Below, one piece after another: positions 1 through 64,000 of a DNA stretch of 64,000 nt; position 1 is the stretch's first letter, and each line of letters starts with the position of its first letter. The stretch is taken from contig NZ_CP086113.1 in NCBI RefSeq assembly GCF_016806835.2, positions 1-64,000 of the forward strand, written 5' to 3'. The notes under the pieces were generated by a model. That model saw nothing but the letters and a program-made list of their open reading frames with translations, was not told where the DNA came from and ran no database searches. Both the position numbers and the translations under genes were made by a program. This DNA comes from Skermanella rosea (GTDB lineage Bacteria; Pseudomonadota; Alphaproteobacteria; Azospirillales; Azospirillaceae).

Positions 1-123
1 GGTCAGGAACAGCCGGTTCGCGGCAGCCGTGATGCTGCCCTCCTGCACGATCACCATGAAGGTCCGCAGGAGGTTCCAGTCCAGCTGGTTGCCGAGCTTG
101 TCCAGTTCGCGCTGCTGCGCCAT
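1..123 (-). CDS. LysR-family regulator, N-terminus only (cut by window edge)
   Basis: Only the first 41 codons lie in the window; the gene continues past its left edge. The visible protein has the classic LysR start: a short lead, then LDWNLLRTFMVIVQEGSITA followed by AAANRLFLT, which is helix 1 and the start of the helix-turn-helix. It is transcribed leftward, divergent from the aldolase/dipeptide-transporter operon, so it is the natural candidate regulator of that operon (inference from arrangement). Effector domain and ligand are not visible. Confidence 0.8.
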   Translation of the reverse strand, partial: MAQQRELDKLGNQLDWNLLRTFMVIVQEGSITAAANRLFLT

Positions 124-367
124 GCGATGCGGTCCCGTATGCGTGCCATAAGTCCGGCTAAGGAAGCCGTAGGGCCACGGCGGCGGAAACGCGGCCGATC
201 CGCTCGCCGCCCGCCGTTCGGCGGCATTGCCACGGCCCCGACCCATAATCCTGGTTTATGGGGGCGATGAGAATTGCCAATTTGCCGGCCGCCGAGTTTC
301 CTCTTCGTAATGAACGGGTCGCCGAAGCCGGCGCCCTGCCCTTCCGACAATCGAACAGGAGTTCTTC
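124..367. promoter_or_regulatory. Divergent promoter region with LysR-box-like inverted repeat
   Basis: This 244-bp gap separates the leftward LysR gene from the rightward aldolase gene, so both promoters should lie here. At 155-169 there is a short inverted repeat, CGGCT / AGCCG around a 5-bp spacer, sized like a LysR-type binding site. The aldolase Shine-Dalgarno AGGAG is at about 357-361, 6 nt before its ATG. No clear sigma-70 -35/-10 pair can be read. The operator assignment is inference. Confidence 0.35.
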
Positions 368-1120
368 ATGGCCTCGAAACAGGACAAGGTGTCGCCCGCG
401 GAGTGGAAGACCCGCGTCGATCTGGCGGCGGCCTATCGACTGTTTCACCTGCTCGGCATGACCGACCTGATCTACACCCACATGTCGGCGCGCGTGCCCG
501 ACCAGGAAGGCCGTTTCCTGATCAACCCCTACGGCCTGATGTTCCACGAGGTCACCGCGTCCAACCTGATCAAGGTGGACGGCGAGGGCAATCTGGCCGA
601 GGACAGCGAGGGCGAAGCCAACCCGGCCGGATTCACCATCCACTCGGCGCTGCACATGGCGAGGCCGGACATCGGGTGCGCGATCCACCTGCACACCCAC
701 GCCGGCATGGCGGTCAGCGCGCAGGCGGACGGGCTGCTGCCGATCACCCAGCATTCGCTCCGCTGGTACGGCCGCATCGCCTATCACGACTACGAGGGCA
801 TCGCCCTGGACCATGCCGAGCGCGAGCGGCTGGCCCGCGACCTGGGCGACCACCATTCCATGATCCTGCGCAACCACGGCCTGCTGACGGTCGGCCGGGA
901 CGTGCCCGAGGCGGCCGTGCTGATGTACTACCTGGAGCAGAGCTGCCGGACCCAGATCGCGGCGCTGTCCGGCGGCCGGCCCCTGGTGACGCCCTCGCCG
1001 GAGATCTGCGAGCATACCGCGCTTCAGTACGAGAAGTCCTATCCCCGCGCCGGGGTCCTCGAATGGGGTCCCCTGCTGCGCTGGGTCGACGGCCAGGGCG
1101 GCGACGGCTACCGGGCCTGA
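368..1120 (+). CDS. Class II aldolase/adducin-domain protein
   Basis: This 250-aa cytoplasmic protein spans one class II aldolase/adducin domain. Zinc ligands are visible as HLHTH (His107, His109, His111) and the later RNHG motif (His170). The position that carries the catalytic Glu in fuculose and ribulose-phosphate aldolases reads PAGFTIH, so the usual acid is absent; this is common in adducin-like members, and the reaction may not be a sugar-phosphate aldol cleavage. AGGAG sits 6 nt upstream of the ATG. It is first in the operon and 77 bp before a peptide-type ABC binding protein, so it probably acts on the imported compound or a breakdown product. Substrate unknown. Confidence 0.85.
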   Translation: MASKQDKVSPAEWKTRVDLAAAYRLFHLLGMTDLIYTHMSARVPDQEGRFLINPYGLMFHEVTASNLIKVDGEGNLAEDSEGEANPAGFTIHSALHMARPDIGCAIHLHTHAGMAVSAQADGLLPITQHSLRWYGRIAYHDYEGIALDHAERERLARDLGDHHSMILRNHGLLTVGRDVPEAAVLMYYLEQSCRTQIAALSGGRPLVTPSPEICEHTALQYEKSYPRAGVLEWGPLLRWVDGQGGDGYRA

Positions 1121-1197
1121 CGCGCCGGAAGAATAATGGAAAGACCGGGGCATGAAGCCCCGGCGGAAGAATCACGAACAGGGAACCGGAGAAAGAC

Positions 1198-2823
1198 ATG
1201 AGCAACCGACTGGCGTATCTGCGCCGCCTCACCGCCTCGGGGGCCGTCGCGGCGGCCCTCCTCGCTCCCGCGGCACTGGTCGCGACCGCCGCGGGGCCGG
1301 CCCTGGCCCAGGAACAGGTGCAGAAGGGCGGGACGCTGAACGTCATCGTCCAGCCCGAGCCCCCGATCCTGGTCCTCGGCCTGAACCAGCAGGGACCGAC
1401 CCAGACGGTCGCCGGCAAGATCTACGAGGGCCTGCTGCGCTATGACCACGACCTGAACCCCATGCCGTCGCTGGCGGAGAGCTGGGAGGTTTCCCCCGAT
1501 GGCCTGACCTACACCTTCAAGCTGCGCCGGAACGCGAAGTGGCACGACGGAACGCCGTTCACGGCCAAGGACGTGGTGTTCACCACCGCCAAGTTCCTGC
1601 CCGAGGTCCATCCCCGCGCCCGCGCCAACTTCAGCCATGTCGAGAGCGTCGAGGCGCCCGACGACTACACCGTCACCTTCAAGCTGAAGCAGCCGTTTCC
1701 GGCCTTCATGAAGGCCTTCGAGGTGTCCTCGGCCCCGATGATGCCGGCCCATATCTACGAAGGCACCGATTACAAGCAGAACCCGAAAAACTCGACCCCG
1801 ATCGGCACCGGGCCGTTCAAGTTCGAGCAATGGGTCAAGGGCAGCCACATCCACCTGGTCAGGAACGCGGACTATTACCTCGACGGCCGGCCCTACCTGG
1901 ACGGGATCTATTTCCGGGTCATCCCCGACGCCGCCAGCCGCGCCCTGGCCCTGGAGAGCGGCCAGGTCGACATCAGCCAGTACAACGACGTCGAGCCGTT
2001 CGACGTGCCGCGCCTGAAGGAGCTGCCGCACCTCACCATGACCACCAAGGGCTACGAGTTCGTCGCCCCGCTGTCCTGGATCGAGATCAACACCCGCACC
2101 GCGCCGCTGGACGACAAGCGCTTCCGGCAGGCCCTGGCCCACGGGCTGAACCGCGAGTTCATCCGCGACCGGATCTGGTTCGGCCTGGGGCGCGTCGCGA
2201 CCGGCCCGGTCAATTCGGTGACCCCTTTCCATGAACCGGACGTCCCCGAATACGAGTACGATACCGACAAGGCCGAGGAACTGCTGGACGAGATGGGCCT
2301 GGAGCCCAACGGCAGCGGCGTGCGGGCCGAGATCACCCTGACCCCCATGCCCTATGGCGAGACCTGGGCGCGCCTGGGCGAGTACATCAAGCAGTCCTGG
2401 GGCAAGATCGGCGTCAAGGTGAACCTGGAGAGCACCGACGTCGCCGGCTGGGTCCAGAAGGTTTCCAACTGGGACTACCAGACGACCAACAACTTCGTCT
2501 ACCAGTACGGCGATCCGTCCCTGGGCGTGGCGCGGACCTATATCTCCGACAATATCCGCAAGGGCGTGATGTTCTCCAACACCATGGGCTATTCCAATCC
2601 CAAGGTCGACGAGCTGTTCGCCAAGGCCGCGGTGGAGAACGACCCCAAGCAGCGCGGCGCGCAGCTGAGCGAGGCCCAGAAGATCCTGGTCGGCGACATG
2701 CCGGTGATCTGGCTGCTGGAGATGGAGTTCCCGACCTTCGTCAACAAGCGGGTCCACAACGCGGTGACCACGGCGATCGGCACGTCCGAGAACTTCGCCG
2801 ACACGTGGGTCGAGAAGAAGTAA
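1198..2823 (+). CDS. Dipeptide/oligopeptide-type ABC transporter substrate-binding protein
   Basis: A 541-aa periplasmic binding protein of the SBP_bac_5 (DppA/OppA) class. A signal peptide covers about residues 1-37 and ends with ALA before QEQ. Family hallmarks are the N-terminal KGGTLNVIVQPEPP, the YEGLLRYD segment, LAESWEVSPDGLTYTFKLR and GTGPFKFEQW. Length is typical. GGAG lies 6 nt upstream of the ATG. It heads a cistron set followed by two permeases and a fused ATPase, giving a complete importer. This class carries di- and oligopeptides, nickel, glutathione, opines or other amidated compounds; the downstream M20 deacylase and HDAC-like amidohydrolase favour an acylated amine or peptide-like ligand (inference). 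Confidence 0.93.
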   Translation: MSNRLAYLRRLTASGAVAAALLAPAALVATAAGPALAQEQVQKGGTLNVIVQPEPPILVLGLNQQGPTQTVAGKIYEGLLRYDHDLNPMPSLAESWEVSPDGLTYTFKLRRNAKWHDGTPFTAKDVVFTTAKFLPEVHPRARANFSHVESVEAPDDYTVTFKLKQPFPAFMKAFEVSSAPMMPAHIYEGTDYKQNPKNSTPIGTGPFKFEQWVKGSHIHLVRNADYYLDGRPYLDGIYFRVIPDAASRALALESGQVDISQYNDVEPFDVPRLKELPHLTMTTKGYEFVAPLSWIEINTRTAPLDDKRFRQALAHGLNREFIRDRIWFGLGRVATGPVNSVTPFHEPDVPEYEYDTDKAEELLDEMGLEPNGSGVRAEITLTPMPYGETWARLGEYIKQSWGKIGVKVNLESTDVAGWVQKVSNWDYQTTNNFVYQYGDPSLGVARTYISDNIRKGVMFSNTMGYSNPKVDELFAKAAVENDPKQRGAQLSEAQKILVGDMPVIWLLEMEFPTFVNKRVHNAVTTAIGTSENFADTWVEKK

Positions 2824-2924
2824 CGGGCGCCGACCAGTGTCACGGCACGGCGATCCGCGCCGCCGGGCTTGTCGAGACCACTGTGCCGAACCACCAAGGC
2901 TCCCAGCGAAAGGGCTGAACGGCA

Positions 2925-3902
2925 ATGGCCGCCATCGCATCGTTCCTGGGAAGGCGGCTGATCAAGTCCGTCTTCATCCTGTTCGCCATCGTGGTGATCA
3001 ACTTCCTGCTGGTGCGCGCGGCACCCGGCGACCCGGCCATGGTCATGGCCGGAGAAGCCGGGGCCGCCGACCAGCAATATGTCGAGCAGCTTCGCGAACA
3101 GTTCGGCCTGGACCGGCCGCTGTACGAGCAACTCGGCATCTACCTGGCCGACGTGGCGACCGGCGATCTCGGGTACTCCTACCGGCAGCAGCGGCCGGTG
3201 TGGGACCTGATCGCCGACCGCCTGCCGCCGACGCTGATCCTGACCGGCTGCGCCTTCATCCTGGCGCTGACCGCCGGCATCCTGCTCGGCACCCTGGCGG
3301 CGATGAATGTCGGCCGCTGGTCGGACACCGCCATAACCGTGCTGGCGCTGCTCAGCTACGCGACGCCGATCTTCTGGGTCGGCCTGATGCTGATCCTGCT
3401 GTTCTCGGTCCAGCTCGGCTGGCTGCCCGCCTTCGGCTACGAGAGCGTCGGCGCCGGCTACGAGGGATGGGACCGGGTCACAGACATCGGGACGCACCTG
3501 ATCCTGCCGGTCGTGACGCTGGGGCTGTTCTACATGGCGGTCTATGCCCGGCTGACCCGCGCCTCGATCCTGGAGGTGCGCGACATGGATTTCGTCAAGA
3601 CCGCCCGCGCCAAGGGGCTCACCGAGACCCGCATCGTCTTCAGGCACGTGCTGCGGAACGCCATCCTGCCGGTCATCACCTTCGCCGGCATCCAGGCCGG
3701 CCAGCTGGTCGGCGGCTCGATCCTGGTCGAGACGGTGTTCGCCTGGCCCGGCATCGGCCGGCTGGCCTTCGACGCCGTCCTGCAGCGGGACTACCAGGTC
3801 CTGCTCGGCATCTTCTTCGTGACCTCGGTGATGGTGATCGTCTTCAACATCATCACCGACCTGGTCTACTCCCTCGTCGATCCCCGCATCGAGGTGGCCT
3901 GA
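2925..3902 (+). CDS. Dipeptide-type ABC transporter permease (DppB-like)
   Basis: A 325-aa inner-membrane protein with six or so hydrophobic segments and the BPD_transp_1 fold. The DppB/OppB start is clear: ITFLxRRLI-type lead with NFLLVRAAPGDPA. The EAA loop reads FVKTARAKGLTETRIVFRHV around residues 223-242 and ends with VFAWPGIGRLAFDAV. It pairs with the next permease to form the channel. It starts 101 bp after the binding-protein gene and stops 1 nt before the next start codon, so the two permeases are co-translated. Confidence 0.93.
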   Translation: MAAIASFLGRRLIKSVFILFAIVVINFLLVRAAPGDPAMVMAGEAGAADQQYVEQLREQFGLDRPLYEQLGIYLADVATGDLGYSYRQQRPVWDLIADRLPPTLILTGCAFILALTAGILLGTLAAMNVGRWSDTAITVLALLSYATPIFWVGLMLILLFSVQLGWLPAFGYESVGAGYEGWDRVTDIGTHLILPVVTLGLFYMAVYARLTRASILEVRDMDFVKTARAKGLTETRIVFRHVLRNAILPVITFAGIQAGQLVGGSILVETVFAWPGIGRLAFDAVLQRDYQVLLGIFFVTSVMVIVFNIITDLVYSLVDPRIEVA

Positions 3903-3903
3903 C

Positions 3904-4746
3904 ATGAGCCGTGACTTCTGGAAGGCCTTCGCCCGCAACCGCGGGGCGGTCGTCGGCCTGGCGATCCTGGCGCTGGTCGTGCTGTGCGCCATCTTCGCCA
4001 ACCTGCTCTACCCGGACAGTCCCTGGGACATGGTCGCGATCCCGTTCCAGCCGCCCCTGTCGGAGGACGCGCTGCTCGGCTCCGACACGCTGGGGCGCGA
4101 CATCGCCTCGGGCATCGTCCACGGCGCGCGGGTGTCGCTGCTGATCGGCCTGGCCTCCACCGCGGTGGCGCTGCTGATCGGCGTCACCCTGGGCGCCACC
4201 GCCGGCTACCATGGCGGGGCCATCGACGACGCGATCATGCGCTTCACGGAGCTGTTCCAGACCATCCCCAACTTCGTGCTGGCGGTGGTCCTGGTCGCCA
4301 TCTTCACGCCCAACATCACCAACATCACCATCGCGATCGCCATCGTGAGCTGGCCGCCGCTGGCCCGGCTGGCGCGGGGCGAGTTCATGGCGCTGCGCTC
4401 GCGGGAATTCGTGCAGGCGGCCGTCACGACCGGCCAGGGCACCGGCACCATAATCCTGCGCCAGATCCTGCCCAACAGCCTGTCGCCGATCATCGTCGCG
4501 GCCTCCCTGACCGTGGCGACGGCGATCCTGCTGGAAAGCTCGCTGAGCTTCCTGGGCCTGGGCGACCCCAACGTGATGAGCTGGGGCTACATGATCGGCG
4601 CCGCCCGCACCGTCATCCGGCAGGCGTGGTGGATGAGCTTCTTCCCCGGCGTCGCGATCCTGCTGACCGTGCTGGCGCTGAACCTCGTCGGCGAGGGGCT
4701 GAACGACGCCCTCAACCCGAAACTGGCTCGCAAGGGAAGGGCATGA
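3904..4746 (+). CDS. Dipeptide-type ABC transporter permease (DppC-like)
   Basis: A 280-aa inner-membrane permease of the DppC/OppC class. It has the cytoplasmic N-terminal FARNRGAVVGLAILALVVL transmembrane lead, the LLGSDTLGRDIASGIVHGAR motif diagnostic of the class, and the EAA loop FVQAAVTTGQGTGTIILRQI. Five or six transmembrane helices are expected. It partners the DppB-like permease immediately upstream. Its TGA overlaps the ATG of the ATPase gene (ATGA), a sign of translational coupling. Confidence 0.93.
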   Translation: MSRDFWKAFARNRGAVVGLAILALVVLCAIFANLLYPDSPWDMVAIPFQPPLSEDALLGSDTLGRDIASGIVHGARVSLLIGLASTAVALLIGVTLGATAGYHGGAIDDAIMRFTELFQTIPNFVLAVVLVAIFTPNITNITIAIAIVSWPPLARLARGEFMALRSREFVQAAVTTGQGTGTIILRQILPNSLSPIIVAASLTVATAILLESSLSFLGLGDPNVMSWGYMIGAARTVIRQAWWMSFFPGVAILLTVLALNLVGEGLNDALNPKLARKGRA

Positions 4747-6434
4747 CTATGGCGCCCGGTGAAACCGACGACGTCCTGCTGGACGTCCGCGACCTGACCG
4801 TCGCCCTGCCCCGGGGGGCGGAACGGCCCCACGCGGTCGAGGATGTCAGCCTCCGGATCCGGAGGAACGAGATCCTGTGCGTGGTCGGCGAGTCCGGCTC
4901 CGGCAAGTCGATGACCGCCCACGCCATCATGGGCCTGCTCCCGAAGCCGCATGTCAGGGTGGCGGGCGGCCAGGCGGCCTATCTCGGCCGCGACATCCTG
5001 GCCATGAGCGACGCCGAGCAGCGGTCGCTGCGCGGCGGCCGCATCGCGATGATCTTCCAGGAACCCATGACGGCGCTCAACCCGCTGATGACGGTCGGCG
5101 ACCAGATCGAGGAGAGCCTGAAGGCGCACTCCGCCATGGACAGGGCGGCCCGGCGCGCCCGCGTCCTGGAACTGCTGGAGGATGTCGGCCTGCCCGACCC
5201 GGACCGGCTGCGGCGCAGCTACCCGTTCCGCCTGTCGGGCGGCCAGCGGCAGCGGGTCATGATCGCCATGGCCCTGGCGCTGGAGCCCGACCTGCTGATC
5301 GCGGACGAGCCCACGACCGCGCTCGACGTGACGACGCAGCGGCAGATCCTGGACCTGATCCGCAAGGTGCAGGCCGAGCGCCGGATGGGCGTCATGTTCA
5401 TCACCCACGATTTCGGCGTCGTGGCCGAGATCGCGACCACGGTCGCGGTCATGCAGCATGGCAAGTGCGTCGAGGTCGGGCCGGCCGAGCAGGTGCTGAA
5501 CCGCCCCCGGCATCCCTACACCTGCGAGCTGATCGCCGCCGTCCCGCACTATATCGAGCACCGCGAAGACTTCACGAAGCGGGGCGACGCCCTGCTGACG
5601 GCGGAGAAGGTGCGGAAGGTCTTCCATATCGGCGGCGGCCTGTTCCGCAAGGGTCGCGACCTGGTGGCCGGCGACGACATCAGCCTCACCATCCATCCCG
5701 GCGAGACGCTGGGCGTGGTGGGAGAGAGCGGGTCCGGCAAGTCGACGCTGGGCCGCTGCATCGTCGGGCTGCACAAGGCGGACGGCGGGCGCATCCTGTT
5801 CCAGGGCCGGGACCTGGCGGGACTGAGCCGGAAACAGTTCCGGCCGGTCCGCAAGGACATCCAGATGATCTTCCAGGACCCCTACGCCTCGCTGAACCCG
5901 CGGCACAAGGTGGCGGACATCATCGCCCAGGGGCCGGTGGCGTTCGGGGAACCGAAGGCCAAGGCGGCGGCTCGGGCGCGCGAACTGCTTCGGCTGGTGG
6001 GACTGCCGGAGAGCGCTGCGGACCGCTATCCGCACGAGTTCTCCGGCGGGCAGCGCCAGCGCATCTCCATCGCCCGCGCGCTGGCGCTGGAGCCCAAGCT
6101 GATCATCGCGGACGAGCCGGTGTCGGCCCTGGACGTGTCGGTGCAGCGGCAGGTGCTCGACCTGCTCGACGATATCCGCCACCGGCTGGGCCTCGCCATG
6201 CTGTTCATCACCCACGACCTGCGGATCGCGGCCCAGGTCTGCGACACCATCGCGGTCATGCAGCGGGGCCGCGTGGTCGAGCTGAACAGCGCGCGCGAGG
6301 TCTTCCAGAACCCGCGGCACGCCTATACCCGGACCCTGCTCGACGCGATTCCGGGCAAGGCGTGGGAGATCCCGGAAAACCTCCGGCACCGGCACGGCGC
6401 TTCCGGCACCGCCGGCCGCGGAGCGGTGGCATGA
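4743..6434 (+). CDS. Fused dipeptide-type ABC ATPase (DppD-DppF in one chain)
   Basis: A 563-aa cytoplasmic protein with two complete nucleotide-binding domains. Domain 1 has Walker A GESGSGKS at 49-56, signature LSGGQRQR at 164-171 and Walker B LLIADEP at 184-190. Domain 2 has Walker A GESGSGKS at 327-334, signature FSGGQRQR and Walker B LIIADEP. Each domain carries the oligopeptide-transporter C-terminal stretch (HPYT, HAYT). The family usually has two separate ATPases, but fused forms are well known. The ATG is chosen because it overlaps the permease stop codon (ATGA). The stop in turn overlaps the next gene's ATG. Confidence 0.93.
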
Positions 6435-7426
6435 GGAAGATCGCCGTCGTGGGGGCGGGATCCATCGGCTGCCTGCTGGCCGCCCGCCTGACCACGACGC
6501 CGGCCGAGGTGACGCTGGTCGCCCGCCCCAGGGCCGCCGAAGCGATCGGCCGGGACGGGATCACCCTGGCGACGCCGCTGGGGCGCGTCTCCCGCGTGCC
6601 GGTCCGGGTGACCGACGATGCCCTGTCGGCCGGAACGCAGGACGCGGTCTTCCTGTGCGTGAAGGCCCACGCGCTGGGCGGCGCGCTCGACACGCTGGCC
6701 AGCCTCGCCGGGCCGGAGACCGCCGTGGTGCCCATGGTCAACGGCATCCCCTGGTGGTACCCGCTCGGCCAGCCGGAGCCGCTGGGGTCGTACCGGTTGA
6801 AGTCCGTGGACCCGGACGGCACGCTGTGGCGGGCGATCCCGGCGGACCGGCTGGTCGGGTCCGTCACCTGGGTCTCGGTCGAGGGCGACGGCGCGGGGCG
6901 CATCCGGCACGTGGACGACCAGCGCTTCGTCTTCGGCGACCCGCTCGGCCGCAGGACGGCGGCGGTCGAGGGAATCGTCGAGCTGTTCAGCCTCGCCGGC
7001 TTCCAGGCCCGCGGCAGCCTCGACATCCGCTCCGACATCTGGACCAAGCTGTGGGGCAACCTGGCCTTCAACCCGCTGAGCGCCCTGACCGGCGCCACCA
7101 TGGGGGCGCTGTGCGTCGATCCCGGCACCCGCACGGTGGCCAGGACGCTGATGGAGGAGGCCCGCGCCGTGGCGGAGCGCCTGGGTGTGCGCTTCACCGC
7201 CGACATCGAGGCGCGCATCGCGGCGGCCGCCGCGGTCGGCGACTTCAGGACCAGCATGCTTCAGGACATGGAGGCCGGCCGGCGGCTGGAGGTCGAGGCG
7301 ATCGTCCGCGCCGTGGCCGAACTGGGAGCACTGGCCGGGGTGCCGACGCCGACCGTGGAGACGGTCGCGGCCCTGGTGGAGATGAGGGCCCGCCAGCGGG
7401 GCGGCCCCGCCGGCATGGCGGCCTGA
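6431..7426 (+). CDS. Ketopantoate reductase (ApbA/PanE)-family NADPH-dependent reductase
   Basis: A 331-aa enzyme starting [13 protein letters not shown], the Rossmann GxGxxG of the ApbA/PanE family. The catalytic-lysine/Asn region is recognisable as IWTKLWGNLAFNPLSALTG. Family members reduce 2-dehydropantoate to pantoate, but many paralogues sit in catabolic operons and reduce other 2-keto acids. Here the gene overlaps the ABC ATPase by 4 nt, so a role in catabolism of the imported compound is likelier than pantothenate synthesis (inference). Length and motifs look intact. Confidence 0.88.
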   Translation: MRKIAVVGAGSIGCLLAARLTTTPAEVTLVARPRAAEAIGRDGITLATPLGRVSRVPVRVTDDALSAGTQDAVFLCVKAHALGGALDTLASLAGPETAVVPMVNGIPWWYPLGQPEPLGSYRLKSVDPDGTLWRAIPADRLVGSVTWVSVEGDGAGRIRHVDDQRFVFGDPLGRRTAAVEGIVELFSLAGFQARGSLDIRSDIWTKLWGNLAFNPLSALTGATMGALCVDPGTRTVARTLMEEARAVAERLGVRFTADIEARIAAAAAVGDFRTSMLQDMEAGRRLEVEAIVRAVAELGALAGVPTPTVETVAALVEMRARQRGGPAGMAA

Positions 7427-7488
7427 GCGGGCATGACGGAAACCTTCCCCATCCGCGCGACAGCGCCACCAAACCGACGGAGACCCCG

Positions 7489-8553
7489 ATGCGCAGCTTC
7501 CACCATCCCGATACCGTGCTGCACCGGCCGCCGCAGTTCCTGGTGCGCGGCCAGCCCAAGCCGGTGCCCGAGAAGCCGGAGCGCGTGCAGGCCGTGCTCG
7601 ACGCCCTCGTCCGGCGCGGCGACCGCCTGGAACGGGCTCCGGACGCGGGTGCCGCACCCCGGGCCGCCGTGCATTCCCCGGAATACCTGGCCTTCCTGGA
7701 AACCGCCCACGCCCGCTGGACGGCCCTGCCCGACGCCTCGCCGGCGGTGATCCCCAACGTCCATCGCGGGCCGGACATGCTCTCGTACCCGTCCGGCGTG
7801 GTCGGTCAGGCGGGCTTCCACATGAGCGACACGGCCTGCCCGATCGCGGAGGGGACCTGGGCCGCCACCCGGGCGGCCTCCGACTGCGCCGTGGCGGCGG
7901 CACGGGTCGTCGCCTCGGGCGGAGAGGCGGCGGCCTACGCGCTCTGCCGGCCGCCGGGGCACCATGCCGGCCGCGACATGGCGGGCGGCTTCTGCTACCT
8001 GAACCATGCCGCGATCGCGGCGCAGGAGGCGCTGGGTCTGCTGGCGGCGCGCGGGCTGCCGCCGCGCGTGGCGGTGTTCGACGTGGACGTCCACCACGGC
8101 AACGGCACCCAGGCGATCTTCCGGGAGCGCGACGACGTGTTCTTCGTGTCGGTCCACGCCGACCCGATGGAGTTCTACCCCTTCATGGCCGGCCATGCGC
8201 ACGAGCGCGGGACCGGCCGCGGGGAAGGCTTCACCCTCAACTTGCCCCTGCCGCTCGGCACGTCGGAGGAGGCGTTCCTCGCGGCGGTCCAGGACGGCCT
8301 CGCCGCCATCGGGCGGTTCGCCCCGTCGCTGCTGGTGCTGTCGCTGGGCTTCGACACCTTCCAGGACGATCCCCTCGCCGCCTTCGGGGTGACGACCCCT
8401 GGCTTCGGCCGCCTGGGCGGCATCATCGCGGCGGCGAACCTGCCGACGGTGCTGATCCAGGAGGGCGGCTACGCGGTCGACCACCTCGCCGCGAACCTGT
8501 CGAGCTTCCTGGACGGGTTCGAAGCCGTCCACCGCCTCCCTTCCGCCTCGTGA
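7489..8553 (+). CDS. Histone deacetylase-like (acetylpolyamine/acyl-amine) amidohydrolase
   Basis: A 354-aa zinc amidohydrolase of the arginase/deacetylase superfamily. Active-site motifs are present: RPPGHHAGRD (paired His), FDVDVHHGNGTQ (zinc Asp/His), LGFDTFQDDP (zinc Asp) and the C-terminal QEGGYA Tyr. Bacterial members remove acyl groups from polyamines or other amines. GGAG sits 6 nt before the ATG at 7489, which fixes the start. It lies 62 bp after the reductase gene in a peptide-type uptake operon together with an M20 deacylase, suggesting stepwise deacylation of an imported acyl-amine (inference). Confidence 0.9.
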   Translation: MRSFHHPDTVLHRPPQFLVRGQPKPVPEKPERVQAVLDALVRRGDRLERAPDAGAAPRAAVHSPEYLAFLETAHARWTALPDASPAVIPNVHRGPDMLSYPSGVVGQAGFHMSDTACPIAEGTWAATRAASDCAVAAARVVASGGEAAAYALCRPPGHHAGRDMAGGFCYLNHAAIAAQEALGLLAARGLPPRVAVFDVDVHHGNGTQAIFRERDDVFFVSVHADPMEFYPFMAGHAHERGTGRGEGFTLNLPLPLGTSEEAFLAAVQDGLAAIGRFAPSLLVLSLGFDTFQDDPLAAFGVTTPGFGRLGGIIAAANLPTVLIQEGGYAVDHLAANLSSFLDGFEAVHRLPSAS

Positions 8554-8569
8554 CAAAGGAACCGACGCC

Positions 8570-8890
8570 ATGACCGACACTGCCTCCCGCCCCAAGGCGA
8601 CGCCGCACCAGCACCTGGAGAACGGGCGTACCCGCGTCACCGAGTGGCGCTTCGCGCCGGGTGCCGAGACGGGCGCCCACACCCACGAGTACGACTACGT
8701 GATCGTCCCCGTCACCCGCAGCCGCATGCGGCTGGAGATGCCGGACGGCACGGTGAACCATGCCGAGCTGGAGCCCGGCCGAAGCTATTTCCGCTCCGCC
8801 GGCGTGTCGCACAACGTGATCAACGACGGCGACGGCGATCTCGTCTTCGTGGAGGTCGAGTTCCTGGAACCCGCCTCGGTCCGGTCGTAG
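8570..8890 (+). CDS. Single-domain cupin protein
   Basis: A 106-aa small beta-barrel protein. Metal-site motifs of the cupin fold are visible: GAETGAHTHEYDYVIVPV (His-rich motif 1) and, later, EPGRSYFRSAGVSHNVIND (motif 2 with a conserved His). No extra domain is present. AAGGA lies upstream of the ATG, and the gene starts 16 bp after the deacetylase-like gene, within the same operon. It may be an isomerase, dioxygenase-like or ligand-sensing protein; sequence alone does not decide. Confidence 0.85.
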   Translation: MTDTASRPKATPHQHLENGRTRVTEWRFAPGAETGAHTHEYDYVIVPVTRSRMRLEMPDGTVNHAELEPGRSYFRSAGVSHNVINDGDGDLVFVEVEFLEPASVRS

Positions 8891-8895
8891 TCTCC

Positions 8896-9831
8896 ATGGG
8901 CCTGCACGCCGCCGCGCCTGCCGCCGGCACCGTCCCGGGCGCCCAGGGGACCGTCGCGAAGGTCGCGCTGATCCTGGCGATCGGGCTGTTCTGGGGCGGC
9001 AACTGGCCGGCCGTGAAGACGGTGCTGTTCGAGCTGCCGCCCATCACGCTCCGCGCCATCGGCTTCTCCACCGGGGCGCTGGCGCTGCTGGCCTGGGCGC
9101 GCGCCAGGGGACTGCCGCTGAAGGTGCCTGCGGCGGAAATCCCGTGGCTGGCGGCGACGGGGCTGCTCAACATCCTCGCCTTCAATCTCTGCACGGCCTT
9201 CGCGCAGCTGATGATGCCGACCTCGCGCGCCGCCATCATCGCCTTCACCATGCCGGTCTGGGCGGCCCTGCTGGCGATCCCCCTGCTGGGCGAGCGGCCG
9301 GGCGGGCGGCAGGTGGTCGGCCTGGCGCTCGGGCTGGGCGGGCTGCTGGTGCTGCTCGGGCCGGAGGCCCTGCGGGGCGGCGCCGGCGATCTCGCGGGAC
9401 CGTTCCTGGTCGTCACGGCGGCGGTGTCCTGGGCCCTGGGGACCGTGCTGATGAAGCGGCGCGGTTCCTGGCGGAGCCACGTCGCCGTGGTGACCGGCTG
9501 GCAGTACGCCCTGTCGGCCCTGCCGGTGATCGTCCTGGCGGCCGTGCTGGAATCAGCGCCGGGGCCTGCCTCCTGGCACCTGCCGACCTGGCTGGCCCTG
9601 GGCTATCACCTCGTCTTCTCCATCTGCATCGCGCAGATCCTGTGGTTCGTCATCGTCAAGCGGCTCACGGTGGCCCAATCGACCATCGCCACCCTGGTGA
9701 TCCCGGTGGTGGGGGTCGCCGGCTCCATCCTGGTGCTCGGCGATCCGCTGACGGCGCGCGTGCTGATCGCCCTCGCCCTGGTGGTCTCCGCCGTGGCCTG
9801 CGTCATGGTGCGGCGGCGCCGGAGCGACTGA
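8896..9831 (+). CDS. EamA/DMT-family inner-membrane transporter
   Basis: A 311-aa hydrophobic protein with about ten transmembrane helices in two EamA repeats. The first repeat begins ALILAIGLFWGGNWPAVKTV and the second near DLAGPFLVVTAAVSWALGTV, the typical internal duplication of drug/metabolite transporters. The start at 8896 is 5 bp after the cupin stop; the ribosome site is weak, so translation may depend on coupling. Such proteins usually export metabolites or amino acids; here it could relieve accumulation of a product of the operon (inference). Confidence 0.88.
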   Translation: MGLHAAAPAAGTVPGAQGTVAKVALILAIGLFWGGNWPAVKTVLFELPPITLRAIGFSTGALALLAWARARGLPLKVPAAEIPWLAATGLLNILAFNLCTAFAQLMMPTSRAAIIAFTMPVWAALLAIPLLGERPGGRQVVGLALGLGGLLVLLGPEALRGGAGDLAGPFLVVTAAVSWALGTVLMKRRGSWRSHVAVVTGWQYALSALPVIVLAAVLESAPGPASWHLPTWLALGYHLVFSICIAQILWFVIVKRLTVAQSTIATLVIPVVGVAGSILVLGDPLTARVLIALALVVSAVACVMVRRRRSD

Positions 9832-9849
9832 AGAAAAAGGAGGAATCCA

Positions 9850-11151
9850 ATGGACAAAGGCTCGGTATCCGAAACCGGCCTGCCGGACGGCGGGCTGCGG
9901 CAGGCCGTCATCGACGCGGTGGACGGGCTTCAGGACGCCAACGTGGCGCTGCTGTCCGCCCTGGTTCGGGAACCGTCCACGCTCGGCAACGAGCAGGGCG
10001 CCCAGGTGGTCATGGCGTCGGCGTTCGCCGACCTGGGGCTGGAGGTGGACCGCTTCGCCATCGACGAGGACGCGATCCGCGCCCTGCCCGGCTACTCCCC
10101 GTCGGTCGTGTCCTACGACGGGCGCGAGAACGTGGTGGGGATCCACCGGCCGCGCGAGGCGACCGGGCGCTCGCTCATCCTGAACGGCCATATCGACGTG
10201 GTCCCGGAAGGGCCGGCGGAGGTCTGGAGCAACCCGCCCTATGAACCGGTGGTGCGCGGCGGGCGGCTCTACGGACGCGGGTCCGGCGACATGAAGGCCG
10301 GCATCGCCGCCTATACCACCGCCTTCCGGGCGCTCCGCGAGTTGGGCTTCGCCCCGGCGGCGCCGGTCTATCTCCAGTCCGTGGTGGAGGAGGAGTGCAC
10401 CGGCAACGGCGCGCTGGCCTGCCTCCACCGCGGCTACCGGGCCGACGCGGCGGTCATCCCCGAGCCCTTCGACCATACCCTCATGACGGCGCAGCTCGGC
10501 GTGATGTGGGTGCGCCTGACGGTGACGGGCAAGCCGGCGCATGTGCTGGACACCTCGGCCGGGAGCAACGCCATCGAGAGCGCCTTCGCCCTGATGGACC
10601 GGCTGCGCCGGCTGGAGGAGCGCTGGAACGAGCCCGCACACCGGCATCCGGCCTATGCCGGCCACCGGCACCCGGTCAATTTCAACCTGGGACGGATCGA
10701 GGGCGGGGAATGGACGTCGTCGGTTCCGTCGCGCTGCACGATCGACGTCAGGGTCGGCTTCTATCCCGGCATGACCACGGCCGAGGTGCGGGAAGCCATC
10801 CTGGAAACCGTGGGGGAGGCGCGACGCGAGCTCGGGGGGCTGCGGGTCGAGGTCGAGTGGCGGGGCTTCCAGGCCGAGGGCTGCGTCATCGACCGGGGAC
10901 ACCCGATGATGCGCCTGCTGGCCGACAGCCACCGGACGGTGCGCGGCGGCGAGCCGGCCGACCTGGCGGCGACCTGCACCACCGACGCCCGTTTCTTCAA
11001 TCTGTACGGAGACACGCCGGCCACCTGCTACGGTCCCGAGGCCGACAGCATCCACGGCATCGACGAGTCCGTGTCGCTCGACAGCCTGCGCGACGTGACG
11101 CGCGTCCTCGCCCTGTTCATGGCGGGCTGGTGCGGGCTGGAGCGCCGGTGA
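9850..11151 (+). CDS. M20-family metallopeptidase/deacylase (ArgE/DapE type)
   Basis: A 433-aa two-zinc hydrolase. Metal ligands and catalytic residues are visible in order: NGHIDVVP, GRGSGDMKAG, VEEECTGNG and a later EP segment, plus the C-terminal GIDESV. The dimerisation domain starts near GVMWVRLTVTGKPAH. It has no signal peptide. A strong AAGGAGG 7 nt upstream supports the ATG. Family members remove acyl groups from amino acids or succinyl/acetyl intermediates. It closes the operon begun by the aldolase gene. Confidence 0.92.
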   Translation: MDKGSVSETGLPDGGLRQAVIDAVDGLQDANVALLSALVREPSTLGNEQGAQVVMASAFADLGLEVDRFAIDEDAIRALPGYSPSVVSYDGRENVVGIHRPREATGRSLILNGHIDVVPEGPAEVWSNPPYEPVVRGGRLYGRGSGDMKAGIAAYTTAFRALRELGFAPAAPVYLQSVVEEECTGNGALACLHRGYRADAAVIPEPFDHTLMTAQLGVMWVRLTVTGKPAHVLDTSAGSNAIESAFALMDRLRRLEERWNEPAHRHPAYAGHRHPVNFNLGRIEGGEWTSSVPSRCTIDVRVGFYPGMTTAEVREAILETVGEARRELGGLRVEVEWRGFQAEGCVIDRGHPMMRLLADSHRTVRGGEPADLAATCTTDARFFNLYGDTPATCYGPEADSIHGIDESVSLDSLRDVTRVLALFMAGWCGLERR

Positions 11152-11168
11152 GCGGACCGGTCCGAAAA

Positions 11169-11196
11169 GGCTCCCGGGGCCGAGGACCCGGGAGCC
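11169..11196 (-). terminator. Rho-independent terminator at convergent gene ends
   Basis: A perfect 10-bp inverted repeat, ggctcccggg / cccgggagcc, encloses an 8-nt loop. Read leftward it is followed by TTTT, so it terminates the leftward DUF1476 gene whose stop codon is 10 bp away. It also lies 17 bp after the rightward M20 gene and may slow read-through there, although no T-run follows on that strand. Confidence 0.75.
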
Positions 11197-11205
11197 GGAG
11201 CGGGT

Positions 11206-11556
11206 TCAGGCGGGGGCGTGGCGGGGTGCCGGCGCGCCGGTGTCCCGGATCTCCGCCTCGGCGAGGGTCAGGAGATGTTCCGCCTCGCGCTCGACCAGGG
11301 TCCGCGGGATGTCGCAGCCGTCGCGGACCAGGTCCAGGAACACCCGGTCCACGATCAGCCGGTTCCCCCGAGGCTCCATCTGCAGGCCCACCAGCACGTC
11401 GGCGTATTCGGCGGCCTGGGAGGGCGTCAGCCGCCTCTTTCCGGCCGCCCAGGCGGCCAGCCGCCTCGCCCGGCGGACCTGCGCCCGGAACAGGAGCTGC
11501 TGACCCAGCGAGAACTGCGCCTCGATGCCGTTCTGTCTCTCGGTCGACGGATACAT
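11206..11556 (-). CDS. DUF1476 protein, homologue of F1-ATPase inhibitor zeta
   Basis: A 116-aa helical protein. The pattern ERQNGIEAQFSLGQQLLFRA, followed by VRRARRLAAWAA, an SQAAEYADVLVGLQM stretch, VFLDLVRDGCDIPRTLVER and a final helix, matches DUF1476, whose best known member is the zeta subunit that inhibits alphaproteobacterial F1-ATPase. Start at 11556 is chosen because GGAG lies 8 nt upstream; an upstream in-frame ATG at 11592 lacks one. The gene is far from any ATP synthase genes and sits among membrane-stress genes, so it may be a divergent paralogue rather than the housekeeping inhibitor (inference). Confidence 0.75.
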   Translation of the reverse strand: MYPSTERQNGIEAQFSLGQQLLFRAQVRRARRLAAWAAGKRRLTPSQAAEYADVLVGLQMEPRGNRLIVDRVFLDLVRDGCDIPRTLVEREAEHLLTLAEAEIRDTGAPAPRHAPA

Positions 11557-11660
11557 GCCAAAACTCCTCGCAAGGTGGCTGATGGTTTGCACGGAGCCCG
11601 GAAGGCTCCTGGAAGAACGCGGGACGGGGTGTCTTCATCCCCGGCATCCGGCACCGCCGC

Positions 11661-12347
11661 TCACGCGGGGCCGTCCGGCGGCCGCTGTTCCGGAAGGATG
11701 CGGTTCCGGCCGGAGGCGTCGCGGTAGACCGCGCCGATCCGGTCGATCCACACCAGGGCGAGGGCGGCCAGGATGAAGGAGAAGAAGATAGCCAGCTTCC
11801 ACACCAGCACCTCGCTCCGGTACTGCTCGACATCGATCATGATCTTGAGAAGGTAGATCGACGAGATCGTGATGATGGTCGAACCGATCTTGATCTTGAG
11901 GGACCCGGGGTCGAGGCGCGCCAGCCAGGACACCGTCATGCTGCGATGGGACACGATCGGACCGACGAAGTTCTCGTAGTTGCTGATGATCACCATGACG
12001 ACCAGGCTGGCCACCAGGGCGAAGTCGATCAGCGACAGGATGATGGCGAGCGCCTCCACGCCGGACATCTCGTCGTAATCCTGGGCCATGGCGTAGATCA
12101 GCCGGGCATAGACGATGGCGTAGACGCCCAGTGCTACCACCAGGCCCAGGTAGAAGATGACCAGGAGGTAGCGGCTGACCAGGATCAGCCGTCCGACGAT
12201 CCGGTCGAAACCGTTGGCCGCGGTGCCCCGCCCGCGGGGCGCCGGGGCGGCGTGGGGATAGTCCGCCGGCACCGGCAAGGGCTCGGGCACCGCGCCCTTC
12301 TGGCGGGGTGGCTCGAGAGTCGGGGTCAGGGGCGGAATCGTCATCAT
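11661..12347 (-). CDS. UPF0114 (YqhA/TIGR00645) family membrane protein
   Basis: A 228-aa inner-membrane protein with about four transmembrane helices. The core matches YqhA: SRYLLVIFYLGLVVAL, LSLIDFALVASLVVMVIISN, YENFVGPI, SWLARLDPGSLKIKIGSTI, then SIYLLKIMID. An extra proline-rich cytoplasmic lead of about 45 residues precedes the domain. The function of this family is unknown. The ATG overlaps the stop of the DUF2333 gene (ATGA), so the pair is translationally coupled and probably works together at the membrane (inference). Confidence 0.88.
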   Translation of the reverse strand: MMTIPPLTPTLEPPRQKGAVPEPLPVPADYPHAAPAPRGRGTAANGFDRIVGRLILVSRYLLVIFYLGLVVALGVYAIVYARLIYAMAQDYDEMSGVEALAIILSLIDFALVASLVVMVIISNYENFVGPIVSHRSMTVSWLARLDPGSLKIKIGSTIITISSIYLLKIMIDVEQYRSEVLVWKLAIFFSFILAALALVWIDRIGAVYRDASGRNRILPEQRPPDGPA

Positions 12348-13321
12348 ACTCCCAGGACCTTGGTGACTTCGTTGAGCTGGACCAGGGCGCGCAGGAGATA
12401 GAAGCCCTGGCTGGCGAGATGGCTGGCGAACATCGCGCTGTCGGTGGAGGCGTCGAGCACCACGGTCGGCTGCAGGACGGCGGCTTCGCGCAGGCTTTCC
12501 ATGGTCTGCGCCCAGACGGTCTGTAGGTTCCGCTCCTGGATGACCCGCTCGAAATCGCGGCCGACCTCCCGCAGCAGCAGGTAATAGGCGTAGAGTTTGC
12601 CCTTGTTCTGGTAGAACAGGTCGTCGGCGCCCCGGTTGAGGATGAAGCCGCTCGACCGTTCCAGGTGCGCGTCGATCAGCGCCGACTGCGATCCCAGGTC
12701 GGCGGCGACGCGCTGGACCGTGGCCGCGAGACTGTCGGCCCGCCGGTCGAACACCGCCTGCCCCTCGGCCAGGCGCGTGTTGTAGGACACCAGGGCGCGC
12801 AGGGCCGCGCGGTACTGGTCCTCGCTGGGGATGGTCGGCATCAGCGACTTGCTGAAGTCGATGATCCAGACATTGCCGGGGAACTGCAGGAGCCCGGCGG
12901 CCCGCTCCAGGTCGGGGTCCGCCTGGGACGACCCGCGCGCACGGCCGAGCTGGTCGAGCAGCTCGAAAGACAGGCGCCCGACCGCGCTGATGATGCCCTG
13001 CTGGAAATTGGGCGTATTGTCGAGCAGCCCGTCCGGCGTGAACCAGGGATCGTTCGGCTGCCATTGGTGCGTCACGACTTCTCGCTCGATCAGGGCCGCC
13101 GCCATGTTGACGGTGTAGCTCCCGCCGGCGACGGGATTGGGCGGGACGAAGCCGGTGTCGTCTTCGATGCGATGCGAGGCGAAATTGCCGATCACCAGAT
13201 AGGCGGTGACCAGAACCGCCAGGACGACCAGGATCCGCACCGTTCTCTGCTGCCAGGAGGTCGCAGGACTGCCGATCCGGCCGCGCCGGGGCAGGCGCAA
13301 GGTTTCACTGAACAGGACCAT
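12344..13321 (-). CDS. DUF2333-family membrane-anchored protein
   Basis: A 325-aa protein with a basic N-terminus, one transmembrane helix at about residues 29-46 (VRILVVLAVLVTAYLVIGNF) and a large, largely helical periplasmic part. Recognisable DUF2333 stretches are MAAALIEREV, DGLLDNTPNFQQGIISAVGR and LYAYYLLLREVGRDF. Function is unknown in the family. It is coupled by ATGA overlap to the UPF0114 gene. It lies 93 bp downstream of the SPW-repeat gene, with a strong stem-loop in between. Confidence 0.8.
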   Translation of the reverse strand: MVLFSETLRLPRRGRIGSPATSWQQRTVRILVVLAVLVTAYLVIGNFASHRIEDDTGFVPPNPVAGGSYTVNMAAALIEREVVTHQWQPNDPWFTPDGLLDNTPNFQQGIISAVGRLSFELLDQLGRARGSSQADPDLERAAGLLQFPGNVWIIDFSKSLMPTIPSEDQYRAALRALVSYNTRLAEGQAVFDRRADSLAATVQRVAADLGSQSALIDAHLERSSGFILNRGADDLFYQNKGKLYAYYLLLREVGRDFERVIQERNLQTVWAQTMESLREAAVLQPTVVLDASTDSAMFASHLASQGFYLLRALVQLNEVTKVLGV

Positions 13322-13380
13322 TCGGTATCTCCGCCAAGGGACCGGCCAAAGGACCGGCCAGGGACCGGGATGCCGGACGA

Positions 13381-13407
13381 GCGGGACGGGCCGGCGGCCC
13401 GTCCCGC
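13381..13407. terminator. Strong stem-loop between SPW and DUF2333 genes
   Basis: Perfect 12-bp arms (gcgggacgggcc / ggcccgtcccgc) around a 3-nt loop lie 7 bp after the SPW-gene stop. No T-run follows on the leftward strand, so it may be a Rho-assisted terminator, an attenuator or an mRNA-stabilising hairpin. Just beyond it, at about 13339-13369, ggaccgg recurs three times. Confidence 0.5.
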
Positions 13408-13414
13408 GACGGCA

Positions 13415-13816
13415 TCAGGTCGAGCGCGCGTCCGGCCCGATCTGGTCCGGGGTTTCGGCTTCCCGCGGTCCGAAGAGCCGCCAGATGCCGACCGCCCCGA
13501 CCGCCAGGCCGACGATGACGTGGGTCCAGGAAGCCACGGCCACCGTGGAGAAGCCGAGCACCCAGGGAGCCAGGAAGGTGGCGAGCCCGAGAACGATGTA
13601 GGCCCACTTGTTCCAGTCCGCCGTGGCCAGCAGCATCTTCGCCGATACCGCGATGAGGACCGCGCCGACGATATGGGCGGTCCAGACCGCCGTGCCGGCC
13701 TCGCCGAATTCGGCCACCAGGGGGGCGAAGAACAGGACGATGCCCGCGATCAGCGCCAGGACATCATGCGGGGAACGGGCGGCGAAGAGCGAGCCGCCGA
13801 TTTGCTTCCGTGTCAT
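13415..13816 (-). CDS. SPW-repeat membrane protein
   Basis: A 133-aa membrane protein with four predicted helices arranged as two SPW-type repeats. The duplicated pattern is helix-loop-W: FFAPLVAEFG...WTAHIVGAVLI and FLAPWVLGFS...WTHVIVGLAVG. The function of SPW proteins is unknown. GGGAGGT lies 4 nt before the ATG at 13816. The ATG overlaps the stop of the preceding small membrane gene (ATGA), indicating coupling. Confidence 0.85.
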   Translation of the reverse strand: MTRKQIGGSLFAARSPHDVLALIAGIVLFFAPLVAEFGEAGTAVWTAHIVGAVLIAVSAKMLLATADWNKWAYIVLGLATFLAPWVLGFSTVAVASWTHVIVGLAVGAVGIWRLFGPREAETPDQIGPDARST

Positions 13817-14265
13817 TGTGACCTCCCGATAGGTTGAGCGGGGAGCAGCGTCTCCCCCGTCCGGCAAAGGGACAAATCAATGGGGCCGTCCGACGGCCGG
13901 TCGTGTCCGCCATCCCCGGCCAGGCCGGCGAAACCGTCCCGCCCGAGGATCAGGCCGACGCCGATGAAATAACTTCCGACGACCACGCCCGGCAGGCCGC
14001 CCGCCCAGAAGCCGAGCGCCAGGCAGCCGGCCGACGGGACGGCGAGACAATGGGCCAGCAGGGGATGGCGGGTCAGCGCCTCCGCCATGGGCGCGAAGCC
14101 GCTGCGCCGGAGCAGGTCGAGGCCCCGGCGGCGCATCCCAGCCGGCAGCTTCGCCGCGATCGCCGATACGGGCACGGGGTTGGCGGTGTTGCGGACATCG
14201 GATCGAAACCTTCCGACGTCACGGATACCACTTGAAAGAAGAGCCGAACTCGCAGTGATCGACAT
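13813..14265 (-). CDS. Hypothetical small membrane protein upstream of SPW gene
   Basis: A 150-aa protein of no family I recognise. The first half is basic (RFRSD, GMRRRGLDLLRRSG); the middle holds two hydrophobic stretches, around LLAHCLAVPSAGCLALGFWA and GVVVGSYFIGVGLILG, likely a membrane hairpin. The tail is polar. The start at 14265 follows GGGAGGT by 5 nt. A GTG 6 nt further upstream is less likely. Its TGA overlaps the SPW-gene ATG, which argues that this is a real gene and that the two proteins act together. Confidence 0.65.
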   Translation of the reverse strand: MSITASSALLSSGIRDVGRFRSDVRNTANPVPVSAIAAKLPAGMRRRGLDLLRRSGFAPMAEALTRHPLLAHCLAVPSAGCLALGFWAGGLPGVVVGSYFIGVGLILGRDGFAGLAGDGGHDRPSDGPIDLSLCRTGETLLPAQPIGRSQ

Positions 14266-14304
14266 GACCACCTCCCACGTTCACTTGGTTTTCACTTGAA
14301 AGAA
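14229..14304. repeat. Short repeats at the start of the SPW operon
   Basis: The 8-mer ttcacttg occurs at 14280-14287 and again at 14291-14298, an 11-bp period equal to one helical turn. The longer word cacttgaaagaa at 14293-14304 recurs exactly at 14229-14240, inside the start of the small membrane gene. Repeats with this spacing next to a start codon often bind a regulator. No factor can be named. Confidence 0.4.
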
Positions 14305-14408
14305 CGCGGGGATCGGCGCCTTCATCCGTATGCAGGCAGGGAGTTTTTCATATCCGCCAAAGATTTATTACTTGATACGCGCAGGGAAGCCTTCGGCGTT
14401 CCCGCCGA

Positions 14409-14933
14409 TCAGGACCTCCGTCCGGAAGTCCCGTCGTCCTGTCTGACCACCGGGAAGGTGGCCGAAACATCGTCCAGGCGATAGTGGACGGCCGTCAGGG
14501 CTCCGTCGCGACAGGACAGCCGGATCTCCTGCGGCGGCACGGGCACGTTCCGTCGGAAGAACGGCCCCGCGGACCCCGTGTCCAGGTATTTCGGCAGATG
14601 GAGCACGTCGCCGAGCTTGGTCACGGTATCGATCGAACCGCCCAGGGAAGGATCGAAGCGGAGAAGCACGCCGGTACCAGCTCCGGGTATCGTGATCGGG
14701 CCGATCAGCAGCGGGACATGGGACGCCTGCTCCTGAAGCGCGCGCAATGGCAGGTAGAACGGCGCCTCGGCCGGCGCGACGCCGCAGGATGTCGCGACCA
14801 CGCGCGTGCGCTCGACGGATCGCGCCTCCCCGATCCAGTAACCGGTCGCGAAAGCGGCGGCGATCGCCAGGGTCCCGGCGGCGAGCCCGCGGAGGGACAG
14901 GGTCATGGACCCGATCTTCGACATGCGTCCCAT
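14409..14933 (-). CDS. Hypothetical single-span membrane or exported protein
   Basis: A 174-aa protein with a short basic start, one hydrophobic segment (LAAGTLAIAAAFATGYWIG) and a periplasmic domain with two cysteines (SCGVAP, LSCRDG) that could form a disulphide. No known family is recognised. The ATG at 14933 is preceded by GAGG at 6 nt; a GTG at 14951 is an alternative. It is 72 bp downstream of the anti-sigma gene and may be co-transcribed with the ECF pair. A 7-bp stem-loop at 14960-14980 lies in that gap. Confidence 0.6.
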   Translation of the reverse strand: MGRMSKIGSMTLSLRGLAAGTLAIAAAFATGYWIGEARSVERTRVVATSCGVAPAEAPFYLPLRALQEQASHVPLLIGPITIPGAGTGVLLRFDPSLGGSIDTVTKLGDVLHLPKYLDTGSAGPFFRRNVPVPPQEIRLSCRDGALTAVHYRLDDVSATFPVVRQDDGTSGRRS

Positions 14934-15005
14934 GTTCTGCCTCGATCCCACACGAAGGAGGGCGGCCCGGCAAGCCGCCCCGTTCCTCCCCGGTGCCGGC
15001 CGCCG

Positions 15006-15815
15006 TCAGTCCACCGGTGCGGGCGGACCGACCGCCGTCCGCCCGCTCCGGCTGGCCTCGGTTATCTCGGAGGCGATCGCCGCGATCTGCGCGTCGCTCG
15101 TCTTCGCCACGACCGCGTAGCTCAGCGTCGCGTCGCTCCAGTAGCCCAGGGTCATGGCGTCGCGCTGTCCCAGCTTCAGCCCGGTGTTGCCCTGGTACCG
15201 GTGGGGAGCGATGGTCAGGGTCACGCGGTGCCCGACCTCGTCCTCGTAGACGAGATGGGCAAGCGGCCCCTCCTTGGTGCCGAGCAGACGTCCGCCGACG
15301 AAGTCGATGCTGAGCGCCTTCAGGGACGGGATCGTGACCGTCTGGCCGAGCTCGTTCGACAGCCAGGAGGCCATCTGGACCGGATGCGTCGGATCGATGT
15401 CGGCCGGTCGGAGCGGCTTGTCGGCGAAGACGAGGTGCGCTCCGGCCGCCTCCGCGACATATTCCGGCATCGGCGGGGAGACCTCGGCATAGAGCATGTG
15501 CCCTCCCCAGCCGGAGGCGACGAACAGGACCGCAGCCGCCGCCCGGCGCAGCCAATCGCCCGCGGCGGGGCGTTCGCGCCGCGCGAGCTTCGCGGCGAGC
15601 TGACGTTCGAGGCGGAGCGTCCGGAACGAACCCTCCTCGGCCGGGATCGCGGCGAGCCCGGCGCGCAGCAGTCGCTTCTGCTCGACCAGGGACTCCAGGT
15701 GCGTCCTGTCCTCGGGCTCGCCCGCGAGGATCGCCTCGACATGGGCCTCCCGCTCCGGCGAGAGCTGGCCGTCCACATAGGCGTTCAGGTCGAATTCATT
15801 GATCGCGGGCTTCAT
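15006..15815 (-). CDS. Transmembrane anti-sigma factor
   Basis: A 269-aa protein. The N-terminal cytoplasmic part, INEFDLNAYVDGQLSPERE, is the usual anti-sigma start, and there is no zinc-binding HxxxCxxC motif. One transmembrane helix follows at about residues 92-106 (AAAAVLFVASGWGG), then a periplasmic sensor domain. Its ATG overlaps the sigma-factor stop (ATGA), the standard arrangement for a factor and its inhibitor. It should hold the sigma factor inactive until an envelope signal arrives (known for such pairs; signal here unknown). Confidence 0.85.
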   Translation of the reverse strand: MKPAINEFDLNAYVDGQLSPEREAHVEAILAGEPEDRTHLESLVEQKRLLRAGLAAIPAEEGSFRTLRLERQLAAKLARRERPAAGDWLRRAAAAVLFVASGWGGHMLYAEVSPPMPEYVAEAAGAHLVFADKPLRPADIDPTHPVQMASWLSNELGQTVTIPSLKALSIDFVGGRLLGTKEGPLAHLVYEDEVGHRVTLTIAPHRYQGNTGLKLGQRDAMTLGYWSDATLSYAVVAKTSDAQIAAIASEITEASRSGRTAVGPPAPVD

Positions 15816-16327
15816 TGGCAGCCTCCAACTATCCGGAGCCTCACGCTTTTTGCACCCTCCATGGCACGGCGCAGCGCTTCCCGTCCGCGCGCGATGCGGG
15901 ACATGAAGGTTCCCAGCGGCACGTTGAGGATCTCGGCGGCATCCTTGTATTTCATGTCTTCGAGCGCCATCAGCAGGATCGCTTCCCGTTGCGAGTCCGG
16001 CAGTTCGTCCAGCGCGGCGAGGACCTGCCGGACCTCGACCCGCAGCGACTGGGTCGCCTCCGCGACCGGGTCCGGCAGGGTGGCGCCAGCGGCATCCCGC
16101 ACCTGCCTCTTGCGGGCCGCGCTGATATGCACGTTGTTCATGATCCGGAACAGCCATGCCCGAAGGTCGGTCCCTGATTGATAGCTGTCGATGGCGGCGA
16201 TGGCCCGCGTCAGCGTCTCCTGCACGAGGTCTTCCGCATCGTCGCGGTTCCGCGTCAACACCAGGGCGAAACGGCGCAGGCTGACGACATGCTCGTGAAG
16301 CGTCTCTATGGTCGACTGACGCGCCAT
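15812..16327 (-). CDS. ECF-type RNA polymerase sigma factor
   Basis: A 171-aa sigma factor with region 2 (LVLTRNRDDAEDLVQETLTR, then the LRAWLFRIMNNVHIS promoter-melting helix) and region 4 (LDELPDSQREAILLMALEDM, then the helix-turn-helix DAAEILNVPLGTFMSRIARG). Regions 1 and 3 are absent, as expected for ECF factors. AAGGAGG lies 6 nt before the ATG. The gene is followed by its anti-sigma factor and is divergent from a DUF1127-like gene, both possible targets of autoregulation. Confidence 0.93.
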   Translation of the reverse strand: MARQSTIETLHEHVVSLRRFALVLTRNRDDAEDLVQETLTRAIAAIDSYQSGTDLRAWLFRIMNNVHISAARKRQVRDAAGATLPDPVAEATQSLRVEVRQVLAALDELPDSQREAILLMALEDMKYKDAAEILNVPLGTFMSRIARGREALRRAMEGAKSVRLRIVGGCQ

Positions 16328-16562
16328 GTGCGGCCTCCTTGATCGAATTCGCGGGGAGAACGCCTGAAAATTAACCTTCATCCCTGCCGCCGGGGCTTCG
16401 GCGGGAGGGCAAAATGGGTACCCTGATCCGAGGCGGCAGGGTCCGCCGGGGACGAGGCCGCACCGGCCTCGCGACCGCCGCGCACCTTTTTCATGGCCAT
16501 GCATGAAAATCCGGACTGGCGCGTTCTCCGATCATTCCTGACCGAGCATGAAGGAGAACCCC
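16328..16562. promoter_or_regulatory. Divergent promoter region of ECF sigma and DUF1127-like genes
   Basis: This 235-bp region must hold the sigma-operon promoter and that of the small DUF1127-like gene. An imperfect stem, ccctgccgcc / ggcgggaggg, lies at about 16382-16409. I looked for the GGAAC-type -35 element used by EcfG-like factors and did not find it on either strand. Confidence 0.35.
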
Positions 16563-16970
16563 ATGCCTCTCACGATCGATATGCACCCGGAACCCGCCGC
16601 CGTCCAGGGTGCCAGGGGGCGGACCACGGTGAACACCGACACCTGGTGGCGCAGGGTGAAGGAAGCCACGGTCGAGCGCTATCGCGAGTGGCGGTTCGAC
16701 CGGGACATCGATCAGATCCACACGGCTCTCAACCGCCTGTCGGGCCGGCAGCTCGAGATGATCGGATGCCGGCGCGACCGCCTGCTCGAGGACGTCTACC
16801 GCCTCGTCCACAATCATGCGGTCGCCGACTGGTGCGACAACCCTCTCCCGCTCGCGGCCTGGGTGCCGCCTGCCCACGGAGGCTCCATGGGCGGGGCCTC
16901 CATCGGCGGAGGCCCCGATATCGCCACCCTGGCGACGCTTCCCCGAGAGCGGGTCCTGGAAGCGGCGTGA
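16563..16970 (+). CDS. DUF1127-like small protein with glycine-rich tail
   Basis: A 135-aa protein. The middle part, IHTALNRLSGRQLEMIGCRR followed by DRLLEDVYRLV, resembles the DUF1127/YjiS pattern (LSDRxLxDIGLxRxxI). Such Arg-rich domains are linked to RNA binding and metabolic or stress adaptation in alphaproteobacteria. A Gly-rich stretch (GGSMGGASIGGG) precedes the C-terminus. The start is set by AGGAG 6 nt before the ATG at 16563; an in-frame ATG at 16548 overlaps that site. It is divergent from the ECF sigma gene. Confidence 0.65.
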   Translation: MPLTIDMHPEPAAVQGARGRTTVNTDTWWRRVKEATVERYREWRFDRDIDQIHTALNRLSGRQLEMIGCRRDRLLEDVYRLVHNHAVADWCDNPLPLAAWVPPAHGGSMGGASIGGGPDIATLATLPRERVLEAA

Positions 16971-17451
16971 CGGGTCCCCGGGACGTTCGCCGGCGGCCGC
17001 CTCGGATCCGGGGCGGTCGTTCGGTGCGCAGGTGCCTGCGTCCGACCGGCCACCTTCGACACCCGAGAGGGCATCGCGACCTCCTTGGTCTCAACCGCTT
17101 TCGCCCGGAACGATGTCGCTTCGGTCAGGATCCCGGTGGCGCCAGGTCATCGATCAAGCCCGTCCGATAGCAGCGCCGTCGAGGGCGGCCACGTCATGCG
17201 AATCCATGTAACTTCCGGATTAATCCCGAGAAGATGCCACTACGTTACTTCAGACTATGAATGACGGTATTACGGCAAGCGCAATTGTTATTTGGTCTCT
17301 GGCGCCGTCTTTTGGACAGGTGCCGGTGTATAGTCACATGTTCATTTTATTGCCAAGTTACTCCCTGCGAGAACATCAGCCGTGCCAGCCAAGGTGGTAG
17401 GGTTTCCTTCAGCGGCAACCCGCCAAAACAAATCCAAGAAAAGAGGCTGAC
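16971..17451. other. Intergenic region, 481 bp, no gene supported
   Basis: The first 230 bp are GC-rich and the rest is clearly AT-richer than its surroundings (for example 17211-17300), as expected of a promoter region for the lipoprotein gene. A leftward frame starting at 17074 has a good Shine-Dalgarno but low-complexity Pro/Ala/Ser content and runs antisense into the DUF1127-like gene, so it is not called. Confidence 0.4.
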
Positions 17452-18147
17452 ATGGGATTTCCAGTTCGACAGGGCCGGCGGGCTTTCCCCGCCGCGCCGG
17501 CCGCCCTCGCCCTGGTGCCGCTGGCCGGCATCCTGCTGACCGGATGCGTCGAACCGGGAGTCGGGGAACCGCTGGTCGTCTCCCGGCCGTCGGCCCACGC
17601 GGGCATGAAGCTCGTCCAACCTTCCTTCGAGATGCGGACGGTGCAGGCGCTGGTCGGACAGGCCGGAACCGCGGCGCCGCCGCCGCACCCGCCCCTGGAC
17701 CACGGCGGGGTCGCGCTCCCCGCCAGGGTTTCCGAGACCCCGTCCGTCGCGCAGGCCGACCTGATCCGGTCGCCGTCGATGCCGAGCTTCACGATGGCCG
17801 ACCGGGTCGTGGCCCTGCAAACCCAGACTATGCTCGCGGGCCTGGCCTGCGGCGGGGTCTGGGCGGACCCGTCGGCGTTCCAGAAATACGCCGATTTCAC
17901 CGTCCGCAACTCGTCCCTGCTCCGCCGCTCCCAGTCGGAGGTCGCCGCGCGGCTGGGTGGCGTGGAAGCCTTCGACAGGATGCACACCCGCATCTCGAAC
18001 GGCGAGTCCAGGCGCCTGATCGATCTCGGAGACGCCGCTTATTGCGCGGAGATGAGAAAGCCGTTCTACGTGGTGGTGGCGCTCGACGAGCCACGCTTCG
18101 CCGGAATGGCCATGGACCATGAAACCGTGATCGCGTCGCTGCAATAG
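17452..18147 (+). CDS. Hypothetical outer- or inner-membrane lipoprotein
   Basis: A 231-aa exported protein. The signal peptide ends in a lipobox, LAGILLTGC, so Cys is lipidated after cleavage. The mature part has a Pro-rich linker (AAPPPHPPL) and a C-terminal domain of about 110 residues with two cysteines (LACGG, AYCAEM). No known family is recognised. GAGG lies 6 nt before the ATG. It stands alone, with an AT-rich upstream region, and converges on the methionine aminopeptidase gene. Confidence 0.75.
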   Translation: MGFPVRQGRRAFPAAPAALALVPLAGILLTGCVEPGVGEPLVVSRPSAHAGMKLVQPSFEMRTVQALVGQAGTAAPPPHPPLDHGGVALPARVSETPSVAQADLIRSPSMPSFTMADRVVALQTQTMLAGLACGGVWADPSAFQKYADFTVRNSSLLRRSQSEVAARLGGVEAFDRMHTRISNGESRRLIDLGDAAYCAEMRKPFYVVVALDEPRFAGMAMDHETVIASLQ

Positions 18148-18173
18148 GGCGGCGCGCGGCCTGTTGCCGACTT

Positions 18174-19013
18174 CTACGCACCGCCGCCGGCGGATTTCGC
18201 GATCCGGTTGGCGGATGGGTAGGGCGGTTTGGTGAACTGCGCGGGCGAGAGGGTGAAGATTTCGCAGCCGGTCTCCGTGACGCCGACGCTGTGCTCGAAC
18301 TGGGCGGAGAGGCACCGGTCCCGGCTCACGGCCGTCCACCCGTCGCTGAGAATCTTCACGTCCGGCCGGCCCGCGTTCACCATCGGCTCGACCGTCAGGA
18401 ACATCCCCGGCCGCAGTTCCGGGCCTTCCCCGATCCGTCCGTAGTTCAGGACGTTCGGCGCGTCGTGGTAAACACGCCCCAGGCCGTGGCCACAGAAGTC
18501 ACGGACGACGGTGAAGCGCTCCGCCTCCACGCACCGCTGGATGGCGAAGCCGATGTCACCGACCGTCGCGCCGGGCCGGATCGCCCCGATGCCGCGCATC
18601 ATCGCCTCGTAGGTCACGTCGATAAGGCGCTGGGCGCGCAAGCCGATCTTGCCGACCCCGTACATGCGGCTGCTGTCCCCGTGCCACCCGTCGAGGATCA
18701 CCGCCAGGTCGATGTTGAGGATGTCGCCTTCCGCCAGCCTCCGTTCGCCGGGAATGCCGTGGCAGACGACGTGGTTGAGCGAGATGCAGGTCGCATGGGC
18801 GTAGCCGCGGTAGCCCAGCGAGGCCGGCGTGGCTCCATGGTCGACGATGTATTCGTGGCAGAGCCGGTCAAGCTCCGCCGTGGTGATGCCCGCCCCGACA
18901 TGATCGGTGATCATGTCCAAGGTGGACGCGGCGAGCCGGCCGGCCGCCCGCATCCCGGCGAAATCCTCCGCAGGGTGCAGCTTTATGCCTCGGTGAACAG
19001 CAAGACGGGTCAT
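18174..19013 (-). CDS. map: Type I methionine aminopeptidase
   Basis: A 279-aa cytoplasmic enzyme that removes the initiator Met from nascent proteins. All five metal ligands are present: Asp102 (NIDLAV), Asp113 (HGDSS), His176 (GHGLG), Glu209 (VEPM) and Glu240 (QFEHSV); the catalytic His85 lies in VCHGIP. It has a C-terminal extension of about 20 residues rich in Ser/Ala. The start overlaps the stop of a TetR gene (TGATG). Coupling to a TetR regulator and the lone position suggest an accessory, regulated copy rather than the housekeeping enzyme (inference). Confidence 0.93.
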   Translation of the reverse strand: MTRLAVHRGIKLHPAEDFAGMRAAGRLAASTLDMITDHVGAGITTAELDRLCHEYIVDHGATPASLGYRGYAHATCISLNHVVCHGIPGERRLAEGDILNIDLAVILDGWHGDSSRMYGVGKIGLRAQRLIDVTYEAMMRGIGAIRPGATVGDIGFAIQRCVEAERFTVVRDFCGHGLGRVYHDAPNVLNYGRIGEGPELRPGMFLTVEPMVNAGRPDVKILSDGWTAVSRDRCLSAQFEHSVGVTETGCEIFTLSPAQFTKPPYPSANRIAKSAGGGA

Positions 19014-19663
19014 CAGCGGTCCTGGATCATGGGAGAGAGGGCGGCGGCGTCACGCGACGGCCGCATGCCCGCGTCCTGCGTGACGGCGACGGGCATCCCG
19101 GCATGGAGTTCGGCGATCATCCGCTCCGCGAAGGACGGCGGCGCAGCGCCCCTGGAGAGGTGGGGGCGGAGGATGGCGATGGGCGCGTCGAAGATCAGGA
19201 ACTTGGCCCTCGCCAGTTCCTCGTCACGGACCGTCCCATCCCCGCACGCCGCGACGCAGGCCCGGAAGGCGCCGTCGAACTCGTCCTCCAGCGTCTCGAG
19301 CGCCGCCCGCAGCGGTGCCGGGGGTGGGCTGTCCTCGAACAGGGTGACCGGCTCGTTCAGGAGCAGGAAGCGGGCGCGGTGCCCGTTCTCCCTGGACCAG
19401 GGCAGGATGGCCAGGGCCGCGTCACGCGGACGGCCTTCGCGGAGCAGAGGAGCCAGGGTCCCGACGAAGGAAGCGTAGGCCGTGTTCCACGCCATGCCGA
19501 TGACGGCCGCGCGGGACTCGAAGCGATGATAGATCGACCCCGTCGGCGCCCCCACCCGCCGGGCGATCGCCTGCATGGTGGCGGCAGCGGGGCCGCCCTC
19601 GGCCACCAGGGCCGTCGTGGCGTCGACGAAGTCTTTCTCGGAAAAGCGTGCGGTCCTGACCAT
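19013..19663 (-). CDS. TetR/AcrR-family transcriptional regulator
   Basis: A 216-aa repressor. The N-terminal helix-turn-helix is typical: FVDATTALVAEGGPAAATMQ then AIARRVGAPTGSIYHRFESR. The C-terminal ligand domain is of TetR type but gives no ligand clue. The start at 19663 (MVRTAR) leaves the candidate operator upstream; an in-frame ATG at 19681 would place it inside the gene. Neither start has a Shine-Dalgarno, so the message may be leaderless. It overlaps map downstream and is divergent from a VOC gene, either of which it may control. Confidence 0.85.
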   Translation of the reverse strand: MVRTARFSEKDFVDATTALVAEGGPAAATMQAIARRVGAPTGSIYHRFESRAAVIGMAWNTAYASFVGTLAPLLREGRPRDAALAILPWSRENGHRARFLLLNEPVTLFEDSPPPAPLRAALETLEDEFDGAFRACVAACGDGTVRDEELARAKFLIFDAPIAILRPHLSRGAAPPSFAERMIAELHAGMPVAVTQDAGMRPSRDAAALSPMIQDR

Positions 19664-19668
19664 GGCAA

Positions 19669-19691
19669 TTAGAATGCACATTTTAGAATGC
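19669..19691. promoter_or_regulatory. Candidate TetR operator
   Basis: The word ttagaatgc occurs twice, at 19669-19677 and 19683-19691, with a 14-bp period. An imperfect 16-bp palindrome (tagaatg / cattcta-like) covers 19670-19685. It lies directly before the TetR start codon and in the divergent gap with the VOC gene, where an autoregulatory operator is expected. Confidence 0.45.
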
Positions 19692-19840
19692 GCCGTCTAC
19701 TTGTTTCCGCTGCTGAATCATGGAGGAAGGCATGTCCCGGCGCCGGATCGGAATCAGTGTCGGCGCGCGAGCGTCCCGCTCGTCCTTGGGACGGAACCGC
19801 CGCTTCGGCCGGGGCCGTGTCGACAGGAAGGGAGGACGCG

Positions 19841-20311
19841 ATGAAGGTTACACAGCATCTCTGGTTCGACAGGGACATGGAGGCGGCGGTCCGCTTCTAC
19901 ACGTCGTTGATCCCGGGTTCCCGGATCGAGGAAACCTCGGCGATCATGGCCGACACGCCGTCCGGTCCGGCCGGGAGCGTCAGGATCGTCGCTTTCACGC
20001 TCGGTGACCAGAACTACATGGCGATCGAAGCCGGGCCGCTGGATCCCTTCAACCACAGCTTCTCGATCATGGTGGAATGCGACACCCAGCAGGAAATCGA
20101 CCGCCTCTGGGATGCCCTGAAGGAGGGCGGGTCCGTGGAGCAGTGCGGCTGGCTTAAGGACCGCTGGGGCTTATCGTGGCAGATCGCGCCGAAGCGGCTG
20201 CGCGAGCTGATGGGCGACCCTGACCCGGCCCTCGTCAGGAGGGTGACCGAGGCGATGCTCAAGATGGTCAAGCTGGAGATCGGCCCGCTGGAGGCGGCTG
20301 CGCGGGGCTGA
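19841..20311 (+). CDS. VOC-family protein (PhnB-like glyoxalase/dioxygenase fold)
   Basis: A 156-aa protein beginning VTQHLWFDRDMEAAVRFYTS, the standard PhnB/3-demethylubiquinone methyltransferase-like VOC start. The second half has IMVECDTQQEIDRLWDALKE and the ending DRWGLSWQIAPKRLRELM, typical of this subgroup. The enzymatic role of these proteins is unproven. GGGAGG lies 5 nt before the ATG. It is divergent from tetR-map across a 177-bp gap that holds a candidate TetR site. Confidence 0.88.
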   Translation: MKVTQHLWFDRDMEAAVRFYTSLIPGSRIEETSAIMADTPSGPAGSVRIVAFTLGDQNYMAIEAGPLDPFNHSFSIMVECDTQQEIDRLWDALKEGGSVEQCGWLKDRWGLSWQIAPKRLRELMGDPDPALVRRVTEAMLKMVKLEIGPLEAAARG

Positions 20312-20381
20312 TACCGCAACCGCTGAAACGGTTCCGGACATGCGACCGTGTCCCATCAAGCGGGATACGCGATCCTGGTGG

Positions 20382-20524
20382 CTCGGCACAGTATTCTTGA
20401 TGACGTTCGGCAAAGCGGAGTGCGGTAGGTCGGCCTTCGCCCGTCAGGGCTTCGGCCACGCTGTCGGCGTCGGCCTTCGGCCGAGGCCGACCTACGAAGA
20501 CTCAATCAAGAACACTGTGCCGAG
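20382..20524. repeat. MITE-like palindromic element
   Basis: A 143-bp element with terminal inverted repeats of about 20 bp: ctcggcacag at 20382-20391 with its continuation to 20401 pairs with 20505-20524, with one mismatch. Inside, a second perfect pair of 11 bp (gtaggtcggcc at 20425-20435, ggccgacctac at 20485-20495) flanks a GC-rich core. No ORF of note is inside. The nested arms allow a long cruciform or RNA hairpin. It resembles a non-autonomous transposon or REP-type repeat; relatives elsewhere in the genome are expected. Confidence 0.6.
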
Positions 20525-21006
20525 TCACTGGCTGCTATGAGGACGACGCCGGTATCCTGCGTGTCCGGTTGAAGAGATTGGCAGAGCTGGCGCGGCATGC
20601 CCCGGAGGATCGGGCCCGGTTTCTGAACCAAGATGTTCGTTACCGTACCGCTTTCCTCACATGACGATGGCCATATGCCTGCTCTTGGCAAGGAGATGAC
20701 CGGTGGTGGAGCGTGATCAAGTCGCGTTCGCTCGATCCTGCTCATTAGCCATAGAGTCAGTAAGCCTTGGAGCCGGTGTATAGGCGAAACGCACAGAGAT
20801 ACCGAAGGGCGTCACAATACATATCTCTGATGAGGAGGTGCCCGAAACTGGGCAATCTGCCGGTTATGCGCAGCGGTACAGTTATTTCCTGGCAGCACCT
20901 TGCGGGAACCACGAAAGCGTTCCACCTCGATATTATTGCCCTCCACGATCCTGGCTGTGGGCGACTGAGAGATGTGTGTGCTCCCGCTGAACCGTAGGGG
21001 ACACAA
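20525..21006. other. Intergenic region upstream of Crp/Fnr gene, no gene supported
   Basis: These 482 bp are of mixed composition. Short open frames exist on both strands but have poor ribosome sites and no recognisable protein pattern. The last 200 bp are AT-richer and should contain the promoter of the Crp/Fnr gene. No TTGAT-N4-ATCAA FNR box is visible. Confidence 0.4.
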
Positions 21007-21714
21007 ATGTCTCAGATCAAGCAATCCGCCGTGCGTAACCAGCTCCTGGCCGCCCTGCCGCCCGCCGACTTCGGGCTTCTGGCCAACTCCCTGACGCTTG
21101 TCGCCCTGCCTCTCAGGCAAACCCTCTTCGAAGCGGACGAGCCGATCGGGGCCGCCTACTTCGTCGAGACGGGCATGGTGTCGAACCTGGCCTATCTGGT
21201 GAACGGCGACGCCATCGAGGTCGGAGTCACCGGCTCCGACGGCATGGTCGGGACGCCGCTCATCCTTGGCGCTGACACCGCCCCTGCCGGGGCTGTGGTC
21301 CAGATGGAAGGCACGGCGCTGCGCATCAGCGCGGCGGCCCTGAAGCAGGCGTTCAACGAGAGCAGGGCGCTGCACGCCCGGCTGCTGCGCTACGTGCAGG
21401 CGTTCTACACCCAGGTCTCGCAAACGGCAGTGTGCAACGGCAACCACCCGCTCGAAGAGCGCCTGGCCCGCTGGCTGCTGATGGCGCATGACCGTGCCGA
21501 GGGCGACGATTTCCCGATGACCCACGAGTTCATGGCGATGATGCTGGGCGTCCGCCGGGCCGGCGTGACCGTCACCGCCGGCACCCTGAAGCAGGCCGGC
21601 ATGATCGGCTATTCAGGTGGCCGCATGACCATCCTCGACCGACCGGCTCTGGAGAGCGCCTCCTGCGAGTGCTACGGCATCGTTCAGCGATATTCCAAAC
21701 AATTGCTCGGGTAA
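21007..21714 (+). CDS. Crp/Fnr-family transcriptional regulator
   Basis: A 235-aa regulator with an N-terminal cyclic-nucleotide-type beta-barrel (about 20-130: LRQTLFEADEPIGAAYFVET, GTPLILG) and a C-terminal winged helix (about 150-220: HPLEERLARWLLMAHDR, MTHEFMAMMLGVRRAGVTVT). It lacks the N-terminal cysteines of oxygen-sensing FNR, so it is not an iron-sulphur sensor. This subgroup is common in alphaproteobacteria and its ligands are mostly unknown. It stands alone; the next gene starts 108 bp downstream. Confidence 0.9.
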   Translation: MSQIKQSAVRNQLLAALPPADFGLLANSLTLVALPLRQTLFEADEPIGAAYFVETGMVSNLAYLVNGDAIEVGVTGSDGMVGTPLILGADTAPAGAVVQMEGTALRISAAALKQAFNESRALHARLLRYVQAFYTQVSQTAVCNGNHPLEERLARWLLMAHDRAEGDDFPMTHEFMAMMLGVRRAGVTVTAGTLKQAGMIGYSGGRMTILDRPALESASCECYGIVQRYSKQLLG

Positions 21715-21821
21715 AAGCTGCCGTATCGTGGATTTCACGGAGTATAATTCCATTTTATTCATAGTAACATAAAAGCGGTGGCGAGATTTGCGCGCTACCC
21801 TTCCCTGGAGGAAGAGAGCGA

Positions 21822-22097
21822 ATGTCTCATCATCCCAAACTCATCATTCCAGGCGCGCCGGAAGACAAGCTGAAAACCTTGATGGAACTCGCGCGAAATG
21901 CTTCTCCGGAAGATCGCCTGCGTATCGAGCGTACCATCAGGTCCATCGTGAAAGCTCGCCAAGTGGTCGCCGGGATCCAGTTGAATGTAAGGAAAGCGGT
22001 GGCGCGGCTGCAGTCGGCTACAGCTTCCGCACAGCGGATACAGGCGCAGACGAAGCGCATGAGGACCGTGTTTCAGGTCCTTCGTAATCAAATCTAG
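21822..22097 (+). CDS. Small helical hypothetical protein
   Basis: A 91-aa, basic, almost all-helical protein (MELARNASPEDRLRIERTIR, VVAGIQLNVRKAVARLQSAT) with heptad-like spacing that could form a coiled coil. There is no signal peptide or membrane segment. GGAGGAAG lies upstream of the ATG, which makes it a convincing small gene. I do not recognise the family. It follows the Crp/Fnr gene by 107 bp and could be its target or an independent gene. Confidence 0.65.
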   Translation: MSHHPKLIIPGAPEDKLKTLMELARNASPEDRLRIERTIRSIVKARQVVAGIQLNVRKAVARLQSATASAQRIQAQTKRMRTVFQVLRNQI

Positions 22098-22306
22098 AGC
22101 GGACTGTTTTCCATAGGGTCAGTTCCGCGATCGGGCCGGCCCCGTCCGTCATGCGACCTCACCCCAAAGGTGTCATCGATTCCGTCCAGGGATGCCCGGA
22201 AGCCTCCTTGGGTCCCGTCCCGCAGGCCGGCCAGATCGTGGCGGCGGCAGGGCTTGACCGGCGGCAGGCGGCCCCGGGCATCGGGCCGGCTCACTTCAGG
22301 GCAGGG

Positions 22307-23080
22307 TCACTTCAGGATCGTCCTGACTTTCTCGGCAACACCATTGCCGATCGCCTTGTGGGCGGTCGCGCTCAGATGGATGCCGTCCACCCCGTCGGTC
22401 GCGGTCAACTTGCCGACGTCGAGGAAATCGGCCCCGGCCGCTTTCGCGATCGCCTCGTAGTGGGCCGGCAATGCCTTCGATTTCTCGACCCCGCCCGCGA
22501 ACCTCTCGGCCCGCTCCGGCGGCGCCACCGTGCCGAGCGGGGGCGGGCAGAGGATCAGGACCTTGGGAGCGGGATAGGAGGTGCCGACCCCGCCCTTGGT
22601 CTGGGTCACGATGTCGGCCAGCTTGCCCACCCCGAGCGCGATCCGCAGGGGCGACCGGTTGAACATCTTCTTCACGTCGTTCGTGCCGAGCATGATCACG
22701 ACGAGATCGAGCGGCAGGTGCGTCGCGATCGCGGCCGGCAGATAGGCCGACCCGTCGAGACCGGCCCCGGAAATGTGCGGCAGCGTCGGGTCGGGCACGT
22801 CGGTCGTCCGGGCGCTCAGCCCTTCGTCGATGATCTCGTAATCCGGCCCGAGCGCCGCCTGGAGGACACCCGGCCACCGGACGTCCTCGGGGTAGCGGGT
22901 GGTCGGGCCGCTTTCGACGGGGACATAGCCCCAGGTATTGGAATCGCCGTAGACCATGATGCGCTTGGCTGCCCCTTCGGCCGCCTGCGCGGCGTTCCCG
23001 CCGAGCAGCATCAAAGCCGTCATCGTCCCGATCAGGCCGCTTTGGATGGCCGATATGAACCGGCGGCGCGTGATGTGCAT
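22307..23080 (-). CDS. Exported SGNH/GDSL-family esterase
   Basis: A 257-aa secreted hydrolase. The N-terminus (MHITRRRFISAIQSGLIGTM) is a signal peptide with a twin-arginine-like RRRF, cleaved near AQA. Catalytic blocks are present: block I VYGDSNTWGY (Ser47), block III LGTNDVKK and block V DGIHLSATAH (Asp/His). These match bacterial arylesterase-type SGNH enzymes that act on esters, lipids or acetylated sugars. GGGGGG precedes the ATG by 3 nt. It is a single gene with no operon partner. Confidence 0.9.
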   Translation of the reverse strand: MHITRRRFISAIQSGLIGTMTALMLLGGNAAQAAEGAAKRIMVYGDSNTWGYVPVESGPTTRYPEDVRWPGVLQAALGPDYEIIDEGLSARTTDVPDPTLPHISGAGLDGSAYLPAAIATHLPLDLVVIMLGTNDVKKMFNRSPLRIALGVGKLADIVTQTKGGVGTSYPAPKVLILCPPPLGTVAPPERAERFAGGVEKSKALPAHYEAIAKAAGADFLDVGKLTATDGVDGIHLSATAHKAIGNGVAEKVRTILK

Positions 23081-23323
23081 GATCCCCCCTTGTTGTCAGC
23101 ATCGAACAGTTGCGGACTATTACTACCGCCCAATCGCAGGTTTGGCCACTTCCGGAATACCCGGATCTGCCGAGGGCAGGCGGATGATCCCTCCGGTTCC
23201 CCGGGCACCCGGCGGATCGCTCCCCGTGATCTTCGGCCCGATCCGGAATGCAGATCCCTGGAATGGCGCTCGGACGGCCCTGCCCCTACTCTTGCGCACG
23301 CCCTACACAGCACGGACCCAGCC

Positions 23324-24469
23324 ATGACGACCGCCGATGCCCTCGACGCCCTGCCCACCCCGGCCCTCATCCTCGACGAAGCCCTCATGCTGCGGAACGT
23401 CGCCCGCCTGCGAGGCCATCTCGGTTCGCTCGGCGTGGCGCTGCGCCCCCACCTGAAGACGGTCAAATCGGTGGAAGCCGCCCGGCGGCTGCTGACGGAC
23501 GGCAACGGCCCCGCCACCGTGTCCACCTTGAAGGAGGCGGAAGCCTTCTCGGCCGCCGGGGTCCGGGACATCCTCTACGCGGTCGGCATCGCGCCCCGGA
23601 AGCTGGGCCGGGTGCTGGCCCTGCGCTCCACCGGCTGCGATCTCGGCGTCGTGCTCGACTCGCCCGAGCAGGCGGCCGCCGTCGCCGAAGCATCCCGGCG
23701 CGCCGGCGATGCGGTTCCGGCCCTGATCGAGATCGACTGCGACGGCCACCGGTCCGGCCTGCGGCCCGACGATCCGGCCGTGATCGACATCGGCCGCATC
23801 CTGGAACAGGGAGGGGCAACCCTGCGCGGCGTGGTCACCCATGCCGGCGAAAGCTACGGCGCCGTCGGTTCCGAGGCCCTGGCGGCCTTCGCCGAACGGG
23901 AGCGGCTGGCCGCCGTCACCGCGGCGGCTGCGTTGCGGGCCGCCGGTCTGCCGTGCCCGGTGGTCAGCGTGGGATCTACCCCCACCGCTCATTTCGCCCG
24001 CGACCTGACCGGCGTCACCGAGGTGCGCGCCGGCGTGTTCGCCCTGTTCGACCTGGTGATGGCGGGGATCGGCGTCTGCTCGATCGACGACATCGCCCTG
24101 TCGGTACTGACCACGGTGATCGGGCACCGGCGCGACCGCGGCTGGATCATCGTCGATGCCGGCTGGATGGCGTTGTCACGTGACCGCGGGACGGCGAAGC
24201 AGGCGGTCGACCAGGGCTATGGCGTCGTCTGCGACGTCGGGGGCCGCGTGCTCGGCGGCCTGATCGTCACCGAGGCCAATCAGGAACATGGGATCGTCGC
24301 CGTCCGGCCGGGCAGCGCCGCCACGCTGCCGGAGCTGCCGGTCGGCACGCTGCTCCGAATCCTGCCCAACCATGCCTGCGCCACGGCTGCCCAGTTCGAC
24401 GGCTACGCGGTCCTGCCGGACGGCGCCTCCCAATCCATAGCCCATTGGCCCCGCTTCCGCGGCTGGTGA
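23324..24469 (+). CDS. DSD1-family PLP enzyme (D-threonine aldolase/D-serine dehydratase type)
   Basis: A 381-aa fold-type III PLP enzyme with an alanine-racemase N-terminal barrel. The PLP-lysine region reads LRPHLKTVKSVEAA, with Lys in the HxKT motif typical of D-threonine aldolase and DSD1. The C-terminal domain has the metal-type motif PNHACATAAQFDGYAV (His and Cys). Such enzymes split D-threonine or 3-hydroxyaspartate, or dehydrate D-serine. ATG at 23324 begins the conserved TPALILDEALMLRN block. It is a single gene convergent with the methyltransferase gene. Confidence 0.9.
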   Translation: MTTADALDALPTPALILDEALMLRNVARLRGHLGSLGVALRPHLKTVKSVEAARRLLTDGNGPATVSTLKEAEAFSAAGVRDILYAVGIAPRKLGRVLALRSTGCDLGVVLDSPEQAAAVAEASRRAGDAVPALIEIDCDGHRSGLRPDDPAVIDIGRILEQGGATLRGVVTHAGESYGAVGSEALAAFAERERLAAVTAAAALRAAGLPCPVVSVGSTPTAHFARDLTGVTEVRAGVFALFDLVMAGIGVCSIDDIALSVLTTVIGHRRDRGWIIVDAGWMALSRDRGTAKQAVDQGYGVVCDVGGRVLGGLIVTEANQEHGIVAVRPGSAATLPELPVGTLLRILPNHACATAAQFDGYAVLPDGASQSIAHWPRFRGW

Positions 24470-24477
24470 CGGAACCG

Positions 24478-24508
24478 GGTCAGGCTGCCTGCCGCCTGCC
24501 GCCTGACC
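24478..24508. terminator. Inverted repeat between convergent genes
   Basis: Perfect 8-bp arms ggtcaggc (24478-24485) and gcctgacc (24501-24508) enclose a C-rich 15-nt loop, between the stops of the PLP-enzyme and methyltransferase genes. No T-run follows on either side, so a bidirectional factor-dependent terminator is only a possibility. Confidence 0.35.
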
Positions 24509-24514
24509 GGCCGT

Positions 24515-25324
24515 TCATCGGCCATCGGGGGGTATCCTGCTGAGCAGGAACACGGCGGAGGTTTCGCTGTAGGCAGGCAGCGGCGTCGCTTCCATCCGCG
24601 GATTCCGCCGGAGGAATTCGTCGAAGGCGCGTTTTTCCCCAAGGTTCTGCGTAGCCAGGTCGCCTGCGTGCCAATCGTCGAACAGGACCACCGCATGGTC
24701 GGCAATCATCGGTTCACAGAATGCCAGCGCGTCCCTGGCCGAGGTATAGATGTCGCAGTCGATCATGATGATACCGACGTGGCTGATCCGGTGCCTGCGG
24801 ATCAGGTCGGGGACCAGGGTGTCCCTGAACCAGCCTTTGATCAGGAACGTCCGTTCCCAGTCCACGCCGCGCCGGTCGAGCAGTTTTCGGGCGAACCTCA
24901 TCGATGATTTGAGCTGGCCGCTGCTCCAGAGTTGGTTGTCCTGGTAATCGGCTTCGGGCGGCATTCCCTCGAAGCTGTCGAAGCCGAAGAGACGGACTGT
25001 CCCGGTTCCCGTTCGCACCAGGGCATCATGCATGCAGGCCATGGAGGATCCGTAACAGACACCGAACTCCAGGTAATCTCCTGGGAACCCGCCGGCGTTG
25101 AGATCATGCAGGCGTCGGAGTGCATCGACATAGCAGGCGGTGAGGCTCTCCTCAGGCACCAGCCCCTTGCCAGCCAGCGCGCACCGCTGGCTTCTCATGC
25201 GATAAAACCATCTGTGGACCGCCCGTGCGGGATGGAACAGCCCGAGGCGCATCAGCAACCGGTATTGCGGCTTGTCAAAACGTTTGGGTCCTGAAGGCCG
25301 GGTGAACTGATCAAGTTCGATCAT
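24515..25324 (-). CDS. TylF/MycF-type SAM-dependent methyltransferase
   Basis: A 269-aa protein. TylF-family signatures are clear: GDYLEFGVCYGSSMACMHDA (SAM site), LFGFDSFEGMPPEADY, IIMIDCDIYTSARDAL and VVLFDDWHAGD (metal-binding acids). The family methylates hydroxyls of sugars in macrolides and surface polysaccharides. AAGGGG lies 11 nt upstream of the ATG. With no antibiotic genes nearby and a glycosylation cassette 2.6 kb away, a surface-glycan substrate is plausible (inference). Confidence 0.88.
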   Translation of the reverse strand: MIELDQFTRPSGPKRFDKPQYRLLMRLGLFHPARAVHRWFYRMRSQRCALAGKGLVPEESLTACYVDALRRLHDLNAGGFPGDYLEFGVCYGSSMACMHDALVRTGTGTVRLFGFDSFEGMPPEADYQDNQLWSSGQLKSSMRFARKLLDRRGVDWERTFLIKGWFRDTLVPDLIRRHRISHVGIIMIDCDIYTSARDALAFCEPMIADHAVVLFDDWHAGDLATQNLGEKRAFDEFLRRNPRMEATPLPAYSETSAVFLLSRIPPDGR

Positions 25325-25789
25325 CGTGCGAGAACCCCTTTATCGATGAATTACCGATCGATCCCGTTCCGGCTCACGATACCGGCACCACGGTTATCCA
25401 GGCGGGACGGTCCGTTGACCTGCCGCGCATCGGGCGGTCCCGGGAATTCCTGTCCGCGGAAGAGCCGTCAGCGGATGTCGGCTGCGGGGAAGATTAAGAA
25501 GGATGTTTCAGCGTATAAGTTCGCCAAATCCCGCCAAAATCCAACTTTCCCCACAATAGAATGGAATTCATCATGATTGGATCAACAAAGACGGTATTCA
25601 TCACGACCCGGCGTGTCAATAAACCTCTCGACCTCAGATTGTATACTCTCCGCGGCAGCGCAGTATGGCTGAAGGTGATAGCTGAAGGATTGACTTAAGG
25701 GTACTCCGACTACGGCATAGTACATGGATAGACATCATCCACGAGATACTGGCGGGAGCCATACCGGCTTTCCGGATGATCCAGGCCCA
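25325..25789. other. AT-rich intergenic region with one doubtful 45-codon frame
   Basis: These 465 bp are markedly richer in A/T than the surroundings, especially 25490-25700. One rightward frame, 25561-25698, encodes 45 residues with a regular look (FITTRRVNKPLDLRLYTLRG) but has no Shine-Dalgarno, so it is mentioned and not called. The region also carries the methyltransferase promoter. Confidence 0.3.
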
Positions 25790-26191
25790 TCATCGCCGGC
25801 CCGGGGACCGGACGACGAGGTCGATCAGCCCGTTGCTCCGGTCGTCGTACCGTTGGATGCGAATGGCCGCCCGTGCCGTCCACTCGCGTTCGGCGGCCTC
25901 GACCGCAGCCAGCCACTCGGAAGCGAGAGGGCGGATGCCCTGCAGCCATGTCCACTCGTCCGGTCGGATCGCGACGAAGGTCCCGTCGTCCCGCCGGGAG
26001 TGCAACCGGCCGGAAGTCAAAGCCGCATCCCAAGCAGCGGAGCAGTCGGTGCCGTAGCTGTGGATCCTGATCAGATCGCCCGTGGTGGAGAAGACGACTT
26101 CCAGAACATCCCGCGTCGGCCGCTCGCGGCGGCCTGATACCGGGCAAGGCGGAGCAGCGGTCGGGACAGTGACCCGGCATGGCAGCAGCAT
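25790..26191 (-). CDS. Hypothetical protein
   Basis: A 133-aa soluble protein of unknown family. It has a middle block (VVFSTTGDLIRIHSYGTDCS, RRDDGTFVAIRPDEW) and a helical tail ending in LIDLVVRSPGRR. A strong GGGAGG 5 nt before the ATG at 26191 sets the start; an in-frame ATG at 26230 is less likely. No operon partner is evident. Confidence 0.55.
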   Translation of the reverse strand: MLLPCRVTVPTAAPPCPVSGRRERPTRDVLEVVFSTTGDLIRIHSYGTDCSAAWDAALTSGRLHSRRDDGTFVAIRPDEWTWLQGIRPLASEWLAAVEAAEREWTARAAIRIQRYDDRSNGLIDLVVRSPGRR

Positions 26192-26603
26192 CGTTCCTCC
26201 CTTCAGGATACTTCGCGGATTCTCATTCAAGTTTCTTGTTGATGGGAAGTTTTTAAATGCTCGTCCTTCCGCTTTCCAGGCATAAAACTCCCTGACCCGC
26301 GAGTCTTTCGGCAGAGGGAGTAGGACGTTGCGGAAGTCTATACTCAGGCCGCCTGTGCTATTGAGATATAGCGGCCGAGACGACTGTAACCTGTCCCTGA
26401 TCTTGTGCTAAGGATGGAATCATTGGCTACACTTGAACTTTTGGAAAGGTCGGAAGGGCTGCGGAAAGCGGCGTTCCGGCAATCCGTGCCACGGGTCCTC
26501 GAAGGGCCCGCCCGCGACACCGATACCGGCCCGGCGCGTACCGCCAGGCCTTGTCCGGAAACCTCACGCGATGCAGACAGGCGACACTGAAGGCGGCAGG
26601 GAC
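26192..26603. other. Intergenic region upstream of sensor kinase
   Basis: This 412-bp stretch contains the divergent promoters of the hypothetical gene and the kinase gene. It is AT-richer near 26220-26400. The kinase frame is open upstream to 26433, and an in-frame ATG at 26571 is an alternative start, so the coding region could begin up to 33 bp earlier. No RNA gene or repeat is seen. Confidence 0.35.
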
Positions 26604-27821
26604 ATGGGAGATCAACCGTCCGAATTCCTCGGCAGTCTGCCGGACGGACTCGCCGGGCCTCCGGTGCCGCTCGACGAGCCGCAGCGGCTCATCGCGTTGC
26701 ACCGGTATGATCTGCTCGACACGCCACCGGAGCGGGCCTTCGACCACATCACGCGACTGGCGGCGCGCGTGCTTGGCATGCCGATTTCGCTGGTCACGCT
26801 GATCGATGAAACCCGGCAGTGGTTCAAGTCCCGATACGGCCTCGACGCTCCCTGGACCCGGAGGGAGGTGGCTTTCTGCTCCTACACGATCCTCGATACC
26901 GAGACCCTGGTTGTTCCGGACGCCGCGGCGGATGACCGCTTCGCCGACAATCCCCTGGTGACCGGGGACCCGAACATCCGGTTCTACGCCGGAGCTCCGC
27001 TGGTCACGCCGGAGGGGCATGCGCTGGGCACCCTGTGCGTGATCGACCGTTCGCCCCATCCGGAGTTCAGCGGCGAGCAGCGGCGGCTCCTGCGGGACTT
27101 CGCCGACCTCGTGATGACGGAGATCGAGGCCCGCTCGGCCGCACTGGCCTTGCGTCGGAAGGTTCACGAGCACCAGGAGACCGAGCGGCAGCGACAGCGG
27201 TCCCTGGCCGAGAAGGAAACCTTGCTGCGCGAGGTCCACCACCGGGTCAAGAACAATCTCCAGGTGGTCGACTCGCTGCTCGCTCTCCAGATCCGCCATA
27301 CTCCGGCGATCGCCGGAAACCTGCGGGAATTGCGTTTTCGGGTGTACTCCCTCGGCCTGGTCCACCAGGAGCTGACGCAGTCCGGGGATCTGGAGAGGAT
27401 CAAACCGAGGGAGTTCCTCCACGACCTGGCCCGGACCCTGGCCACCCATCACGCAGCGCCGGGGAGCGACCTGACGCTGGATGTCACGGTCGAGCCCGGG
27501 AACTCCGCCATCAGGACCGACGTCGCGATCCCCTTGGGATTGCTGGTCACCGAACTGGTGTCCGGTGCGTACAAGCGTGCCTTCCCGCCCGACCGGCACG
27601 GCGTCATCGATGTTTCGCTGACTTTCACGGGCGGAGGGAAGGCCCGCCTGATCGTCTCCGATAACGGATCCGTTCTGCCGGGCACGATCTCCCCGTCGGC
27701 GATCGGCCAGCGGATCATCACCGAGCTGGTGGATCAACTGGATGGTGACCTGACCATGGACGAGACCCATGGCACCCGGATCGTCGTGACGTTCCCCTGC
27801 CTTCCGGAACCGTCGTGCTGA
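26604..27821 (+). CDS. GAF-domain histidine kinase of HisKA_2 class with altered N-box
   Basis: A 405-aa cytoplasmic kinase. A GAF domain covers about 40-175 (RYDLLDTPPERAFDHITRLA to CVIDRSP). A linker coiled coil leads to HisKA_2 with REVHHRVKNNLQ (His213) at 209-220, then a HATPase domain. The ATPase N-box reads ELVSGAYKRAF (317-327): the magnesium-binding Asn is replaced by Gly321. The G1 box (SDNG at 352-355) is kept and the G2 region is poor in glycine. The protein may therefore be a weak or inactive kinase. There is no partner response regulator next to it. Confidence 0.88.
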   Translation: MGDQPSEFLGSLPDGLAGPPVPLDEPQRLIALHRYDLLDTPPERAFDHITRLAARVLGMPISLVTLIDETRQWFKSRYGLDAPWTRREVAFCSYTILDTETLVVPDAAADDRFADNPLVTGDPNIRFYAGAPLVTPEGHALGTLCVIDRSPHPEFSGEQRRLLRDFADLVMTEIEARSAALALRRKVHEHQETERQRQRSLAEKETLLREVHHRVKNNLQVVDSLLALQIRHTPAIAGNLRELRFRVYSLGLVHQELTQSGDLERIKPREFLHDLARTLATHHAAPGSDLTLDVTVEPGNSAIRTDVAIPLGLLVTELVSGAYKRAFPPDRHGVIDVSLTFTGGGKARLIVSDNGSVLPGTISPSAIGQRIITELVDQLDGDLTMDETHGTRIVVTFPCLPEPSC

Positions 27822-27977
27822 CCGGCGACGGTCCGGTGCGCGGAGCGGGGATCCTGATGATCATGGCCATGGCGTTCTCTCCTCCGGAGCGCCGCGGTGA
27901 TCCGGCATTGCCGCGGCGGCTGCTTCCGTCGCCGCGCAAGGTGCCCGCCGGAAACGCTTGCTCCGGGCGGGCCCTGA

Positions 27978-29564
27978 TCATTGCGAAACCTGGACAAGCG
28001 ACTGCATTCCGTTGGTCCAGGCAAGCGTTCCGCAGGAACTGATCAGGGGGAGCGTCTCTGGCCGCAAGACCAGAATGTACTGGGCCGGCATGCTTTCGCC
28101 ATGGCACCCCTTCCGAAACAAGGCTTCGCGCCACTGCACGAGGCCCCACCACCGGTGGATTTCGTCCGCGTTCGTGGGGACAAACTTCCAACTCACCAAG
28201 GTCGGCCGGTCGAGCAGGCGGTGAAGGCCCACGAACTTGATGTCTATATCGCCGATCGGCTCGACCACCACGACGTCCCGGGGCTCCGTGAGCGCCTGAA
28301 CAGCCGCTACGGTTTCCAGGCCGCTCGGGGACAGTCCGCTCCTCACTTTCAAAACGAACTGCAATGCGACATTGCCAAGAAACAGGCTGATGATGCCGAA
28401 GGTCAGGATCCGCTTTATCTGAACCACGCCCGGCTGCCGAGCCGTCCGTACCAGCAACACCAAGGTCAGGCAGGCCAGCAACAGGGTCAGCGAGGCGGGA
28501 CGGAACAGATAGAACTTGCCGAACGAACCGGTATGGCGGTCGCCCCAGCTGATCACCATCGCCAGCAGAAGATAGATGCCCAGCCCGGTCAGCATCAGCG
28601 CGAACACTCGAAGGCGCCGCGGCGCCATTTGCGCCATGTAGTAACCGACAGCGCACATGGCTGCCGTGGATACGACTCCCCTCGCCCACCGGTACAGACC
28701 GTTGGGATCGGCGAACGGGGCAACATGATGGGGATTGCGTATGATGGAATAAATGTAGTCCGCCGTCGGTCCATCCGTCCCGGTCGGCGGCGCCGCGGGG
28801 CCGATCTGGTCCCGCACGAGGATCACCAGCAGAGGCGAGATCAGGACCCCATAGAGAGCCATTGCCGACGCCGACATCCGCCACCGTCCATGTAGAGCGG
28901 CATACAAGGCGCCGGCAATCACCATCCAGAAGCCGCCGATCAGGAAGTGAAGGTAAGTCGCGAGCACGCCGGCGGCGACGACGGACTTCCATCGACCGGA
29001 CACTGCCGCAGCGAACGCCAGGAACACGAAGGCATAGGCGAACGTCTTGGCCTCCACGCCCTCGAACAGCCATTCGCTGCCCATCAGATCCGGGCCGAGC
29101 AGGTTGAACAGAGCCAGGACCAGGAGGCCATCGAGCAGTGACAAGTCCAGGCTCCGCAGCAGGGCGGCGAAGCCAAGTGCATAGAGCGCCGCGCAAAGGA
29201 CCCGCAGGACACCGTGGGCAGCGTCGTAGCCGAGCCAGGCAACCGCATGTCCGGTCAGGAACATATTGAGGAACCGGGCGTTCGACTGGTCGAAGACGGC
29301 GCTGTATTCGGAAAAAGCCGTCGGAGCTACCCACTGGTATGCGAGCATGAGATAGTTTTCTTCGTTGCTGTGCCAGGAGACAGGCAGGAGCAGCACTGCG
29401 AAAACCATGAACATGCCCGCCACCAGGATCGGCAGCCGGTCCTGCTGATCGGACCAAGCCATGGCTCGGGAGATCCAATATGCTGGCCATGCCGGACGGA
29501 GTGACTGGGCAGCAACTCCCGGCCGTGCTTCCGACTTGTCGTCAAAAACGAGCTCAGAGGGCAT
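27978..29564 (-). CDS. Polytopic membrane protein, candidate GT-C-type glycosyltransferase
   Basis: A 528-aa protein with ten or more transmembrane helices. After the first helix comes a loop with adjacent acids (HSNEENYLM), a feature of GT-C glycosyltransferases that use polyprenyl-phosphate sugars. The C-terminal 120 residues are soluble (TEPRDVVVVEPIGDIDIKFV onward). No exact family is recognised. The start at 29564 has AAGGA 5 nt upstream and lies 16 bp after gtrA. Position behind a GtrB-like and a GtrA-like gene matches the third, specificity-giving member of glycosylation cassettes (inference). Confidence 0.65.
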   Translation of the reverse strand: MPSELVFDDKSEARPGVAAQSLRPAWPAYWISRAMAWSDQQDRLPILVAGMFMVFAVLLLPVSWHSNEENYLMLAYQWVAPTAFSEYSAVFDQSNARFLNMFLTGHAVAWLGYDAAHGVLRVLCAALYALGFAALLRSLDLSLLDGLLVLALFNLLGPDLMGSEWLFEGVEAKTFAYAFVFLAFAAAVSGRWKSVVAAGVLATYLHFLIGGFWMVIAGALYAALHGRWRMSASAMALYGVLISPLLVILVRDQIGPAAPPTGTDGPTADYIYSIIRNPHHVAPFADPNGLYRWARGVVSTAAMCAVGYYMAQMAPRRLRVFALMLTGLGIYLLLAMVISWGDRHTGSFGKFYLFRPASLTLLLACLTLVLLVRTARQPGVVQIKRILTFGIISLFLGNVALQFVLKVRSGLSPSGLETVAAVQALTEPRDVVVVEPIGDIDIKFVGLHRLLDRPTLVSWKFVPTNADEIHRWWGLVQWREALFRKGCHGESMPAQYILVLRPETLPLISSCGTLAWTNGMQSLVQVSQ

Positions 29565-29580
29565 GTTTCCTTTTCCCTTC

Positions 29581-30063
29581 CTAATGCATCCCGGAGCTTT
29601 CTCCTGATCGCGCTCTTTCAAGGAATACAAAATGCTTGTTGAGCAAGAAGCCGGCCGAAAACGTCACCAAAACTGAACATAGCTTTGCGGCCAGGCTTGA
29701 CATCACAAACAAAGCCGCATGCAGGGCCAGAGTCGATAAACCAAGGCATAGAGCCGTCACGCCTGCAAACCTCACGAAGCGATCCAGGCGGACGAATTCA
29801 CTCCCACTTTGCCGAAAAGTGAAAAGCCCATTCATCCAGAAACTGTTCATTGAGCCAAGCGAGAAACTGACTATATTGGCCGTCAGCGGATGGATTTGCA
29901 GCGCGACTGTCAGTACCGTATAAACCAGCACATCGATCGTCGTATTCATAGCGCCGATGACTGCAAACAACACAACCTTCAAGAACTGTCCCGATGCAAC
30001 AGGTTTCAAGGCAGCGGTGTCACGAAAACGGGAATAAACTCTATGCATGCCGGCGTATTTCAT
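29581..30063 (-). CDS. GtrA-family polyprenyl-sugar flippase
   Basis: A 160-aa membrane protein with four transmembrane helices. GtrA features are visible: FLKVVLFAVIGAMNTTIDVL at the start of the domain, FWMNGLFTFRQSG in the loop and the C-terminal FSAGFLLNKHFVF. The family moves undecaprenyl-phosphate-linked sugar across the inner membrane. The start at 30063 overlaps the glycosyltransferase gene by 23 bp with AGGAG 13 nt upstream; 30048 is an alternative. It lies between a GtrB-like and a large membrane gene. Confidence 0.85.
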   Translation of the reverse strand: MKYAGMHRVYSRFRDTAALKPVASGQFLKVVLFAVIGAMNTTIDVLVYTVLTVALQIHPLTANIVSFSLGSMNSFWMNGLFTFRQSGSEFVRLDRFVRFAGVTALCLGLSTLALHAALFVMSSLAAKLCSVLVTFSAGFLLNKHFVFLERARSGESSGMH

Positions 30064-31147
30064 TGATTCCGTCAGTCTCCTGGTCGTGCTCACGGCAGTC
30101 CTGGATTTCCGAGACCTGCCTGTACAGAGCCAGGATATTTCTTTGTTCCGAGGGTCTGAGGGAAGAGAAGTCGGCCGGCAAACCGTGAGGAACGCCGCGA
30201 ATGAGCACCGTATCCACAAGGAAAAGGGGGCGACCTTTTATTTCCTGGAATAAACGGCCCAAATACTCCCCAAGAATTCCCAAAACCAGAAGCTGAGCTC
30301 CGGAGAATATTGCAAGCGCAGTGACGACGCTGGCCCAGCCTGTGACCGTCGCACCTTGCGACCATTGCCAGACTGTATAGATTACCAGGAAGAATGCGAT
30401 GATGGCGGTTCCCGCGCCGAGCCAGGATGCCACGCGAAGCGGCACCGTCGAGAAGCTGGTTATGGCGTCAACCGCAAAGCGGACCATCTTCTGCAGAGGG
30501 TACTTCGTGGTGCCTGCAAACCGTGCATTCCGCTCGTACGGCAATGCCACCTGCCGACCACCGATCCAGCTTACCATGCCGCGGATAAACCGCTGGCGCT
30601 CCGGCATGGCCAGGAGTGCCTCCACGACCCGCCGGTCCATCAGTCGGAAATCGCCTGCGTCGTGAGGAATGGGGACGGTCGTCAGGTGGGTCAGGAAGCG
30701 GTAGAACGTCGCGGCCGTGAGGAGCTTGAACCAAGTTTCTCCTTCCCGGGATGTCCGCTTTCCATACACGACGTCCGCTCCCAGGTCCATGGTGCCCATC
30801 ATCGGCTTCAGCAATTCGGGAGGATCCTGAAGATCAGCATCGATCAGCATCACCCGGTCACCGCGGGCAACCGAAAGACCTGCCGTGGCGGCCATCTGAT
30901 GACCATGGTTCCTGAAGAGGCGAACCCCGATGACCCGGGAGTCGCATTCGGACAGCGCCTCGATGATCGACCAGGTTCCGTCCTTGGATCCATCGTCAAC
31001 CAGGATGATTTCGTAGTCCTGCTTGACCGTGTCCTGGCATGCCGCGGTGACGCGCCTCCAGAATTCGCGAAGCCCCTCCTCCTCGTTGTAGCACGGAGCC
31101 ACGACGGATACGGACAGCCGTCCGCTGGATGCCCCAGGATGTTCCAT
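30041..31147 (-). CDS. GtrB-like family 2 glycosyltransferase
   Basis: A 368-aa membrane-associated GT2 enzyme. Catalytic blocks are present: SVSVVAPCYNEEEGLREFWR, IILVDDGSKDGTW, the metal-binding DADLQDPPE and a later GMVSWIGGRQ. Two C-terminal transmembrane helices follow (WLGAGTAIIAFFLVIYTVWQ and the AQLLVLGILGEYLGRLF segment), as in GtrB/DPM1-type enzymes that load a sugar onto undecaprenyl phosphate. The start is uncertain: 31147 keeps the usual length, 31213 is an in-frame alternative; neither has a strong ribosome site. It heads the gtr-like trio. Confidence 0.9.
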   Translation of the reverse strand: MEHPGASSGRLSVSVVAPCYNEEEGLREFWRRVTAACQDTVKQDYEIILVDDGSKDGTWSIIEALSECDSRVIGVRLFRNHGHQMAATAGLSVARGDRVMLIDADLQDPPELLKPMMGTMDLGADVVYGKRTSREGETWFKLLTAATFYRFLTHLTTVPIPHDAGDFRLMDRRVVEALLAMPERQRFIRGMVSWIGGRQVALPYERNARFAGTTKYPLQKMVRFAVDAITSFSTVPLRVASWLGAGTAIIAFFLVIYTVWQWSQGATVTGWASVVTALAIFSGAQLLVLGILGEYLGRLFQEIKGRPLFLVDTVLIRGVPHGLPADFSSLRPSEQRNILALYRQVSEIQDCREHDQETDGINEIRRHA

Positions 31148-31794
31148 GTCCAATATCTCATCAGCATATTCGTACTGGCAGCCGATCGAAACCCGGCGAG
31201 CGAAACATTTCAACGGGCCTTCAGAAGTCCTGAATGATTGTCCGGACGATCAATACGATCAACACCTCAGGGTGATAAGAACCGTCTCTGATGAGGCCAC
31301 CTAATCGCAGCAAGTTTCCGGGCGTTCGGCCAGTAACCTTAGAGACATGTAGGAATATACATAAGGTAAGTATTGCTTTCAGAAGCTATTGCTGCTTCAT
31401 TTACCCGAATTTGCACCCTCGGCACTGAACGATCATGCGAAAGCGCGTAATGCGTATTTGGCTCGAAGGTTATGGAAATGCCATCGCCGACATGCGCCGG
31501 ATCGGCTTCACCCCTCAGGTGCCGCAGCCCTGTCATGTCGGGGTCGACCGGATCGAGCAGCACCGGTTCAAAAAAGATCCAGGCCAAAGTCGCCGGCCTC
31601 ACCCGCACCGAGACGGCGCTTCCGCTCGAGGCCTGGAGCCTGGACCAACACCGCGTCGGGCTGAAGCCGACGAAGCCCTGGCGGAACCCTGCCGCATCCT
31701 CGCCGATGATCCCGATCGGATCAGGGCCAATACCCTGTTCCATCGGTGGCCAAGGCACACCTGAACCTCCCGGCCATCACCGATTTCAGACCAC
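31148..31794. other. Intergenic region, no gene supported
   Basis: This stretch upstream of the glycosyltransferase cassette holds its promoter (AT-rich around 31330-31400) and a GC-rich block at 31440-31760. The block is open in several frames on both strands, but no frame has a ribosome site or a convincing family match; it could be the worn remnant of a former gene. Confidence 0.35.
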
Positions 31795-31902
31795 TCAGCC
31801 CGAAACCGTTTGAACTTCGGGATGCCTCTCTGTCTGATCGGCTGCGGCATAAGCCGTCATGATCAGTATGAAAACGCTTGCTGCTGCCAAGACGGCGTTC
31901 AT
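31795..31902 (-). CDS. Short 35-residue peptide with signal-like N-terminus
   Basis: A small frame encoding MNAVLAAASVFILIMTAYAA followed by a 15-residue polar tail. The first 20 residues look like a signal peptide or single membrane helix with an AYA cleavage-type end. A strong GGGAGGT 5 nt upstream of the ATG is the main support. No family is recognised and there is no partner gene. It could be a small membrane peptide or a secreted one; it may also be fortuitous. Confidence 0.4.
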   Translation of the reverse strand: MNAVLAAASVFILIMTAYAAADQTERHPEVQTVSG

Positions 31903-32229
31903 AGCGCACCTCCCTGGATTCCCGAAGCTTTCGTGCCTTTGGTGCAGACTTTTCGGGCTGACTGTATTGCGTGCATTTTGATAGGCCCACATTCGCAATA
32001 AAGATGCGACTGCCCCCGACAGCTACATTCTGTTGCCTCGATTCGGCATGTAGTGTATTTTATTTTCATTGCGTGGAAGACTTGAACCGCAGGGAGGCCA
32101 GAGAGGGCATCCAGACCGTGATCCACTGCAAGATGGCAGTGCCGCCGCCACTACTCCGGAACGCCGCGAGAGTTTACCGGGTTGACTCCCTGAGGCGGCG
32201 ACGTTCACAGCCCGAAGAAACCGCATGCC
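31903..32229. other. Intergenic region upstream of hybrid kinase
   Basis: These 327 bp contain the promoters of the short peptide gene (leftward) and the hybrid kinase (rightward). AT-rich segments lie at 31970-32070. No repeat, RNA gene or further frame is supported. Confidence 0.35.
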
Positions 32230-34305
32230 ATGGCCGATGACCGTTCATCCAGGGCAGATGGTGGGAAAGCTGGGCGTGCCGCGCTCCTGAAGCGGATCAC
32301 TGCCCTGGAGGAGAGCATGGCCTCACTCCGGCATGAACGGGATCAGGCGACCGCCGCCCTGCGCGTGGCGGAAGAGGAAGCGAACGCGCTGCGCCGGAGT
32401 GAGCAGCGGCTCGACCTGATGCTCGAGAGCGCCACCGAGTACGCCATCTTCACGCTCGACCTGAAGGGCCGGATCACCAGCTGGAACACCGGCGCGCGCA
32501 ACATCCTGGGCTGGGAGAAGCAGGAGATCCTCGGCCGTGACGCCGGCGTGATCTTCACCCCCGAGGACCGCGCGGATGATGTCCCGGAGAGCGAAAGGGT
32601 GCAGGCTCTCAACCAAGGACGGGCCAGCGACGAACGCTGGCATGTGCGCCGGGACGGCAGCCGGTTCTGGGCGACCGGCACCTTGATGCCGTTGCGCAAC
32701 GGCGGTGTCGAGGGTTTCCTGAAGATCCTGAGGGACCGCACCGAGGAGCGCCGGGCCGGAGACGAACGGGAGAGTTTGCGCCTGAGGCTTGAGGCCGAGC
32801 AGGCGATCTTCAAGGCGGTGGTGGAACGGTTACCATCCGGTCTGGTCGTCTCCGAGGCTCCGTCCGGTCGCCACCTGATCTATAACGACCAGGCGGCCCG
32901 TCTGCTCGGCCATGAGTTGGCGGACATCGGCGACTATCCCGAATATGCGCAGTACGGCGCCCTGCACCCCGATGGAACGCCCTACCGGGCCGAGGAGTAC
33001 CCGCTGGTCCGCACCCTGATCCGGGGCGAGGTGGTCGACCAGGAGGAGATGATCTACCGTCGAGCCGATGGCCGCGTCACCACCTTGTCGGTCAGCACGG
33101 CGCCCGTGCGCGGACCGGACGGCCGCATCACCCTCGGCATCACGACTTTCCACGACATTGCGGAGCGCAAGGCCCTGGAGGAGGCCCTGCGGTCCGCCAA
33201 GGAGCAGGCCGACCGGGCCAACCAGGCGAAGTCCCGCTTCCTGGCCGCGGCCAGCCATGACCTGCGCCAGCCGCTGCAATCGCTTCTGCTCTTCGTGAGC
33301 GTCCTGCGAAACCACGTCTCCGGTGATCGGGGCGCCGCCACGCTGGCTCACCTGCAGCGCGGGCTCGACGCCATGAGGGACCTGCTCGACAGCCTGATGG
33401 ACATTTCCCGGCTCGATGCCGGGATCATCGAGGCGCATGTCGAGGATTTCCCCGTCCAGCCGTTGCTTGACGAGATCGGCGCCGCCTTCACCCCGATCGC
33501 CGCGGCCAAGGGCGTGGAGCTGAAGGTGGCGGCCTGCGGAGCCGTCGTGCGGAGCGACCGCACGCTGCTGGGCCGGATGGTGCGCAACCTCGTCGAGAAC
33601 GCGGTGCGCTACACAGGGTCCGGTCACATCTCCGTTGCATGCCGCCAGGGCGACGGTCGGCTGAGGATCGCGATCGAGGACACGGGTATCGGCATCCCGC
33701 CGGGCGATCTGGACCGGATCTGGGAGGAATTCCAGCAGGTCGGCAACCTGGAGCGCAACCGGACGCAGGGGCTCGGGATGGGACTCGCCATCGTGCAGCG
33801 CCTGTCGCAGCTGCTCGGCCACCCCGTCGGCGTCCGCTCGGACCCCGGTGCGGGATCGGTTTTCAGCATCGACGTCCCGCTTGGCCCCGCCGGGGCGCCG
33901 GTTCCCCAGCCTGTGCCCTCGCCTGCCGGAAACGATCGGGGCCGGCTGGTCGTGCTGGTGGACGACGACGAACTGGTGCTCGAGGCGCTCGAGGAAACCC
34001 TCACGAGTTGGGGGTTCGCGGTGCTGGCCGCGAATTCGATGGACAGCGTAATGGAGCGCTTGCGTGTCACACGGCGTCGTCCGGATGTCGTGCTGACCGA
34101 CTACCAACTGGGTGGGGGACAATTCGGTACCGACGTCGTGTTGGCGGTCCGCGAGATGTTCGATGCAGACGTCCGGGGCGCCATTCTGACCGGGGAGACA
34201 CGGCCGGACCAGGTACGCGATGCGGTCGGCCACGGTCTCGAGATCATTCACAAGCCCGTCACGCCGCAAAAGCTGGATGCTGTGCTGCAGAAGCTCCTGA
34301 TGTGA
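32230..34305 (+). CDS. PAS-PAS hybrid sensor histidine kinase/response regulator
   Basis: A 691-aa cytoplasmic hybrid kinase with no membrane segment. Order: coiled coil (about 15-60), PAS 1 (62-172, ITSWNTGARNILGWEKQEIL), PAS 2 (190-312), HisKA with ASHDLRQPLQ (His343), HATPase with RNLVENAVRYT (N-box, Asn457) and DTGIGIP (484-490), then a receiver domain (573-690) with VDDDE and phosphoacceptor Asp624 in LTDYQLGGG. The HDLRQPLQ form is common in alphaproteobacterial hybrid kinases. Stimulus unknown. No cognate regulator gene lies beside it. Confidence 0.93.
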   Translation: MADDRSSRADGGKAGRAALLKRITALEESMASLRHERDQATAALRVAEEEANALRRSEQRLDLMLESATEYAIFTLDLKGRITSWNTGARNILGWEKQEILGRDAGVIFTPEDRADDVPESERVQALNQGRASDERWHVRRDGSRFWATGTLMPLRNGGVEGFLKILRDRTEERRAGDERESLRLRLEAEQAIFKAVVERLPSGLVVSEAPSGRHLIYNDQAARLLGHELADIGDYPEYAQYGALHPDGTPYRAEEYPLVRTLIRGEVVDQEEMIYRRADGRVTTLSVSTAPVRGPDGRITLGITTFHDIAERKALEEALRSAKEQADRANQAKSRFLAAASHDLRQPLQSLLLFVSVLRNHVSGDRGAATLAHLQRGLDAMRDLLDSLMDISRLDAGIIEAHVEDFPVQPLLDEIGAAFTPIAAAKGVELKVAACGAVVRSDRTLLGRMVRNLVENAVRYTGSGHISVACRQGDGRLRIAIEDTGIGIPPGDLDRIWEEFQQVGNLERNRTQGLGMGLAIVQRLSQLLGHPVGVRSDPGAGSVFSIDVPLGPAGAPVPQPVPSPAGNDRGRLVVLVDDDELVLEALEETLTSWGFAVLAANSMDSVMERLRVTRRRPDVVLTDYQLGGGQFGTDVVLAVREMFDADVRGAILTGETRPDQVRDAVGHGLEIIHKPVTPQKLDAVLQKLLM

Positions 34306-34321
34306 TGCGGGGCCGCGGCTG

Positions 34322-34634
34322 CTGCGCCGCGGTGCGCAGCGCCCTGGGCGATGACGGCCCGGCGCCGCTGGAAGCTGCCGGACTGAAGCTGAAGGCGCGG
34401 CTGGAGGCGGTCTCGGACAATCTTCAGCGGGTCGCGGGCCAGGATGGCGTCGATCCGTTTCTCGGCCGCGCCGATCTGGCGGTCGACCAGGCGCAGCCGC
34501 TAACGCAGGACGCCGATGTGGGCGCACGCCGCCTCGACCGTGCCGGGCGCGGCGTCGATCCGGCGGATGCGGTGCCGCTTGAGCAGCTTGGCAACCGTCG
34601 TTTCGCGCACCCGGGCGACCGATTCGCTGCGGCC
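34322..34634 (-). pseudogene. Remnant of an IS110-type transposase
   Basis: Read leftward, the frame gives VARVRETTVAKLLKRHRIRR, then IDAAPGTVEAACAHIGVLR, a stop codon (near 34500), and RLRLVDRQIGAAEKRIDAIL. This is the central part of IS110-family transposases, which run RETTVxxLLKRHRIRR, APGTVEAA and IRLVNxQIxxAxxRLD. The N-terminal DEDD catalytic part and the C-terminal transposase_20 part are missing and there is an in-frame stop, so it is dead. It sits in a scar with two other gene fragments. Confidence 0.65.
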
Positions 34635-34643
34635 CGTCGGGGG

Positions 34644-34979
34644 TCACGACCCCGCGCCTGCCAAGTCGCGGGGTCGCCCTCTATACGGCTCATGCCGTTC
34701 GACGATCACCGGGACAGGCCGGCAGACCGTGCTGCAGACCGGCGAATGTCGCTGGGCATAGGCCATCAGATCGCCCAGCTCCTCCTCGGAGCAGGCCGCG
34801 TCCACGTCCATCAGGATGCGGATCTGCTCGTAGCCCGGCGAAACCCAGTCATCGAGGCCGAGCAGGCCGTGAAGATCGATCTCGCCCTCGAGCTTCGTCG
34901 AGAGGCTGCGGATCTCGATCCCGCGTGCCATCGCGTGCAGCACGAACGTGGTGGTGACGCAGGCAGCGGGATGCGCTAT
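34644..34979 (-). pseudogene. OsmC-family protein, N-terminally truncated
   Basis: The open frame gives AACVTTTFVLHAMARGIEIR, SLSTKLEGEIDLHGLLGLDD, then YEQIRILMDVDAACSEEELG and AYAQRHSPVCSTVCRPVPVI. This is the C-terminal two thirds of an OsmC/Ohr-type peroxidase-fold protein, including the second cysteine motif HSPVC. The first 60 or so residues are absent: a stop codon precedes the frame at 34980-34982. It has no ribosome site, so it is taken as a truncated remnant next to the IS110 fragment. Confidence 0.65.
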
Positions 34980-35048
34980 CTACTCCGCCTGCTCAGGCGC
35001 CATCCTCCTCGCTGCCACCGGCCTCCTGGACGGCCGCGCCGCGGCTTC

Positions 35049-35318
35049 ATGCTGGCAGGCGGCATGTCCATCCTGCCGATGGACACCCAAGTGGCCCGGC
35101 TTTACGCAGACATGTTCACGACCCCGGGCCTCAAAAATTTCCTATATCCGGACCCGAACAGCAAAAGGCCCAAAAGTGGAGCAGACCTCATCATTGCGGC
35201 CACGGCGATAACCCATCATGCAACGATCGTCAGCTTCAATCAGGGTGACTTTGAGTTGATACATTCTTATTTCCCCCTCCCAGGCATGTACAACCCGGCG
35301 AAAGCCCATGGCTCATGA
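35049..35318 (+). pseudogene. PIN-domain (VapC-type) toxin, C-terminal fragment
   Basis: The frame from MLAGGMSILPMDTQVARLYA to GADLIIAATAITHHATIVSF, NQGDFELI matches the C-terminal half of PIN-domain ribonucleases, including the late catalytic Asp in GADLIIAATA and Asp in GDF. The N-terminal half with the first active-site Asp is missing, and no antitoxin gene is next to it. An independent short gene cannot be ruled out but truncation is likelier. Confidence 0.55.
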
Positions 35319-35564
35319 TCTGACTCAGCGCGTTGCACGGAGGAGGAAGAGGCAAGTAAGGCTCATTCGGTGGAGAAGTTCGGCACCGGCAGGTCGGGGC
35401 CGAAGCACGCTACCATGCCCAAATCGAGGACACTGGATGGACGGGACCTGGCAAGGTCCGTCATCCTGCCTTGCCAGGACCCATCCGTCAGCTTGCCTGG
35501 CAAGCGGCCCCGAGGAACGCGGCACGGACAGCGGCGAACCAGCCGTGCCGGCAGCTCGGCCGCG
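35319..35564. other. Gap with stem-loops downstream of rpiB
   Basis: After the scar region, perfect 10-bp arms cctggcaagg (35447-35456) and ccttgccagg (35469-35478) form a hairpin, and a second small palindrome cttgcc-t-ggcaag lies at 35492-35504. The two share the tgccagg/cctggca core. They lie downstream of the leftward rpiB operon and may end or stabilise its transcript; no T-run is present. Confidence 0.4.
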
Positions 35565-36011
35565 TTACCGCTCGCCGTCCATCTCGGCCAGCTTGCGCAC
35601 GCGGCGGCGGAAATCCTCGTCGGTCGAGAACTCGGCCTGGAGAAAGGAAGTGACCAGATCCTTGGCGAGCCACGCACCGACGATCTGCGCCCCGATGCAC
35701 ATCACGTTGACGTCGTCGTGCTCGACCGATTGGTGCGCCGAGTGAACGTCGTGGCAGACCGCGGCACGGATCCCTTTCACCTTGTTGGCGGCGATCGACG
35801 CGCCCACGCCCGTGCCGCACACCATCAGCCCCCGATCCGCCTTGCCTTCGATGATGGACGAGGTCACCGTCCTGGCGATGTCGGGGAAGTCGACCGGGTC
35901 GGGATCGTAGGAACCGGCGTCATGGACGTCGTGGCCGAGCGACCGGATGTGCTCGACGATGGTCGCCTTCAGGGGAAAGCCGGCGTGGTCGGAACCGATG
36001 ACGATGCGCAT
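35565..36011 (-). CDS. rpiB: RpiB/LacA/LacB-family sugar-phosphate isomerase
   Basis: A 148-aa cytoplasmic isomerase. RpiB motifs: IGSDHAGFPLK at the N-terminus, CGTGVGASIAANKVKGIRAA (Cys66-type active-site loop) and the HDDVNVMCIGA segment. RpiB interconverts ribose-5-P and ribulose-5-P; close relatives act on allose-6-P, erythrulose-4-P and other sugar phosphates. It is last in an operon with a TRAP importer and GntR regulator, 19 bp after dctM, so it likely processes a phosphorylated derivative of the imported sugar or sugar acid (inference). GGAG precedes the ATG. Confidence 0.9.
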   Translation of the reverse strand: MRIVIGSDHAGFPLKATIVEHIRSLGHDVHDAGSYDPDPVDFPDIARTVTSSIIEGKADRGLMVCGTGVGASIAANKVKGIRAAVCHDVHSAHQSVEHDDVNVMCIGAQIVGAWLAKDLVTSFLQAEFSTDEDFRRRVRKLAEMDGER

Positions 36012-36030
36012 GCTGGAAATTCTCCGGGGT

Positions 36031-37308
36031 CTATTGGGCGATCAGGCGGGGCAGCCACAGCGTGAAATCCTTCGCGAAGGTGAGGATCGCAAGTGTGGAC
36101 CAGAGCGGGATGTAGAAAGGCAGCAACGCCCTGAGGAGCTGTCGTATCGAAACCTTGGCGATGTCGGACACGAGGAACAGCGACAGCCCCATCGGCGGTG
36201 TCACCAGGCCGATCATCAGGTTGAAGATGGTGACGATGCCGAGCTGCACCGGGTCGACCCCGGCGAGCACGAGCGGCGGCGCGATGATCGGAACCAGCAG
36301 CAGGGTTGCCGTCGTCGAGTCGAGGAACATGCCGGCGATGAAGAAGATGAAGTTGGCGATGATGAGAAGGGCCAGCGGGTCCTTGGAGAGCGTCAACAAC
36401 GCCGCGGCAAAGGTCTGGGGTACCTGCTCCACCGCCAGGATCCAGCCGAACAGCGCCGCGGCGGCGACGATGATCAGGATCGCCGACGAGCTGCGGGCCG
36501 TCAGCACGGCCGAGTTCCACAGGTGTTCAATGCTGAGTTCGCGATAGAAGACGGCGCTGATGACGATGACATAGACCGCCGTCATCGCCGCGGCTTCCGT
36601 CGGCGTGAAGGCGCCGAAGGTCATGCCGGCGATCATGAGCGCAGGAGCGACGATAGCCGGCAGCGCGGGCAGGAAGTCGCGCACCACCTCCCTCGGCGTC
36701 GGCCAGCGGTCGGCACGCGGGTGCTTGTGGCGGACCGCGACGATGAGCACGGTCAGCATCAGCATGACGGTGCAAACCAGCGCCGGCATGATGCCGGCCA
36801 CCAGCAGCTGCACGATCGAGACGCTCGTGACCGACCCGTACACGATCAGGGGAATCGATGGCGGAAAGATCGGCCCGAGCGTCGCCGACGCCGCGGTGAC
36901 CGCGCCGGCGAAGGAAGCATCGAAGCCGCGCTTCTTCATGGCGTCGATCTCGATGCGTCCGAGTCCGCCGATGTCGGCGAGCGCGGCGCCCGACATGCCG
37001 GAGAAGATCAGGCTGCCGAAGACGTTGACCTGCGCCAGCCCGCCGGGGATTCGGCCGACCAGGGTATAGGCGAAGCGGAAGATGCGGTCTGTGATTCCCG
37101 ACAGGTTCATCAGGTTGCCGACGAAGATGAACAGCGGCACCGCGACCAGCGGGAAGGAGTCGAGCGCGTAGGTGATGCGCTGGGCCAGCAGGCCGAGCGG
37201 CAGGCCCTCGATCAGCACATAGGCGATCGAGGGCAGCAGGATGGCGTAGACGACCGGGAAGCCCAGCATGAAGAGCGCCAGGAAGGCGATGACGACGGCG
37301 AAACCCAT
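36031..37308 (-). CDS. dctM: TRAP transporter large permease (DctM)
   Basis: A 425-aa inner-membrane protein with about 12 helices. DctM hallmarks: YALDSFPLVAVPLFIFVGNL, FGSLIFSGMSGAALADIGGL, TAASATLGPIFPPSIPLIVY and FTPTEAAAMTAVYV. It forms the ion-driven channel with the small permease. It starts 6 nt after the dctQ stop without its own clear ribosome site, so its translation is probably coupled. Confidence 0.95.
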   Translation of the reverse strand: MGFAVVIAFLALFMLGFPVVYAILLPSIAYVLIEGLPLGLLAQRITYALDSFPLVAVPLFIFVGNLMNLSGITDRIFRFAYTLVGRIPGGLAQVNVFGSLIFSGMSGAALADIGGLGRIEIDAMKKRGFDASFAGAVTAASATLGPIFPPSIPLIVYGSVTSVSIVQLLVAGIMPALVCTVMLMLTVLIVAVRHKHPRADRWPTPREVVRDFLPALPAIVAPALMIAGMTFGAFTPTEAAAMTAVYVIVISAVFYRELSIEHLWNSAVLTARSSSAILIIVAAAALFGWILAVEQVPQTFAAALLTLSKDPLALLIIANFIFFIAGMFLDSTTATLLLVPIIAPPLVLAGVDPVQLGIVTIFNLMIGLVTPPMGLSLFLVSDIAKVSIRQLLRALLPFYIPLWSTLAILTFAKDFTLWLPRLIAQ

Positions 37309-37314
37309 GGTTTT

Positions 37315-37782
37315 TCAGACCGCGACGGTGGTGTCGGCCTGCGGCGGCTTGCGCAGGTGGAGGAGATGGACGAGCGCCGCGCCGGCAAAGCCGAACAGCG
37401 TCGCCCCGAGGAAGATCCAGAACGGAATGCCGAGCGTCGGCGTCGCGTTGCTGAGGTTTCGCGAGATGTTCGTGGCGGTGACGTAGGCGATGAAACCGGT
37501 GGCGGCGATCGCCAGGATCGAGATGGCGAGGTTCACGATACGGCGGGGAAGCGCGGGCATCATCGCCTTGAACTCGCCCATGACGATGTTCTCGCCGTTC
37601 TCGACCACCAGCGGGTACGCGCCGAAGATCAGGCAGATCAAAAGAAAGCGCGTGAACTCCTCGGCCCCGATGAACGGCAGCACGAAGACGCCGCGCATGA
37701 TCACCTGCGCCGTGGGGACCAGCACGAGCCCGGCCATCACCACGACGACGAGCGCCGTGAGAACGCGTTCGGCAATGCGCAT
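37315..37782 (-). CDS. dctQ: TRAP transporter small permease (DctQ)
   Basis: A 155-aa inner-membrane protein with four helices, in the order dctP-dctQ-dctM. The conserved block is VIMRGVFVLPFIGAEEFTRF, followed by NIVMGEFKAMMP. CAGGAG lies 6 nt before the ATG. It bridges the binding protein and the large permease. Confidence 0.92.
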   Translation of the reverse strand: MRIAERVLTALVVVVMAGLVLVPTAQVIMRGVFVLPFIGAEEFTRFLLICLIFGAYPLVVENGENIVMGEFKAMMPALPRRIVNLAISILAIAATGFIAYVTATNISRNLSNATPTLGIPFWIFLGATLFGFAGAALVHLLHLRKPPQADTTVAV

Positions 37783-37873
37783 GTCTGTCTCCTGTCAGCT
37801 GGAGCCTCGTCTCCCGGTGAGGGAGACGAGGCCGCGCGGGATGGCCGGGGGAAGGGGTCCCCGGCCGTGACGG

Positions 37874-38863
37874 CTACTTGACGGCCTGGATCTGCTCGAT
37901 CAGGGGCGTGAAGTTCGGGAAGTCCCGCGCGATCTGGGCGCCGACCTTCTCGCGGAAGGCGGCGATGTCCAGCCCGTCCGCCTCGGTGATGACGGTCATG
38001 CCGCGGCCCTCCAGTTCCTTGACGAGCTTGGTTTCGCCCTCCTGGGCCATCTGGAGCGATTTCTTCGCCTCGTCGTCGAGCACCTTGGTGATCGCCGTGC
38101 GCTGCTCCTCGGTCAGGTCCTGCCAGACCTCCTCGTTGACGAAGACGGCGAGGACGGCGCGCATGTGGCCGGTCATCGCGATGTGCGACTGAACCTCGTT
38201 GAGGTTGTTCGACGCGATCATCGTCAGCGGGTTCTCCTGGCCGACGACCACTCCTGTCATCAGGGCGGTCGGCAGCTCGGCCACCTCGACCGGCGTGGGG
38301 ATCGCGCCGAAGCCCTTCACCATCGAGACCCAGAGTTCGAGCGGAACGGCGCGGAACGGCTTGCCGGCAAGGTCGGCCGGGCTCTTGACCGGGAAGTTGG
38401 ACGAGATCTGGCGGTCGCCCCGGTAGATGCGGCCGATGATGCGCACGCCCTGGGCGACCAGCTTCTCGTTGATCGCCTGGAGCGCCGGCGAGGTTGCCGG
38501 GTCGGTCGCCCTCAGCGCGTGTTCGCCGTCCCGGTAGATGAAGGGGGCGTTGAACACCGCCACTTCCGGCACGAGGCGCGCGAGCGAGGCGAAGTCGTGA
38601 TGGCCCATCTGGATGGACCCCATCCTGACCCCGTCGACCATCTCGGCGACGCCGCCGAGCTGGCTCGCCGGATAGACGGTAACCGTGACATCGTCTCCGG
38701 TGGCCGCGGCGATGCCCTTCGCGGCTTCGGCCGCGTAGATCGTCTGGATGTCGCCCTCGGCGCCGACATGCGCGTAGCGCAGCTCGGCCGAGACTGCCGC
38801 TCCGGTCATGGCGAGCGCGACGACTGCGCCGGTCATGGCACCGATGATCGTTCTGTGCAGCAC
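37874..38863 (-). CDS. dctP: TRAP transporter solute-binding protein (DctP)
   Basis: A 329-aa periplasmic receptor. The signal peptide ends at about residue 26 (VSA before ELRY). The family pattern is clear: YAAEAAKGIAAATGDDVTVT, YPASQLGG, the KPFRAVPLELW segment with the conserved carboxylate-binding Arg, and QENPLTMIASNNLNEVQSHI. The start codon is GTG with GGGGAGGA 8 nt upstream. With rpiB and a FadR-type regulator in the operon, a sugar acid or polyol-like ligand is plausible (inference). Confidence 0.93.
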   Translation of the reverse strand: MLHRTIIGAMTGAVVALAMTGAAVSAELRYAHVGAEGDIQTIYAAEAAKGIAAATGDDVTVTVYPASQLGGVAEMVDGVRMGSIQMGHHDFASLARLVPEVAVFNAPFIYRDGEHALRATDPATSPALQAINEKLVAQGVRIIGRIYRGDRQISSNFPVKSPADLAGKPFRAVPLELWVSMVKGFGAIPTPVEVAELPTALMTGVVVGQENPLTMIASNNLNEVQSHIAMTGHMRAVLAVFVNEEVWQDLTEEQRTAITKVLDDEAKKSLQMAQEGETKLVKELEGRGMTVITEADGLDIAAFREKVGAQIARDFPNFTPLIEQIQAVK

Positions 38864-38894
38864 GTAAAGATCCTCCCCGATCGTTTATGTTCGT

Positions 38895-38905
38895 TGGTCA
38901 GGCCA
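38895..38905. promoter_or_regulatory. Near-palindromic GntR operator before dctP
   Basis: tggtcaggcca differs by one base from the perfect operator tggtcagacca found at 39681-39691. It lies in the 47-bp gap between the gntR stop and the dctP start, where a repressor bound here could control the transporter genes separately. Assignment rests on similarity to the FadR-subfamily consensus TNGTNNNACNA. Confidence 0.45.
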
Positions 38906-38910
38906 GGTGG

Positions 38911-39651
38911 TCAGCTCTGCGGCCTCCGCGCGAAGACCGAGATCAGGCTGCGCCGGCGGAACTCGTCGCCGATCGCGAAATGGTCGCGCAGCTTACGATC
39001 GGCAGCATCCGCGTCGCGGTCCATGATCGACAGGAACACCTCGCGGTGTGCCTCGACGAGGTACTCGACGATCCCGGGCTCCGAAACCGTCACCGCGCGC
39101 CGCTGGACGTGGCTTCGGCGCAGCAGTTCGCCGATCGCGCCGTAGAGCGTGGCAAGCGCGTCGCTATGCCCGGCCTCGACGATGGCCCGATGGAAAGCGA
39201 AGTCCGCAGCTCCCCCCTCGACGGGATCGTGCAGCGTGTCCATCAGGCGGGTCAGGCTGGACCCGATGCGCTTCAGGTCGGTTTCCGTCGCGCGCTCGCA
39301 GGCGAGCCGGATCGCCTGGCACTCGATGGCTATGCGCGCCTGCATGACGTCGTCGAGGATGTCGGGCTGCTGGGCGAGGCTGAAGGTGAAGAAGTCGGAC
39401 AGCACGTTGATGTCGGCCTGCCGGACATAGGCGCCCTTGCCGTGGCGGATATCGAGGAAGCCGAGCATGGCCAGCGAGCGCAGCGCCTCGCGCAGCAGCG
39501 GCCGGGAGACGCCCAGCTTGAGCGCAAGCTCGCGCTCGCCCAGCAGGCGTTCGCCGGGCCTCAGCGAACCGTCGAGCAGCGCGTCGCGGAAGAAGGCGAA
39601 CACCTGCTCCGCGCCCGAAAGGTCGTCGCCTCTGGCAAAAATGGTCGACAC
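38911..39651 (-). CDS. FadR-subfamily GntR transcriptional regulator
   Basis: A 246-aa regulator. The winged helix is at about 15-75 (LLGERELALKLGVSRPLLRE, then ALRSLAMLGFLDIRHGKGAYV). The all-helical FCD effector domain follows, with AIECQAIRLACERA and FHRAIVEAGHSDA metal-type residues. The start is GTG at 39651 with GGGAGG 8 nt upstream; there is no ATG in the plausible range. It heads the dctPQM-rpiB operon, and a perfect FadR-type palindrome lies 30 bp upstream, so autoregulation is likely. Confidence 0.92.
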   Translation of the reverse strand: MSTIFARGDDLSGAEQVFAFFRDALLDGSLRPGERLLGERELALKLGVSRPLLREALRSLAMLGFLDIRHGKGAYVRQADINVLSDFFTFSLAQQPDILDDVMQARIAIECQAIRLACERATETDLKRIGSSLTRLMDTLHDPVEGGAADFAFHRAIVEAGHSDALATLYGAIGELLRRSHVQRRAVTVSEPGIVEYLVEAHREVFLSIMDRDADAADRKLRDHFAIGDEFRRRSLISVFARRPQS

Positions 39652-39680
39652 CGGCCGCCCTCCCCGAACTGGCCTTACAC

Positions 39681-39691
39681 TGGTCAGACCA
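39681..39691. promoter_or_regulatory. FadR-type GntR operator upstream of gntR
   Basis: The perfect palindrome tggtc-a-gacca fits the FadR-subfamily consensus TNGTNNNACNA exactly. It lies 30 bp upstream of the GTG start of the GntR gene, in its promoter region. A one-mismatch copy lies before dctP. Confidence 0.7.
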
Positions 39692-40112
39692 CTAAACCGC
39701 AATCCGCTTCCGCTTGTCAAGCGGTAGCCTTGGCTGCCGTAACCCTGGCCATCCGGCTGTTTGAGTTCTGCGGCCGTTCTCTCGACCGGTGCCGCGGCTC
39801 CGCTGACTGACACGGTGCTGGCGGGGCTGCGTGACAGTCTGTGGGCGCAGCGCGAACCGGGTGCGCTGAGTGACGCCGAGGTCATCGCTCTCTACCGGCT
39901 GACGATTTCGCTCGGGCTGGTGGCACGGCACAGGAACGCGCTCGACGGGGGCTGAGCAACTGAAGATGCTCAAGCGGCGGCGCGCACCGCAGGCCCCTTG
40001 GACTGTGCCCGATCCGGTCGCGGCGTCGGCTGGTGACGAGGTGCCGGGCCATCGACCGGCTCGATCGCCCGCGATCCGGGGCCCCGCACCCTTTGCGCCC
40101 GAGGTACGACCT
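39692..40112. other. Intergenic region with a doubtful 64-codon frame
   Basis: This 421-bp region lies between the gntR promoter and a broken gene. A rightward frame from TTG at 39761 to 39955 encodes 64 residues with a helical look (TDTVLAGLRDSLWAQREPGA, LSDAEVIALYRLTISLGLVA), but there is no ribosome site, so it is noted without being called. It may be a remnant of the same acquired block as the next genes. Confidence 0.3.
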
Positions 40113-40984
40113 TCATTGGCGCAGGTCGGTGACCTTGAGCGCTTCCCACATCCAGCCGAAGTCGTAGGCCGGATGACCCTGGGCCCGGCTGCGGCGCGCG
40201 ACACCGTTCTCCAGGAGCTTCAGCCACTCCGCCACCTTGCGTCGCCAGGCCTTGGACCGGGCCGAGAATCCGGCCGCCGCTCTCGTCATAGCTCTTGATC
40301 ATCATCGCACCGGACGACATGGCCGGCGCGGGACCGGTCGCGGCCGCGTCGGCCAGCCACGTCCAGGTCGGCTGCCCGGCCTCGTCCCGGACAAGGTCCG
40401 GCAGGCCGTCGAGGCGGCGCTCGATCTCCCCAAACCGGGCGGGGTCCGGGATCGGGAACCGCGTCTCGGAGAAGATCAGCGCGTCGCCGTCGAAGTTGAC
40501 CAAGTCGGGCAGCGATCCCATCAGGGCGCCGCGCAGGGTCGTGATCAGCCAGGCATATGTGAACATCGGCGCCATCTCGCCCAGGACAGCGTCCTCCACC
40601 GGATGCTGGTCGATGTCCCCGACCGGTACACCCGCCCTTTTTGCCTGTCGCTTCATGCTGCGGGTGAAGCTCTTCCGGGCCTCGGCGAACTCGTCGAGCA
40701 GGGCGCCGCTGGACTCGAACGACAGCGGCAGGACACCGCCGGCCATGTGCACCTCGGTGCCGATCGGCAGCATCCGCGCGGCGAGGCGGTCCCACCGGGC
40801 GAGGCTTTGGGATGCCAGCTTGTCCCGGACCTGGACGGGATCGCAGCCCCGGATCAGGTCCCGGGCCATGAAGTGGCGGCCCGGGGTGGTCGGCGATGAC
40901 GGTACCGAGCCGGTCGCGCCATTCCTCGCGCTGCGCCCACTTCATCACGGCGTCGATCGCCTTGTCTTGAGCGGAAGCCTGCAT
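40113..40984 (-). pseudogene. Doubly frameshifted gene of unknown family
   Basis: The protein can be followed through three frames. It starts MQASAQDKAIDAVMKWAQRE at 40984 with AGGA upstream. It shifts near 40880 (in accaccccggg) to a frame giving FMARDLIRGCDPVQVRDKLA and about 190 more residues. It shifts again near 40260 (in ctcggcccgg) to ARSKAWRRKVAEWLKLLENG, ending in GWMWEALKVTDLRQ and a TGA at 40113. About 290 codons in all. Each piece has protein-like composition. I recognise no domain. It is either a pseudogene or has two sequencing errors in GC-rich runs. Confidence 0.6.
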
Positions 40985-41115
40985 GTCCCGTCCTTCCCTG
41001 TCTGTCCTGGGGGACGAACACCAGCCAGCCCGAAGGAGCCCGGCAAAGGCTTCGGAGGGATCGGAGGCGCGGAATGCGCCCATGACGACCGGCGTCCGGC
41101 GCCGCTTCGTCGGCA

Positions 41116-41685
41116 TCAGCCGGCCGGGAAGCCGCGCACCTCCGCCAGGAGTTCGTCGAGGAACGCGGCGTGCGGCTCCGGCAGGGTACCCGCCGCCCAG
41201 TAGGCGAATGCATCGCAATACCACTCCTCGGCCACGGAGTTGTGGTCGGACAGGAGCTTCCGCGACACCGGATCGGCGAGCCAGCCGAGGCGCCGCATGC
41301 GGTTCAGGAAGCCGGTGTGCTCGGCCTCGATACGCTGGCGCACGGCGCCGGCGCCGGTCTCCCGGACCTCCAGAAGATCAAGGACGAAGTGGGCATATTC
41401 GTGCAGGACGACGAAGGCGACCTCCCACTCGGGGTCGGTGCCGCGCTGCGCCAGTTGGGCGAGCCAAGCCAGGTTCAGCCGGATCTCGGCCGTGCCCTTG
41501 GTGTGCAGGCCGATCGCCGCGCCCGGCCGGTGAAGCTCCTCGATGAAGTAGGAGACGGTGCACGGCGGCAGGCGACCCAGGCCCCTGGCAGCCAGCAAGC
41601 GGTTGGCCAGCGCCGCCGAGGGCGCGACGAACTCGTCGGCCACCCGGGACCGCTCGATGAACTGGGCCGACGACAAGAACCGCAT
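41116..41685 (-). CDS. ImmA/IrrE-like zinc metallopeptidase-domain protein
   Basis: A 189-aa protein with the gluzincin motif LHEYAHFVLD (His95, Glu96, His99). A conserved EEWYCDAFAYW block with a third acidic ligand comes later, as in ImmA/IrrE proteases. The start at 41685 has GGAGAGG 4 nt upstream. ImmA/IrrE proteins cleave phage or element repressors and often sit in integrative elements. Here the next gene downstream (131 bp) is a frameshifted gene of unknown family, and no helix-turn-helix partner is visible. Assignment rests on the motif and size. Confidence 0.65.
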   Translation of the reverse strand: MRFLSSAQFIERSRVADEFVAPSAALANRLLAARGLGRLPPCTVSYFIEELHRPGAAIGLHTKGTAEIRLNLAWLAQLAQRGTDPEWEVAFVVLHEYAHFVLDLLEVRETGAGAVRQRIEAEHTGFLNRMRRLGWLADPVSRKLLSDHNSVAEEWYCDAFAYWAAGTLPEPHAAFLDELLAEVRGFPAG

Positions 41686-41855
41686 GCTGCCTCTCCGCTT
41701 CCTCTGGAATCCGCTTCCCCTGGACACAGGTGGGGGCGAGCCGCGGCCCGCCCTATGGGTCCTCTGCGTTCGTGGGTCCACCCGCCCCGGGTCGGGGTAT
41801 CGGCGCGACCGCGCCGAGCGGCTCATCATTTCGCTGAAGCGGTTCCGCCGGACCC

Positions 41856-42788
41856 TCACCAGAGCTTGGCGCGCCACCAGCCGGAGCTTGCCTCCGCCCG
41901 CAGGATGCCGACCGCGATGCGTTCGACTTCCCGCGCGGCGCGGGTCAGGGGTCGGCTGTTGGCGTGAGCGATGTGGACCGAGCGTTCGACGACGGGTTCC
42001 ACGATGCGCGCCACCGAGAGGGCGGCGCCGGACTCGTCGCCTTCGAGCGCCGCGAGCGACAGGATGGTGTGGCCGGCGCCGCGGCGGACGAGGCGCTTGA
42101 TCTGGCTGAAGGCGTCGATCTCGATCGTCACGTTCAGGCTGATGCCAGCCCGCCGCGCCGACTGTTCGACCAGCGAGCGGAGGCCGTGCTCCCGCCCCGG
42201 CAGGACGAACTTGAGCGGTTCCAGCCGGTGGAACGGCGCGTCGCCTCCCTCCGCGATGCCGGCGAGGGAGGCTTCGTCGCGGCCGGCGAGGTAGAGCTCC
42301 TCGGTCAGCAGCTTGGTGCTTTCGATGCCGGAATTGGGCTGCGCGCCGTAGAGCAGGCCGACATCGACCTGCCCCTCCAGCAGCCAGTGCGCGATGTAGC
42401 CGCTCATGCTCTCGACGACGCGCAATGTCACGTTGGGCAGCGCCGCCTGGGTCCGTTCGATCAGGGGAACGGCCAGGATGGTCACCAGCGAGGTCGGGAT
42501 CGCGAAGGTCACGCGGCCGACCGGGCTGTCGGAGCGGGACCGGAGGCTTTCCCGCGCGTCGTCGGCGGACTTGAGGATCAGCCGGGCATGGCGGATCAGC
42601 TCCTGCCCCTCGCTGGTCGCCACGACGCCGCGGGCTGAGCGCTCGAACAGGACGACGCCGAACTCCTCCTCCAGGTTCCGCAGGTGGGTGCTGATCGACG
42701 GCTGGGCCACGCGCAGCGCCTGGGAGGCCTTGAGGATGGAGCCATGTTCCGCGATCGCGAGAAAGTACCTGAGTTGGCGTAGATCCAT
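41856..42788 (-). CDS. LysR-family transcriptional regulator
   Basis: A 310-aa regulator. N-terminal helix-turn-helix: MDLRQLRYFLAIAEHGSILK, then ASQALRVAQPSISTHLRNLE. The C-terminal substrate-binding domain starts near PVGRVTFAIPTSLVTILAVP and resembles the NAC/CbbR-like group. It is the last gene of the leftward catabolic operon, 41 bp after the CoA lyase gene, unlike the usual divergent placement, and may still regulate that operon. The basic C-terminal tail is short. Confidence 0.92.
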   Translation of the reverse strand: MDLRQLRYFLAIAEHGSILKASQALRVAQPSISTHLRNLEEEFGVVLFERSARGVVATSEGQELIRHARLILKSADDARESLRSRSDSPVGRVTFAIPTSLVTILAVPLIERTQAALPNVTLRVVESMSGYIAHWLLEGQVDVGLLYGAQPNSGIESTKLLTEELYLAGRDEASLAGIAEGGDAPFHRLEPLKFVLPGREHGLRSLVEQSARRAGISLNVTIEIDAFSQIKRLVRRGAGHTILSLAALEGDESGAALSVARIVEPVVERSVHIAHANSRPLTRAAREVERIAVGILRAEASSGWWRAKLW

Positions 42789-42829
42789 CTGCGGCGGCGG
42801 CGTCCTTCGGGTAGCCGGTCGAATCCGGC

Positions 42830-43756
42830 CTAATCTGGCGGGCGGGCGGAACCCCTGTCCACGGCGCATGCGGATATCGCTTCGTGCCGGATCAGCACCG
42901 CCCGCGCCTGGTCGACCACGGGAAGGTCGAGCATCCGGCCCTTGTGGCGGACGGCTCCCCTGCCCTCGCGCAGGCCGGCCTCGAAGGCCGCGATGACCTC
43001 CTCCGCGTCCTGGACCTCCTTGGCGGAGGGGGCGAAGGCCTCGTTGAGGATCGCCACCTGATCGGGGTGGATGCAGAAGCCGCCCTCGAAGCCCAGCCGG
43101 CGCGCCTCCTCGATGACGCGGCGGAACCGGTCCAGGTCGGTGTAGTCCGCCACCGATCCCACGTAGCCGATCGGCAGGCAGCCGGCCGCCCGCGCCGCCG
43201 CCACCGCCATGACGTTGGGGACGTAGAGGCTTCGGTCGTCGGGCACCATGCCCATGGACACCGCCAGATCCTCGGCGCCGACCGTGATGCCGAGGACGCG
43301 CGGGGATGCTGCGATGGCGCGCATCTCGCCGAGGCCGTCGGCGGTCTCGATCATCGCGACGAGGCCGGTGTGGCCCCGGGGCAGTCCGCGCTCGAACTCC
43401 AGCTCCTCCAGGATCTCGCCGACGGCACGGATGTGGCTGGCGTCCGGCACCTTGGGCAGCGTCAGCGCCATGACCTCGGCGCAGACGCTGGACTCGATGT
43501 CGGCGACGGCCTGACGCCACGGCCGGTTGATCCGGACCACGACCTGGACGCCCTCGCGGGCCAGGCGGGCGGCGGCGGCGCGGACCATGCCGCGGGCCTC
43601 GGCCTTCTGGTCGGGCGGGATGCTGTCCTCCAGGTCGAGCTGGATGACGTCGGCGCCCCGCCTGGGAGCGCCGGCGAGGAAGCGTTCGTTGTTGACGGGG
43701 ACGAACAGCATCGAACGCCAGATGGGCAGCGTCTTGTTGGACAAGGTCCGGGTCAT
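42830..43756 (-). CDS. HpcH/HpaI/CitE-family CoA-ester lyase
   Basis: A 308-aa TIM-barrel enzyme of the citrate-lyase-beta/malyl-CoA lyase group. Family blocks: RSMLFVPVNNERFLAGAPRR, LDLEDSIPPDQKAEAR (metal-binding Asp/Glu), VVRINRPW, LPKV, AMIETADGLGEM, GAEDLAVSMG and CIHPDQVAILNEAF. Members cleave malyl-, citramalyl- or related 3-hydroxyacyl-CoA to acetyl-CoA plus a keto acid. The ATG is overlapped by the CoA-transferase stop (ATGA), so the transferase likely makes its substrate. Confidence 0.92.
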   Translation of the reverse strand: MTRTLSNKTLPIWRSMLFVPVNNERFLAGAPRRGADVIQLDLEDSIPPDQKAEARGMVRAAAARLAREGVQVVVRINRPWRQAVADIESSVCAEVMALTLPKVPDASHIRAVGEILEELEFERGLPRGHTGLVAMIETADGLGEMRAIAASPRVLGITVGAEDLAVSMGMVPDDRSLYVPNVMAVAAARAAGCLPIGYVGSVADYTDLDRFRRVIEEARRLGFEGGFCIHPDQVAILNEAFAPSAKEVQDAEEVIAAFEAGLREGRGAVRHKGRMLDLPVVDQARAVLIRHEAISACAVDRGSARPPD

Positions 43757-44949
43757 GCCGGCATCTCCCGTTCGATTGCCGCCGTCGCGATCCCGAGTTC
43801 CGCCAGGATCTCGGCGTTGTGCTGGCCGAGGCGCGGCGCCGGCCGGCGCATGCCGCCGGGCGTGCCGGACATCCGGGGAATGACGTTGTGCATGGGAAGC
43901 GTTCCCATGTCCTCGTCCGGCAGCTCGACGATGACTCCGCGGCCGCGGACGAAGGGGTGGTCGACCAGGTCGGCGATCGAGCAGACGGGACCGACGGTCA
44001 CGCCCGCCGCCTCGAACAGGTCCAGATTCTGTTCCTGGGTGCGGGTGGCGATGACGGCGCCGATGATCAGGTCCAGCTCGTCCCGGTTTCGGACGCGGTC
44101 GTCGTTGGTCCGGAACCGGGGATCGGCGATCAGCTCGGGGTGGCCGATGGTGGTGAAGATCCGCTCGGCCATGGACTGCATGGAGCCGGACATCGCCACG
44201 TACTTGCCGTCGGAGCAGACATAGACGTTGCGCGGCGCCGTGTGGGTCGACTGGTTGCCGGCCCGGTTGGACGGCACGCCGGTCAGCCGGTACTGCGCGG
44301 CCTCCGCCCCGATCATGGAGAAGATCGGCTCGAACAGGGACAGGTCGATCACCTGCCCGCCCGTCTCGCCCCGGACCGCGTGGCGAAGTGCCGCAAGCAC
44401 GGCGGACGAGCCGTAGAGCCCGGCGACCATGTCGGCCATCGCCAGCGGCGGCAGGACCGGCGGACGGTCGGGATAGCCGTTGAGGTGGGCGTAGCCCGAC
44501 ATCGCCTCGACCAGCGTCCCGAAGCCCGGCCGCTTGGCGTAGGGGCCGGTCTGGCCCCAGCCGGAGATGCGGAGGATGACCAGGCCGGGATTGCGCCGAT
44601 GCAGCGCGTCCGGCCCGAGGCCCCAGCGCTCCAGCGTGCCGGGAACGAAGTTCTCCACGACGACGTCGGCGGTCTCGACCAGGCGCAGCAGGATGTCCTT
44701 GCCGGCGTCCGTCTTGATGTCGAGCGCCATGCTGCGCTTGTTGCGGGAATAGATCTTCCAGTAGATCTCGACGCCCTCGACCCGCCAGTTACGCAGGTCG
44801 TCGCCCTTCTGCGGGTGTTCCACCTTGATCACGTCGGCCCCCTGGTCGGCCAGCACGTGGGTCACCATGTTGCCGGCGACCAGCCTGGACAGGTCGAGTA
44901 TCCTCACCCCATCCAAGGGGCCGCGGCTGTTCTCGTCGTATTGCGGCAT
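43753..44949 (-). CDS. CaiB/BaiF family III CoA transferase
   Basis: A 398-aa enzyme. Motifs: GPLDGVRILDLSRLVAGNMV, LADQGADVIKVEHPQKGDDL, RNKRSMALDIKTDAGKDILL, ADVVVENFVPGTLERWGLG (active-site Asp region) and GRGVIVELPDEDMG near the end. Family III transferases move CoA between carboxylic acids, for example succinyl-CoA to malate or citramalate. Start at 44949. It is 26 bp after the alcohol dehydrogenase gene and overlaps the lyase gene by 4 nt. Confidence 0.93.
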   Translation of the reverse strand: MPQYDENSRGPLDGVRILDLSRLVAGNMVTHVLADQGADVIKVEHPQKGDDLRNWRVEGVEIYWKIYSRNKRSMALDIKTDAGKDILLRLVETADVVVENFVPGTLERWGLGPDALHRRNPGLVILRISGWGQTGPYAKRPGFGTLVEAMSGYAHLNGYPDRPPVLPPLAMADMVAGLYGSSAVLAALRHAVRGETGGQVIDLSLFEPIFSMIGAEAAQYRLTGVPSNRAGNQSTHTAPRNVYVCSDGKYVAMSGSMQSMAERIFTTIGHPELIADPRFRTNDDRVRNRDELDLIIGAVIATRTQEQNLDLFEAAGVTVGPVCSIADLVDHPFVRGRGVIVELPDEDMGTLPMHNVIPRMSGTPGGMRRPAPRLGQHNAEILAELGIATAAIEREMPA

Positions 44950-44975
44950 CTGTCGCGTTCCAGTCGGATGGGTGG

Positions 44976-46085
44976 TCAGATCTCGATGACGGGCTTGATT
45001 TCCTCGAACTTCCGCATCCGCTCCAAGGCGGTGTTGACCTCGTCCAGGCGGAAGCGGCCGGTGATCATGCGGTCGAACGGGATCGTCTTCCGGTGGCGCT
45101 GGACGAACTGCAACGCCTTCCAATAGCTGGCGGCATCTCCCGAGAACGAGCCGATGACCTGGAGGTTCTTCTTGACGATCATCGACGGCTTGATCTCGGT
45201 GCCGGCATCGCCAAGCTGGCCGACGACCAGGTAGCGGCCGCCCTTGCGGGCGATCTCCAGTCCTTCGGAGAAGGCAGCGGGGTGGCCGGTGAACTCCATG
45301 ACGATGTCGGCGCCGCGCCCATCGGACAGCTCGCGCACCCTGTCGGCGCGTTCCGCCGGGGAGGTCGTCTCGACCGGGACGACCTCGTCCGCGCCGAAGG
45401 CCAGCGCCATGTCGAGCCGGGCCGAGGGCCCGCCGATCACGATGACGCGCTTGGCGCCGCCGACCTTGGCGACCGCCGCCGCCAGCAGGCCCAGCGGGCC
45501 GGCGCCCTGGATCGCCACGGTGTCGGTGGGGGCGATCGGACCGATCTGCGAGGTGGCGTTCATGACGGAGCGGAAGGCGCAGCTGCACAGGCTGGCGAGG
45601 TCGTTGGGAACGTCGTCCGGCACGCGGATGCGGCCCGATTCCGGCAGGACGTAGCCGTATTCCGAGAAGCCGCCCATCAGGAACGGCGGCTTCTCCATCG
45701 ACTCGTACATGTAGGCCTTGCGGTTGTCGCACAGCGTCGGCTGGCGGGCGACGGTGCAGTAGAAGCACGAGCCGCAGGCGGTGTGGGTGTAGACGATGCG
45801 GTCGCCGACCCGGAGCGGGTTGCCGATGCTGTCGCGGTCGGAGCCGGAGCCCAGCGCCACGATCCGGCCGACCATCTCGTGGCCGATGATGATGGGCAGG
45901 TCGACCTTGAGCGACAGCGAGCCGCGCGACAGGTGGACGTCGGTGCCGCAGACGGAGCAGGTCTCGATCCGGGCCAGGATCGCGCCGGGCTCGATCTCGC
46001 GCGGGACCGGCACGTCCTCAATCCGGAGCGGCTCGCCGAATCGGCGCAGGACGGCGGCGCGGGAGCTGGTGGGAAGGGCTGTCAT
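44976..46085 (-). CDS. Zinc-dependent medium-chain alcohol dehydrogenase
   Basis: A 369-aa MDR enzyme. The catalytic zinc site is shown by SVCGTDVH and GHEMVGRI. The structural zinc site has four cysteines in CGSCFYCTVARQPTLC. The cofactor site is IQGAGPLGLLAAAVAKVGG with IVIGGPSARLDMAL following. It oxidises an alcohol to an aldehyde or ketone, or the reverse. It is 14 bp after the TRAP large permease gene. With the aldehyde dehydrogenase it would supply a carboxylic acid for the CoA transferase (inference). Confidence 0.93.
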   Translation of the reverse strand: MTALPTSSRAAVLRRFGEPLRIEDVPVPREIEPGAILARIETCSVCGTDVHLSRGSLSLKVDLPIIIGHEMVGRIVALGSGSDRDSIGNPLRVGDRIVYTHTACGSCFYCTVARQPTLCDNRKAYMYESMEKPPFLMGGFSEYGYVLPESGRIRVPDDVPNDLASLCSCAFRSVMNATSQIGPIAPTDTVAIQGAGPLGLLAAAVAKVGGAKRVIVIGGPSARLDMALAFGADEVVPVETTSPAERADRVRELSDGRGADIVMEFTGHPAAFSEGLEIARKGGRYLVVGQLGDAGTEIKPSMIVKKNLQVIGSFSGDAASYWKALQFVQRHRKTIPFDRMITGRFRLDEVNTALERMRKFEEIKPVIEI

Positions 46086-46099
46086 GGGGTGTCTCCGGA

Positions 46100-47374
46100 T
46101 CAGAACACGCGGTACCAGAGCGGCAGCGCGGGAATGTAGGTGATGGCGGCCAGCGTCAGCAGCGTCGCCAGCAGGAACCAGCCGAAATACGGCGCCATCT
46201 CGAGCAGGCTGGCCCCCGTCGTCCGCGCCGCGACGTAGAGGTTGGCGGCGAGCGGCGGCGTCAGCAGGCCGATCTCGATGTTGGTCACCAGGATGATGCC
46301 GAAATGGACCGGATCGATGCCGAACCGGTCGGCGGCGGGCGCCAGCAGCGGCCCCATCAGGAGCACGGCGGCGTTGGTCTCCATGAACATGCCGACCAGC
46401 AGCAGGACCAGGTTGACCATCGCCAGGAAGACCAGCGGGCTGTCGGTCACGCTCACGGCGAAGCTGGCGATATCCTGCGGTATCTGGGCGAGGACCAGCG
46501 CCCGGTTGAAGATGGCGGTGAAGGCGATGATCGTCAGGATCGCGGCGGCGGTCCGCGCCGTGGTGCCGAACACGCCCGGCAGCTCGTCCGTCCGCAGCGT
46601 CCGCTGGAGCAGCGTCACGGCGAGGGTGTAGAGCGCCGCGACGGCCGCCGCTTCCGTCGGGGTGAACAGCCCGCTGTAGATGCCGCCCAGCACCAGGACC
46701 GGCAGAAACAGCGCCGAGGCGGTACGCAGGTTGTGGCGGCCGCGGGACAGCGTGCGGCTGGTATCCGGAGCCGCACTTTCCCTGCCGTTGGCCAGAGCGC
46801 GGCGTGCCAGCATCGCGTGGGTCGCGAAGAAGACGCAGGCCATCACCAGGCCCGGCAGAAGCGTCGCCAGGAACAGCTCCGTGATCGACACGCCGACGAT
46901 CGAGCCGTAGAGGATCAGCGGGATCGACGGCGGAATCAGCACGCCGAGCAGGCCGGCCGCCGCGACGAGGGAGGCGATGTAGCCGCGCCGGTAGCCGCGC
47001 CGCTCCATCTCCGGCCCGACCGTGCCGCCGATGGCGGCGACCGTCGCGACCGAGGATCCGGTGATGGCGCCCATCAGCGCGCTGGCGCCGATCGCGATAT
47101 GGCCCAGCCGGGCCGGCAGGCGCCGAAGCAGCAGGTCGCAGAAGGCCGTCAGGCTCTCCGCCAGGCCGCCCCGGTTCATGACCTCGCCGACCAGCAGGAA
47201 CAGCGGGATCGCCAGCAGCGGGAAGCTCATGACGCTGTCGTAGGGAACCGAGCCCAGGCTGTCCAGCCACAGGTCGAAGGTCTCGACGTTCAGCAGCACG
47301 ACCAGCGCGAAGGCGACGCCGATCGGCGTGCCGATCAGCAGCAGCATCGCCAAGCCGAAGATGATCGGCGTCAT
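46100..47374 (-). CDS. dctM: TRAP transporter large permease (DctM)
   Basis: A 424-aa polytopic membrane protein. DctM signatures: PYDSVMSFPLLAIPLFLLVG, GASALMGAITGSSVATVAAI, GVLIPPSIPLILYGSIVGVS, FTPTEAAAVAALYTLAV and VTNIEIGLLTPPLAANLYVA. Its ATG overlaps the small-permease stop (ATGA). It is a different paralogue from the DctM at 36031-37308 and belongs to the alcohol/CoA catabolic operon. Confidence 0.95.
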   Translation of the reverse strand: MTPIIFGLAMLLLIGTPIGVAFALVVLLNVETFDLWLDSLGSVPYDSVMSFPLLAIPLFLLVGEVMNRGGLAESLTAFCDLLLRRLPARLGHIAIGASALMGAITGSSVATVAAIGGTVGPEMERRGYRRGYIASLVAAAGLLGVLIPPSIPLILYGSIVGVSITELFLATLLPGLVMACVFFATHAMLARRALANGRESAAPDTSRTLSRGRHNLRTASALFLPVLVLGGIYSGLFTPTEAAAVAALYTLAVTLLQRTLRTDELPGVFGTTARTAAAILTIIAFTAIFNRALVLAQIPQDIASFAVSVTDSPLVFLAMVNLVLLLVGMFMETNAAVLLMGPLLAPAADRFGIDPVHFGIILVTNIEIGLLTPPLAANLYVAARTTGASLLEMAPYFGWFLLATLLTLAAITYIPALPLWYRVF

Positions 47375-47943
47375 GACAATCCTCCGGAATTGGGCAGTCC
47401 TGGATGGGGCTGGCCGGTGACCAGGCGGTAGAGGTCGGCCAGCGCGTGGAGGATCATCAGGGCGCTGCCCAGGACCATGAACCCGGCCGGCACCGCCACG
47501 GGCGTGCCCAGGTCGATCAGGTTCTCGTTGGACTCGTACGCGTAGGCGAAGAACTCCCACGCGACGTAGAGGAAGATGCCGGCGAACAGCAGTTGCGACA
47601 GCATGGCGCCCGCGTGGGCGATCGAGCGCAGCAGTTTCGAGGGAAGCTGCTGGGCGATCTCGACGCTGATATGGGCGCGGGCGTAGGTGCAGAGCGCTGC
47701 GCCGACGAAGGTCAGCGGGGCCATGGCGACGATGCCCAGTTCGCTGACGTTCGGGACCGGCAGTTCGAAATAGCGCGCGACGACGCTGAACACGATGGTG
47801 GCGAGCATCACCAAGATGGAGGCCCCGGCGATGAACGCCTCCACCCGGTAGATCCCCCGTTCGACCCGGTCGAGCGCCGAGGACCCTGGACCCGGCGCCA
47901 CCGCGACGCCGCGATCCATTTGGATTCGCTCCGCCATGGACAT
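47371..47943 (-). CDS. dctQ: TRAP transporter small permease (DctQ)
   Basis: A 190-aa inner-membrane protein with four helices and the DctQ core VVARYFELPVPNVSELGIVA, YARAHISVEIAQQLP. The start at 47943 (MSMAERIQ) is chosen because the ATG overlaps the dctP stop (TGATG); a longer in-frame start at 48018 would lie inside dctP. Confidence 0.9.
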   Translation of the reverse strand: MSMAERIQMDRGVAVAPGPGSSALDRVERGIYRVEAFIAGASILVMLATIVFSVVARYFELPVPNVSELGIVAMAPLTFVGAALCTYARAHISVEIAQQLPSKLLRSIAHAGAMLSQLLFAGIFLYVAWEFFAYAYESNENLIDLGTPVAVPAGFMVLGSALMILHALADLYRLVTGQPHPGLPNSGGLS

Positions 47944-48959
47944 CAGTCCAGATCCGCGATCTCGGCGCGCAGCAGCTTGACCCGCTCCTCTCCATAGATC
48001 TTGCCCAGGCCGTCCCACTGCGCCCGGCCGAACTCGGCGAACTCCTTGAGGGTCTCGGGGGAAAGCTCGGTGACCTGGACTCCGCCGGCCGCGATTCTGG
48101 CGAGGAATTCCTTGTTGAGCGCCCGGTTGTTCTCGATCTGCTTGCGGCTGACCTCCGCCGCCGTGTCGCGGACCATGGCGCGCTGCTCGTCGCTGAGGCG
48201 GCTCCAGAAGCGGTCGCCGGCGACGATGGTGCCCATGGCGTAGACGTGGTTGGTCGTCGTCATGAACTTCTGGGCTTCGAACAGGCGCGAGTTGTAGGTG
48301 ATGCTCGGCCCGTTGTCCTGGCCGTCGACCGTGCCCTGCTGGAGGGCGGTGAACAGTTCCGGGAAGGGCATCGTGATCGGCTGGGAGCCCGCGGCGGCGA
48401 AGAAGCCCTTGATGCCGGCGGAGCCGGGCACCCGCAGCTTGAGGCCTTGGAGATCGGCGATCTTCTCGACCGCCCGGCGGGAGTTGGTGACCGAGCGGAA
48501 CTCCAGCTCGAAGAAGCCCAGCGTCTCCATCTTGTGCTTGCGCAGCGTTTCCCGCAGCGTCTTCTGGAGGATGCCGTTCTCGTTGTAGAAGACCTTGTCG
48601 GCCTCCGCGAAGTCGTTGACGATGTACGGCAGGTAGTGGATGTCGAGCAGGGGGTCCAGGCCGGTCAGCGAGCCGGGATTGAGGAACGCCAGTTCCAGCG
48701 ACCCCCGCGCCAGCTCGCGGCCCAGCGTCTCGTCGCCGCCGAGCTGGCTGTTGGGGAACACCGAGATGTCGATCTCGCCGTTCGACCGCTCCTTGATCAG
48801 GCGGGCGAATTCCTGGCTGGCCTGATCGACCGGGCTGTTGGTGGCGAAGACGTGGCCCAGGCGGCCCCGCATCTCGCGGGCCTCCGCCGGCATGGCATTG
48901 AAGGTTGCGAAGGCAAGCGCGCAGGCGCAGGCACCGAACAGGGCGCGACGGGACAACAT
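47943..48959 (-). CDS. dctP: TRAP transporter solute-binding protein (DctP)
   Basis: A 338-aa periplasmic receptor. Signal peptide to about residue 27 (AEA before REMR). Pattern: DQASQEFARLIKERSNGEID, FPNSQLGGDETLGRELARGS, KLRVPGSAGIKGFFAAAGSQ with the conserved Arg, and ALQQGTVDGQDNGPSITYNS. GGGGAGG lies before the ATG. It lies 70 bp after the aldehyde dehydrogenase gene in the same operon, so its ligand is probably the alcohol, aldehyde or acid that these enzymes process. Confidence 0.94.
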   Translation of the reverse strand: MLSRRALFGACACALAFATFNAMPAEAREMRGRLGHVFATNSPVDQASQEFARLIKERSNGEIDISVFPNSQLGGDETLGRELARGSLELAFLNPGSLTGLDPLLDIHYLPYIVNDFAEADKVFYNENGILQKTLRETLRKHKMETLGFFELEFRSVTNSRRAVEKIADLQGLKLRVPGSAGIKGFFAAAGSQPITMPFPELFTALQQGTVDGQDNGPSITYNSRLFEAQKFMTTTNHVYAMGTIVAGDRFWSRLSDEQRAMVRDTAAEVSRKQIENNRALNKEFLARIAAGGVQVTELSPETLKEFAEFGRAQWDGLGKIYGEERVKLLRAEIADLD

Positions 48960-49029
48960 GGGCGATCCTCCCCTTGGGATTTACGGTTGATTATTGTTGC
49001 TTGGTCTTTACCGGTGGCCCGACGGGCGC

Positions 49030-50469
49030 TCAGCCGTGCTTGAGGACGACGGTCTTCGCCACGGTGAACTCGCGCAACGCCTCGAAGCCCTTTTCGCGGC
49101 CGTGGCCGCTCTTCTTGACGCCGCCGAACGGCAGTTCGATGCCGCCGCCGGCGCCGTAGGCGTTGACGAAGACCTGTCCGGCCCGCACCGCGCGCGCCAG
49201 GCGCAACTGGCGGGCGCCGTCCCTGGTCCAGATGCCGGCGACAAGCCCGAAGTCGGTTCCGTTCGCGATCCGGATCGCGTCGGCCTCGTCGTCGAACGGG
49301 ATGGCGGACAGCACCGGCCCGAAGACCTCCTCGCAGGCCAGCGGGTGCTTGAGCGGCACGGGGCCGAACAGCGTCGGCTTGACGTAGTAGCCGCCTTCGG
49401 GAGCGCCCTCGGTGATGACGCCCTCGGCGAGGACCGGCACGCCGTCGGACTTGGCCTGGGCCAGGAAGCCCCGGACGCGGTCGAGCTGACCGGCGCTGAT
49501 CACGGGACCGCAGTCCAGGTCGTCGCCATGGGGGCCGACGCGGACCGCCGCGACCCGACGGGCGAGATCGGCGATGAAGGTGTCGAAGATCGAGCGCTGC
49601 ACCAGCACGCGGCTGCCGGCGGAGCAGGTCTGCCCGGCGTTCTGGACGATGGCGTTGACGATGCTTTCGATCGCCAGGCGCTGGTCGGCGTCCTCGAACA
49701 CGATCTGCGGCGACTTGCCGCCAAGCTCCAGGACGCAGGGAACGTGGTGTTCCGCCGCCGCCTTCTGGACCAGCGTGCCGACCTCGGGCGAGCCGGTGAA
49801 GGACAGGAAATCAATGCCGGGATGGGCGGCCAGCGCTGCGCCGGCTTCCTCGCCGTAGCCGGTAACGACGTTGATGGTGCCGGGCGGGAACCCGATCTCC
49901 ATGGCGATCTCTGCCAGCCGGATGCAGGACAGGCAGGCCTCCTCGGCCGGCTTGAGCACTGCGGCGTTGCCGGCGGCGAGGCTGGGGCCGAGCGTGCGGC
50001 CGAACATCTGGGCCGGGTAGTTCCACGGGATGATGTGGCCGGTCACGCCGCGCGGCTCGCGCAGGATCATGACGGTGTAGCCGTCGAGGAACGGGATGGT
50101 GTCGCCGTGGATCTTGTCGGCGGCGCCGCCGTAGAATTCGAAATACCGGGCGGCGTTGACGATGTCGGCGCGGGCCTGCTTGAGCGGCTTGCCGGTGTCG
50201 CTCGCCTCGATCTGGGCCAGTTCCTCGGCATTCTCCAGAATCCGCTGGCCGAGACGGGTCAAGAGGCGGCCCCGCTCCAGCGCCGGGGTTTGGCCCCAGC
50301 CGCCCTCGAAGGCGCGGCGGGCGGCGCGGACGGCATTGTCGATATCCTCGGCGGTGCCGCGGGCGATGCGGGAAATCTCTTTTCCGTCGCTCGGGCTCAG
50401 CATCGGAATTGTCTGGCCACCCGACCCCGAAGACCAATTGTTATTGATGAGAATCTGGTCGAAAGGCAT
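49030..50469 (-). CDS. NAD(P)-dependent aldehyde dehydrogenase
   Basis: A 479-aa ALDH-superfamily enzyme. Catalytic residues: Glu248 in LELGGKSPQIV and Cys282 in GQTCSAGSRVLV. The Asn and coenzyme site lie in IIPWNYPAQMFGRTLGPSLA, with the FTGSPEVG cofactor loop at 224-231. It oxidises an aldehyde to a carboxylate. It is the first gene of the leftward operon that continues with TRAP genes, alcohol dehydrogenase, CoA transferase and lyase. GAGGG precedes the ATG. Confidence 0.94.
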   Translation of the reverse strand: MPFDQILINNNWSSGSGGQTIPMLSPSDGKEISRIARGTAEDIDNAVRAARRAFEGGWGQTPALERGRLLTRLGQRILENAEELAQIEASDTGKPLKQARADIVNAARYFEFYGGAADKIHGDTIPFLDGYTVMILREPRGVTGHIIPWNYPAQMFGRTLGPSLAAGNAAVLKPAEEACLSCIRLAEIAMEIGFPPGTINVVTGYGEEAGAALAAHPGIDFLSFTGSPEVGTLVQKAAAEHHVPCVLELGGKSPQIVFEDADQRLAIESIVNAIVQNAGQTCSAGSRVLVQRSIFDTFIADLARRVAAVRVGPHGDDLDCGPVISAGQLDRVRGFLAQAKSDGVPVLAEGVITEGAPEGGYYVKPTLFGPVPLKHPLACEEVFGPVLSAIPFDDEADAIRIANGTDFGLVAGIWTRDGARQLRLARAVRAGQVFVNAYGAGGGIELPFGGVKKSGHGREKGFEALREFTVAKTVVLKHG

Positions 50470-50995
50470 GTTCCCTCACTCTCGTGGTGCGCGGTCCAGA
50501 GATTTTATTTGAGATGCGACGGGGTTCTTGGTTTGCTTTACTGCAAATGGTCGGACGTACCGCTGGAGATGACGTATCAATCCAACTCCATCTCTCCCCG
50601 TCACATTTTTATTCTTGACGGTCCTGAGGATAGACGTGCCCGGAATACGTGGGAAATACCAATTAACGAAGGTCGGTATCGGAATAAGCTATAGCTGGTA
50701 ACAGAGGGTGCGGATGGGGCTATACCCATGACGGCGGTGCCGCGCAGAGCGGATCGTTGTGCGGGCAGGGCGACGTAAGGAGAATCTGCGGTTTGGTCCT
50801 GCGCCGTTCCCTACCGGGAGCGCAGTTTCGGGGGGCAACATGACTGGCGCGCCCCAACGCATCGAAGAAAATGAAGATGACTTTCGACGGAGCGGTGTGC
50901 CGTAGACCCTATGAGGGCGAACGGCGGCCCGGGCATAGTGAGACTACGGGTTGGAAAACGGCAGGTTCCGGGACATCCGGAAACCCCCGCGCGGC
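50470..50995. other. Intergenic region, promoter of the ALDH operon
   Basis: This 526-bp region lies between the ALDH start and the stop of a LysR gene, both leftward. It is AT-richer at 50500-50700, as expected for the ALDH-operon promoter. Short frames that cross it have no ribosome sites. No terminator with a T-run or repeat is evident. Confidence 0.35.
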
Positions 50996-51907
50996 TCACT
51001 GCTCGGGTTGCGGCTTCATCCGGGCGTCGTCCAGCCGGCGCGCGAGCTGCTCGGCGAACTTGGCGGTCGCGACCGGCAGGGTGCGGCCCCGCTGCTGGCC
51101 CAGCACCAGCGGGCCGTGCGCCATGTCCAGGTCGCTCAGGGGAAGCGCCACGAGGCCGGGGTCGGTTTCCGGGACCGGCGCGCCGATCTCGATCTGGAAA
51201 GTCACCACGCGGCCCGACCGCGCCAGGTTGCGCAGCATCTCGAAGGAGTTGGATTCCAGCTCCACCGACAGCTTGGCCGAGCTGACGGACAGCAGGTCCT
51301 CCAGGATGGCGCGGGTCCCGAAGCTGCCGTCCGGCAGGGCGATCGGATACTGCGCGCAATCGCGCAGGCGCACGACCTTGTGCCCGGCCAGGGGATGGTC
51401 GGCGGCGACGATGGCGACGACCCGCTGGCCCAGCGTCATCAGCGGCTGGAACTCGGGCGTCCGGCGCGGGCTGAAGATGATCGCGAGGTCCGTCTCGTAC
51501 TCGCGCAGCATCCGGATCGCCGATCCCTGGTCCACCACCGAGACCTGGAAGCTGACCAGCGGGAAAGACTGCCGGAACTCCGATATCTGACGGGGCAGGA
51601 AGTAGTTCACCAGCGCCTGGCTGCACGCGATCCGGACATGGCCGCGCCTCATGCCGGACAGGTCCTCGATGTGCGAGCGTACCCGCTCCAGGTCGGCCGA
51701 CTGGGTACGCACCCAGCGGATGAAGCTCTCCCCCGCCGCGGTCAGCCGGATCCCATGGGCGGAGCGCTCGAAGATCGCGGCGCCCAGGTCCTCCTCCACG
51801 TCCTGGATCCGGCGCTGGAGCGCCGACGGCGTCACGTTCAGCTGTTCGGCCGCCTTCCGCAAGGAGCCGAACTTCGCCGCCTCGTCGACATAGCGCCAGA
51901 TCCGCAT
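50996..51907 (-). CDS. LysR-family regulator of the heterocycle operon
   Basis: A 303-aa LysR protein with the helix-turn-helix IWRYVDEAAKFGSLRKAAEQ, LNVTPSALQRRIQDVEEDLG and an effector domain from RRGHVRIACSQALVNYFLPR. The start at 51907 has GAGG 5 nt upstream; 51916 is an in-frame alternative. It is divergent from the binding-protein gene that opens the N-heterocycle operon, and a perfect palindrome lies between them, so it is the likely regulator (inference from layout). Confidence 0.92.
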   Translation of the reverse strand: MRIWRYVDEAAKFGSLRKAAEQLNVTPSALQRRIQDVEEDLGAAIFERSAHGIRLTAAGESFIRWVRTQSADLERVRSHIEDLSGMRRGHVRIACSQALVNYFLPRQISEFRQSFPLVSFQVSVVDQGSAIRMLREYETDLAIIFSPRRTPEFQPLMTLGQRVVAIVAADHPLAGHKVVRLRDCAQYPIALPDGSFGTRAILEDLLSVSSAKLSVELESNSFEMLRNLARSGRVVTFQIEIGAPVPETDPGLVALPLSDLDMAHGPLVLGQQRGRTLPVATAKFAEQLARRLDDARMKPQPEQ

Positions 51908-51932
51908 GTGCCTCATACCGGCATACCCCGCA

Positions 51933-51953
51933 GTGTAGACTTTCCGTCTACAC
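51933..51953. promoter_or_regulatory. Palindromic operator, likely LysR binding site
   Basis: Perfect 8-bp arms gtgtagac and gtctacac flank a 5-bp AT-rich spacer (tttcc). The size and T-N11-A geometry fit a LysR-type box. It lies 26 bp upstream of the LysR start and 109 bp upstream of the first gene of the divergent operon. Confidence 0.6.
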
Positions 51954-52061
51954 CCTAACAGGAAAACGGCGTTTGAGGCGCCATCGGATCGCGCATAGCG
52001 TCGTCTGCGTCCGGACGACGGGCATTCTCCCCTTCCCCACCCCATAGGAGGAACAGGCCAC

Positions 52062-53105
52062 ATGCGCAGCGTCATCAGCCAATGGCCCGCGGTTCTGGCG
52101 GGCGCCCTGGTCGGGGCGGTCGGCCTGGCCGGCGCGGCATCCGCCCAGACACCGGTCAAGATGGTTCTCAACTGGAAATACCAGGGACCGCAGGCACTGT
52201 TCTTCATCGCCGAGGACAAGGGATACTTCAAGGCGGAGGGGCTGGACGTCACCATCGACCAGGGCGAGGGATCGGCCGCCTCCATCACCAAGGTGGCGAC
52301 GGGAGCCTACGACGCCGGGTTCGGCGACGTGAATGCGCTGATCACCCTGGCGGCCAAGTCGCCCGAGGAGGCGCCGGTCGCCGTCTTCATGATGTACAAC
52401 ACGCCGCCCTTCACGATCGCGGTGAAGGCGGACGGCCCGATCCGGACACCCGGGGACCTGGAAGGCAAGACCATCGGCGGCCCCGCCAACGACGGCGCGC
52501 TGAAGCTGTTCCCGGCGTTCGCCCAGGTCGCCGGCATCGACGCCGGCAAGGTCTCCGTCACCAACATGCAGGCGAACCTGCGCGAGCAGATGCTTCAGCG
52601 CGGCCAGGTGGACGGGGTTTTCGGCTACGTCAACACCATCGCCTTCAGCGCCAAGAGCGCCGGCATGGACCCGGACAAGGATTTCCGCTTCATCAATTAC
52701 GGCGACTACGGGATGGACCTCTATTCCAACGCGATCGTCGTGTCCAAGCCGTTCCTGAACCGGAACGGGGACGCGGTGAAGGGCCTGGTCCGGGCGATCA
52801 ACCGCGCGGCCAAGGACATGATCGCCGACCCCGCCGGCTCGGTCGCGGCCGTGATGAAGCGCGAGCCGCTGCTGAACGAAAAGGTCGAGATCGAGCGCAC
52901 CGTCGCCACCCTGCGGATGGAGATGAACCATCCCGAGATCGCCACGATCGGCCTGGGCGACGTGGACGACGATCGCCTGAAGCGCGCCATCGACATGGTG
53001 GCCAAGGCCAACGGCCTGGAGAACGCCCCGGAACCGTCCGCGGTCTTCACCGACGCCTACCTGCCGCCGCTGTCCGAGCGACCGACCTCCGTCATCAAGC
53101 AATAG
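52062..53105 (+). CDS. NMT1/THI5-like ABC substrate-binding protein (copy 1)
   Basis: A 347-aa periplasmic protein with a signal peptide to residue 28 (ASA before QTPV). The mature start VKMVLNWKYQGPQALFFIAE and GYFKAEGLDVTIDQGEGSAA, with KVATGAYDAGFGDVNALITL, is the NMT1/THI5-like fold used for pyrimidine, riboflavin and related ligands. A TAGGAGG is upstream of the ATG. A paralogue lies at 57071-58129 in the same operon; ATPase and permease genes lie between them. Confidence 0.92.
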   Translation: MRSVISQWPAVLAGALVGAVGLAGAASAQTPVKMVLNWKYQGPQALFFIAEDKGYFKAEGLDVTIDQGEGSAASITKVATGAYDAGFGDVNALITLAAKSPEEAPVAVFMMYNTPPFTIAVKADGPIRTPGDLEGKTIGGPANDGALKLFPAFAQVAGIDAGKVSVTNMQANLREQMLQRGQVDGVFGYVNTIAFSAKSAGMDPDKDFRFINYGDYGMDLYSNAIVVSKPFLNRNGDAVKGLVRAINRAAKDMIADPAGSVAAVMKREPLLNEKVEIERTVATLRMEMNHPEIATIGLGDVDDDRLKRAIDMVAKANGLENAPEPSAVFTDAYLPPLSERPTSVIKQ

Positions 53106-53119
53106 ACAGAAGAAGAACC

Positions 53120-53911
53120 ATGGAACTGGGTCTGAAATCGCGGGTCGTGATGATCACCGGCCCCGCCAAGGGAATGGGCGAGGCCGTCACCCTGGCCTTC
53201 GCGGCCGAGGGCTGCCGGCTGGCGCTGGTCGGGCGCGACCTCGACGTGATCGAGCCGGTCGCCGCCAAGGTCCGGGCGCTGGGCGCGGAGGCGATCGTGA
53301 TCCCCTGCGACATCACCGACGGGGCGCACTGCGCCGGGGCGGCCGAGCGGACGCTCGCGGCCTTCGGGCGGATCGACGTGCTGGTCAACGTGGCGGGCGG
53401 CTCCGGCCCGGTCGGCAAGACCGGCTGGGAGACCACCCGCGAGGAATTCGACGAGATCGTCGAACTGAACATGGCGGGCTGCTTCAACACCATGAGCGCC
53501 GTCATGCCGACCTTCATCGACCAGCGCTACGGCAAGATCGTCAATGTCGGCGGCACCTTCGGGATGCGCGGCCGGGCCGGCCGGATGGCCTATTCGGCAT
53601 CCAAGTGGGGCCTGCGCGGCATCACCAAGTCCTTCGCCCTGGAGGCCGGCCCCTACAACGTCAACGTCAACTGCGTGGCGCCGGGCATGGTCGAGGGGCC
53701 GCGCTTCCGCGGCAAGGTCGTGCCGGAAATGGCCCGGCGGCTGGGCATCACCGAGGAGGAGGCGGCCGAGCGGCACGCTGCAGACTACGCGCTGCGCCGA
53801 GTCTCCACCGGCGAGGACGTGGCCAAGGCGTGCCTCTTCCTCGCCAGCGACGCGGCCCGCCAGATCACCGGCGTCGACTTGCCGGTCGACGGCGGCTGGG
53901 CCTCCCTCTGA
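53120..53911 (+). CDS. Short-chain dehydrogenase/reductase
   Basis: A 263-aa classical SDR. Cofactor motif ITGPAKGMGEA, NVAGGSG, catalytic Tyr and Lys in YSASKWG, and the C-terminal ITGVDLPVDGGWASL. The usual catalytic Ser position is in VNVGGTFG, where Gly/Thr replaces Ser, so Thr may serve. It begins 14 bp after the binding-protein gene. In a heterocycle pathway it could reduce or oxidise a ring carbonyl or an open-chain product (inference). Confidence 0.9.
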   Translation: MELGLKSRVVMITGPAKGMGEAVTLAFAAEGCRLALVGRDLDVIEPVAAKVRALGAEAIVIPCDITDGAHCAGAAERTLAAFGRIDVLVNVAGGSGPVGKTGWETTREEFDEIVELNMAGCFNTMSAVMPTFIDQRYGKIVNVGGTFGMRGRAGRMAYSASKWGLRGITKSFALEAGPYNVNVNCVAPGMVEGPRFRGKVVPEMARRLGITEEEAAERHAADYALRRVSTGEDVAKACLFLASDAARQITGVDLPVDGGWASL

Positions 53912-53928
53912 CACAGGACGACAGGATC

Positions 53929-55377
53929 ATGGAAACCGGAAAGACCCTCGCCGACCTCGTCATCACCGGCGGCACCATCGTCACCGACCAGACCAGCTTC
54001 AGGGGCGCCGTCGCCGTCAAGGACGGCCGCATCCTGACGGTCGGCGCGGACGAGTCCATGCCGGCCGCGCGGGAGACCTTCGACGCGGCCGGCCTGCACC
54101 TGCTGCCCGGCGCGATCGACGCCCACGTCCATTTCCGCGAACCGGGCTATACCCACAAGGAGGATTGGCGGACCGGAACGGCGGCGGCGGCCATGGGCGG
54201 CGTCACCACCGTCTTCGAGATGCCCAACACCGACCCGCCGACCGGCACCGTCGAGGCGCTGAGGATCAAGCAGCGGGCGGCGGCGAAGGCTCATGTGGAC
54301 TACGGCCTGTACGGACTGCTAGCCGAGGACAACCTGGACCAGCTGGACGGCCTGGTCGCGGGCGGCGTCGCCGCGTTCAAGTGCTTCATGGGCAATACCT
54401 TCGGCAACCTGCCCTCCCCCTCCACCGGCGCCATGTTGGAAGGGTTCGAGATCATCGCGCGGCACGGGCTGCGCATCTCGCTCCATGCCGAGACCGCCTC
54501 CATCATGGCGTGGCGCCAGCGGAAGCTGATGGCCGCCGGCCGGCGCGACCCGCTGGCCCACCTGGCGTCGCGCCCCGCCGTGGTCGCGACCGAGGCGGTG
54601 TCGCGCGCCGCGATCCTGGCGGAATGGACCGGCGCCCGCATCCACGTGCTGCACATCTCCTCCGGCGACGAGCTGCGGCCGCTGCGGGAGGCGAAGGCGC
54701 GCGGCGTCGACGTCACCGGCGAGACCTGCCCGCACTACCTGCTGTTCGACGAGCGGGCCTATGACGACCTGGGCTCGATCATCCGGGTGAACCCGCCGGT
54801 CCGCGAACAGCACCACCAGCGTGCGCTGTGGGAAGGGGTGCGTGACGGCACGATCGACATGATCGCGACCGACCACGCGCCGCACGACCCCGCGGAGAAG
54901 GTGCGCGACGACATCTGGACGGCCGATTGCGGCTTCCCCGGGGTCGAGACCCAGATGGCGCTGATGCTGACCCAGGTGAACGCCGGCCGGCTGTCGCTGA
55001 GCGACTATGTCCGGCTGTCCTCGACGGCGCCGGCGAAGGCGTTCGGCCTGCATCCCCGCAAGGGGGCGATCGTCCCCGGCGCCGACGCCGACCTGGCGCT
55101 GGTGGACATGGCCCGGCGCGAGACGATCCGGGCCGAGGCGCTGCATTCCCGCGGCAGGATCACGCCGTTCGAGGGGTTCGAGACCGTGGGGGCGCCGATG
55201 CACACCCTGGTGCGCGGGCGCTTCGTGATGCGCGGCCGCCGGTTGGTCGAGGACTCCACCGGCTGGGGGCAGTCGGTCGGCCGCATCCAGTCCATGCCCG
55301 AGCCCCGGCTCCGCCATGTCGAGGAAACCACCGCGGCGATCACCGGCACCTTTCCGGCGGCCCGGGCGGCCGAGTGA
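53929..55377 (+). CDS. Dihydroorotase/allantoinase/dihydropyrimidinase-type amidohydrolase
   Basis: A 482-aa cyclic amidohydrolase. Binuclear metal site: His66 and His68 (DAHVHFREPG), carbamylated Lys151 (AAFKCFMGNT), His186 (SLHAETA), His242 (LHISSGDE) and Asp315 (ATDHAPHD). This group opens cyclic amides such as dihydropyrimidines, hydantoins, allantoin or dihydroorotate. The pattern is nearest allantoinase/D-hydantoinase; I cannot fix the substrate. It starts 17 bp after the SDR gene. A ring-opening enzyme alongside the AtzD-like one suggests two ring-opening steps or two substrates. Confidence 0.93.
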   Translation: METGKTLADLVITGGTIVTDQTSFRGAVAVKDGRILTVGADESMPAARETFDAAGLHLLPGAIDAHVHFREPGYTHKEDWRTGTAAAAMGGVTTVFEMPNTDPPTGTVEALRIKQRAAAKAHVDYGLYGLLAEDNLDQLDGLVAGGVAAFKCFMGNTFGNLPSPSTGAMLEGFEIIARHGLRISLHAETASIMAWRQRKLMAAGRRDPLAHLASRPAVVATEAVSRAAILAEWTGARIHVLHISSGDELRPLREAKARGVDVTGETCPHYLLFDERAYDDLGSIIRVNPPVREQHHQRALWEGVRDGTIDMIATDHAPHDPAEKVRDDIWTADCGFPGVETQMALMLTQVNAGRLSLSDYVRLSSTAPAKAFGLHPRKGAIVPGADADLALVDMARRETIRAEALHSRGRITPFEGFETVGAPMHTLVRGRFVMRGRRLVEDSTGWGQSVGRIQSMPEPRLRHVEETTAAITGTFPAARAAE

Positions 55378-55397
55378 AGACGGATCCGAGGACACCC

Positions 55398-56273
55398 ATG
55401 AAAACGGCGAAATCACCCGCGCTGGTCCCCGTGCCCATGGTGCCGGAACCGGACCCCCAGCCCCCGCGCAGGCTGTTCATCGAGCTGGAACGGGTCACCG
55501 TCTCCTACGGGAAGGGTCCGGGCGCCACGCAGGCGCTGGCCGAGATCTCGCTCCAGGTGGATGAGGGCGACTTCATCGCGCTGGTCGGACCGTCGGGCTG
55601 CGGCAAGAGCACGATCCTGAAGCTGGTCGGCGACCTGCTGAAGGCGTCGAGCGGCCACGTCTTCGTGGCCGGGCGGGAGGTCGGGGCCCAGGACGTGCGG
55701 ATCGGCATGGCCTTCCAGAACCCGACCCTGCTGCCCTGGCTGAGCATCCGCGACAACGTCATGCTGCCGCTCAAGATCGTGCAGCCGTTCCGGGCCGACT
55801 GGAAGCGCAAGCGGCACGGCGAGTACCGCGACCGGGCCGAGGCCCTGCTGGCCAAGGTCGGCCTGGGCGGCTTCGGCGGCAAGTATCCCTGGCAGCTTTC
55901 CGGCGGCATGCAGCAGCGCGCCTCGCTGTGCCGGGCGCTGATCCACGAGCCCAACCTGCTGCTGCTGGACGAGCCGTTCGGCGCACTGGACCAGTTCACC
56001 CGGGAGGAGCTTTGGGACATCCTCCAGACGCTGTGGATCGACGGCAAGCCGACCGTTCTGCTGGTGACCCACGACCTGCGCGAGAGCGCCTTCCTGGCCA
56101 ACCGGATCGTCGTGATGAGCGCCCGCCCCGGACGGATCCTGGTGGACGAGCCGGTCGGCTTCGCCCGCCCCCGCACGCTGGACACGACCTACCAGCCGGG
56201 ATTCACCAACCTGACCCACAAGCTGCGCACCCTGATCGTCGAGGCCCGGAGCGCCGCGGGAGGTACCCCATGA
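55398..56273 (+). CDS. NitT/TauT-type ABC transporter ATPase
   Basis: A 291-aa cytoplasmic ATPase. Walker A GPSGCGKS, Q-loop MAFQNPTLLPWLSIRDNVML (the family's NxTLLPW), signature LSGGMQQR and Walker B LLLLDEPFGALD are all present, with LLVTHDLRESAFLANRI. The family serves nitrate, sulfonate, thiamin-precursor and riboflavin importers. It overlaps the permease gene by 4 nt (ATGA) and energises import with one or both binding proteins. Confidence 0.95.
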   Translation: MKTAKSPALVPVPMVPEPDPQPPRRLFIELERVTVSYGKGPGATQALAEISLQVDEGDFIALVGPSGCGKSTILKLVGDLLKASSGHVFVAGREVGAQDVRIGMAFQNPTLLPWLSIRDNVMLPLKIVQPFRADWKRKRHGEYRDRAEALLAKVGLGGFGGKYPWQLSGGMQQRASLCRALIHEPNLLLLDEPFGALDQFTREELWDILQTLWIDGKPTVLLVTHDLRESAFLANRIVVMSARPGRILVDEPVGFARPRTLDTTYQPGFTNLTHKLRTLIVEARSAAGGTP

Positions 56274-57043
56274 CCAGCCTGAAACGGGAGAAGATCGCGT
56301 CAGCCTGCCTGATCGCCGGCGTCTTCGTGGCATGGGAGGTCGGCTGCCTGCTGTTCGGCATCAGCGAATACGTCCTGCCGCGCCCGTCCCAGATCGTCAT
56401 GGTGCTGGTGGAGCGCTGGCCCGCCCTGATGCCGCACGCGGTGCAGACGCTCTACACCACGCTGGTCGGGTTCGCGCTGGGCGTTTCCGCCGGGGTGCTG
56501 ATCGGGATGCTGATCGGCTCGTCCAGGCTGGCCTACAACGTGGCGTTCCCCCTGCTGGTGGGCTTCTCGTCCATTCCCAAGGTCGCGGTTGTGCCGATCT
56601 TCGTGCTGTGGTTCGGCGCCGGGACGGTGCCGGCGGTGCTCACCTCCATGATCATCTCGGTCTTCCCGGTGGTGGTGAACATGGCGACCGGGCTGGCGAC
56701 CACGGAACCGGAGCTGGAGGACGTGCTGCGCACCATGAAGGCGACCAAGCGCGACATCCTGCTGAACGTCGGGCTGCCGCGCGCCATGCCCTATCTGTTC
56801 GCCTCCCTCAAGGTCGCCGTCACGCTGTCCTTCGTCGGCACGGTCATCGCGGAGACGGTCGCGTCCAACCGGGGGATCGGCAACATGATGCTGATCGCCT
56901 CCTCCAACTTCAACGTCCCGCTGGTCTTCGCCGGGCTCTTCATCCTGGCCGGGCTGGGCATCGCGCTCTACGTCGTCTTCTCGCTGATCGAGCGCCGCGT
57001 CACCGGCTGGGCCAACCGCAAGACCGAATTCGCGATGGGCTGA
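56270..57043 (+). CDS. NitT/TauT-type ABC transporter permease
   Basis: A 257-aa membrane protein with six helices. Typical motifs: SEYVLPRPSQIVMVLVERWP, the EAA loop DVLRTMKATKRDILLNVGLP and AETVASNRGIGNMMLIASSN. It pairs with the ATPase just upstream; the binding-protein paralogue follows 27 bp later. Confidence 0.95.
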   Translation: MTSLKREKIASACLIAGVFVAWEVGCLLFGISEYVLPRPSQIVMVLVERWPALMPHAVQTLYTTLVGFALGVSAGVLIGMLIGSSRLAYNVAFPLLVGFSSIPKVAVVPIFVLWFGAGTVPAVLTSMIISVFPVVVNMATGLATTEPELEDVLRTMKATKRDILLNVGLPRAMPYLFASLKVAVTLSFVGTVIAETVASNRGIGNMMLIASSNFNVPLVFAGLFILAGLGIALYVVFSLIERRVTGWANRKTEFAMG

Positions 57044-57070
57044 GGCCCCCGCACAGCATCGGAGAACACC

Positions 57071-58129
57071 ATGATCGACATTTCACGCCGGGCCGCCCTG
57101 GCGACCGGGTTCGGCCTCGCCCTCGTTGCAGCGCAGCCGTTCGCAGCCACCCCCGCCCAGGCCCAGGAGCCGACGCCGATCCGCTTCACGCTGGACTGGA
57201 AGTACCAGGGCATCCACGCCTGGTACTTCGTCGCCCGGGACAGGGGTTATTTCCGCGACGAGGGGCTGGAGGTCACCATCGACCAGGGCGAGGGCTCCGC
57301 CGCCACCGTCACCCGCATCATGTCCGGCGCCTACGACGCCGGGTTCGGCGACATCAACGCCGTGATCCAGCAGGCGGCGCAGAAGCCGGGCGAGGCGCCG
57401 GTGATGGTCTACCAGATCTACAACCGTCCGCCCTTCGCGGTGCTGACCAGGACGGACAGCGGCATCGAGGACATGAAGGACCTGGCCGGCCGCAAGGTCG
57501 GCGGCCCGGCCGGCAGTGCCGCGACCCGGCTGCTTCCGGCGCTGCTGGCGCGGAACGGCGTCGCCGTGCCGTCGGTCGAGGTGCTGAACATGCAGCCCAA
57601 CCTGCAGGAGCAGATGCTGATCCGCGGCGAGGTCGCGGCCTCCCTGGTCTTCAACGTGACCAGCTACGTCAACCTGATCCAGCAGGGCCAGGACCCGGAC
57701 GGGGATTTCCGGTGGCTGGACTATGCCGACCACGGGCTGGACCTCTATTCCAACGGCGTGATGGTGTCCCGGGATCTTGCCCGCGACAAGCCGGAGGCGG
57801 TTCGGGGGCTGGTCCGGGCGATCAACCGGGCGGTGCAGGACGTGATGGCCGATCCGGACATGGGCGTGAAGGCGCTGACCGCGGTCGAGCCGCTGGTCGA
57901 TGCCGGAAGCGAGGGGCGCCGGGTGCGGTTCGCCTTCGACCGGTTGATGATCACGCCGGAAACGCGGAAGATCGGGCTGGGCGACGTGGACGACGCCCGG
58001 CTGGAGCGGTCCATCGCGGTGATGGCCGAAGCCTACGACCTGCCGCGGAAGCCCGAGCCGTCGCAAGTGTTCGACCGGTCGTTCCTGCCGCCGCAGGACC
58101 AGCGCCTCGTCGCCGGCGCGGGGAATTGA
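57071..58129 (+). CDS. NMT1/THI5-like ABC substrate-binding protein (copy 2)
   Basis: A 352-aa periplasmic protein with a twin-arginine-like signal (ISRRAALATGFGLALVAAQP) cleaved near AQA. It shares long blocks with copy 1: LDWKYQGIHAWYFVARDRGY, EGLEVTIDQGEGSAATVTRI, GAYDAGFGDINAVIQQAAQ, NMQPNLQEQMLIRGEV and GLVRAINRA. The two differ in the middle region that lines the ligand pocket. GGAG precedes the ATG. Confidence 0.92.
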   Translation: MIDISRRAALATGFGLALVAAQPFAATPAQAQEPTPIRFTLDWKYQGIHAWYFVARDRGYFRDEGLEVTIDQGEGSAATVTRIMSGAYDAGFGDINAVIQQAAQKPGEAPVMVYQIYNRPPFAVLTRTDSGIEDMKDLAGRKVGGPAGSAATRLLPALLARNGVAVPSVEVLNMQPNLQEQMLIRGEVAASLVFNVTSYVNLIQQGQDPDGDFRWLDYADHGLDLYSNGVMVSRDLARDKPEAVRGLVRAINRAVQDVMADPDMGVKALTAVEPLVDAGSEGRRVRFAFDRLMITPETRKIGLGDVDDARLERSIAVMAEAYDLPRKPEPSQVFDRSFLPPQDQRLVAGAGN

Positions 58130-58137
58130 GGCCAGAC

Positions 58138-59583
58138 ATGACGGAAAGATCCATCGCCTGCGCCGGCCTGCTGCACGGCAGGGGCTACGACCTGCGGGGG
58201 CCGAGCCGGCTCTCGCTCGACGGCGGCCGGATCGCCGGCGTGGCGGGGATCGGCGGGGAGGCCGACCCGCTGTTCGCCCTGCCGGTGCCGGTCAACGCCC
58301 ACGACCACGGCCGGCCGGTGCGGTCCAGCTCCTTCGGGGCGGCGGGCAAGCCGCTGGAGCTCTGGCTCCAGTACCTGGCGCTGCTGCCGGCGGTGGACCC
58401 GTACCTCGCCGCCGCGGCCTCGCTGGGCCGCAGCGCCCTGGGCGGGTCCGGCGCCGTCATGGTCCACCATACGCGGGTGCAGGGATTGACCCCGCTGCCC
58501 CTGGAAGCCGCCGAGGTCGCCCGCGCCGCCGCCGACATCGGGGTGCGGATCGGCTTCGCGGTGGCGCTGAAGGACCGCAACCCGCTGGTCTACGGCCCGT
58601 CGGAGGAGGTGCTGGCCCTGCTGCCGGAGGACGCCCGGCGCGAGATCGCCCGGCGGACCGGCAATGCCCCGATGCCCGTGGAAGACCAGATCCGCCTGGT
58701 CGAGGAGGTGGCCGGCGCCGCGGCCGGCGACCTGGTGGACGTGCAGTACGGGCCGACCGGCGTGCAGTGGTGCTCGCCCGGGCTGCTGCGCGCCGTCGCC
58801 GACGCCTCCGCCCGCACCGGCCGGCGGGTCCACATGCACTGCCTGGAGACGCGCTACCAGCGGGACTGGGCGGACCGGAACTTCCCTGAAGGAATGTTTG
58901 CCTTCCTGAAGGGGATCGGCTTGCTGTCGCCGCGCCTGACCCTGGCCCACTGCACCTGGGCGCGGCCGGAGGAGCTTGAGCTGATAGCCGAATCAGGCGC
59001 CACGATCGCGGTCAACACGGGCTCCAACCTGGGCATCCGGTCCGGCATCGCGCCGGTGGCGGAGATGGTCGCGCGCGGCTGCAAGGTAGCATTGGGCCTG
59101 GACGGGCTGACGCTGGACGAGGACGACGACGCGCTGGGCGAGATGCGCCTCGCCAACGCGCTGCATCGCGGCTGGGGATTCGACACCGCGATCGACGAGA
59201 GGGAGATGCTGCGGATCGCCCTGGCCAACGGGCGCGCCGCCGTGACCGGCCGGGACGAGGGCGGCGCCATCGAGCCCGGAGCGCCCGCGGACCTGCTGCT
59301 GCTCGACACGGACAAGCTGGATTCCGACCGGCTGGTGCCCGACCTGTCGCCGCGCGACCTGCTGTTCGCCCGCGCCGGCGCCGGCCATATCGCCGAGGTG
59401 ATCGTGGCGGGGCGGACGGTCGCGCGGCGGGGGAAGCTGACCGGCATAGACCACGACGCCGTCCAGGCGGAGCTGCTGGACCGGCTGCGCCACGGGATCA
59501 AGGAGAATGACGCCCTGCGGGCCGCCCTGCCGGAACTGGGCCGCGCGCTGCACCGGCATTTCGCGGCGGCACCCTGCTGCTGA
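58138..59583 (+). CDS. ATZ/TRZ-type amidohydrolase (cytosine deaminase-like)
   Basis: A 481-aa amidohydrolase-superfamily enzyme. Mononuclear metal site: His55 and His57 (NAHDHGRP), His234 (HMHCLETR), His271 (LAHCTWARPEEL) and Asp322 (LGLDGLTLDEDDD). This is the pattern of cytosine/guanine deaminase and triazine hydrolases (AtzB/TrzN), which remove amino or other groups from a heteroaromatic ring. Start at 58138, 8 bp after the binding-protein gene. It likely prepares the substrate of the next enzyme (inference). Confidence 0.9.
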   Translation: MTERSIACAGLLHGRGYDLRGPSRLSLDGGRIAGVAGIGGEADPLFALPVPVNAHDHGRPVRSSSFGAAGKPLELWLQYLALLPAVDPYLAAAASLGRSALGGSGAVMVHHTRVQGLTPLPLEAAEVARAAADIGVRIGFAVALKDRNPLVYGPSEEVLALLPEDARREIARRTGNAPMPVEDQIRLVEEVAGAAAGDLVDVQYGPTGVQWCSPGLLRAVADASARTGRRVHMHCLETRYQRDWADRNFPEGMFAFLKGIGLLSPRLTLAHCTWARPEELELIAESGATIAVNTGSNLGIRSGIAPVAEMVARGCKVALGLDGLTLDEDDDALGEMRLANALHRGWGFDTAIDEREMLRIALANGRAAVTGRDEGGAIEPGAPADLLLLDTDKLDSDRLVPDLSPRDLLFARAGAGHIAEVIVAGRTVARRGKLTGIDHDAVQAELLDRLRHGIKENDALRAALPELGRALHRHFAAAPCC

Positions 59584-59616
59584 GGCAGCCCAATGAACGG
59601 AAGACCAGGACACAGC

Positions 59617-60726
59617 ATGACATCACGTATTCGCCCCGGCGTCGCGGTCCACCGCGTCGCGACCACCGGCCCCGACGACGTGGCCGGGCTCGAACGGCTG
59701 GTCCGGGCGGGCGACCTGGACCCGGCCGGAATCGTCGCGATCCTCGGCAAGACGGAAGGCAACGGCTGCGTCAACGACTTCAGCCGGGGCTTCGCGACGC
59801 AAAGCCTCAAGCTGTTCCTCCAGGGGCATGTCGGTCGGGAGGCGGCCGGGCGCGTCTGCCTCGTCATGTCCGGCGGGACCGAGGGCGCCCTCTCCCCCCA
59901 CTGGATCGTGTTCGAGCGCCGGGAGTCGGACGAGCCGGCGCGCGGCCCGGCGCTCGCCATGGGAAGCGCCATCACCCCCGACCTGCCGCCCGAACATCTG
60001 GGCCGCCGCGCCCAGGTGGAAATGGTCGCCCGGGGAGTTGCCGACGCCATGGAGCGGGCGGGCATCGCCGATCCGGCCGCCGTGCATTTCGTCCAGGTCA
60101 AGTGCCCGCTGCTGACGGCGGCCCGCGCCGCCGAGGCCGTGGCCCGGGGCCGGGCGACCGCCACGCGCGACACCCTCAAATCCATGGGGCTGTCGCGCGG
60201 CGCCAGCGCGCTGGGCGTCGCCGTGGCGCTGGGCGAACTGGCGATCGGGGAGATTCCCGACGACGCCAACGGCGCGGACATGCGGCTGTGGTCCGGCCGG
60301 GCCAGCACCTCCGCAGGGATCGAGCTGATGGGGCATGAGATCCTGGTGCTCGGCATGAGCCCGGACTGGACCGGTCCGCTCGCCATCGACCATGCGGTGA
60401 TGGGGGATGCCGCCGACGTCGGGCCGGTGCGCGCGGCGCTGGCGCGGCTGGGCCTCGACGCCGAGGGGCAGCTCGACGGCCCCGCAAGGGCACGGGTCAG
60501 GGCCGTGCTGGCCAAGGCGGAGGCGTCGCGGACCGGCACCGTGCGGGGCCTGCGGCACACGATGCTGGACGACAGCGACATCTCCGCCACCCGGCATGCC
60601 CGCGCCTTCGTCGCAGGCGTGCTGGCCGGGACGATGGGCATGACCGACCTGTTCGTCTCCGGCGGGGCCGAGCACCAGGGACCGGACGGCGGCGGACCGG
60701 TCGCGATCATCGCGGAACGGGCCTGA
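59617..60726 (+). CDS. Ring-opening amidohydrolase (cyanuric acid hydrolase/barbiturase family)
   Basis: A 369-aa enzyme of the rare AtzD/barbiturase family. Its three repeats each supply a Lys/Ser pair: Lys45 (ILGKTEGNGCVNDFSRG) with Ser85 (MSGGTEG), Lys162 (QVKCPLLT) with Ser232 (ASTSAGIEL) and Lys300 (LAKAEASRTG) with Ser348 (VSGGAEHQGPDGGGPVA). Pairings follow the known structures of the family. It opens cyanuric acid to carboxybiuret or barbiturate to ureidomalonate. AGGA precedes the ATG at 59617. Which of the two rings it prefers cannot be read from sequence here. Confidence 0.94.
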   Translation: MTSRIRPGVAVHRVATTGPDDVAGLERLVRAGDLDPAGIVAILGKTEGNGCVNDFSRGFATQSLKLFLQGHVGREAAGRVCLVMSGGTEGALSPHWIVFERRESDEPARGPALAMGSAITPDLPPEHLGRRAQVEMVARGVADAMERAGIADPAAVHFVQVKCPLLTAARAAEAVARGRATATRDTLKSMGLSRGASALGVAVALGELAIGEIPDDANGADMRLWSGRASTSAGIELMGHEILVLGMSPDWTGPLAIDHAVMGDAADVGPVRAALARLGLDAEGQLDGPARARVRAVLAKAEASRTGTVRGLRHTMLDDSDISATRHARAFVAGVLAGTMGMTDLFVSGGAEHQGPDGGGPVAIIAERA

Positions 60727-60730
60727 GCCG

Positions 60731-61690
60731 ATGGCGGATCGGATCGAACTCCTCCCCGAACCCGGAACGGTGCATTGGGGCCATTTCGACGCGGCGCTGG
60801 CCCCGGTCGCCGAGATCGCCGGCGGCGACACCATTGTCATCCATACCGTGAGCGGCGGGCGGGACGATCTGCCGCCGGCCGGCTCCGGCATGACGGTCCG
60901 GCCCGAGCATTGGCGCATCCTTGATGCCGTCGAGCCGGACATGGGGCCGCACATCATGACCGGCCCGATCGCCGTCCGGGACGCCGAGCCGGGCGACGCG
61001 CTCCGGGTGGAGATCCTGGACGTGGCGCTACGCGAGGACTGGGGCTTCAACCTGATCCGGCCGGGCGCCGGAGCCCTGCCCGACCGGTTCCCCGACCACC
61101 GGCGCATCCATCTGCCGATCGACAGGGCGGCGGGAACGGTGCTGACGCCCTGGGGGCTGGAGATCCCCGCCCGCCCCTTCTTCGGCGTGATGGGCACCGC
61201 GCCGGCGCCGGAGCTGGGGCGGCTCACCTCGATCGTTCCCGGCGCCTTCGGCGGCAACATCGACAACAAGGAGCTGACGGCCGGGTCGGTCCTGTACCTG
61301 CCGGTCTGGACGGAAGGCGCGCTGTTCTCCGCCGGGGACGGCCATGCCGCCCAGGGCGACGGGGAAGTCTGCCTGACCGCGGTGGAGACCGGCCTGACCG
61401 GAACCTTCCGCATTGATCTGGTCAAGCGGGCCGGACTGGCGTTTCCCCGGGCGGAAACGCCGGGCCACCTGATCACCATGGGCTTCGACGAGGACCTGGA
61501 CGAGGCCGCGCGCACGGCCCTGATAGAGATGATCGGGCTGATCACTGAACGCACCTCGCTGTCCGAGGAGGAAGCCTATCGGCTGTGCAGCCTTGCGGCC
61601 GACCTCCGCGTCACGCAATTGGTGAACCGGCGCAAGGGCATCCATGCCATGCTGGGGCGCTGGGCGCTCGGGACGAAACCAACCCCCTGA
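60731..61690 (+). CDS. Acetamidase/formamidase-family amidase
   Basis: A 319-aa cytoplasmic enzyme of the FmdA_AmdA family. Motifs include GTVHWGHFDAALAPVAEIAG, the VMGTAPAPELGRLTSIVPGA segment and the metal-type FGGNIDNKELTAGSVLYLPV and GDGHAAQGDGEVCLTAVE blocks. It hydrolyses small amides to ammonia and acids. It begins 4 bp after the AtzD-like gene, so it probably acts on the ring-opened product, such as an amide or ureido acid (inference). Confidence 0.92.
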   Translation: MADRIELLPEPGTVHWGHFDAALAPVAEIAGGDTIVIHTVSGGRDDLPPAGSGMTVRPEHWRILDAVEPDMGPHIMTGPIAVRDAEPGDALRVEILDVALREDWGFNLIRPGAGALPDRFPDHRRIHLPIDRAAGTVLTPWGLEIPARPFFGVMGTAPAPELGRLTSIVPGAFGGNIDNKELTAGSVLYLPVWTEGALFSAGDGHAAQGDGEVCLTAVETGLTGTFRIDLVKRAGLAFPRAETPGHLITMGFDEDLDEAARTALIEMIGLITERTSLSEEEAYRLCSLAADLRVTQLVNRRKGIHAMLGRWALGTKPTP

Positions 61691-61708
61691 CGGGGAGGAA
61701 GAGAGATC

Positions 61709-62122
61709 ATGGAAAAGCTTAAGGTCACCATCGACGAGATGGTCTTCGACGCGCGGCTGGAACTCCAGGCGGCGCCGAAGACCTGTGCCGCCTTCATCGA
61801 GCGCCTGCCGTTCGACTCCCAGGTCGTCCATGTCCGCTGGAGCGGCGAAGGCGTCTGGATCCCGCTCGGCGACTATGACTTCGGCGTGGGATACGAGAAC
61901 CACACGAGCTATCCTGCGCCGGGGCAGATCATCCTGTATCCCGGCGGGATCAGCGAGACCGAGATCCTGCTGGCCTATGGCGGGGTGCAGTTCGCCAGCA
62001 AGATGGGCCAGCTTGCCGGCAACCACTTCATCACCCTGACCTCGGGACTGGAGAACCTGCCCGAGGTCGGCCGCCGCGCCCTGTGGCAGGGCGCCCGGAA
62101 GATCCGGTTCGAGGCGGCGTAA
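61709..62122 (+). CDS. DUF3830-family protein (cyclophilin-like fold)
   Basis: A 137-aa protein with the DUF3830 pattern: LELQAAPKTCAAFIERLPFD, HVRWSGEGVWIPLGDYDFGV, ENHTSYPAPGQIILYPGGIS and YGGVQFASKMGQLAGNHFIT. The function is not established; members recur beside amidohydrolases and pyrimidine or hydantoin genes. It is the last gene of the operon, 18 bp after the amidase gene, with GGGGAGG upstream of the ATG. Confidence 0.88.
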   Translation: MEKLKVTIDEMVFDARLELQAAPKTCAAFIERLPFDSQVVHVRWSGEGVWIPLGDYDFGVGYENHTSYPAPGQIILYPGGISETEILLAYGGVQFASKMGQLAGNHFITLTSGLENLPEVGRRALWQGARKIRFEAA

Positions 62123-62443
62123 AGGAACGCCCGGCTCCGCGGCGGAAAGGCCGCGGGGCCGGGCTGGGGTCGATGCACATCAAGCGCCCAGTTTCCACAC
62201 CATATGCCGCGATGTTGGACAGAAGCCGCAGCAACGGCCGGCCCCCGTCCCAATCCTCGAAAGCTCGCCGCGCGATCCGGCGAGTACATTGCAAGATAAA
62301 TTCCTTAACTTACCTCATCGCAATTGATAATTTCGTGCCGGCCCGGAACCGGAGCGGATTTGCACCTCGATCAGATCTGTAAGTAACATACTCTGGCATG
62401 CGTTTTGCTACTGATCGTCTATCACTCATCGTGAGGGACGATC
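62123..62443. promoter_or_regulatory. Intergenic region with promoter of second ABC operon
   Basis: After the stem-loop, the stretch 62280-62430 is AT-rich and should hold the promoter of the second transporter. A palindrome gatcagatctg lies near 62369. At 62412-62419 tgatcgtc pairs with gacgatca at 62437-62444, a hairpin that would cover the Shine-Dalgarno GAGGGA and the first base of the ATG. Confidence 0.45.
62130..62163 (+). terminator. Stem-loop at end of heterocycle operon
   Basis: 14-bp arms at 62130-62143 and 62150-62163 pair perfectly except for one G-U, around a 6-nt loop, and begin 7 bp after the DUF3830 stop. There is no T-run, so a Rho-assisted terminator or 3' stabiliser is likely. 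It separates this operon from the second ABC transporter. Confidence 0.6.
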
Positions 62444-63217
62444 ATGCAGGACAGAGAAACGCAACTGGAGCTGACCGGCATCGCGAAGTCTTTCCGGACC
62501 CGGACGGGCACGGTACCGGTCGTCAACGACCTGACGTTCAAAATCCACGAGCGGGACTTCGTCAGCATCATCGGGCCGTCGGGCTGCGGCAAGACGACGA
62601 TCTTCAACATGATCGCCGGCCTGCTGGAGCCGGATGCCGGCACCATGCGCTTCAGGGGCGAGGTGGTCACCGGCCTGCGCGGCCACATCGGCTACATGAT
62701 GCAGAAGGACCTCCTGTTCCCCTGGCGCACCGTGCTCCAGAACGCCTTGCTGGGGCTGGAGATGCGCGACGTCGATCCGCGCGTCGCGACGGAGCGGGCG
62801 CGCGAGTACCTGGCGGCCTTCGGCCTCGCCGGGTTCGAGAACGCCTATCCGAGCACCCTGTCCGGCGGGCAGCGGCAGCGCGTGGCGCTGATCCGGACGC
62901 TGGTCATGGACCCCGACATCCTGCTGCTGGACGAGCCTTTCTCGGCGCTCGACTACCAGACCCGCCTCCACCTGGAGGGAGTGCTGGTCGATGCCGTGGA
63001 GAAGTCCGGCAAGACGGTCATCCTGATCACCCACGACGTGGACGAGGCCGTGGCGCTGTCGAAGCGCGTCGTCGTGCTGAGCGGTCGGCCGTCGCGGGTG
63101 AAGGCGGTCCACGACATCGAGATATCCTGCCACTCCCCCGTGGAATCGCGGAGCGACCCGCACTTTTCCCAATACTTCAACCTGCTGTGCAGCGAACTCG
63201 AAATCCAGACACGCTGA
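62444..63217 (+). CDS. NitT/TauT-type ABC transporter ATPase (second system)
   Basis: A 257-aa ATPase. Walker A GPSGCGKT, Q-loop YMMQKDLLFPWRTVLQNALL, signature LSGGQRQR and Walker B LLLLDEPFSALD, then LITHDVDEAVALSKRVVVLS. GAGGG 6 nt before the ATG. It is followed by a permease that runs off the window. It has its own promoter region and may import a related compound or a different nitrogen source. Confidence 0.94.
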   Translation: MQDRETQLELTGIAKSFRTRTGTVPVVNDLTFKIHERDFVSIIGPSGCGKTTIFNMIAGLLEPDAGTMRFRGEVVTGLRGHIGYMMQKDLLFPWRTVLQNALLGLEMRDVDPRVATERAREYLAAFGLAGFENAYPSTLSGGQRQRVALIRTLVMDPDILLLDEPFSALDYQTRLHLEGVLVDAVEKSGKTVILITHDVDEAVALSKRVVVLSGRPSRVKAVHDIEISCHSPVESRSDPHFSQYFNLLCSELEIQTR

Positions 63218-63242
63218 GGCCAGACATGCTGAGGATCGCATC

Positions 63243-64000
63243 ATGACAATGACCGCATCACGCATCCAGGCTTCGGCCAAAGCCCTGCCGGGCCGGGCTT
63301 GGTCGCGCTTTTCCCTGGGAGAGGCCGGCGGCGGGTTCGCCCGGGCGGGCATCCAGGTGCTGGCGGTGGCGGCCTTCTTCGCCGCCTGGGAGATCGGCGT
63401 CAGGACCGGCGCGATCTCCGGCTTCCTGGTCGGGCAGCCGTCCGGGATCTTCGCCAATTTCGGCCGCTTCATCGCCGACGGGTCGCTGTTCGTCGATGCC
63501 GGCTACACCGCGCTGGAGGCCATCGTCGGCTTCGCCATCGGGACGCTCCTGGGAACCACGCTCGGCCTGTCCCTGTGGTATTCGGAAAATGTCGCGCGCA
63601 TCGTCGAGCCCTTCGTGATCGCGCTCAACAGCGTGCCGAAGATCGCGCTGGCGCCGCTGATCATTCTGTGGTTCGGCACCGGCTATTCCGCAAAGATCGC
63701 CCTGGTCATCGCGATGACCGCGATCGTCGCGCTGATCACCGCCTATCAGGCGGCGCGGGATTCCGACAAGGACCTCCAGCGGCTGCTGGCCTCCATGGGC
63801 GCCGACAAGCACCGGATCTTCTACAAGGCGGTGATCCCGTCGTCGCTTCCGGCCGTCATCGCCACCTTCCGGATCAATATCGGTTTCGCGCTGGTCGGCG
63901 CGGTGGTTGGCGAGTTCATCTCCTCCCAGCACGGGCTGGGGCACCTCGTCTTCACCGCGTCCAACCTCTACGACCTCAACACGGTCTGGGTCGGGCTCTT
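63243..64000 (+). CDS. NitT/TauT-type ABC transporter permease, cut by window edge
   Basis: 252 complete codons are visible; the gene continues beyond the right edge. It starts MTMTASRIQASAKALPGRAW with a long cytoplasmic lead, then helices from VLAVAAFFAAWEIGVRTGAI. Family motifs: SGFLVGQPSGIFANFGRFIA, SVPKIALAPLIILWFGTGYS, the EAA loop RLLASMGADKHRIFYKAVIP and VGEFISSQHGLGHLV. The ATG lies 25 bp after the ATPase stop. The binding protein is probably outside the window. Confidence 0.92.
   Translation, partial: MTMTASRIQASAKALPGRAWSRFSLGEAGGGFARAGIQVLAVAAFFAAWEIGVRTGAISGFLVGQPSGIFANFGRFIADGSLFVDAGYTALEAIVGFAIGTLLGTTLGLSLWYSENVARIVEPFVIALNSVPKIALAPLIILWFGTGYSAKIALVIAMTAIVALITAYQAARDSDKDLQRLLASMGADKHRIFYKAVIPSSLPAVIATFRINIGFALVGAVVGEFISSQHGLGHLVFTASNLYDLNTVWVGL

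Follow-up and report, generated by a model that had tools for sequence, protein, structure and literature searches.

A conserved Skermanella rosea operon joining an importer, cyclic amidohydrolases and a cyanuric-acid-hydrolase-type enzyme

Introduction

Most of what is known of cyanuric acid hydrolases comes from the degradation of industrial triazines; the occurrence of such an enzyme in a conserved operon raises the question of what that operon imports, what it opens and where the breakdown is finished. The operon considered here lies in a stretch of 64,000 nucleotides of Skermanella rosea (contig NZ_CP086113.1), referred to below as the window. A sequence-only reading had described it as a self-contained import-and-dismantle operon for a cyclic urea or imide, in which an acetamidase and a DUF3830 protein might finish ring breakdown in an alternative way. 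A published description of this operon type was not found in a literature search covering titles and the starts of abstracts of open-licence papers. Its companion enzymes, two binding proteins and regulator offer means of seeking a natural ligand, and the operon gives a starting point, open to experiment, for finding what cyanuric acid hydrolases do in nature.

Organization of the operon

Ten plus-strand open reading frames occupy positions 52062-62122 and are tightly packed, with intergenic gaps of -4 to 27 bp (Table 1). Their positions and a Pfam scan confirmed ten genes of one direction belonging to the families named in the earlier reading, and a family scan for AtzE, AtzF and biuret hydrolase (BiuH) bore out that these three are missing from the ten. 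No specific activity was assigned to the SDR because it scored below the cut-off of all 25 NCBIfam models listed (25 of 222 matched). TRZ matched 23 NCBIfam models, each far under its cut-off, FmdA reached 76.5 bits against a cut-off of 500 for the NCBIfam formamidase equivalog and is not placed among the formamidases, and the predicted structure of the DUF3830 protein was poor (mean pLDDT 56).

Table 1. Coordinates of the operon genes, the divergent regulator gene and the candidate binding site
Feature	Position	Strand	Basis
LysR-type regulator, divergent from operon	50996..51916	-	Pfam LysR_substrate and HTH_1
Perfect inverted repeat, candidate LysR binding site	51933..51953	.	8-bp arms, 5-bp spacer
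SBP1, NMT1/THI5-like substrate-binding protein	52062..53105	+	PF09084 134 bits; signal-peptide-like N-terminus (by eye)
SDR family oxidoreductase	53120..53911	+	adh_short_C2 174 bits
DHO, dihydroorotase/allantoinase/hydantoinase-type cyclic amidohydrolase	53929..55377	+	Pfam Amidohydro_1; NCBIfam scores; motifs HVHFREPG, MPNT
ABC ATPase	55398..56273	+	PF00005 (ABC_tran) 108 bits
ABC permease	56270..57043	+	PF00528 (BPD_transp_1) 92 bits
SBP2, second NMT1/THI5-like binding protein	57071..58129	+	PF09084 137 bits
TRZ, ATZ/TRZ-type amidohydrolase (deaminase-like)	58138..59583	+	Amidohydro_1 110 bits; motifs HDH, HMHCLE
AtzD, cyanuric-acid-hydrolase-type ring-opening amidohydrolase	59593..60726	+	Amido_AtzD_TrzD 485 bits; NF052395 549.5 bits
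FmdA, putative acetamidase/formamidase (FmdA_AmdA) family protein	60731..61690	+	PF03069 121 bits
DUF3830 protein	61709..62122	+	PF12903 115 bits; weak relative of PDB 3kop (uncharacterised protein)

A space of 321 bp separates the end of the DUF3830 gene (62122) from the next gene downstream. In this downstream region, which extends past the window's end, the same strand encodes another ABC importer of the NMT1 type (62444-65121), followed by a protein with an amidase signature (65156-66421). Both adjoin the operon in the present genome (G000) and in G002; the downstream sequence read in G001, G003 and G004 contained neither, so they are placed outside the conserved unit; they were rejected as part of the operon on account of the 321-bp gap and the lack of adjacency in three of five Skermanella genomes. 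The amidase was also rejected as AtzE (183 bits, cut-off 461, and 180 bits, cut-off 426) and as AtzF or another allophanate hydrolase (165 bits, cut-off 511).

Occurrence in other genomes

Three further Skermanella genomes (G001, G002 and G003) have all ten genes in unchanged order, and a fourth (G004) has nine of them, FmdA being absent. A wider comparison took in 86 loci; the underlying search kept the best 80 of 565 relatives, so that this and all later counts of loci and of type-B genomes describe near relatives only. Operon types were assigned by scripted identity thresholds, and several loci are short contigs whose neighbours may be hidden. Twenty-five loci carry the present operon type (type B), 40 a rhizobial biuret type and 21 are others, three of which (L089, L092 and L109) look like cut-off ends of a type-B operon. 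The operon type recurs in Alphaproteobacteria. On the AtzD tree the 25 type-B loci form no single clade, and a single origin was dropped; they need 7 changes, at least 5 of them forced, when the three cut-off loci are set aside, and 9 changes, 7 of them forced, when these are counted as other. Such numbers suggest that AtzD and the remaining genes, the core, were joined, or parted, several times.

The composition of the type-B loci in this set of near relatives is variable. Of the 17 loci having SBP2, 16 also have TRZ, and most type-B loci lack FmdA, DUF3830 or both. FmdA and c8, a RutB/BiuH-like gene, never occur together (c8 only 13, FmdA only 6, neither 6). Fisher tests, whose p-values ignore shared ancestry and come from several gene pairs tried, gave p 0.002 for c8 and SBP2 (both 5, c8 only 8, SBP2 only 12, neither 0) and p 0.14 for FmdA and DUF3830, which are not clearly linked (both 4, FmdA only 2, DUF3830 only 5, neither 14). 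Seven of the 40 rhizobial-type loci also matched c8, at 36-37% identity; these matches we take as cross-hits to BiuH-like genes.

Relatives of the divergent LysR gene, whose start was set at the ATG at 51916 although a longer reading is possible, were found in all 24 other type-B loci of the set (48-99% identity). The inverted repeat lying between this gene and the operon is the sole match in the window when up to three mismatches are allowed (chance mean 0.06); it is kept in G001, has one spacer change in G002 and is degenerate in L055 and L056. The LysR protein would regulate the operon, presumably through this palindrome.

Four Azospirillum plasmid loci (TSH58, A. ramasamyi, A. brasilense and A. 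argentinense) carry the other operon genes, FmdA and DUF3830 among them (tblastn on two), and AtzD was not found in the 21-23 kb read at each, which suggests that AtzD is probably an add-on to the core. In the two loci measured, LysR and the row SBP1-SDR-ATPase-permease-SBP2-TRZ-FmdA are 73-88% identical to their Skermanella counterparts, and the SDR is sister to the Skermanella SDR. A DHO-DUF3830 pair is likewise present; its DHO, however, shares just 61% identity with that of Skermanella and occupies another position, on the opposite strand, so the Azospirillum operon may have another substrate.

DUF3830 tends to be found near cyclic-ureide hydrolases. In 9 of the 12 annotated loci read, a gene of the hydantoinase or DHO type was adjacent or one gene away; in Thalassospira and Natronorubrum the listed neighbours included no such gene, and in Halocatena such a gene lies two genes away and an M20 hydrolase adjoins DUF3830.

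The ring-opening enzyme

Judged by its sequence, AtzD is of the cyanuric-acid-hydrolase kind and not a barbiturase. Its score of 549.5 bits against the cyanuric acid hydrolase equivalog NF052395 far exceeds the cut-off of 360, and its best PDB match is 4nq3, the crystallised enzyme of Azorhizobium caulinodans, with which it is about 65% identical. Ten active-site positions (three Ser-Lys pairs, three Arg and, in 4NQ3 numbering, Glu230) are the same in both proteins, and the identity with 4NQ3 extends to 84 of the 84 ingroup AtzD sequences aligned. Cyanuric acid hydrolysis is reported for the A. caulinodans relative in PMC4051656, and cleavage of cyanuric acid to 1-carboxybiuret is the most probable reaction of AtzD.

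The crystallised protein is itself encoded in a type-B operon: an ORF in such an operon of genome G118 matches 4NQ3 at 100% identity over 351 aa. The A. caulinodans locus shares LysR, SBP1, SDR, DHO, ATPase, permease, SBP2, TRZ and AtzD with that of Skermanella; unlike the latter it has c8, and no match to FmdA or DUF3830 was obtained up to the end of the sequence read, 3.9 kb beyond AtzD. No mention of the gene neighbourhood was found in PMC4051656, and the words "genome" and "gene cluster" do not appear in its main text.

Completion of ring breakdown

With neither BiuH nor AtzE/G, nor AtzF, among its ten genes the operon falls outside the known cyanurate operons. The rhizobial cyanurate/biuret cluster consists of a BMP-type ABC importer, BiuH, AtzD, a second cysteine hydrolase and AtzF. 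Its AtzD is 60-69% identical to that of Skermanella (40 loci, from the best 80 of 565), but Skermanella AtzD stands in an operon with SDR, DHO and TRZ, where importer and companion enzymes belong to other families. The atzDGEHF operon of Pseudomonas sp. ADP, as outlined in PMC6219798, has counterparts of AtzD, AtzE and AtzH in the Skermanella genome; there, in contrast, the genes are not in one operon, and the AtzD operon has its own importer, SDR, DHO, TRZ, FmdA and DUF3830.

The absence of finishing genes at the operon level proved misleading, since they are present on another contig (C1) of the same genome. BiuH (424.8 bits, cut-off 370), AtzF (774 bits, cut-off 511), AtzE (700 bits, cut-off 461) and an AtzH/HpxZ-like protein (214 bits, cut-off 135), which passes the HpxZ "oxalurate catabolism" model, are grouped together there; another part of the contig encodes a second allophanate hydrolase (815 bits). 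A set of BMP-type ABC importer, BiuH, second cysteine hydrolase and AtzF, related to the rhizobial one, is found on C1.

Import and dismantling of a cyclic urea or imide is supported by these results; the operon's self-containment and an alternative finish are not. The latter proposal would have the AtzD product finished by FmdA, or by c8 in other loci, together with DUF3830, and we consider it improbable. It draws on the position of FmdA 4 bp behind AtzD, on the mutual exclusion of c8 and FmdA in the 25 type-B loci, as if they were substitutes, and on the resemblance of c8 to both RutB and BiuH, below either cut-off. It also gains from genomes in which BiuH is hardly matched: among 23 other type-B genomes (best 80 of 565) BiuH is over the cut-off in 10, is broken into two partial hits in G001, and is matched at no more than 135.6 bits (cut-off 370) in 12, of which 8 have c8, 1 has FmdA and 3 have neither. 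The finishing route thus varies, or is missing, in many type-B genomes. However, with BiuH, both allophanate hydrolases, AtzE and the AtzH-like gene on C1, the acetamidase and DUF3830 need not replace anything in Skermanella; both persist without AtzD in Azospirillum, so neither looks like the finisher of AtzD. S. stibiiresistens has AtzD without FmdA, which argues further against FmdA, and DUF3830 elsewhere mostly adjoins hydantoinase-type genes. A new finishing pathway of FmdA and DUF3830 was accordingly demoted.

Among the 24 other type-B genomes of the set, 23 have an allophanate hydrolase above the cut-off, versus 19 of 92 relatives lacking AtzD. BiuH occurs in 8 of these 92, so its presence is no proof of coupling to AtzD; 4 of the 5 AtzD-less relatives with both enzymes belong to one genus.

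Proposed pathway and the role of DHO

In the explanation we favour, and hold to be reasonably probable, the operon is linked to a LysR gene and would serve the uptake and hydrolysis of small cyclic ureides or imides, with AtzD adding a second ring-opening branch finished by way of C1. All of its reactions and its regulation are predictions. The core (the SBP1-ABC importer, SDR and DHO, often with SBP2 and TRZ and sometimes with FmdA and DUF3830) would import a cyclic ureide, presumably a carboxylated one, which the SDR may adjust by redox chemistry, or TRZ by removing an amino group; DHO would then open the adjusted ring, with DUF3830 assisting. Substrate and order of steps are both conjectural. 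In the added branch AtzD would convert cyanuric acid to 1-carboxybiuret, leading to biuret, which BiuH, or AtzE/AtzH, and then AtzF would finish, all from C1.

The scores of DHO fall between several families. It exceeds the cut-off of allantoinase model TIGR03178 by 17.6 bits (375.5 against 357.9) and remains below two other allantoinase models (PRK06189, 376.5 bits, cut-off 631; PRK08044, 277.4 bits, cut-off 688). The score above an allantoinase cut-off would by itself suggest allantoin, and is counted against the favoured explanation. The motifs of allantoinase 3HM7, HVHFNEPG and MPLN, are not those of DHO, which has both motifs that we associate with dihydroorotases, HxHxR[E/D]PG and MPNT, and which we take to be carboxylate-binding residues there. 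These two are also found in four further DHO relatives and are missing from a hydA adjoining DUF3830.

A catabolic dihydroorotase could be read from this, in an orotate/dihydroorotate-type pyrimidine pathway with the SDR as redox partner, TRZ deaminating an amino analogue, c8 or FmdA removing the carbamoyl group and AtzD serving a side product. HVHxR[E/D]PG and MPN are indeed kept in the DHO of 27 of 27 loci, DHO scores above the cut-off of TIGR00857, a dihydroorotase subfamily model (328.3 bits against 279.1), and a haloarchaeal relative (44%) has a dihydroorotate dehydrogenase gene close by. On the other hand, DHO is also over the allantoinase equivalog cut-off and below the dihydroorotase equivalogs listed, by 85 bits in the best case (PRK09060, 397 bits, cut-off 482); the solved structures closest to it are those of an allantoinase and an L-hydantoinase, dihydroorotate dehydrogenase is not among the operon genes, and AtzD is left unexplained. 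The dihydroorotate reading is thus judged unlikely.

An oxidative pyrimidine pathway with AtzD acting as barbiturase is very improbable: its family includes barbiturase, the solved barbiturase 5hwe matches it at 234.9 bits and uptake of pyrimidine-like compounds by NMT1/THI5-like proteins is plausible, but the five solved cyanuric acid hydrolases all score higher, and the equivalog score, the operon of 4NQ3 and an Arg at site 188 led to its rejection. In the barbiturase subgroup, according to PMC4051656, Gln replaces this Arg188, so barbiturate is an unlikely substrate of AtzD. The same source states that cyanuric acid hydrolases are inhibited by barbiturate and do not turn it over, and the enzyme it describes belongs to the same operon type. 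Three more distant relatives of AtzD share the Arg, so this residue alone is no proof of the cyanurate reaction.

Possible natural role

The favoured explanation can be extended, with considerable reserve since we think it unlikely to hold, to a scavenger of oxidised purine fragments, which would give cyanuric acid hydrolase a natural, pre-industrial role. AtzD would take cyanuric acid, DHO and DUF3830 hydantoin-type fragments, TRZ guanidino or amino forms, and FmdA or c8 linear ureides. The introduction of PMC4051656 remarks that no natural occurrence of cyanuric acid was known; according to a 2025 paper (PMC12342508) it is present in Paramecium secretions. In a search on uric acid, cyanuric acid and oxonate, nothing useful stood among the matches listed. 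According to PMC7948467 chemical oxidation of uric acid can give cyanuric acid and triuret, and according to PMC4666366 oxidation of 8-oxoguanine leads to cyanuric acid, hydantoins and oxalurate. Besides these products, the scavenger reading is hinted at by three observations: the match of the AtzH-like protein to the HpxZ model, the presence of DUF3830 within a urate-breakdown cluster of Halalkalicoccus, and a LOG-type gene (TIGR00730; match to the cytokinin phosphoribohydrolase model below the cut-off) that lies near 8 of 25 type-B, 0 of 40 rhizobial-type and 1 of 21 other loci in the set from the best 80 of 565.

Operon layout

The genome comprises 7.76 Mb, and the window covers positions 1 to 64 kb of contig C3; four genomes are classified in the same genus, and among named genomes Skermanella stibiiresistens and S. 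aerolata come closest (AtzD loci, best 80 of 565). The operon consists of ten genes in the order SBP1, SDR, DHO, ATPase, permease, SBP2, TRZ, AtzD, FmdA and DUF3830 (SBP, NMT1/THI5-like binding protein; DHO, dihydroorotase/allantoinase/hydantoinase-type hydrolase; TRZ, ATZ/TRZ-type amidohydrolase; AtzD, ring-opening amidohydrolase; FmdA, acetamidase/formamidase family), with intergenic gaps of -4 to 27 bp followed by one of 321 bp. Pfam agrees with every family assigned to these same-direction genes by the sequence-only reading. The inverted repeat upstream is the sole such site in the window when up to three mismatches are allowed (chance mean 0.06). No description of the operon was found in the open-licence literature searched, the main family papers falling outside it. 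It can be said that the operon is a conserved type assembled from known enzyme kinds.

Coordinates of features in the source genome (contigs C3 and C1) and in two other records
Feature	Record	Position	Strand	Remark
LysR gene	C3	50996-51916	-	divergent from operon
Perfect inverted repeat	C3	51933-51953		8-5-8, between LysR gene and SBP1
Ten-gene operon	C3	52062-62122	+
Second NMT1-type ABC importer	C3	62444-65121		same direction as operon; starts within window
Amidase-signature protein	C3	65156-66421		same direction, after second importer
Second allophanate hydrolase	C1	229180		815 bits
BiuH-AtzF-AtzE group	C1	about 390-402 kb
Partial BiuH matches	C1 of G001, another Skermanella genome	4967071-4967732		two, adjacent
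DHO relative	L195, Haloterrigena plasmid	8992-12035		44% identity

The ring-opening enzyme

Against the cyanuric acid hydrolase equivalog, whose cut-off is 360, AtzD of the window reached 549.5 bits. Among solved structures 4nq3, the cyanuric acid hydrolase of Azorhizobium caulinodans, is its best match; AtzD equals this structure at all ten active-site positions examined (Lys, Ser and Arg three times each, and one Glu), as do 84 of 84 aligned ingroup AtzD proteins. According to PMC4051656, Gln replaces Arg188 in the barbiturase subgroup, and barbiturate is an inhibitor of cyanuric acid hydrolases which is not turned over. Because three more distant AtzD relatives also possess Arg188, this residue argues against a barbiturase more than it proves cyanurate as the substrate. 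The Azorhizobium-genus genome G118 carries an ORF 100% identical to 4NQ3 across 351 residues, in the order LysR, then c8-SBP1-SDR-DHO-ATPase-permease-SBP2-TRZ-AtzD, and therefore the crystallised enzyme belongs to this operon type, with c8, a RutB/BiuH-like protein, preceding SBP1. Judged from sequence, the window AtzD very probably acts as a cyanuric acid hydrolase, and genes on another contig would finish its product.

Further AtzD relatives (48-49% identity) were noticed at L181, L182 and L049, in the Azorhizobium-genus genomes G118 and G119 and in Skermanella G004; their neighbourhoods differ from the operon, and amidase or ABC genes there are weakly similar. The matches listed include AtzD-family genes (about 52% identity) on plasmids of Citrobacter, Klebsiella and Enterobacter (e.g. 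NZ_CP133851.1, NZ_CP026371.1), many of those listed being from human samples.

Probable completion of ring breakdown

The operon had been proposed to be self-contained and perhaps to finish ring breakdown in an alternative way, which is not supported, as the genes for biuret hydrolase (BiuH), AtzE, allophanate hydrolase (AtzF) and an AtzH/HpxZ-like protein sit on C1. They are grouped there with a BMP-type binding protein and a second BiuH relative, and scored 424.8 (BiuH, cut-off 370), 700 (AtzE, 461), 774 (AtzF, 511) and 214 bits (AtzH/HpxZ-like, 135). The second relative (259.6 bits) is 71% identical to its rhizobial counterpart and, going by what PMC7948467 says of such pairs, may be TrtA-like.

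Among 99 related genomes, the source genome included, BiuH exceeded the cut-off in 5 of the 7 with AtzD vs 8 of the 92 without it, and allophanate hydrolase in 6/7 vs 19/92; the co-occurrence of BiuH and AtzD is weak as an independent test since four of the five genomes with both are Skermanella. Of the other genomes with this operon type, 23 of 24 had allophanate hydrolase over the cut-off, and 10 of 23 had BiuH over its own (G118 being outside this search). The partial BiuH matches of G001 look as if the gene were broken, and the twelve remaining genomes gave BiuH matches of at most 135.6 bits, with c8 present in eight, FmdA in one and neither in three.

The importer and amidase behind the operon adjoin it in the source genome and G002 (two of five Skermanella genomes) and were not found downstream in the stretches read of G001, G003 and G004. 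This amidase was considered as AtzE (183 bits, cut-off 461) and as allophanate hydrolase (165 bits, cut-off 511), and by the models used it is neither, both scores being under the cut-offs.

Distribution and variation

The comparison of gene order across genomes comprised 86 loci (80 AtzD loci of named genomes, the best 80 of 565, and six further loci), the operon type being assigned when at least four of the five core genes (SBP1-SDR-DHO-ATPase-permease) were present. The core was found to recur with AtzD in 25 loci; 40 were of the rhizobial BiuH type and 21 of neither, the last including L187 and L188, which are without AtzD, and L089, L092 and L109, which resemble truncated ends of this operon.

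Within the 25 operon-type loci, SBP2 was present in 17, TRZ in 19, c8 in 13, DUF3830 in 9, a LOG gene in 8 and FmdA in 6. With kinship ignored, SBP2 goes with TRZ (both 16, SBP2 alone 1, TRZ alone 3, neither 5; p 0.006), c8 and FmdA are mutually exclusive (both 0, c8 alone 13, FmdA alone 6, neither 6; p 0.005), and FmdA and DUF3830 display no clear link (both 4, FmdA alone 2, DUF3830 alone 5, neither 14; p 0.14). A LOG gene was nearby in none of the 40 rhizobial-type loci and in one of the 21 others (L109). Such a LOG-type (TIGR00730) gene, variable in position, was seen near L061, L067, L071, L072, L074, L075, L090 and L111, also L109 and L192.

On the AtzD tree (87 rows) 9 changes, at least 7 of them forced, are required to account for the 25 operon-type rows, vs 21.9 in shuffles; without the three truncated loci there are 7 changes, at least 5 of them forced. 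The association of AtzD with the core has been made or broken several times. L084 has AtzD between DHO and ATPase, and L111 has it on the far side of LysR.

The core and its possible substrate

With DHO as a query five Azospirillum plasmid records were matched, and the four loci read carry LysR, then SBP1-SDR-ATPase-permease-SBP2-TRZ-FmdA, plus a DHO-DUF3830 pair. The companion genes are common to this operon and that of the window, whereas AtzD was found only in the latter: none was annotated in 21-23 kb of each of the four loci, none was matched by tblastn in the two tested, and Azospirillum was absent from the 60 plasmid records listed, of 131 with an AtzD match. Identity to the window proteins is 72 to 88% in two of these loci, but 61% for DHO. 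Genome G097, with no AtzD match (LysR, then SDR-DHO-TRZ), and a Novosphingobium plasmid stretch lacking AtzD (LysR, then SDR-DHO) likewise carry core genes, and hence the core is a unit of its own.

DHO scored 17.6 bits above the cut-off of the allantoinase equivalog, 49 above that of the dihydroorotase subfamily TIGR00857 and 85 below that of the dihydroorotase equivalog PRK09060, so that these models do not decide between the two kinds. Its motifs are HVHFREPG and MPNT, vs HVHFNEPG and MPLN in the 3HM7 allantoinase; the R and MPN are conserved in 27 of 27 loci and four more relatives, and are absent from a hydA compared. These are presumably the carboxylate-binding residues of dihydroorotase, and as DHO keeps them, the substrate of DHO and the core may be a carboxylated cyclic ureide. 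The haloarchaeal DHO relative in L195 has a gene for a quinone-dependent dihydroorotate dehydrogenase in its vicinity. TRZ carries HDH and HMHxxE, which we take to be deaminase motifs, but it falls far short of the cut-off in each of the 23 NCBIfam models that it matched; FmdA, with 76.5 bits, is far below the formamidase cut-off of 500.

From its neighbours in 12 annotated loci, DUF3830 looks like a companion of cyclic-ureide hydrolases more than of AtzD. In the four Azospirillum operons its partner is DHO; elsewhere it adjoins hydA in three loci and is one gene away in a fourth, follows an amidohydrolase gene immediately within a urate-breakdown cluster in Halalkalicoccus, and in Halocatena lies two genes from an amidohydrolase, adjoining an M20 hydrolase; no cyclic-ureide hydrolase is annotated near it in Thalassospira and Natronorubrum.

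It may be speculated that the operon is a scavenger of oxidised purine fragments, because of the chemistry in PMC7948467 and PMC4666366, the proximity of LOG, and two distant purine-pathway links, namely the Halalkalicoccus urate cluster and the AtzH/HpxZ-like protein on C1.

A 2OG-Fe(II) oxygenase gene (DIOX_N and 2OG-FeII_Oxy in L187), or a relative of 37-45% identity, was observed near several loci that carry SDR-DHO, TRZ or AtzD and do not belong to the main operon type (L187, L188, L104, L098, L088 and L192).
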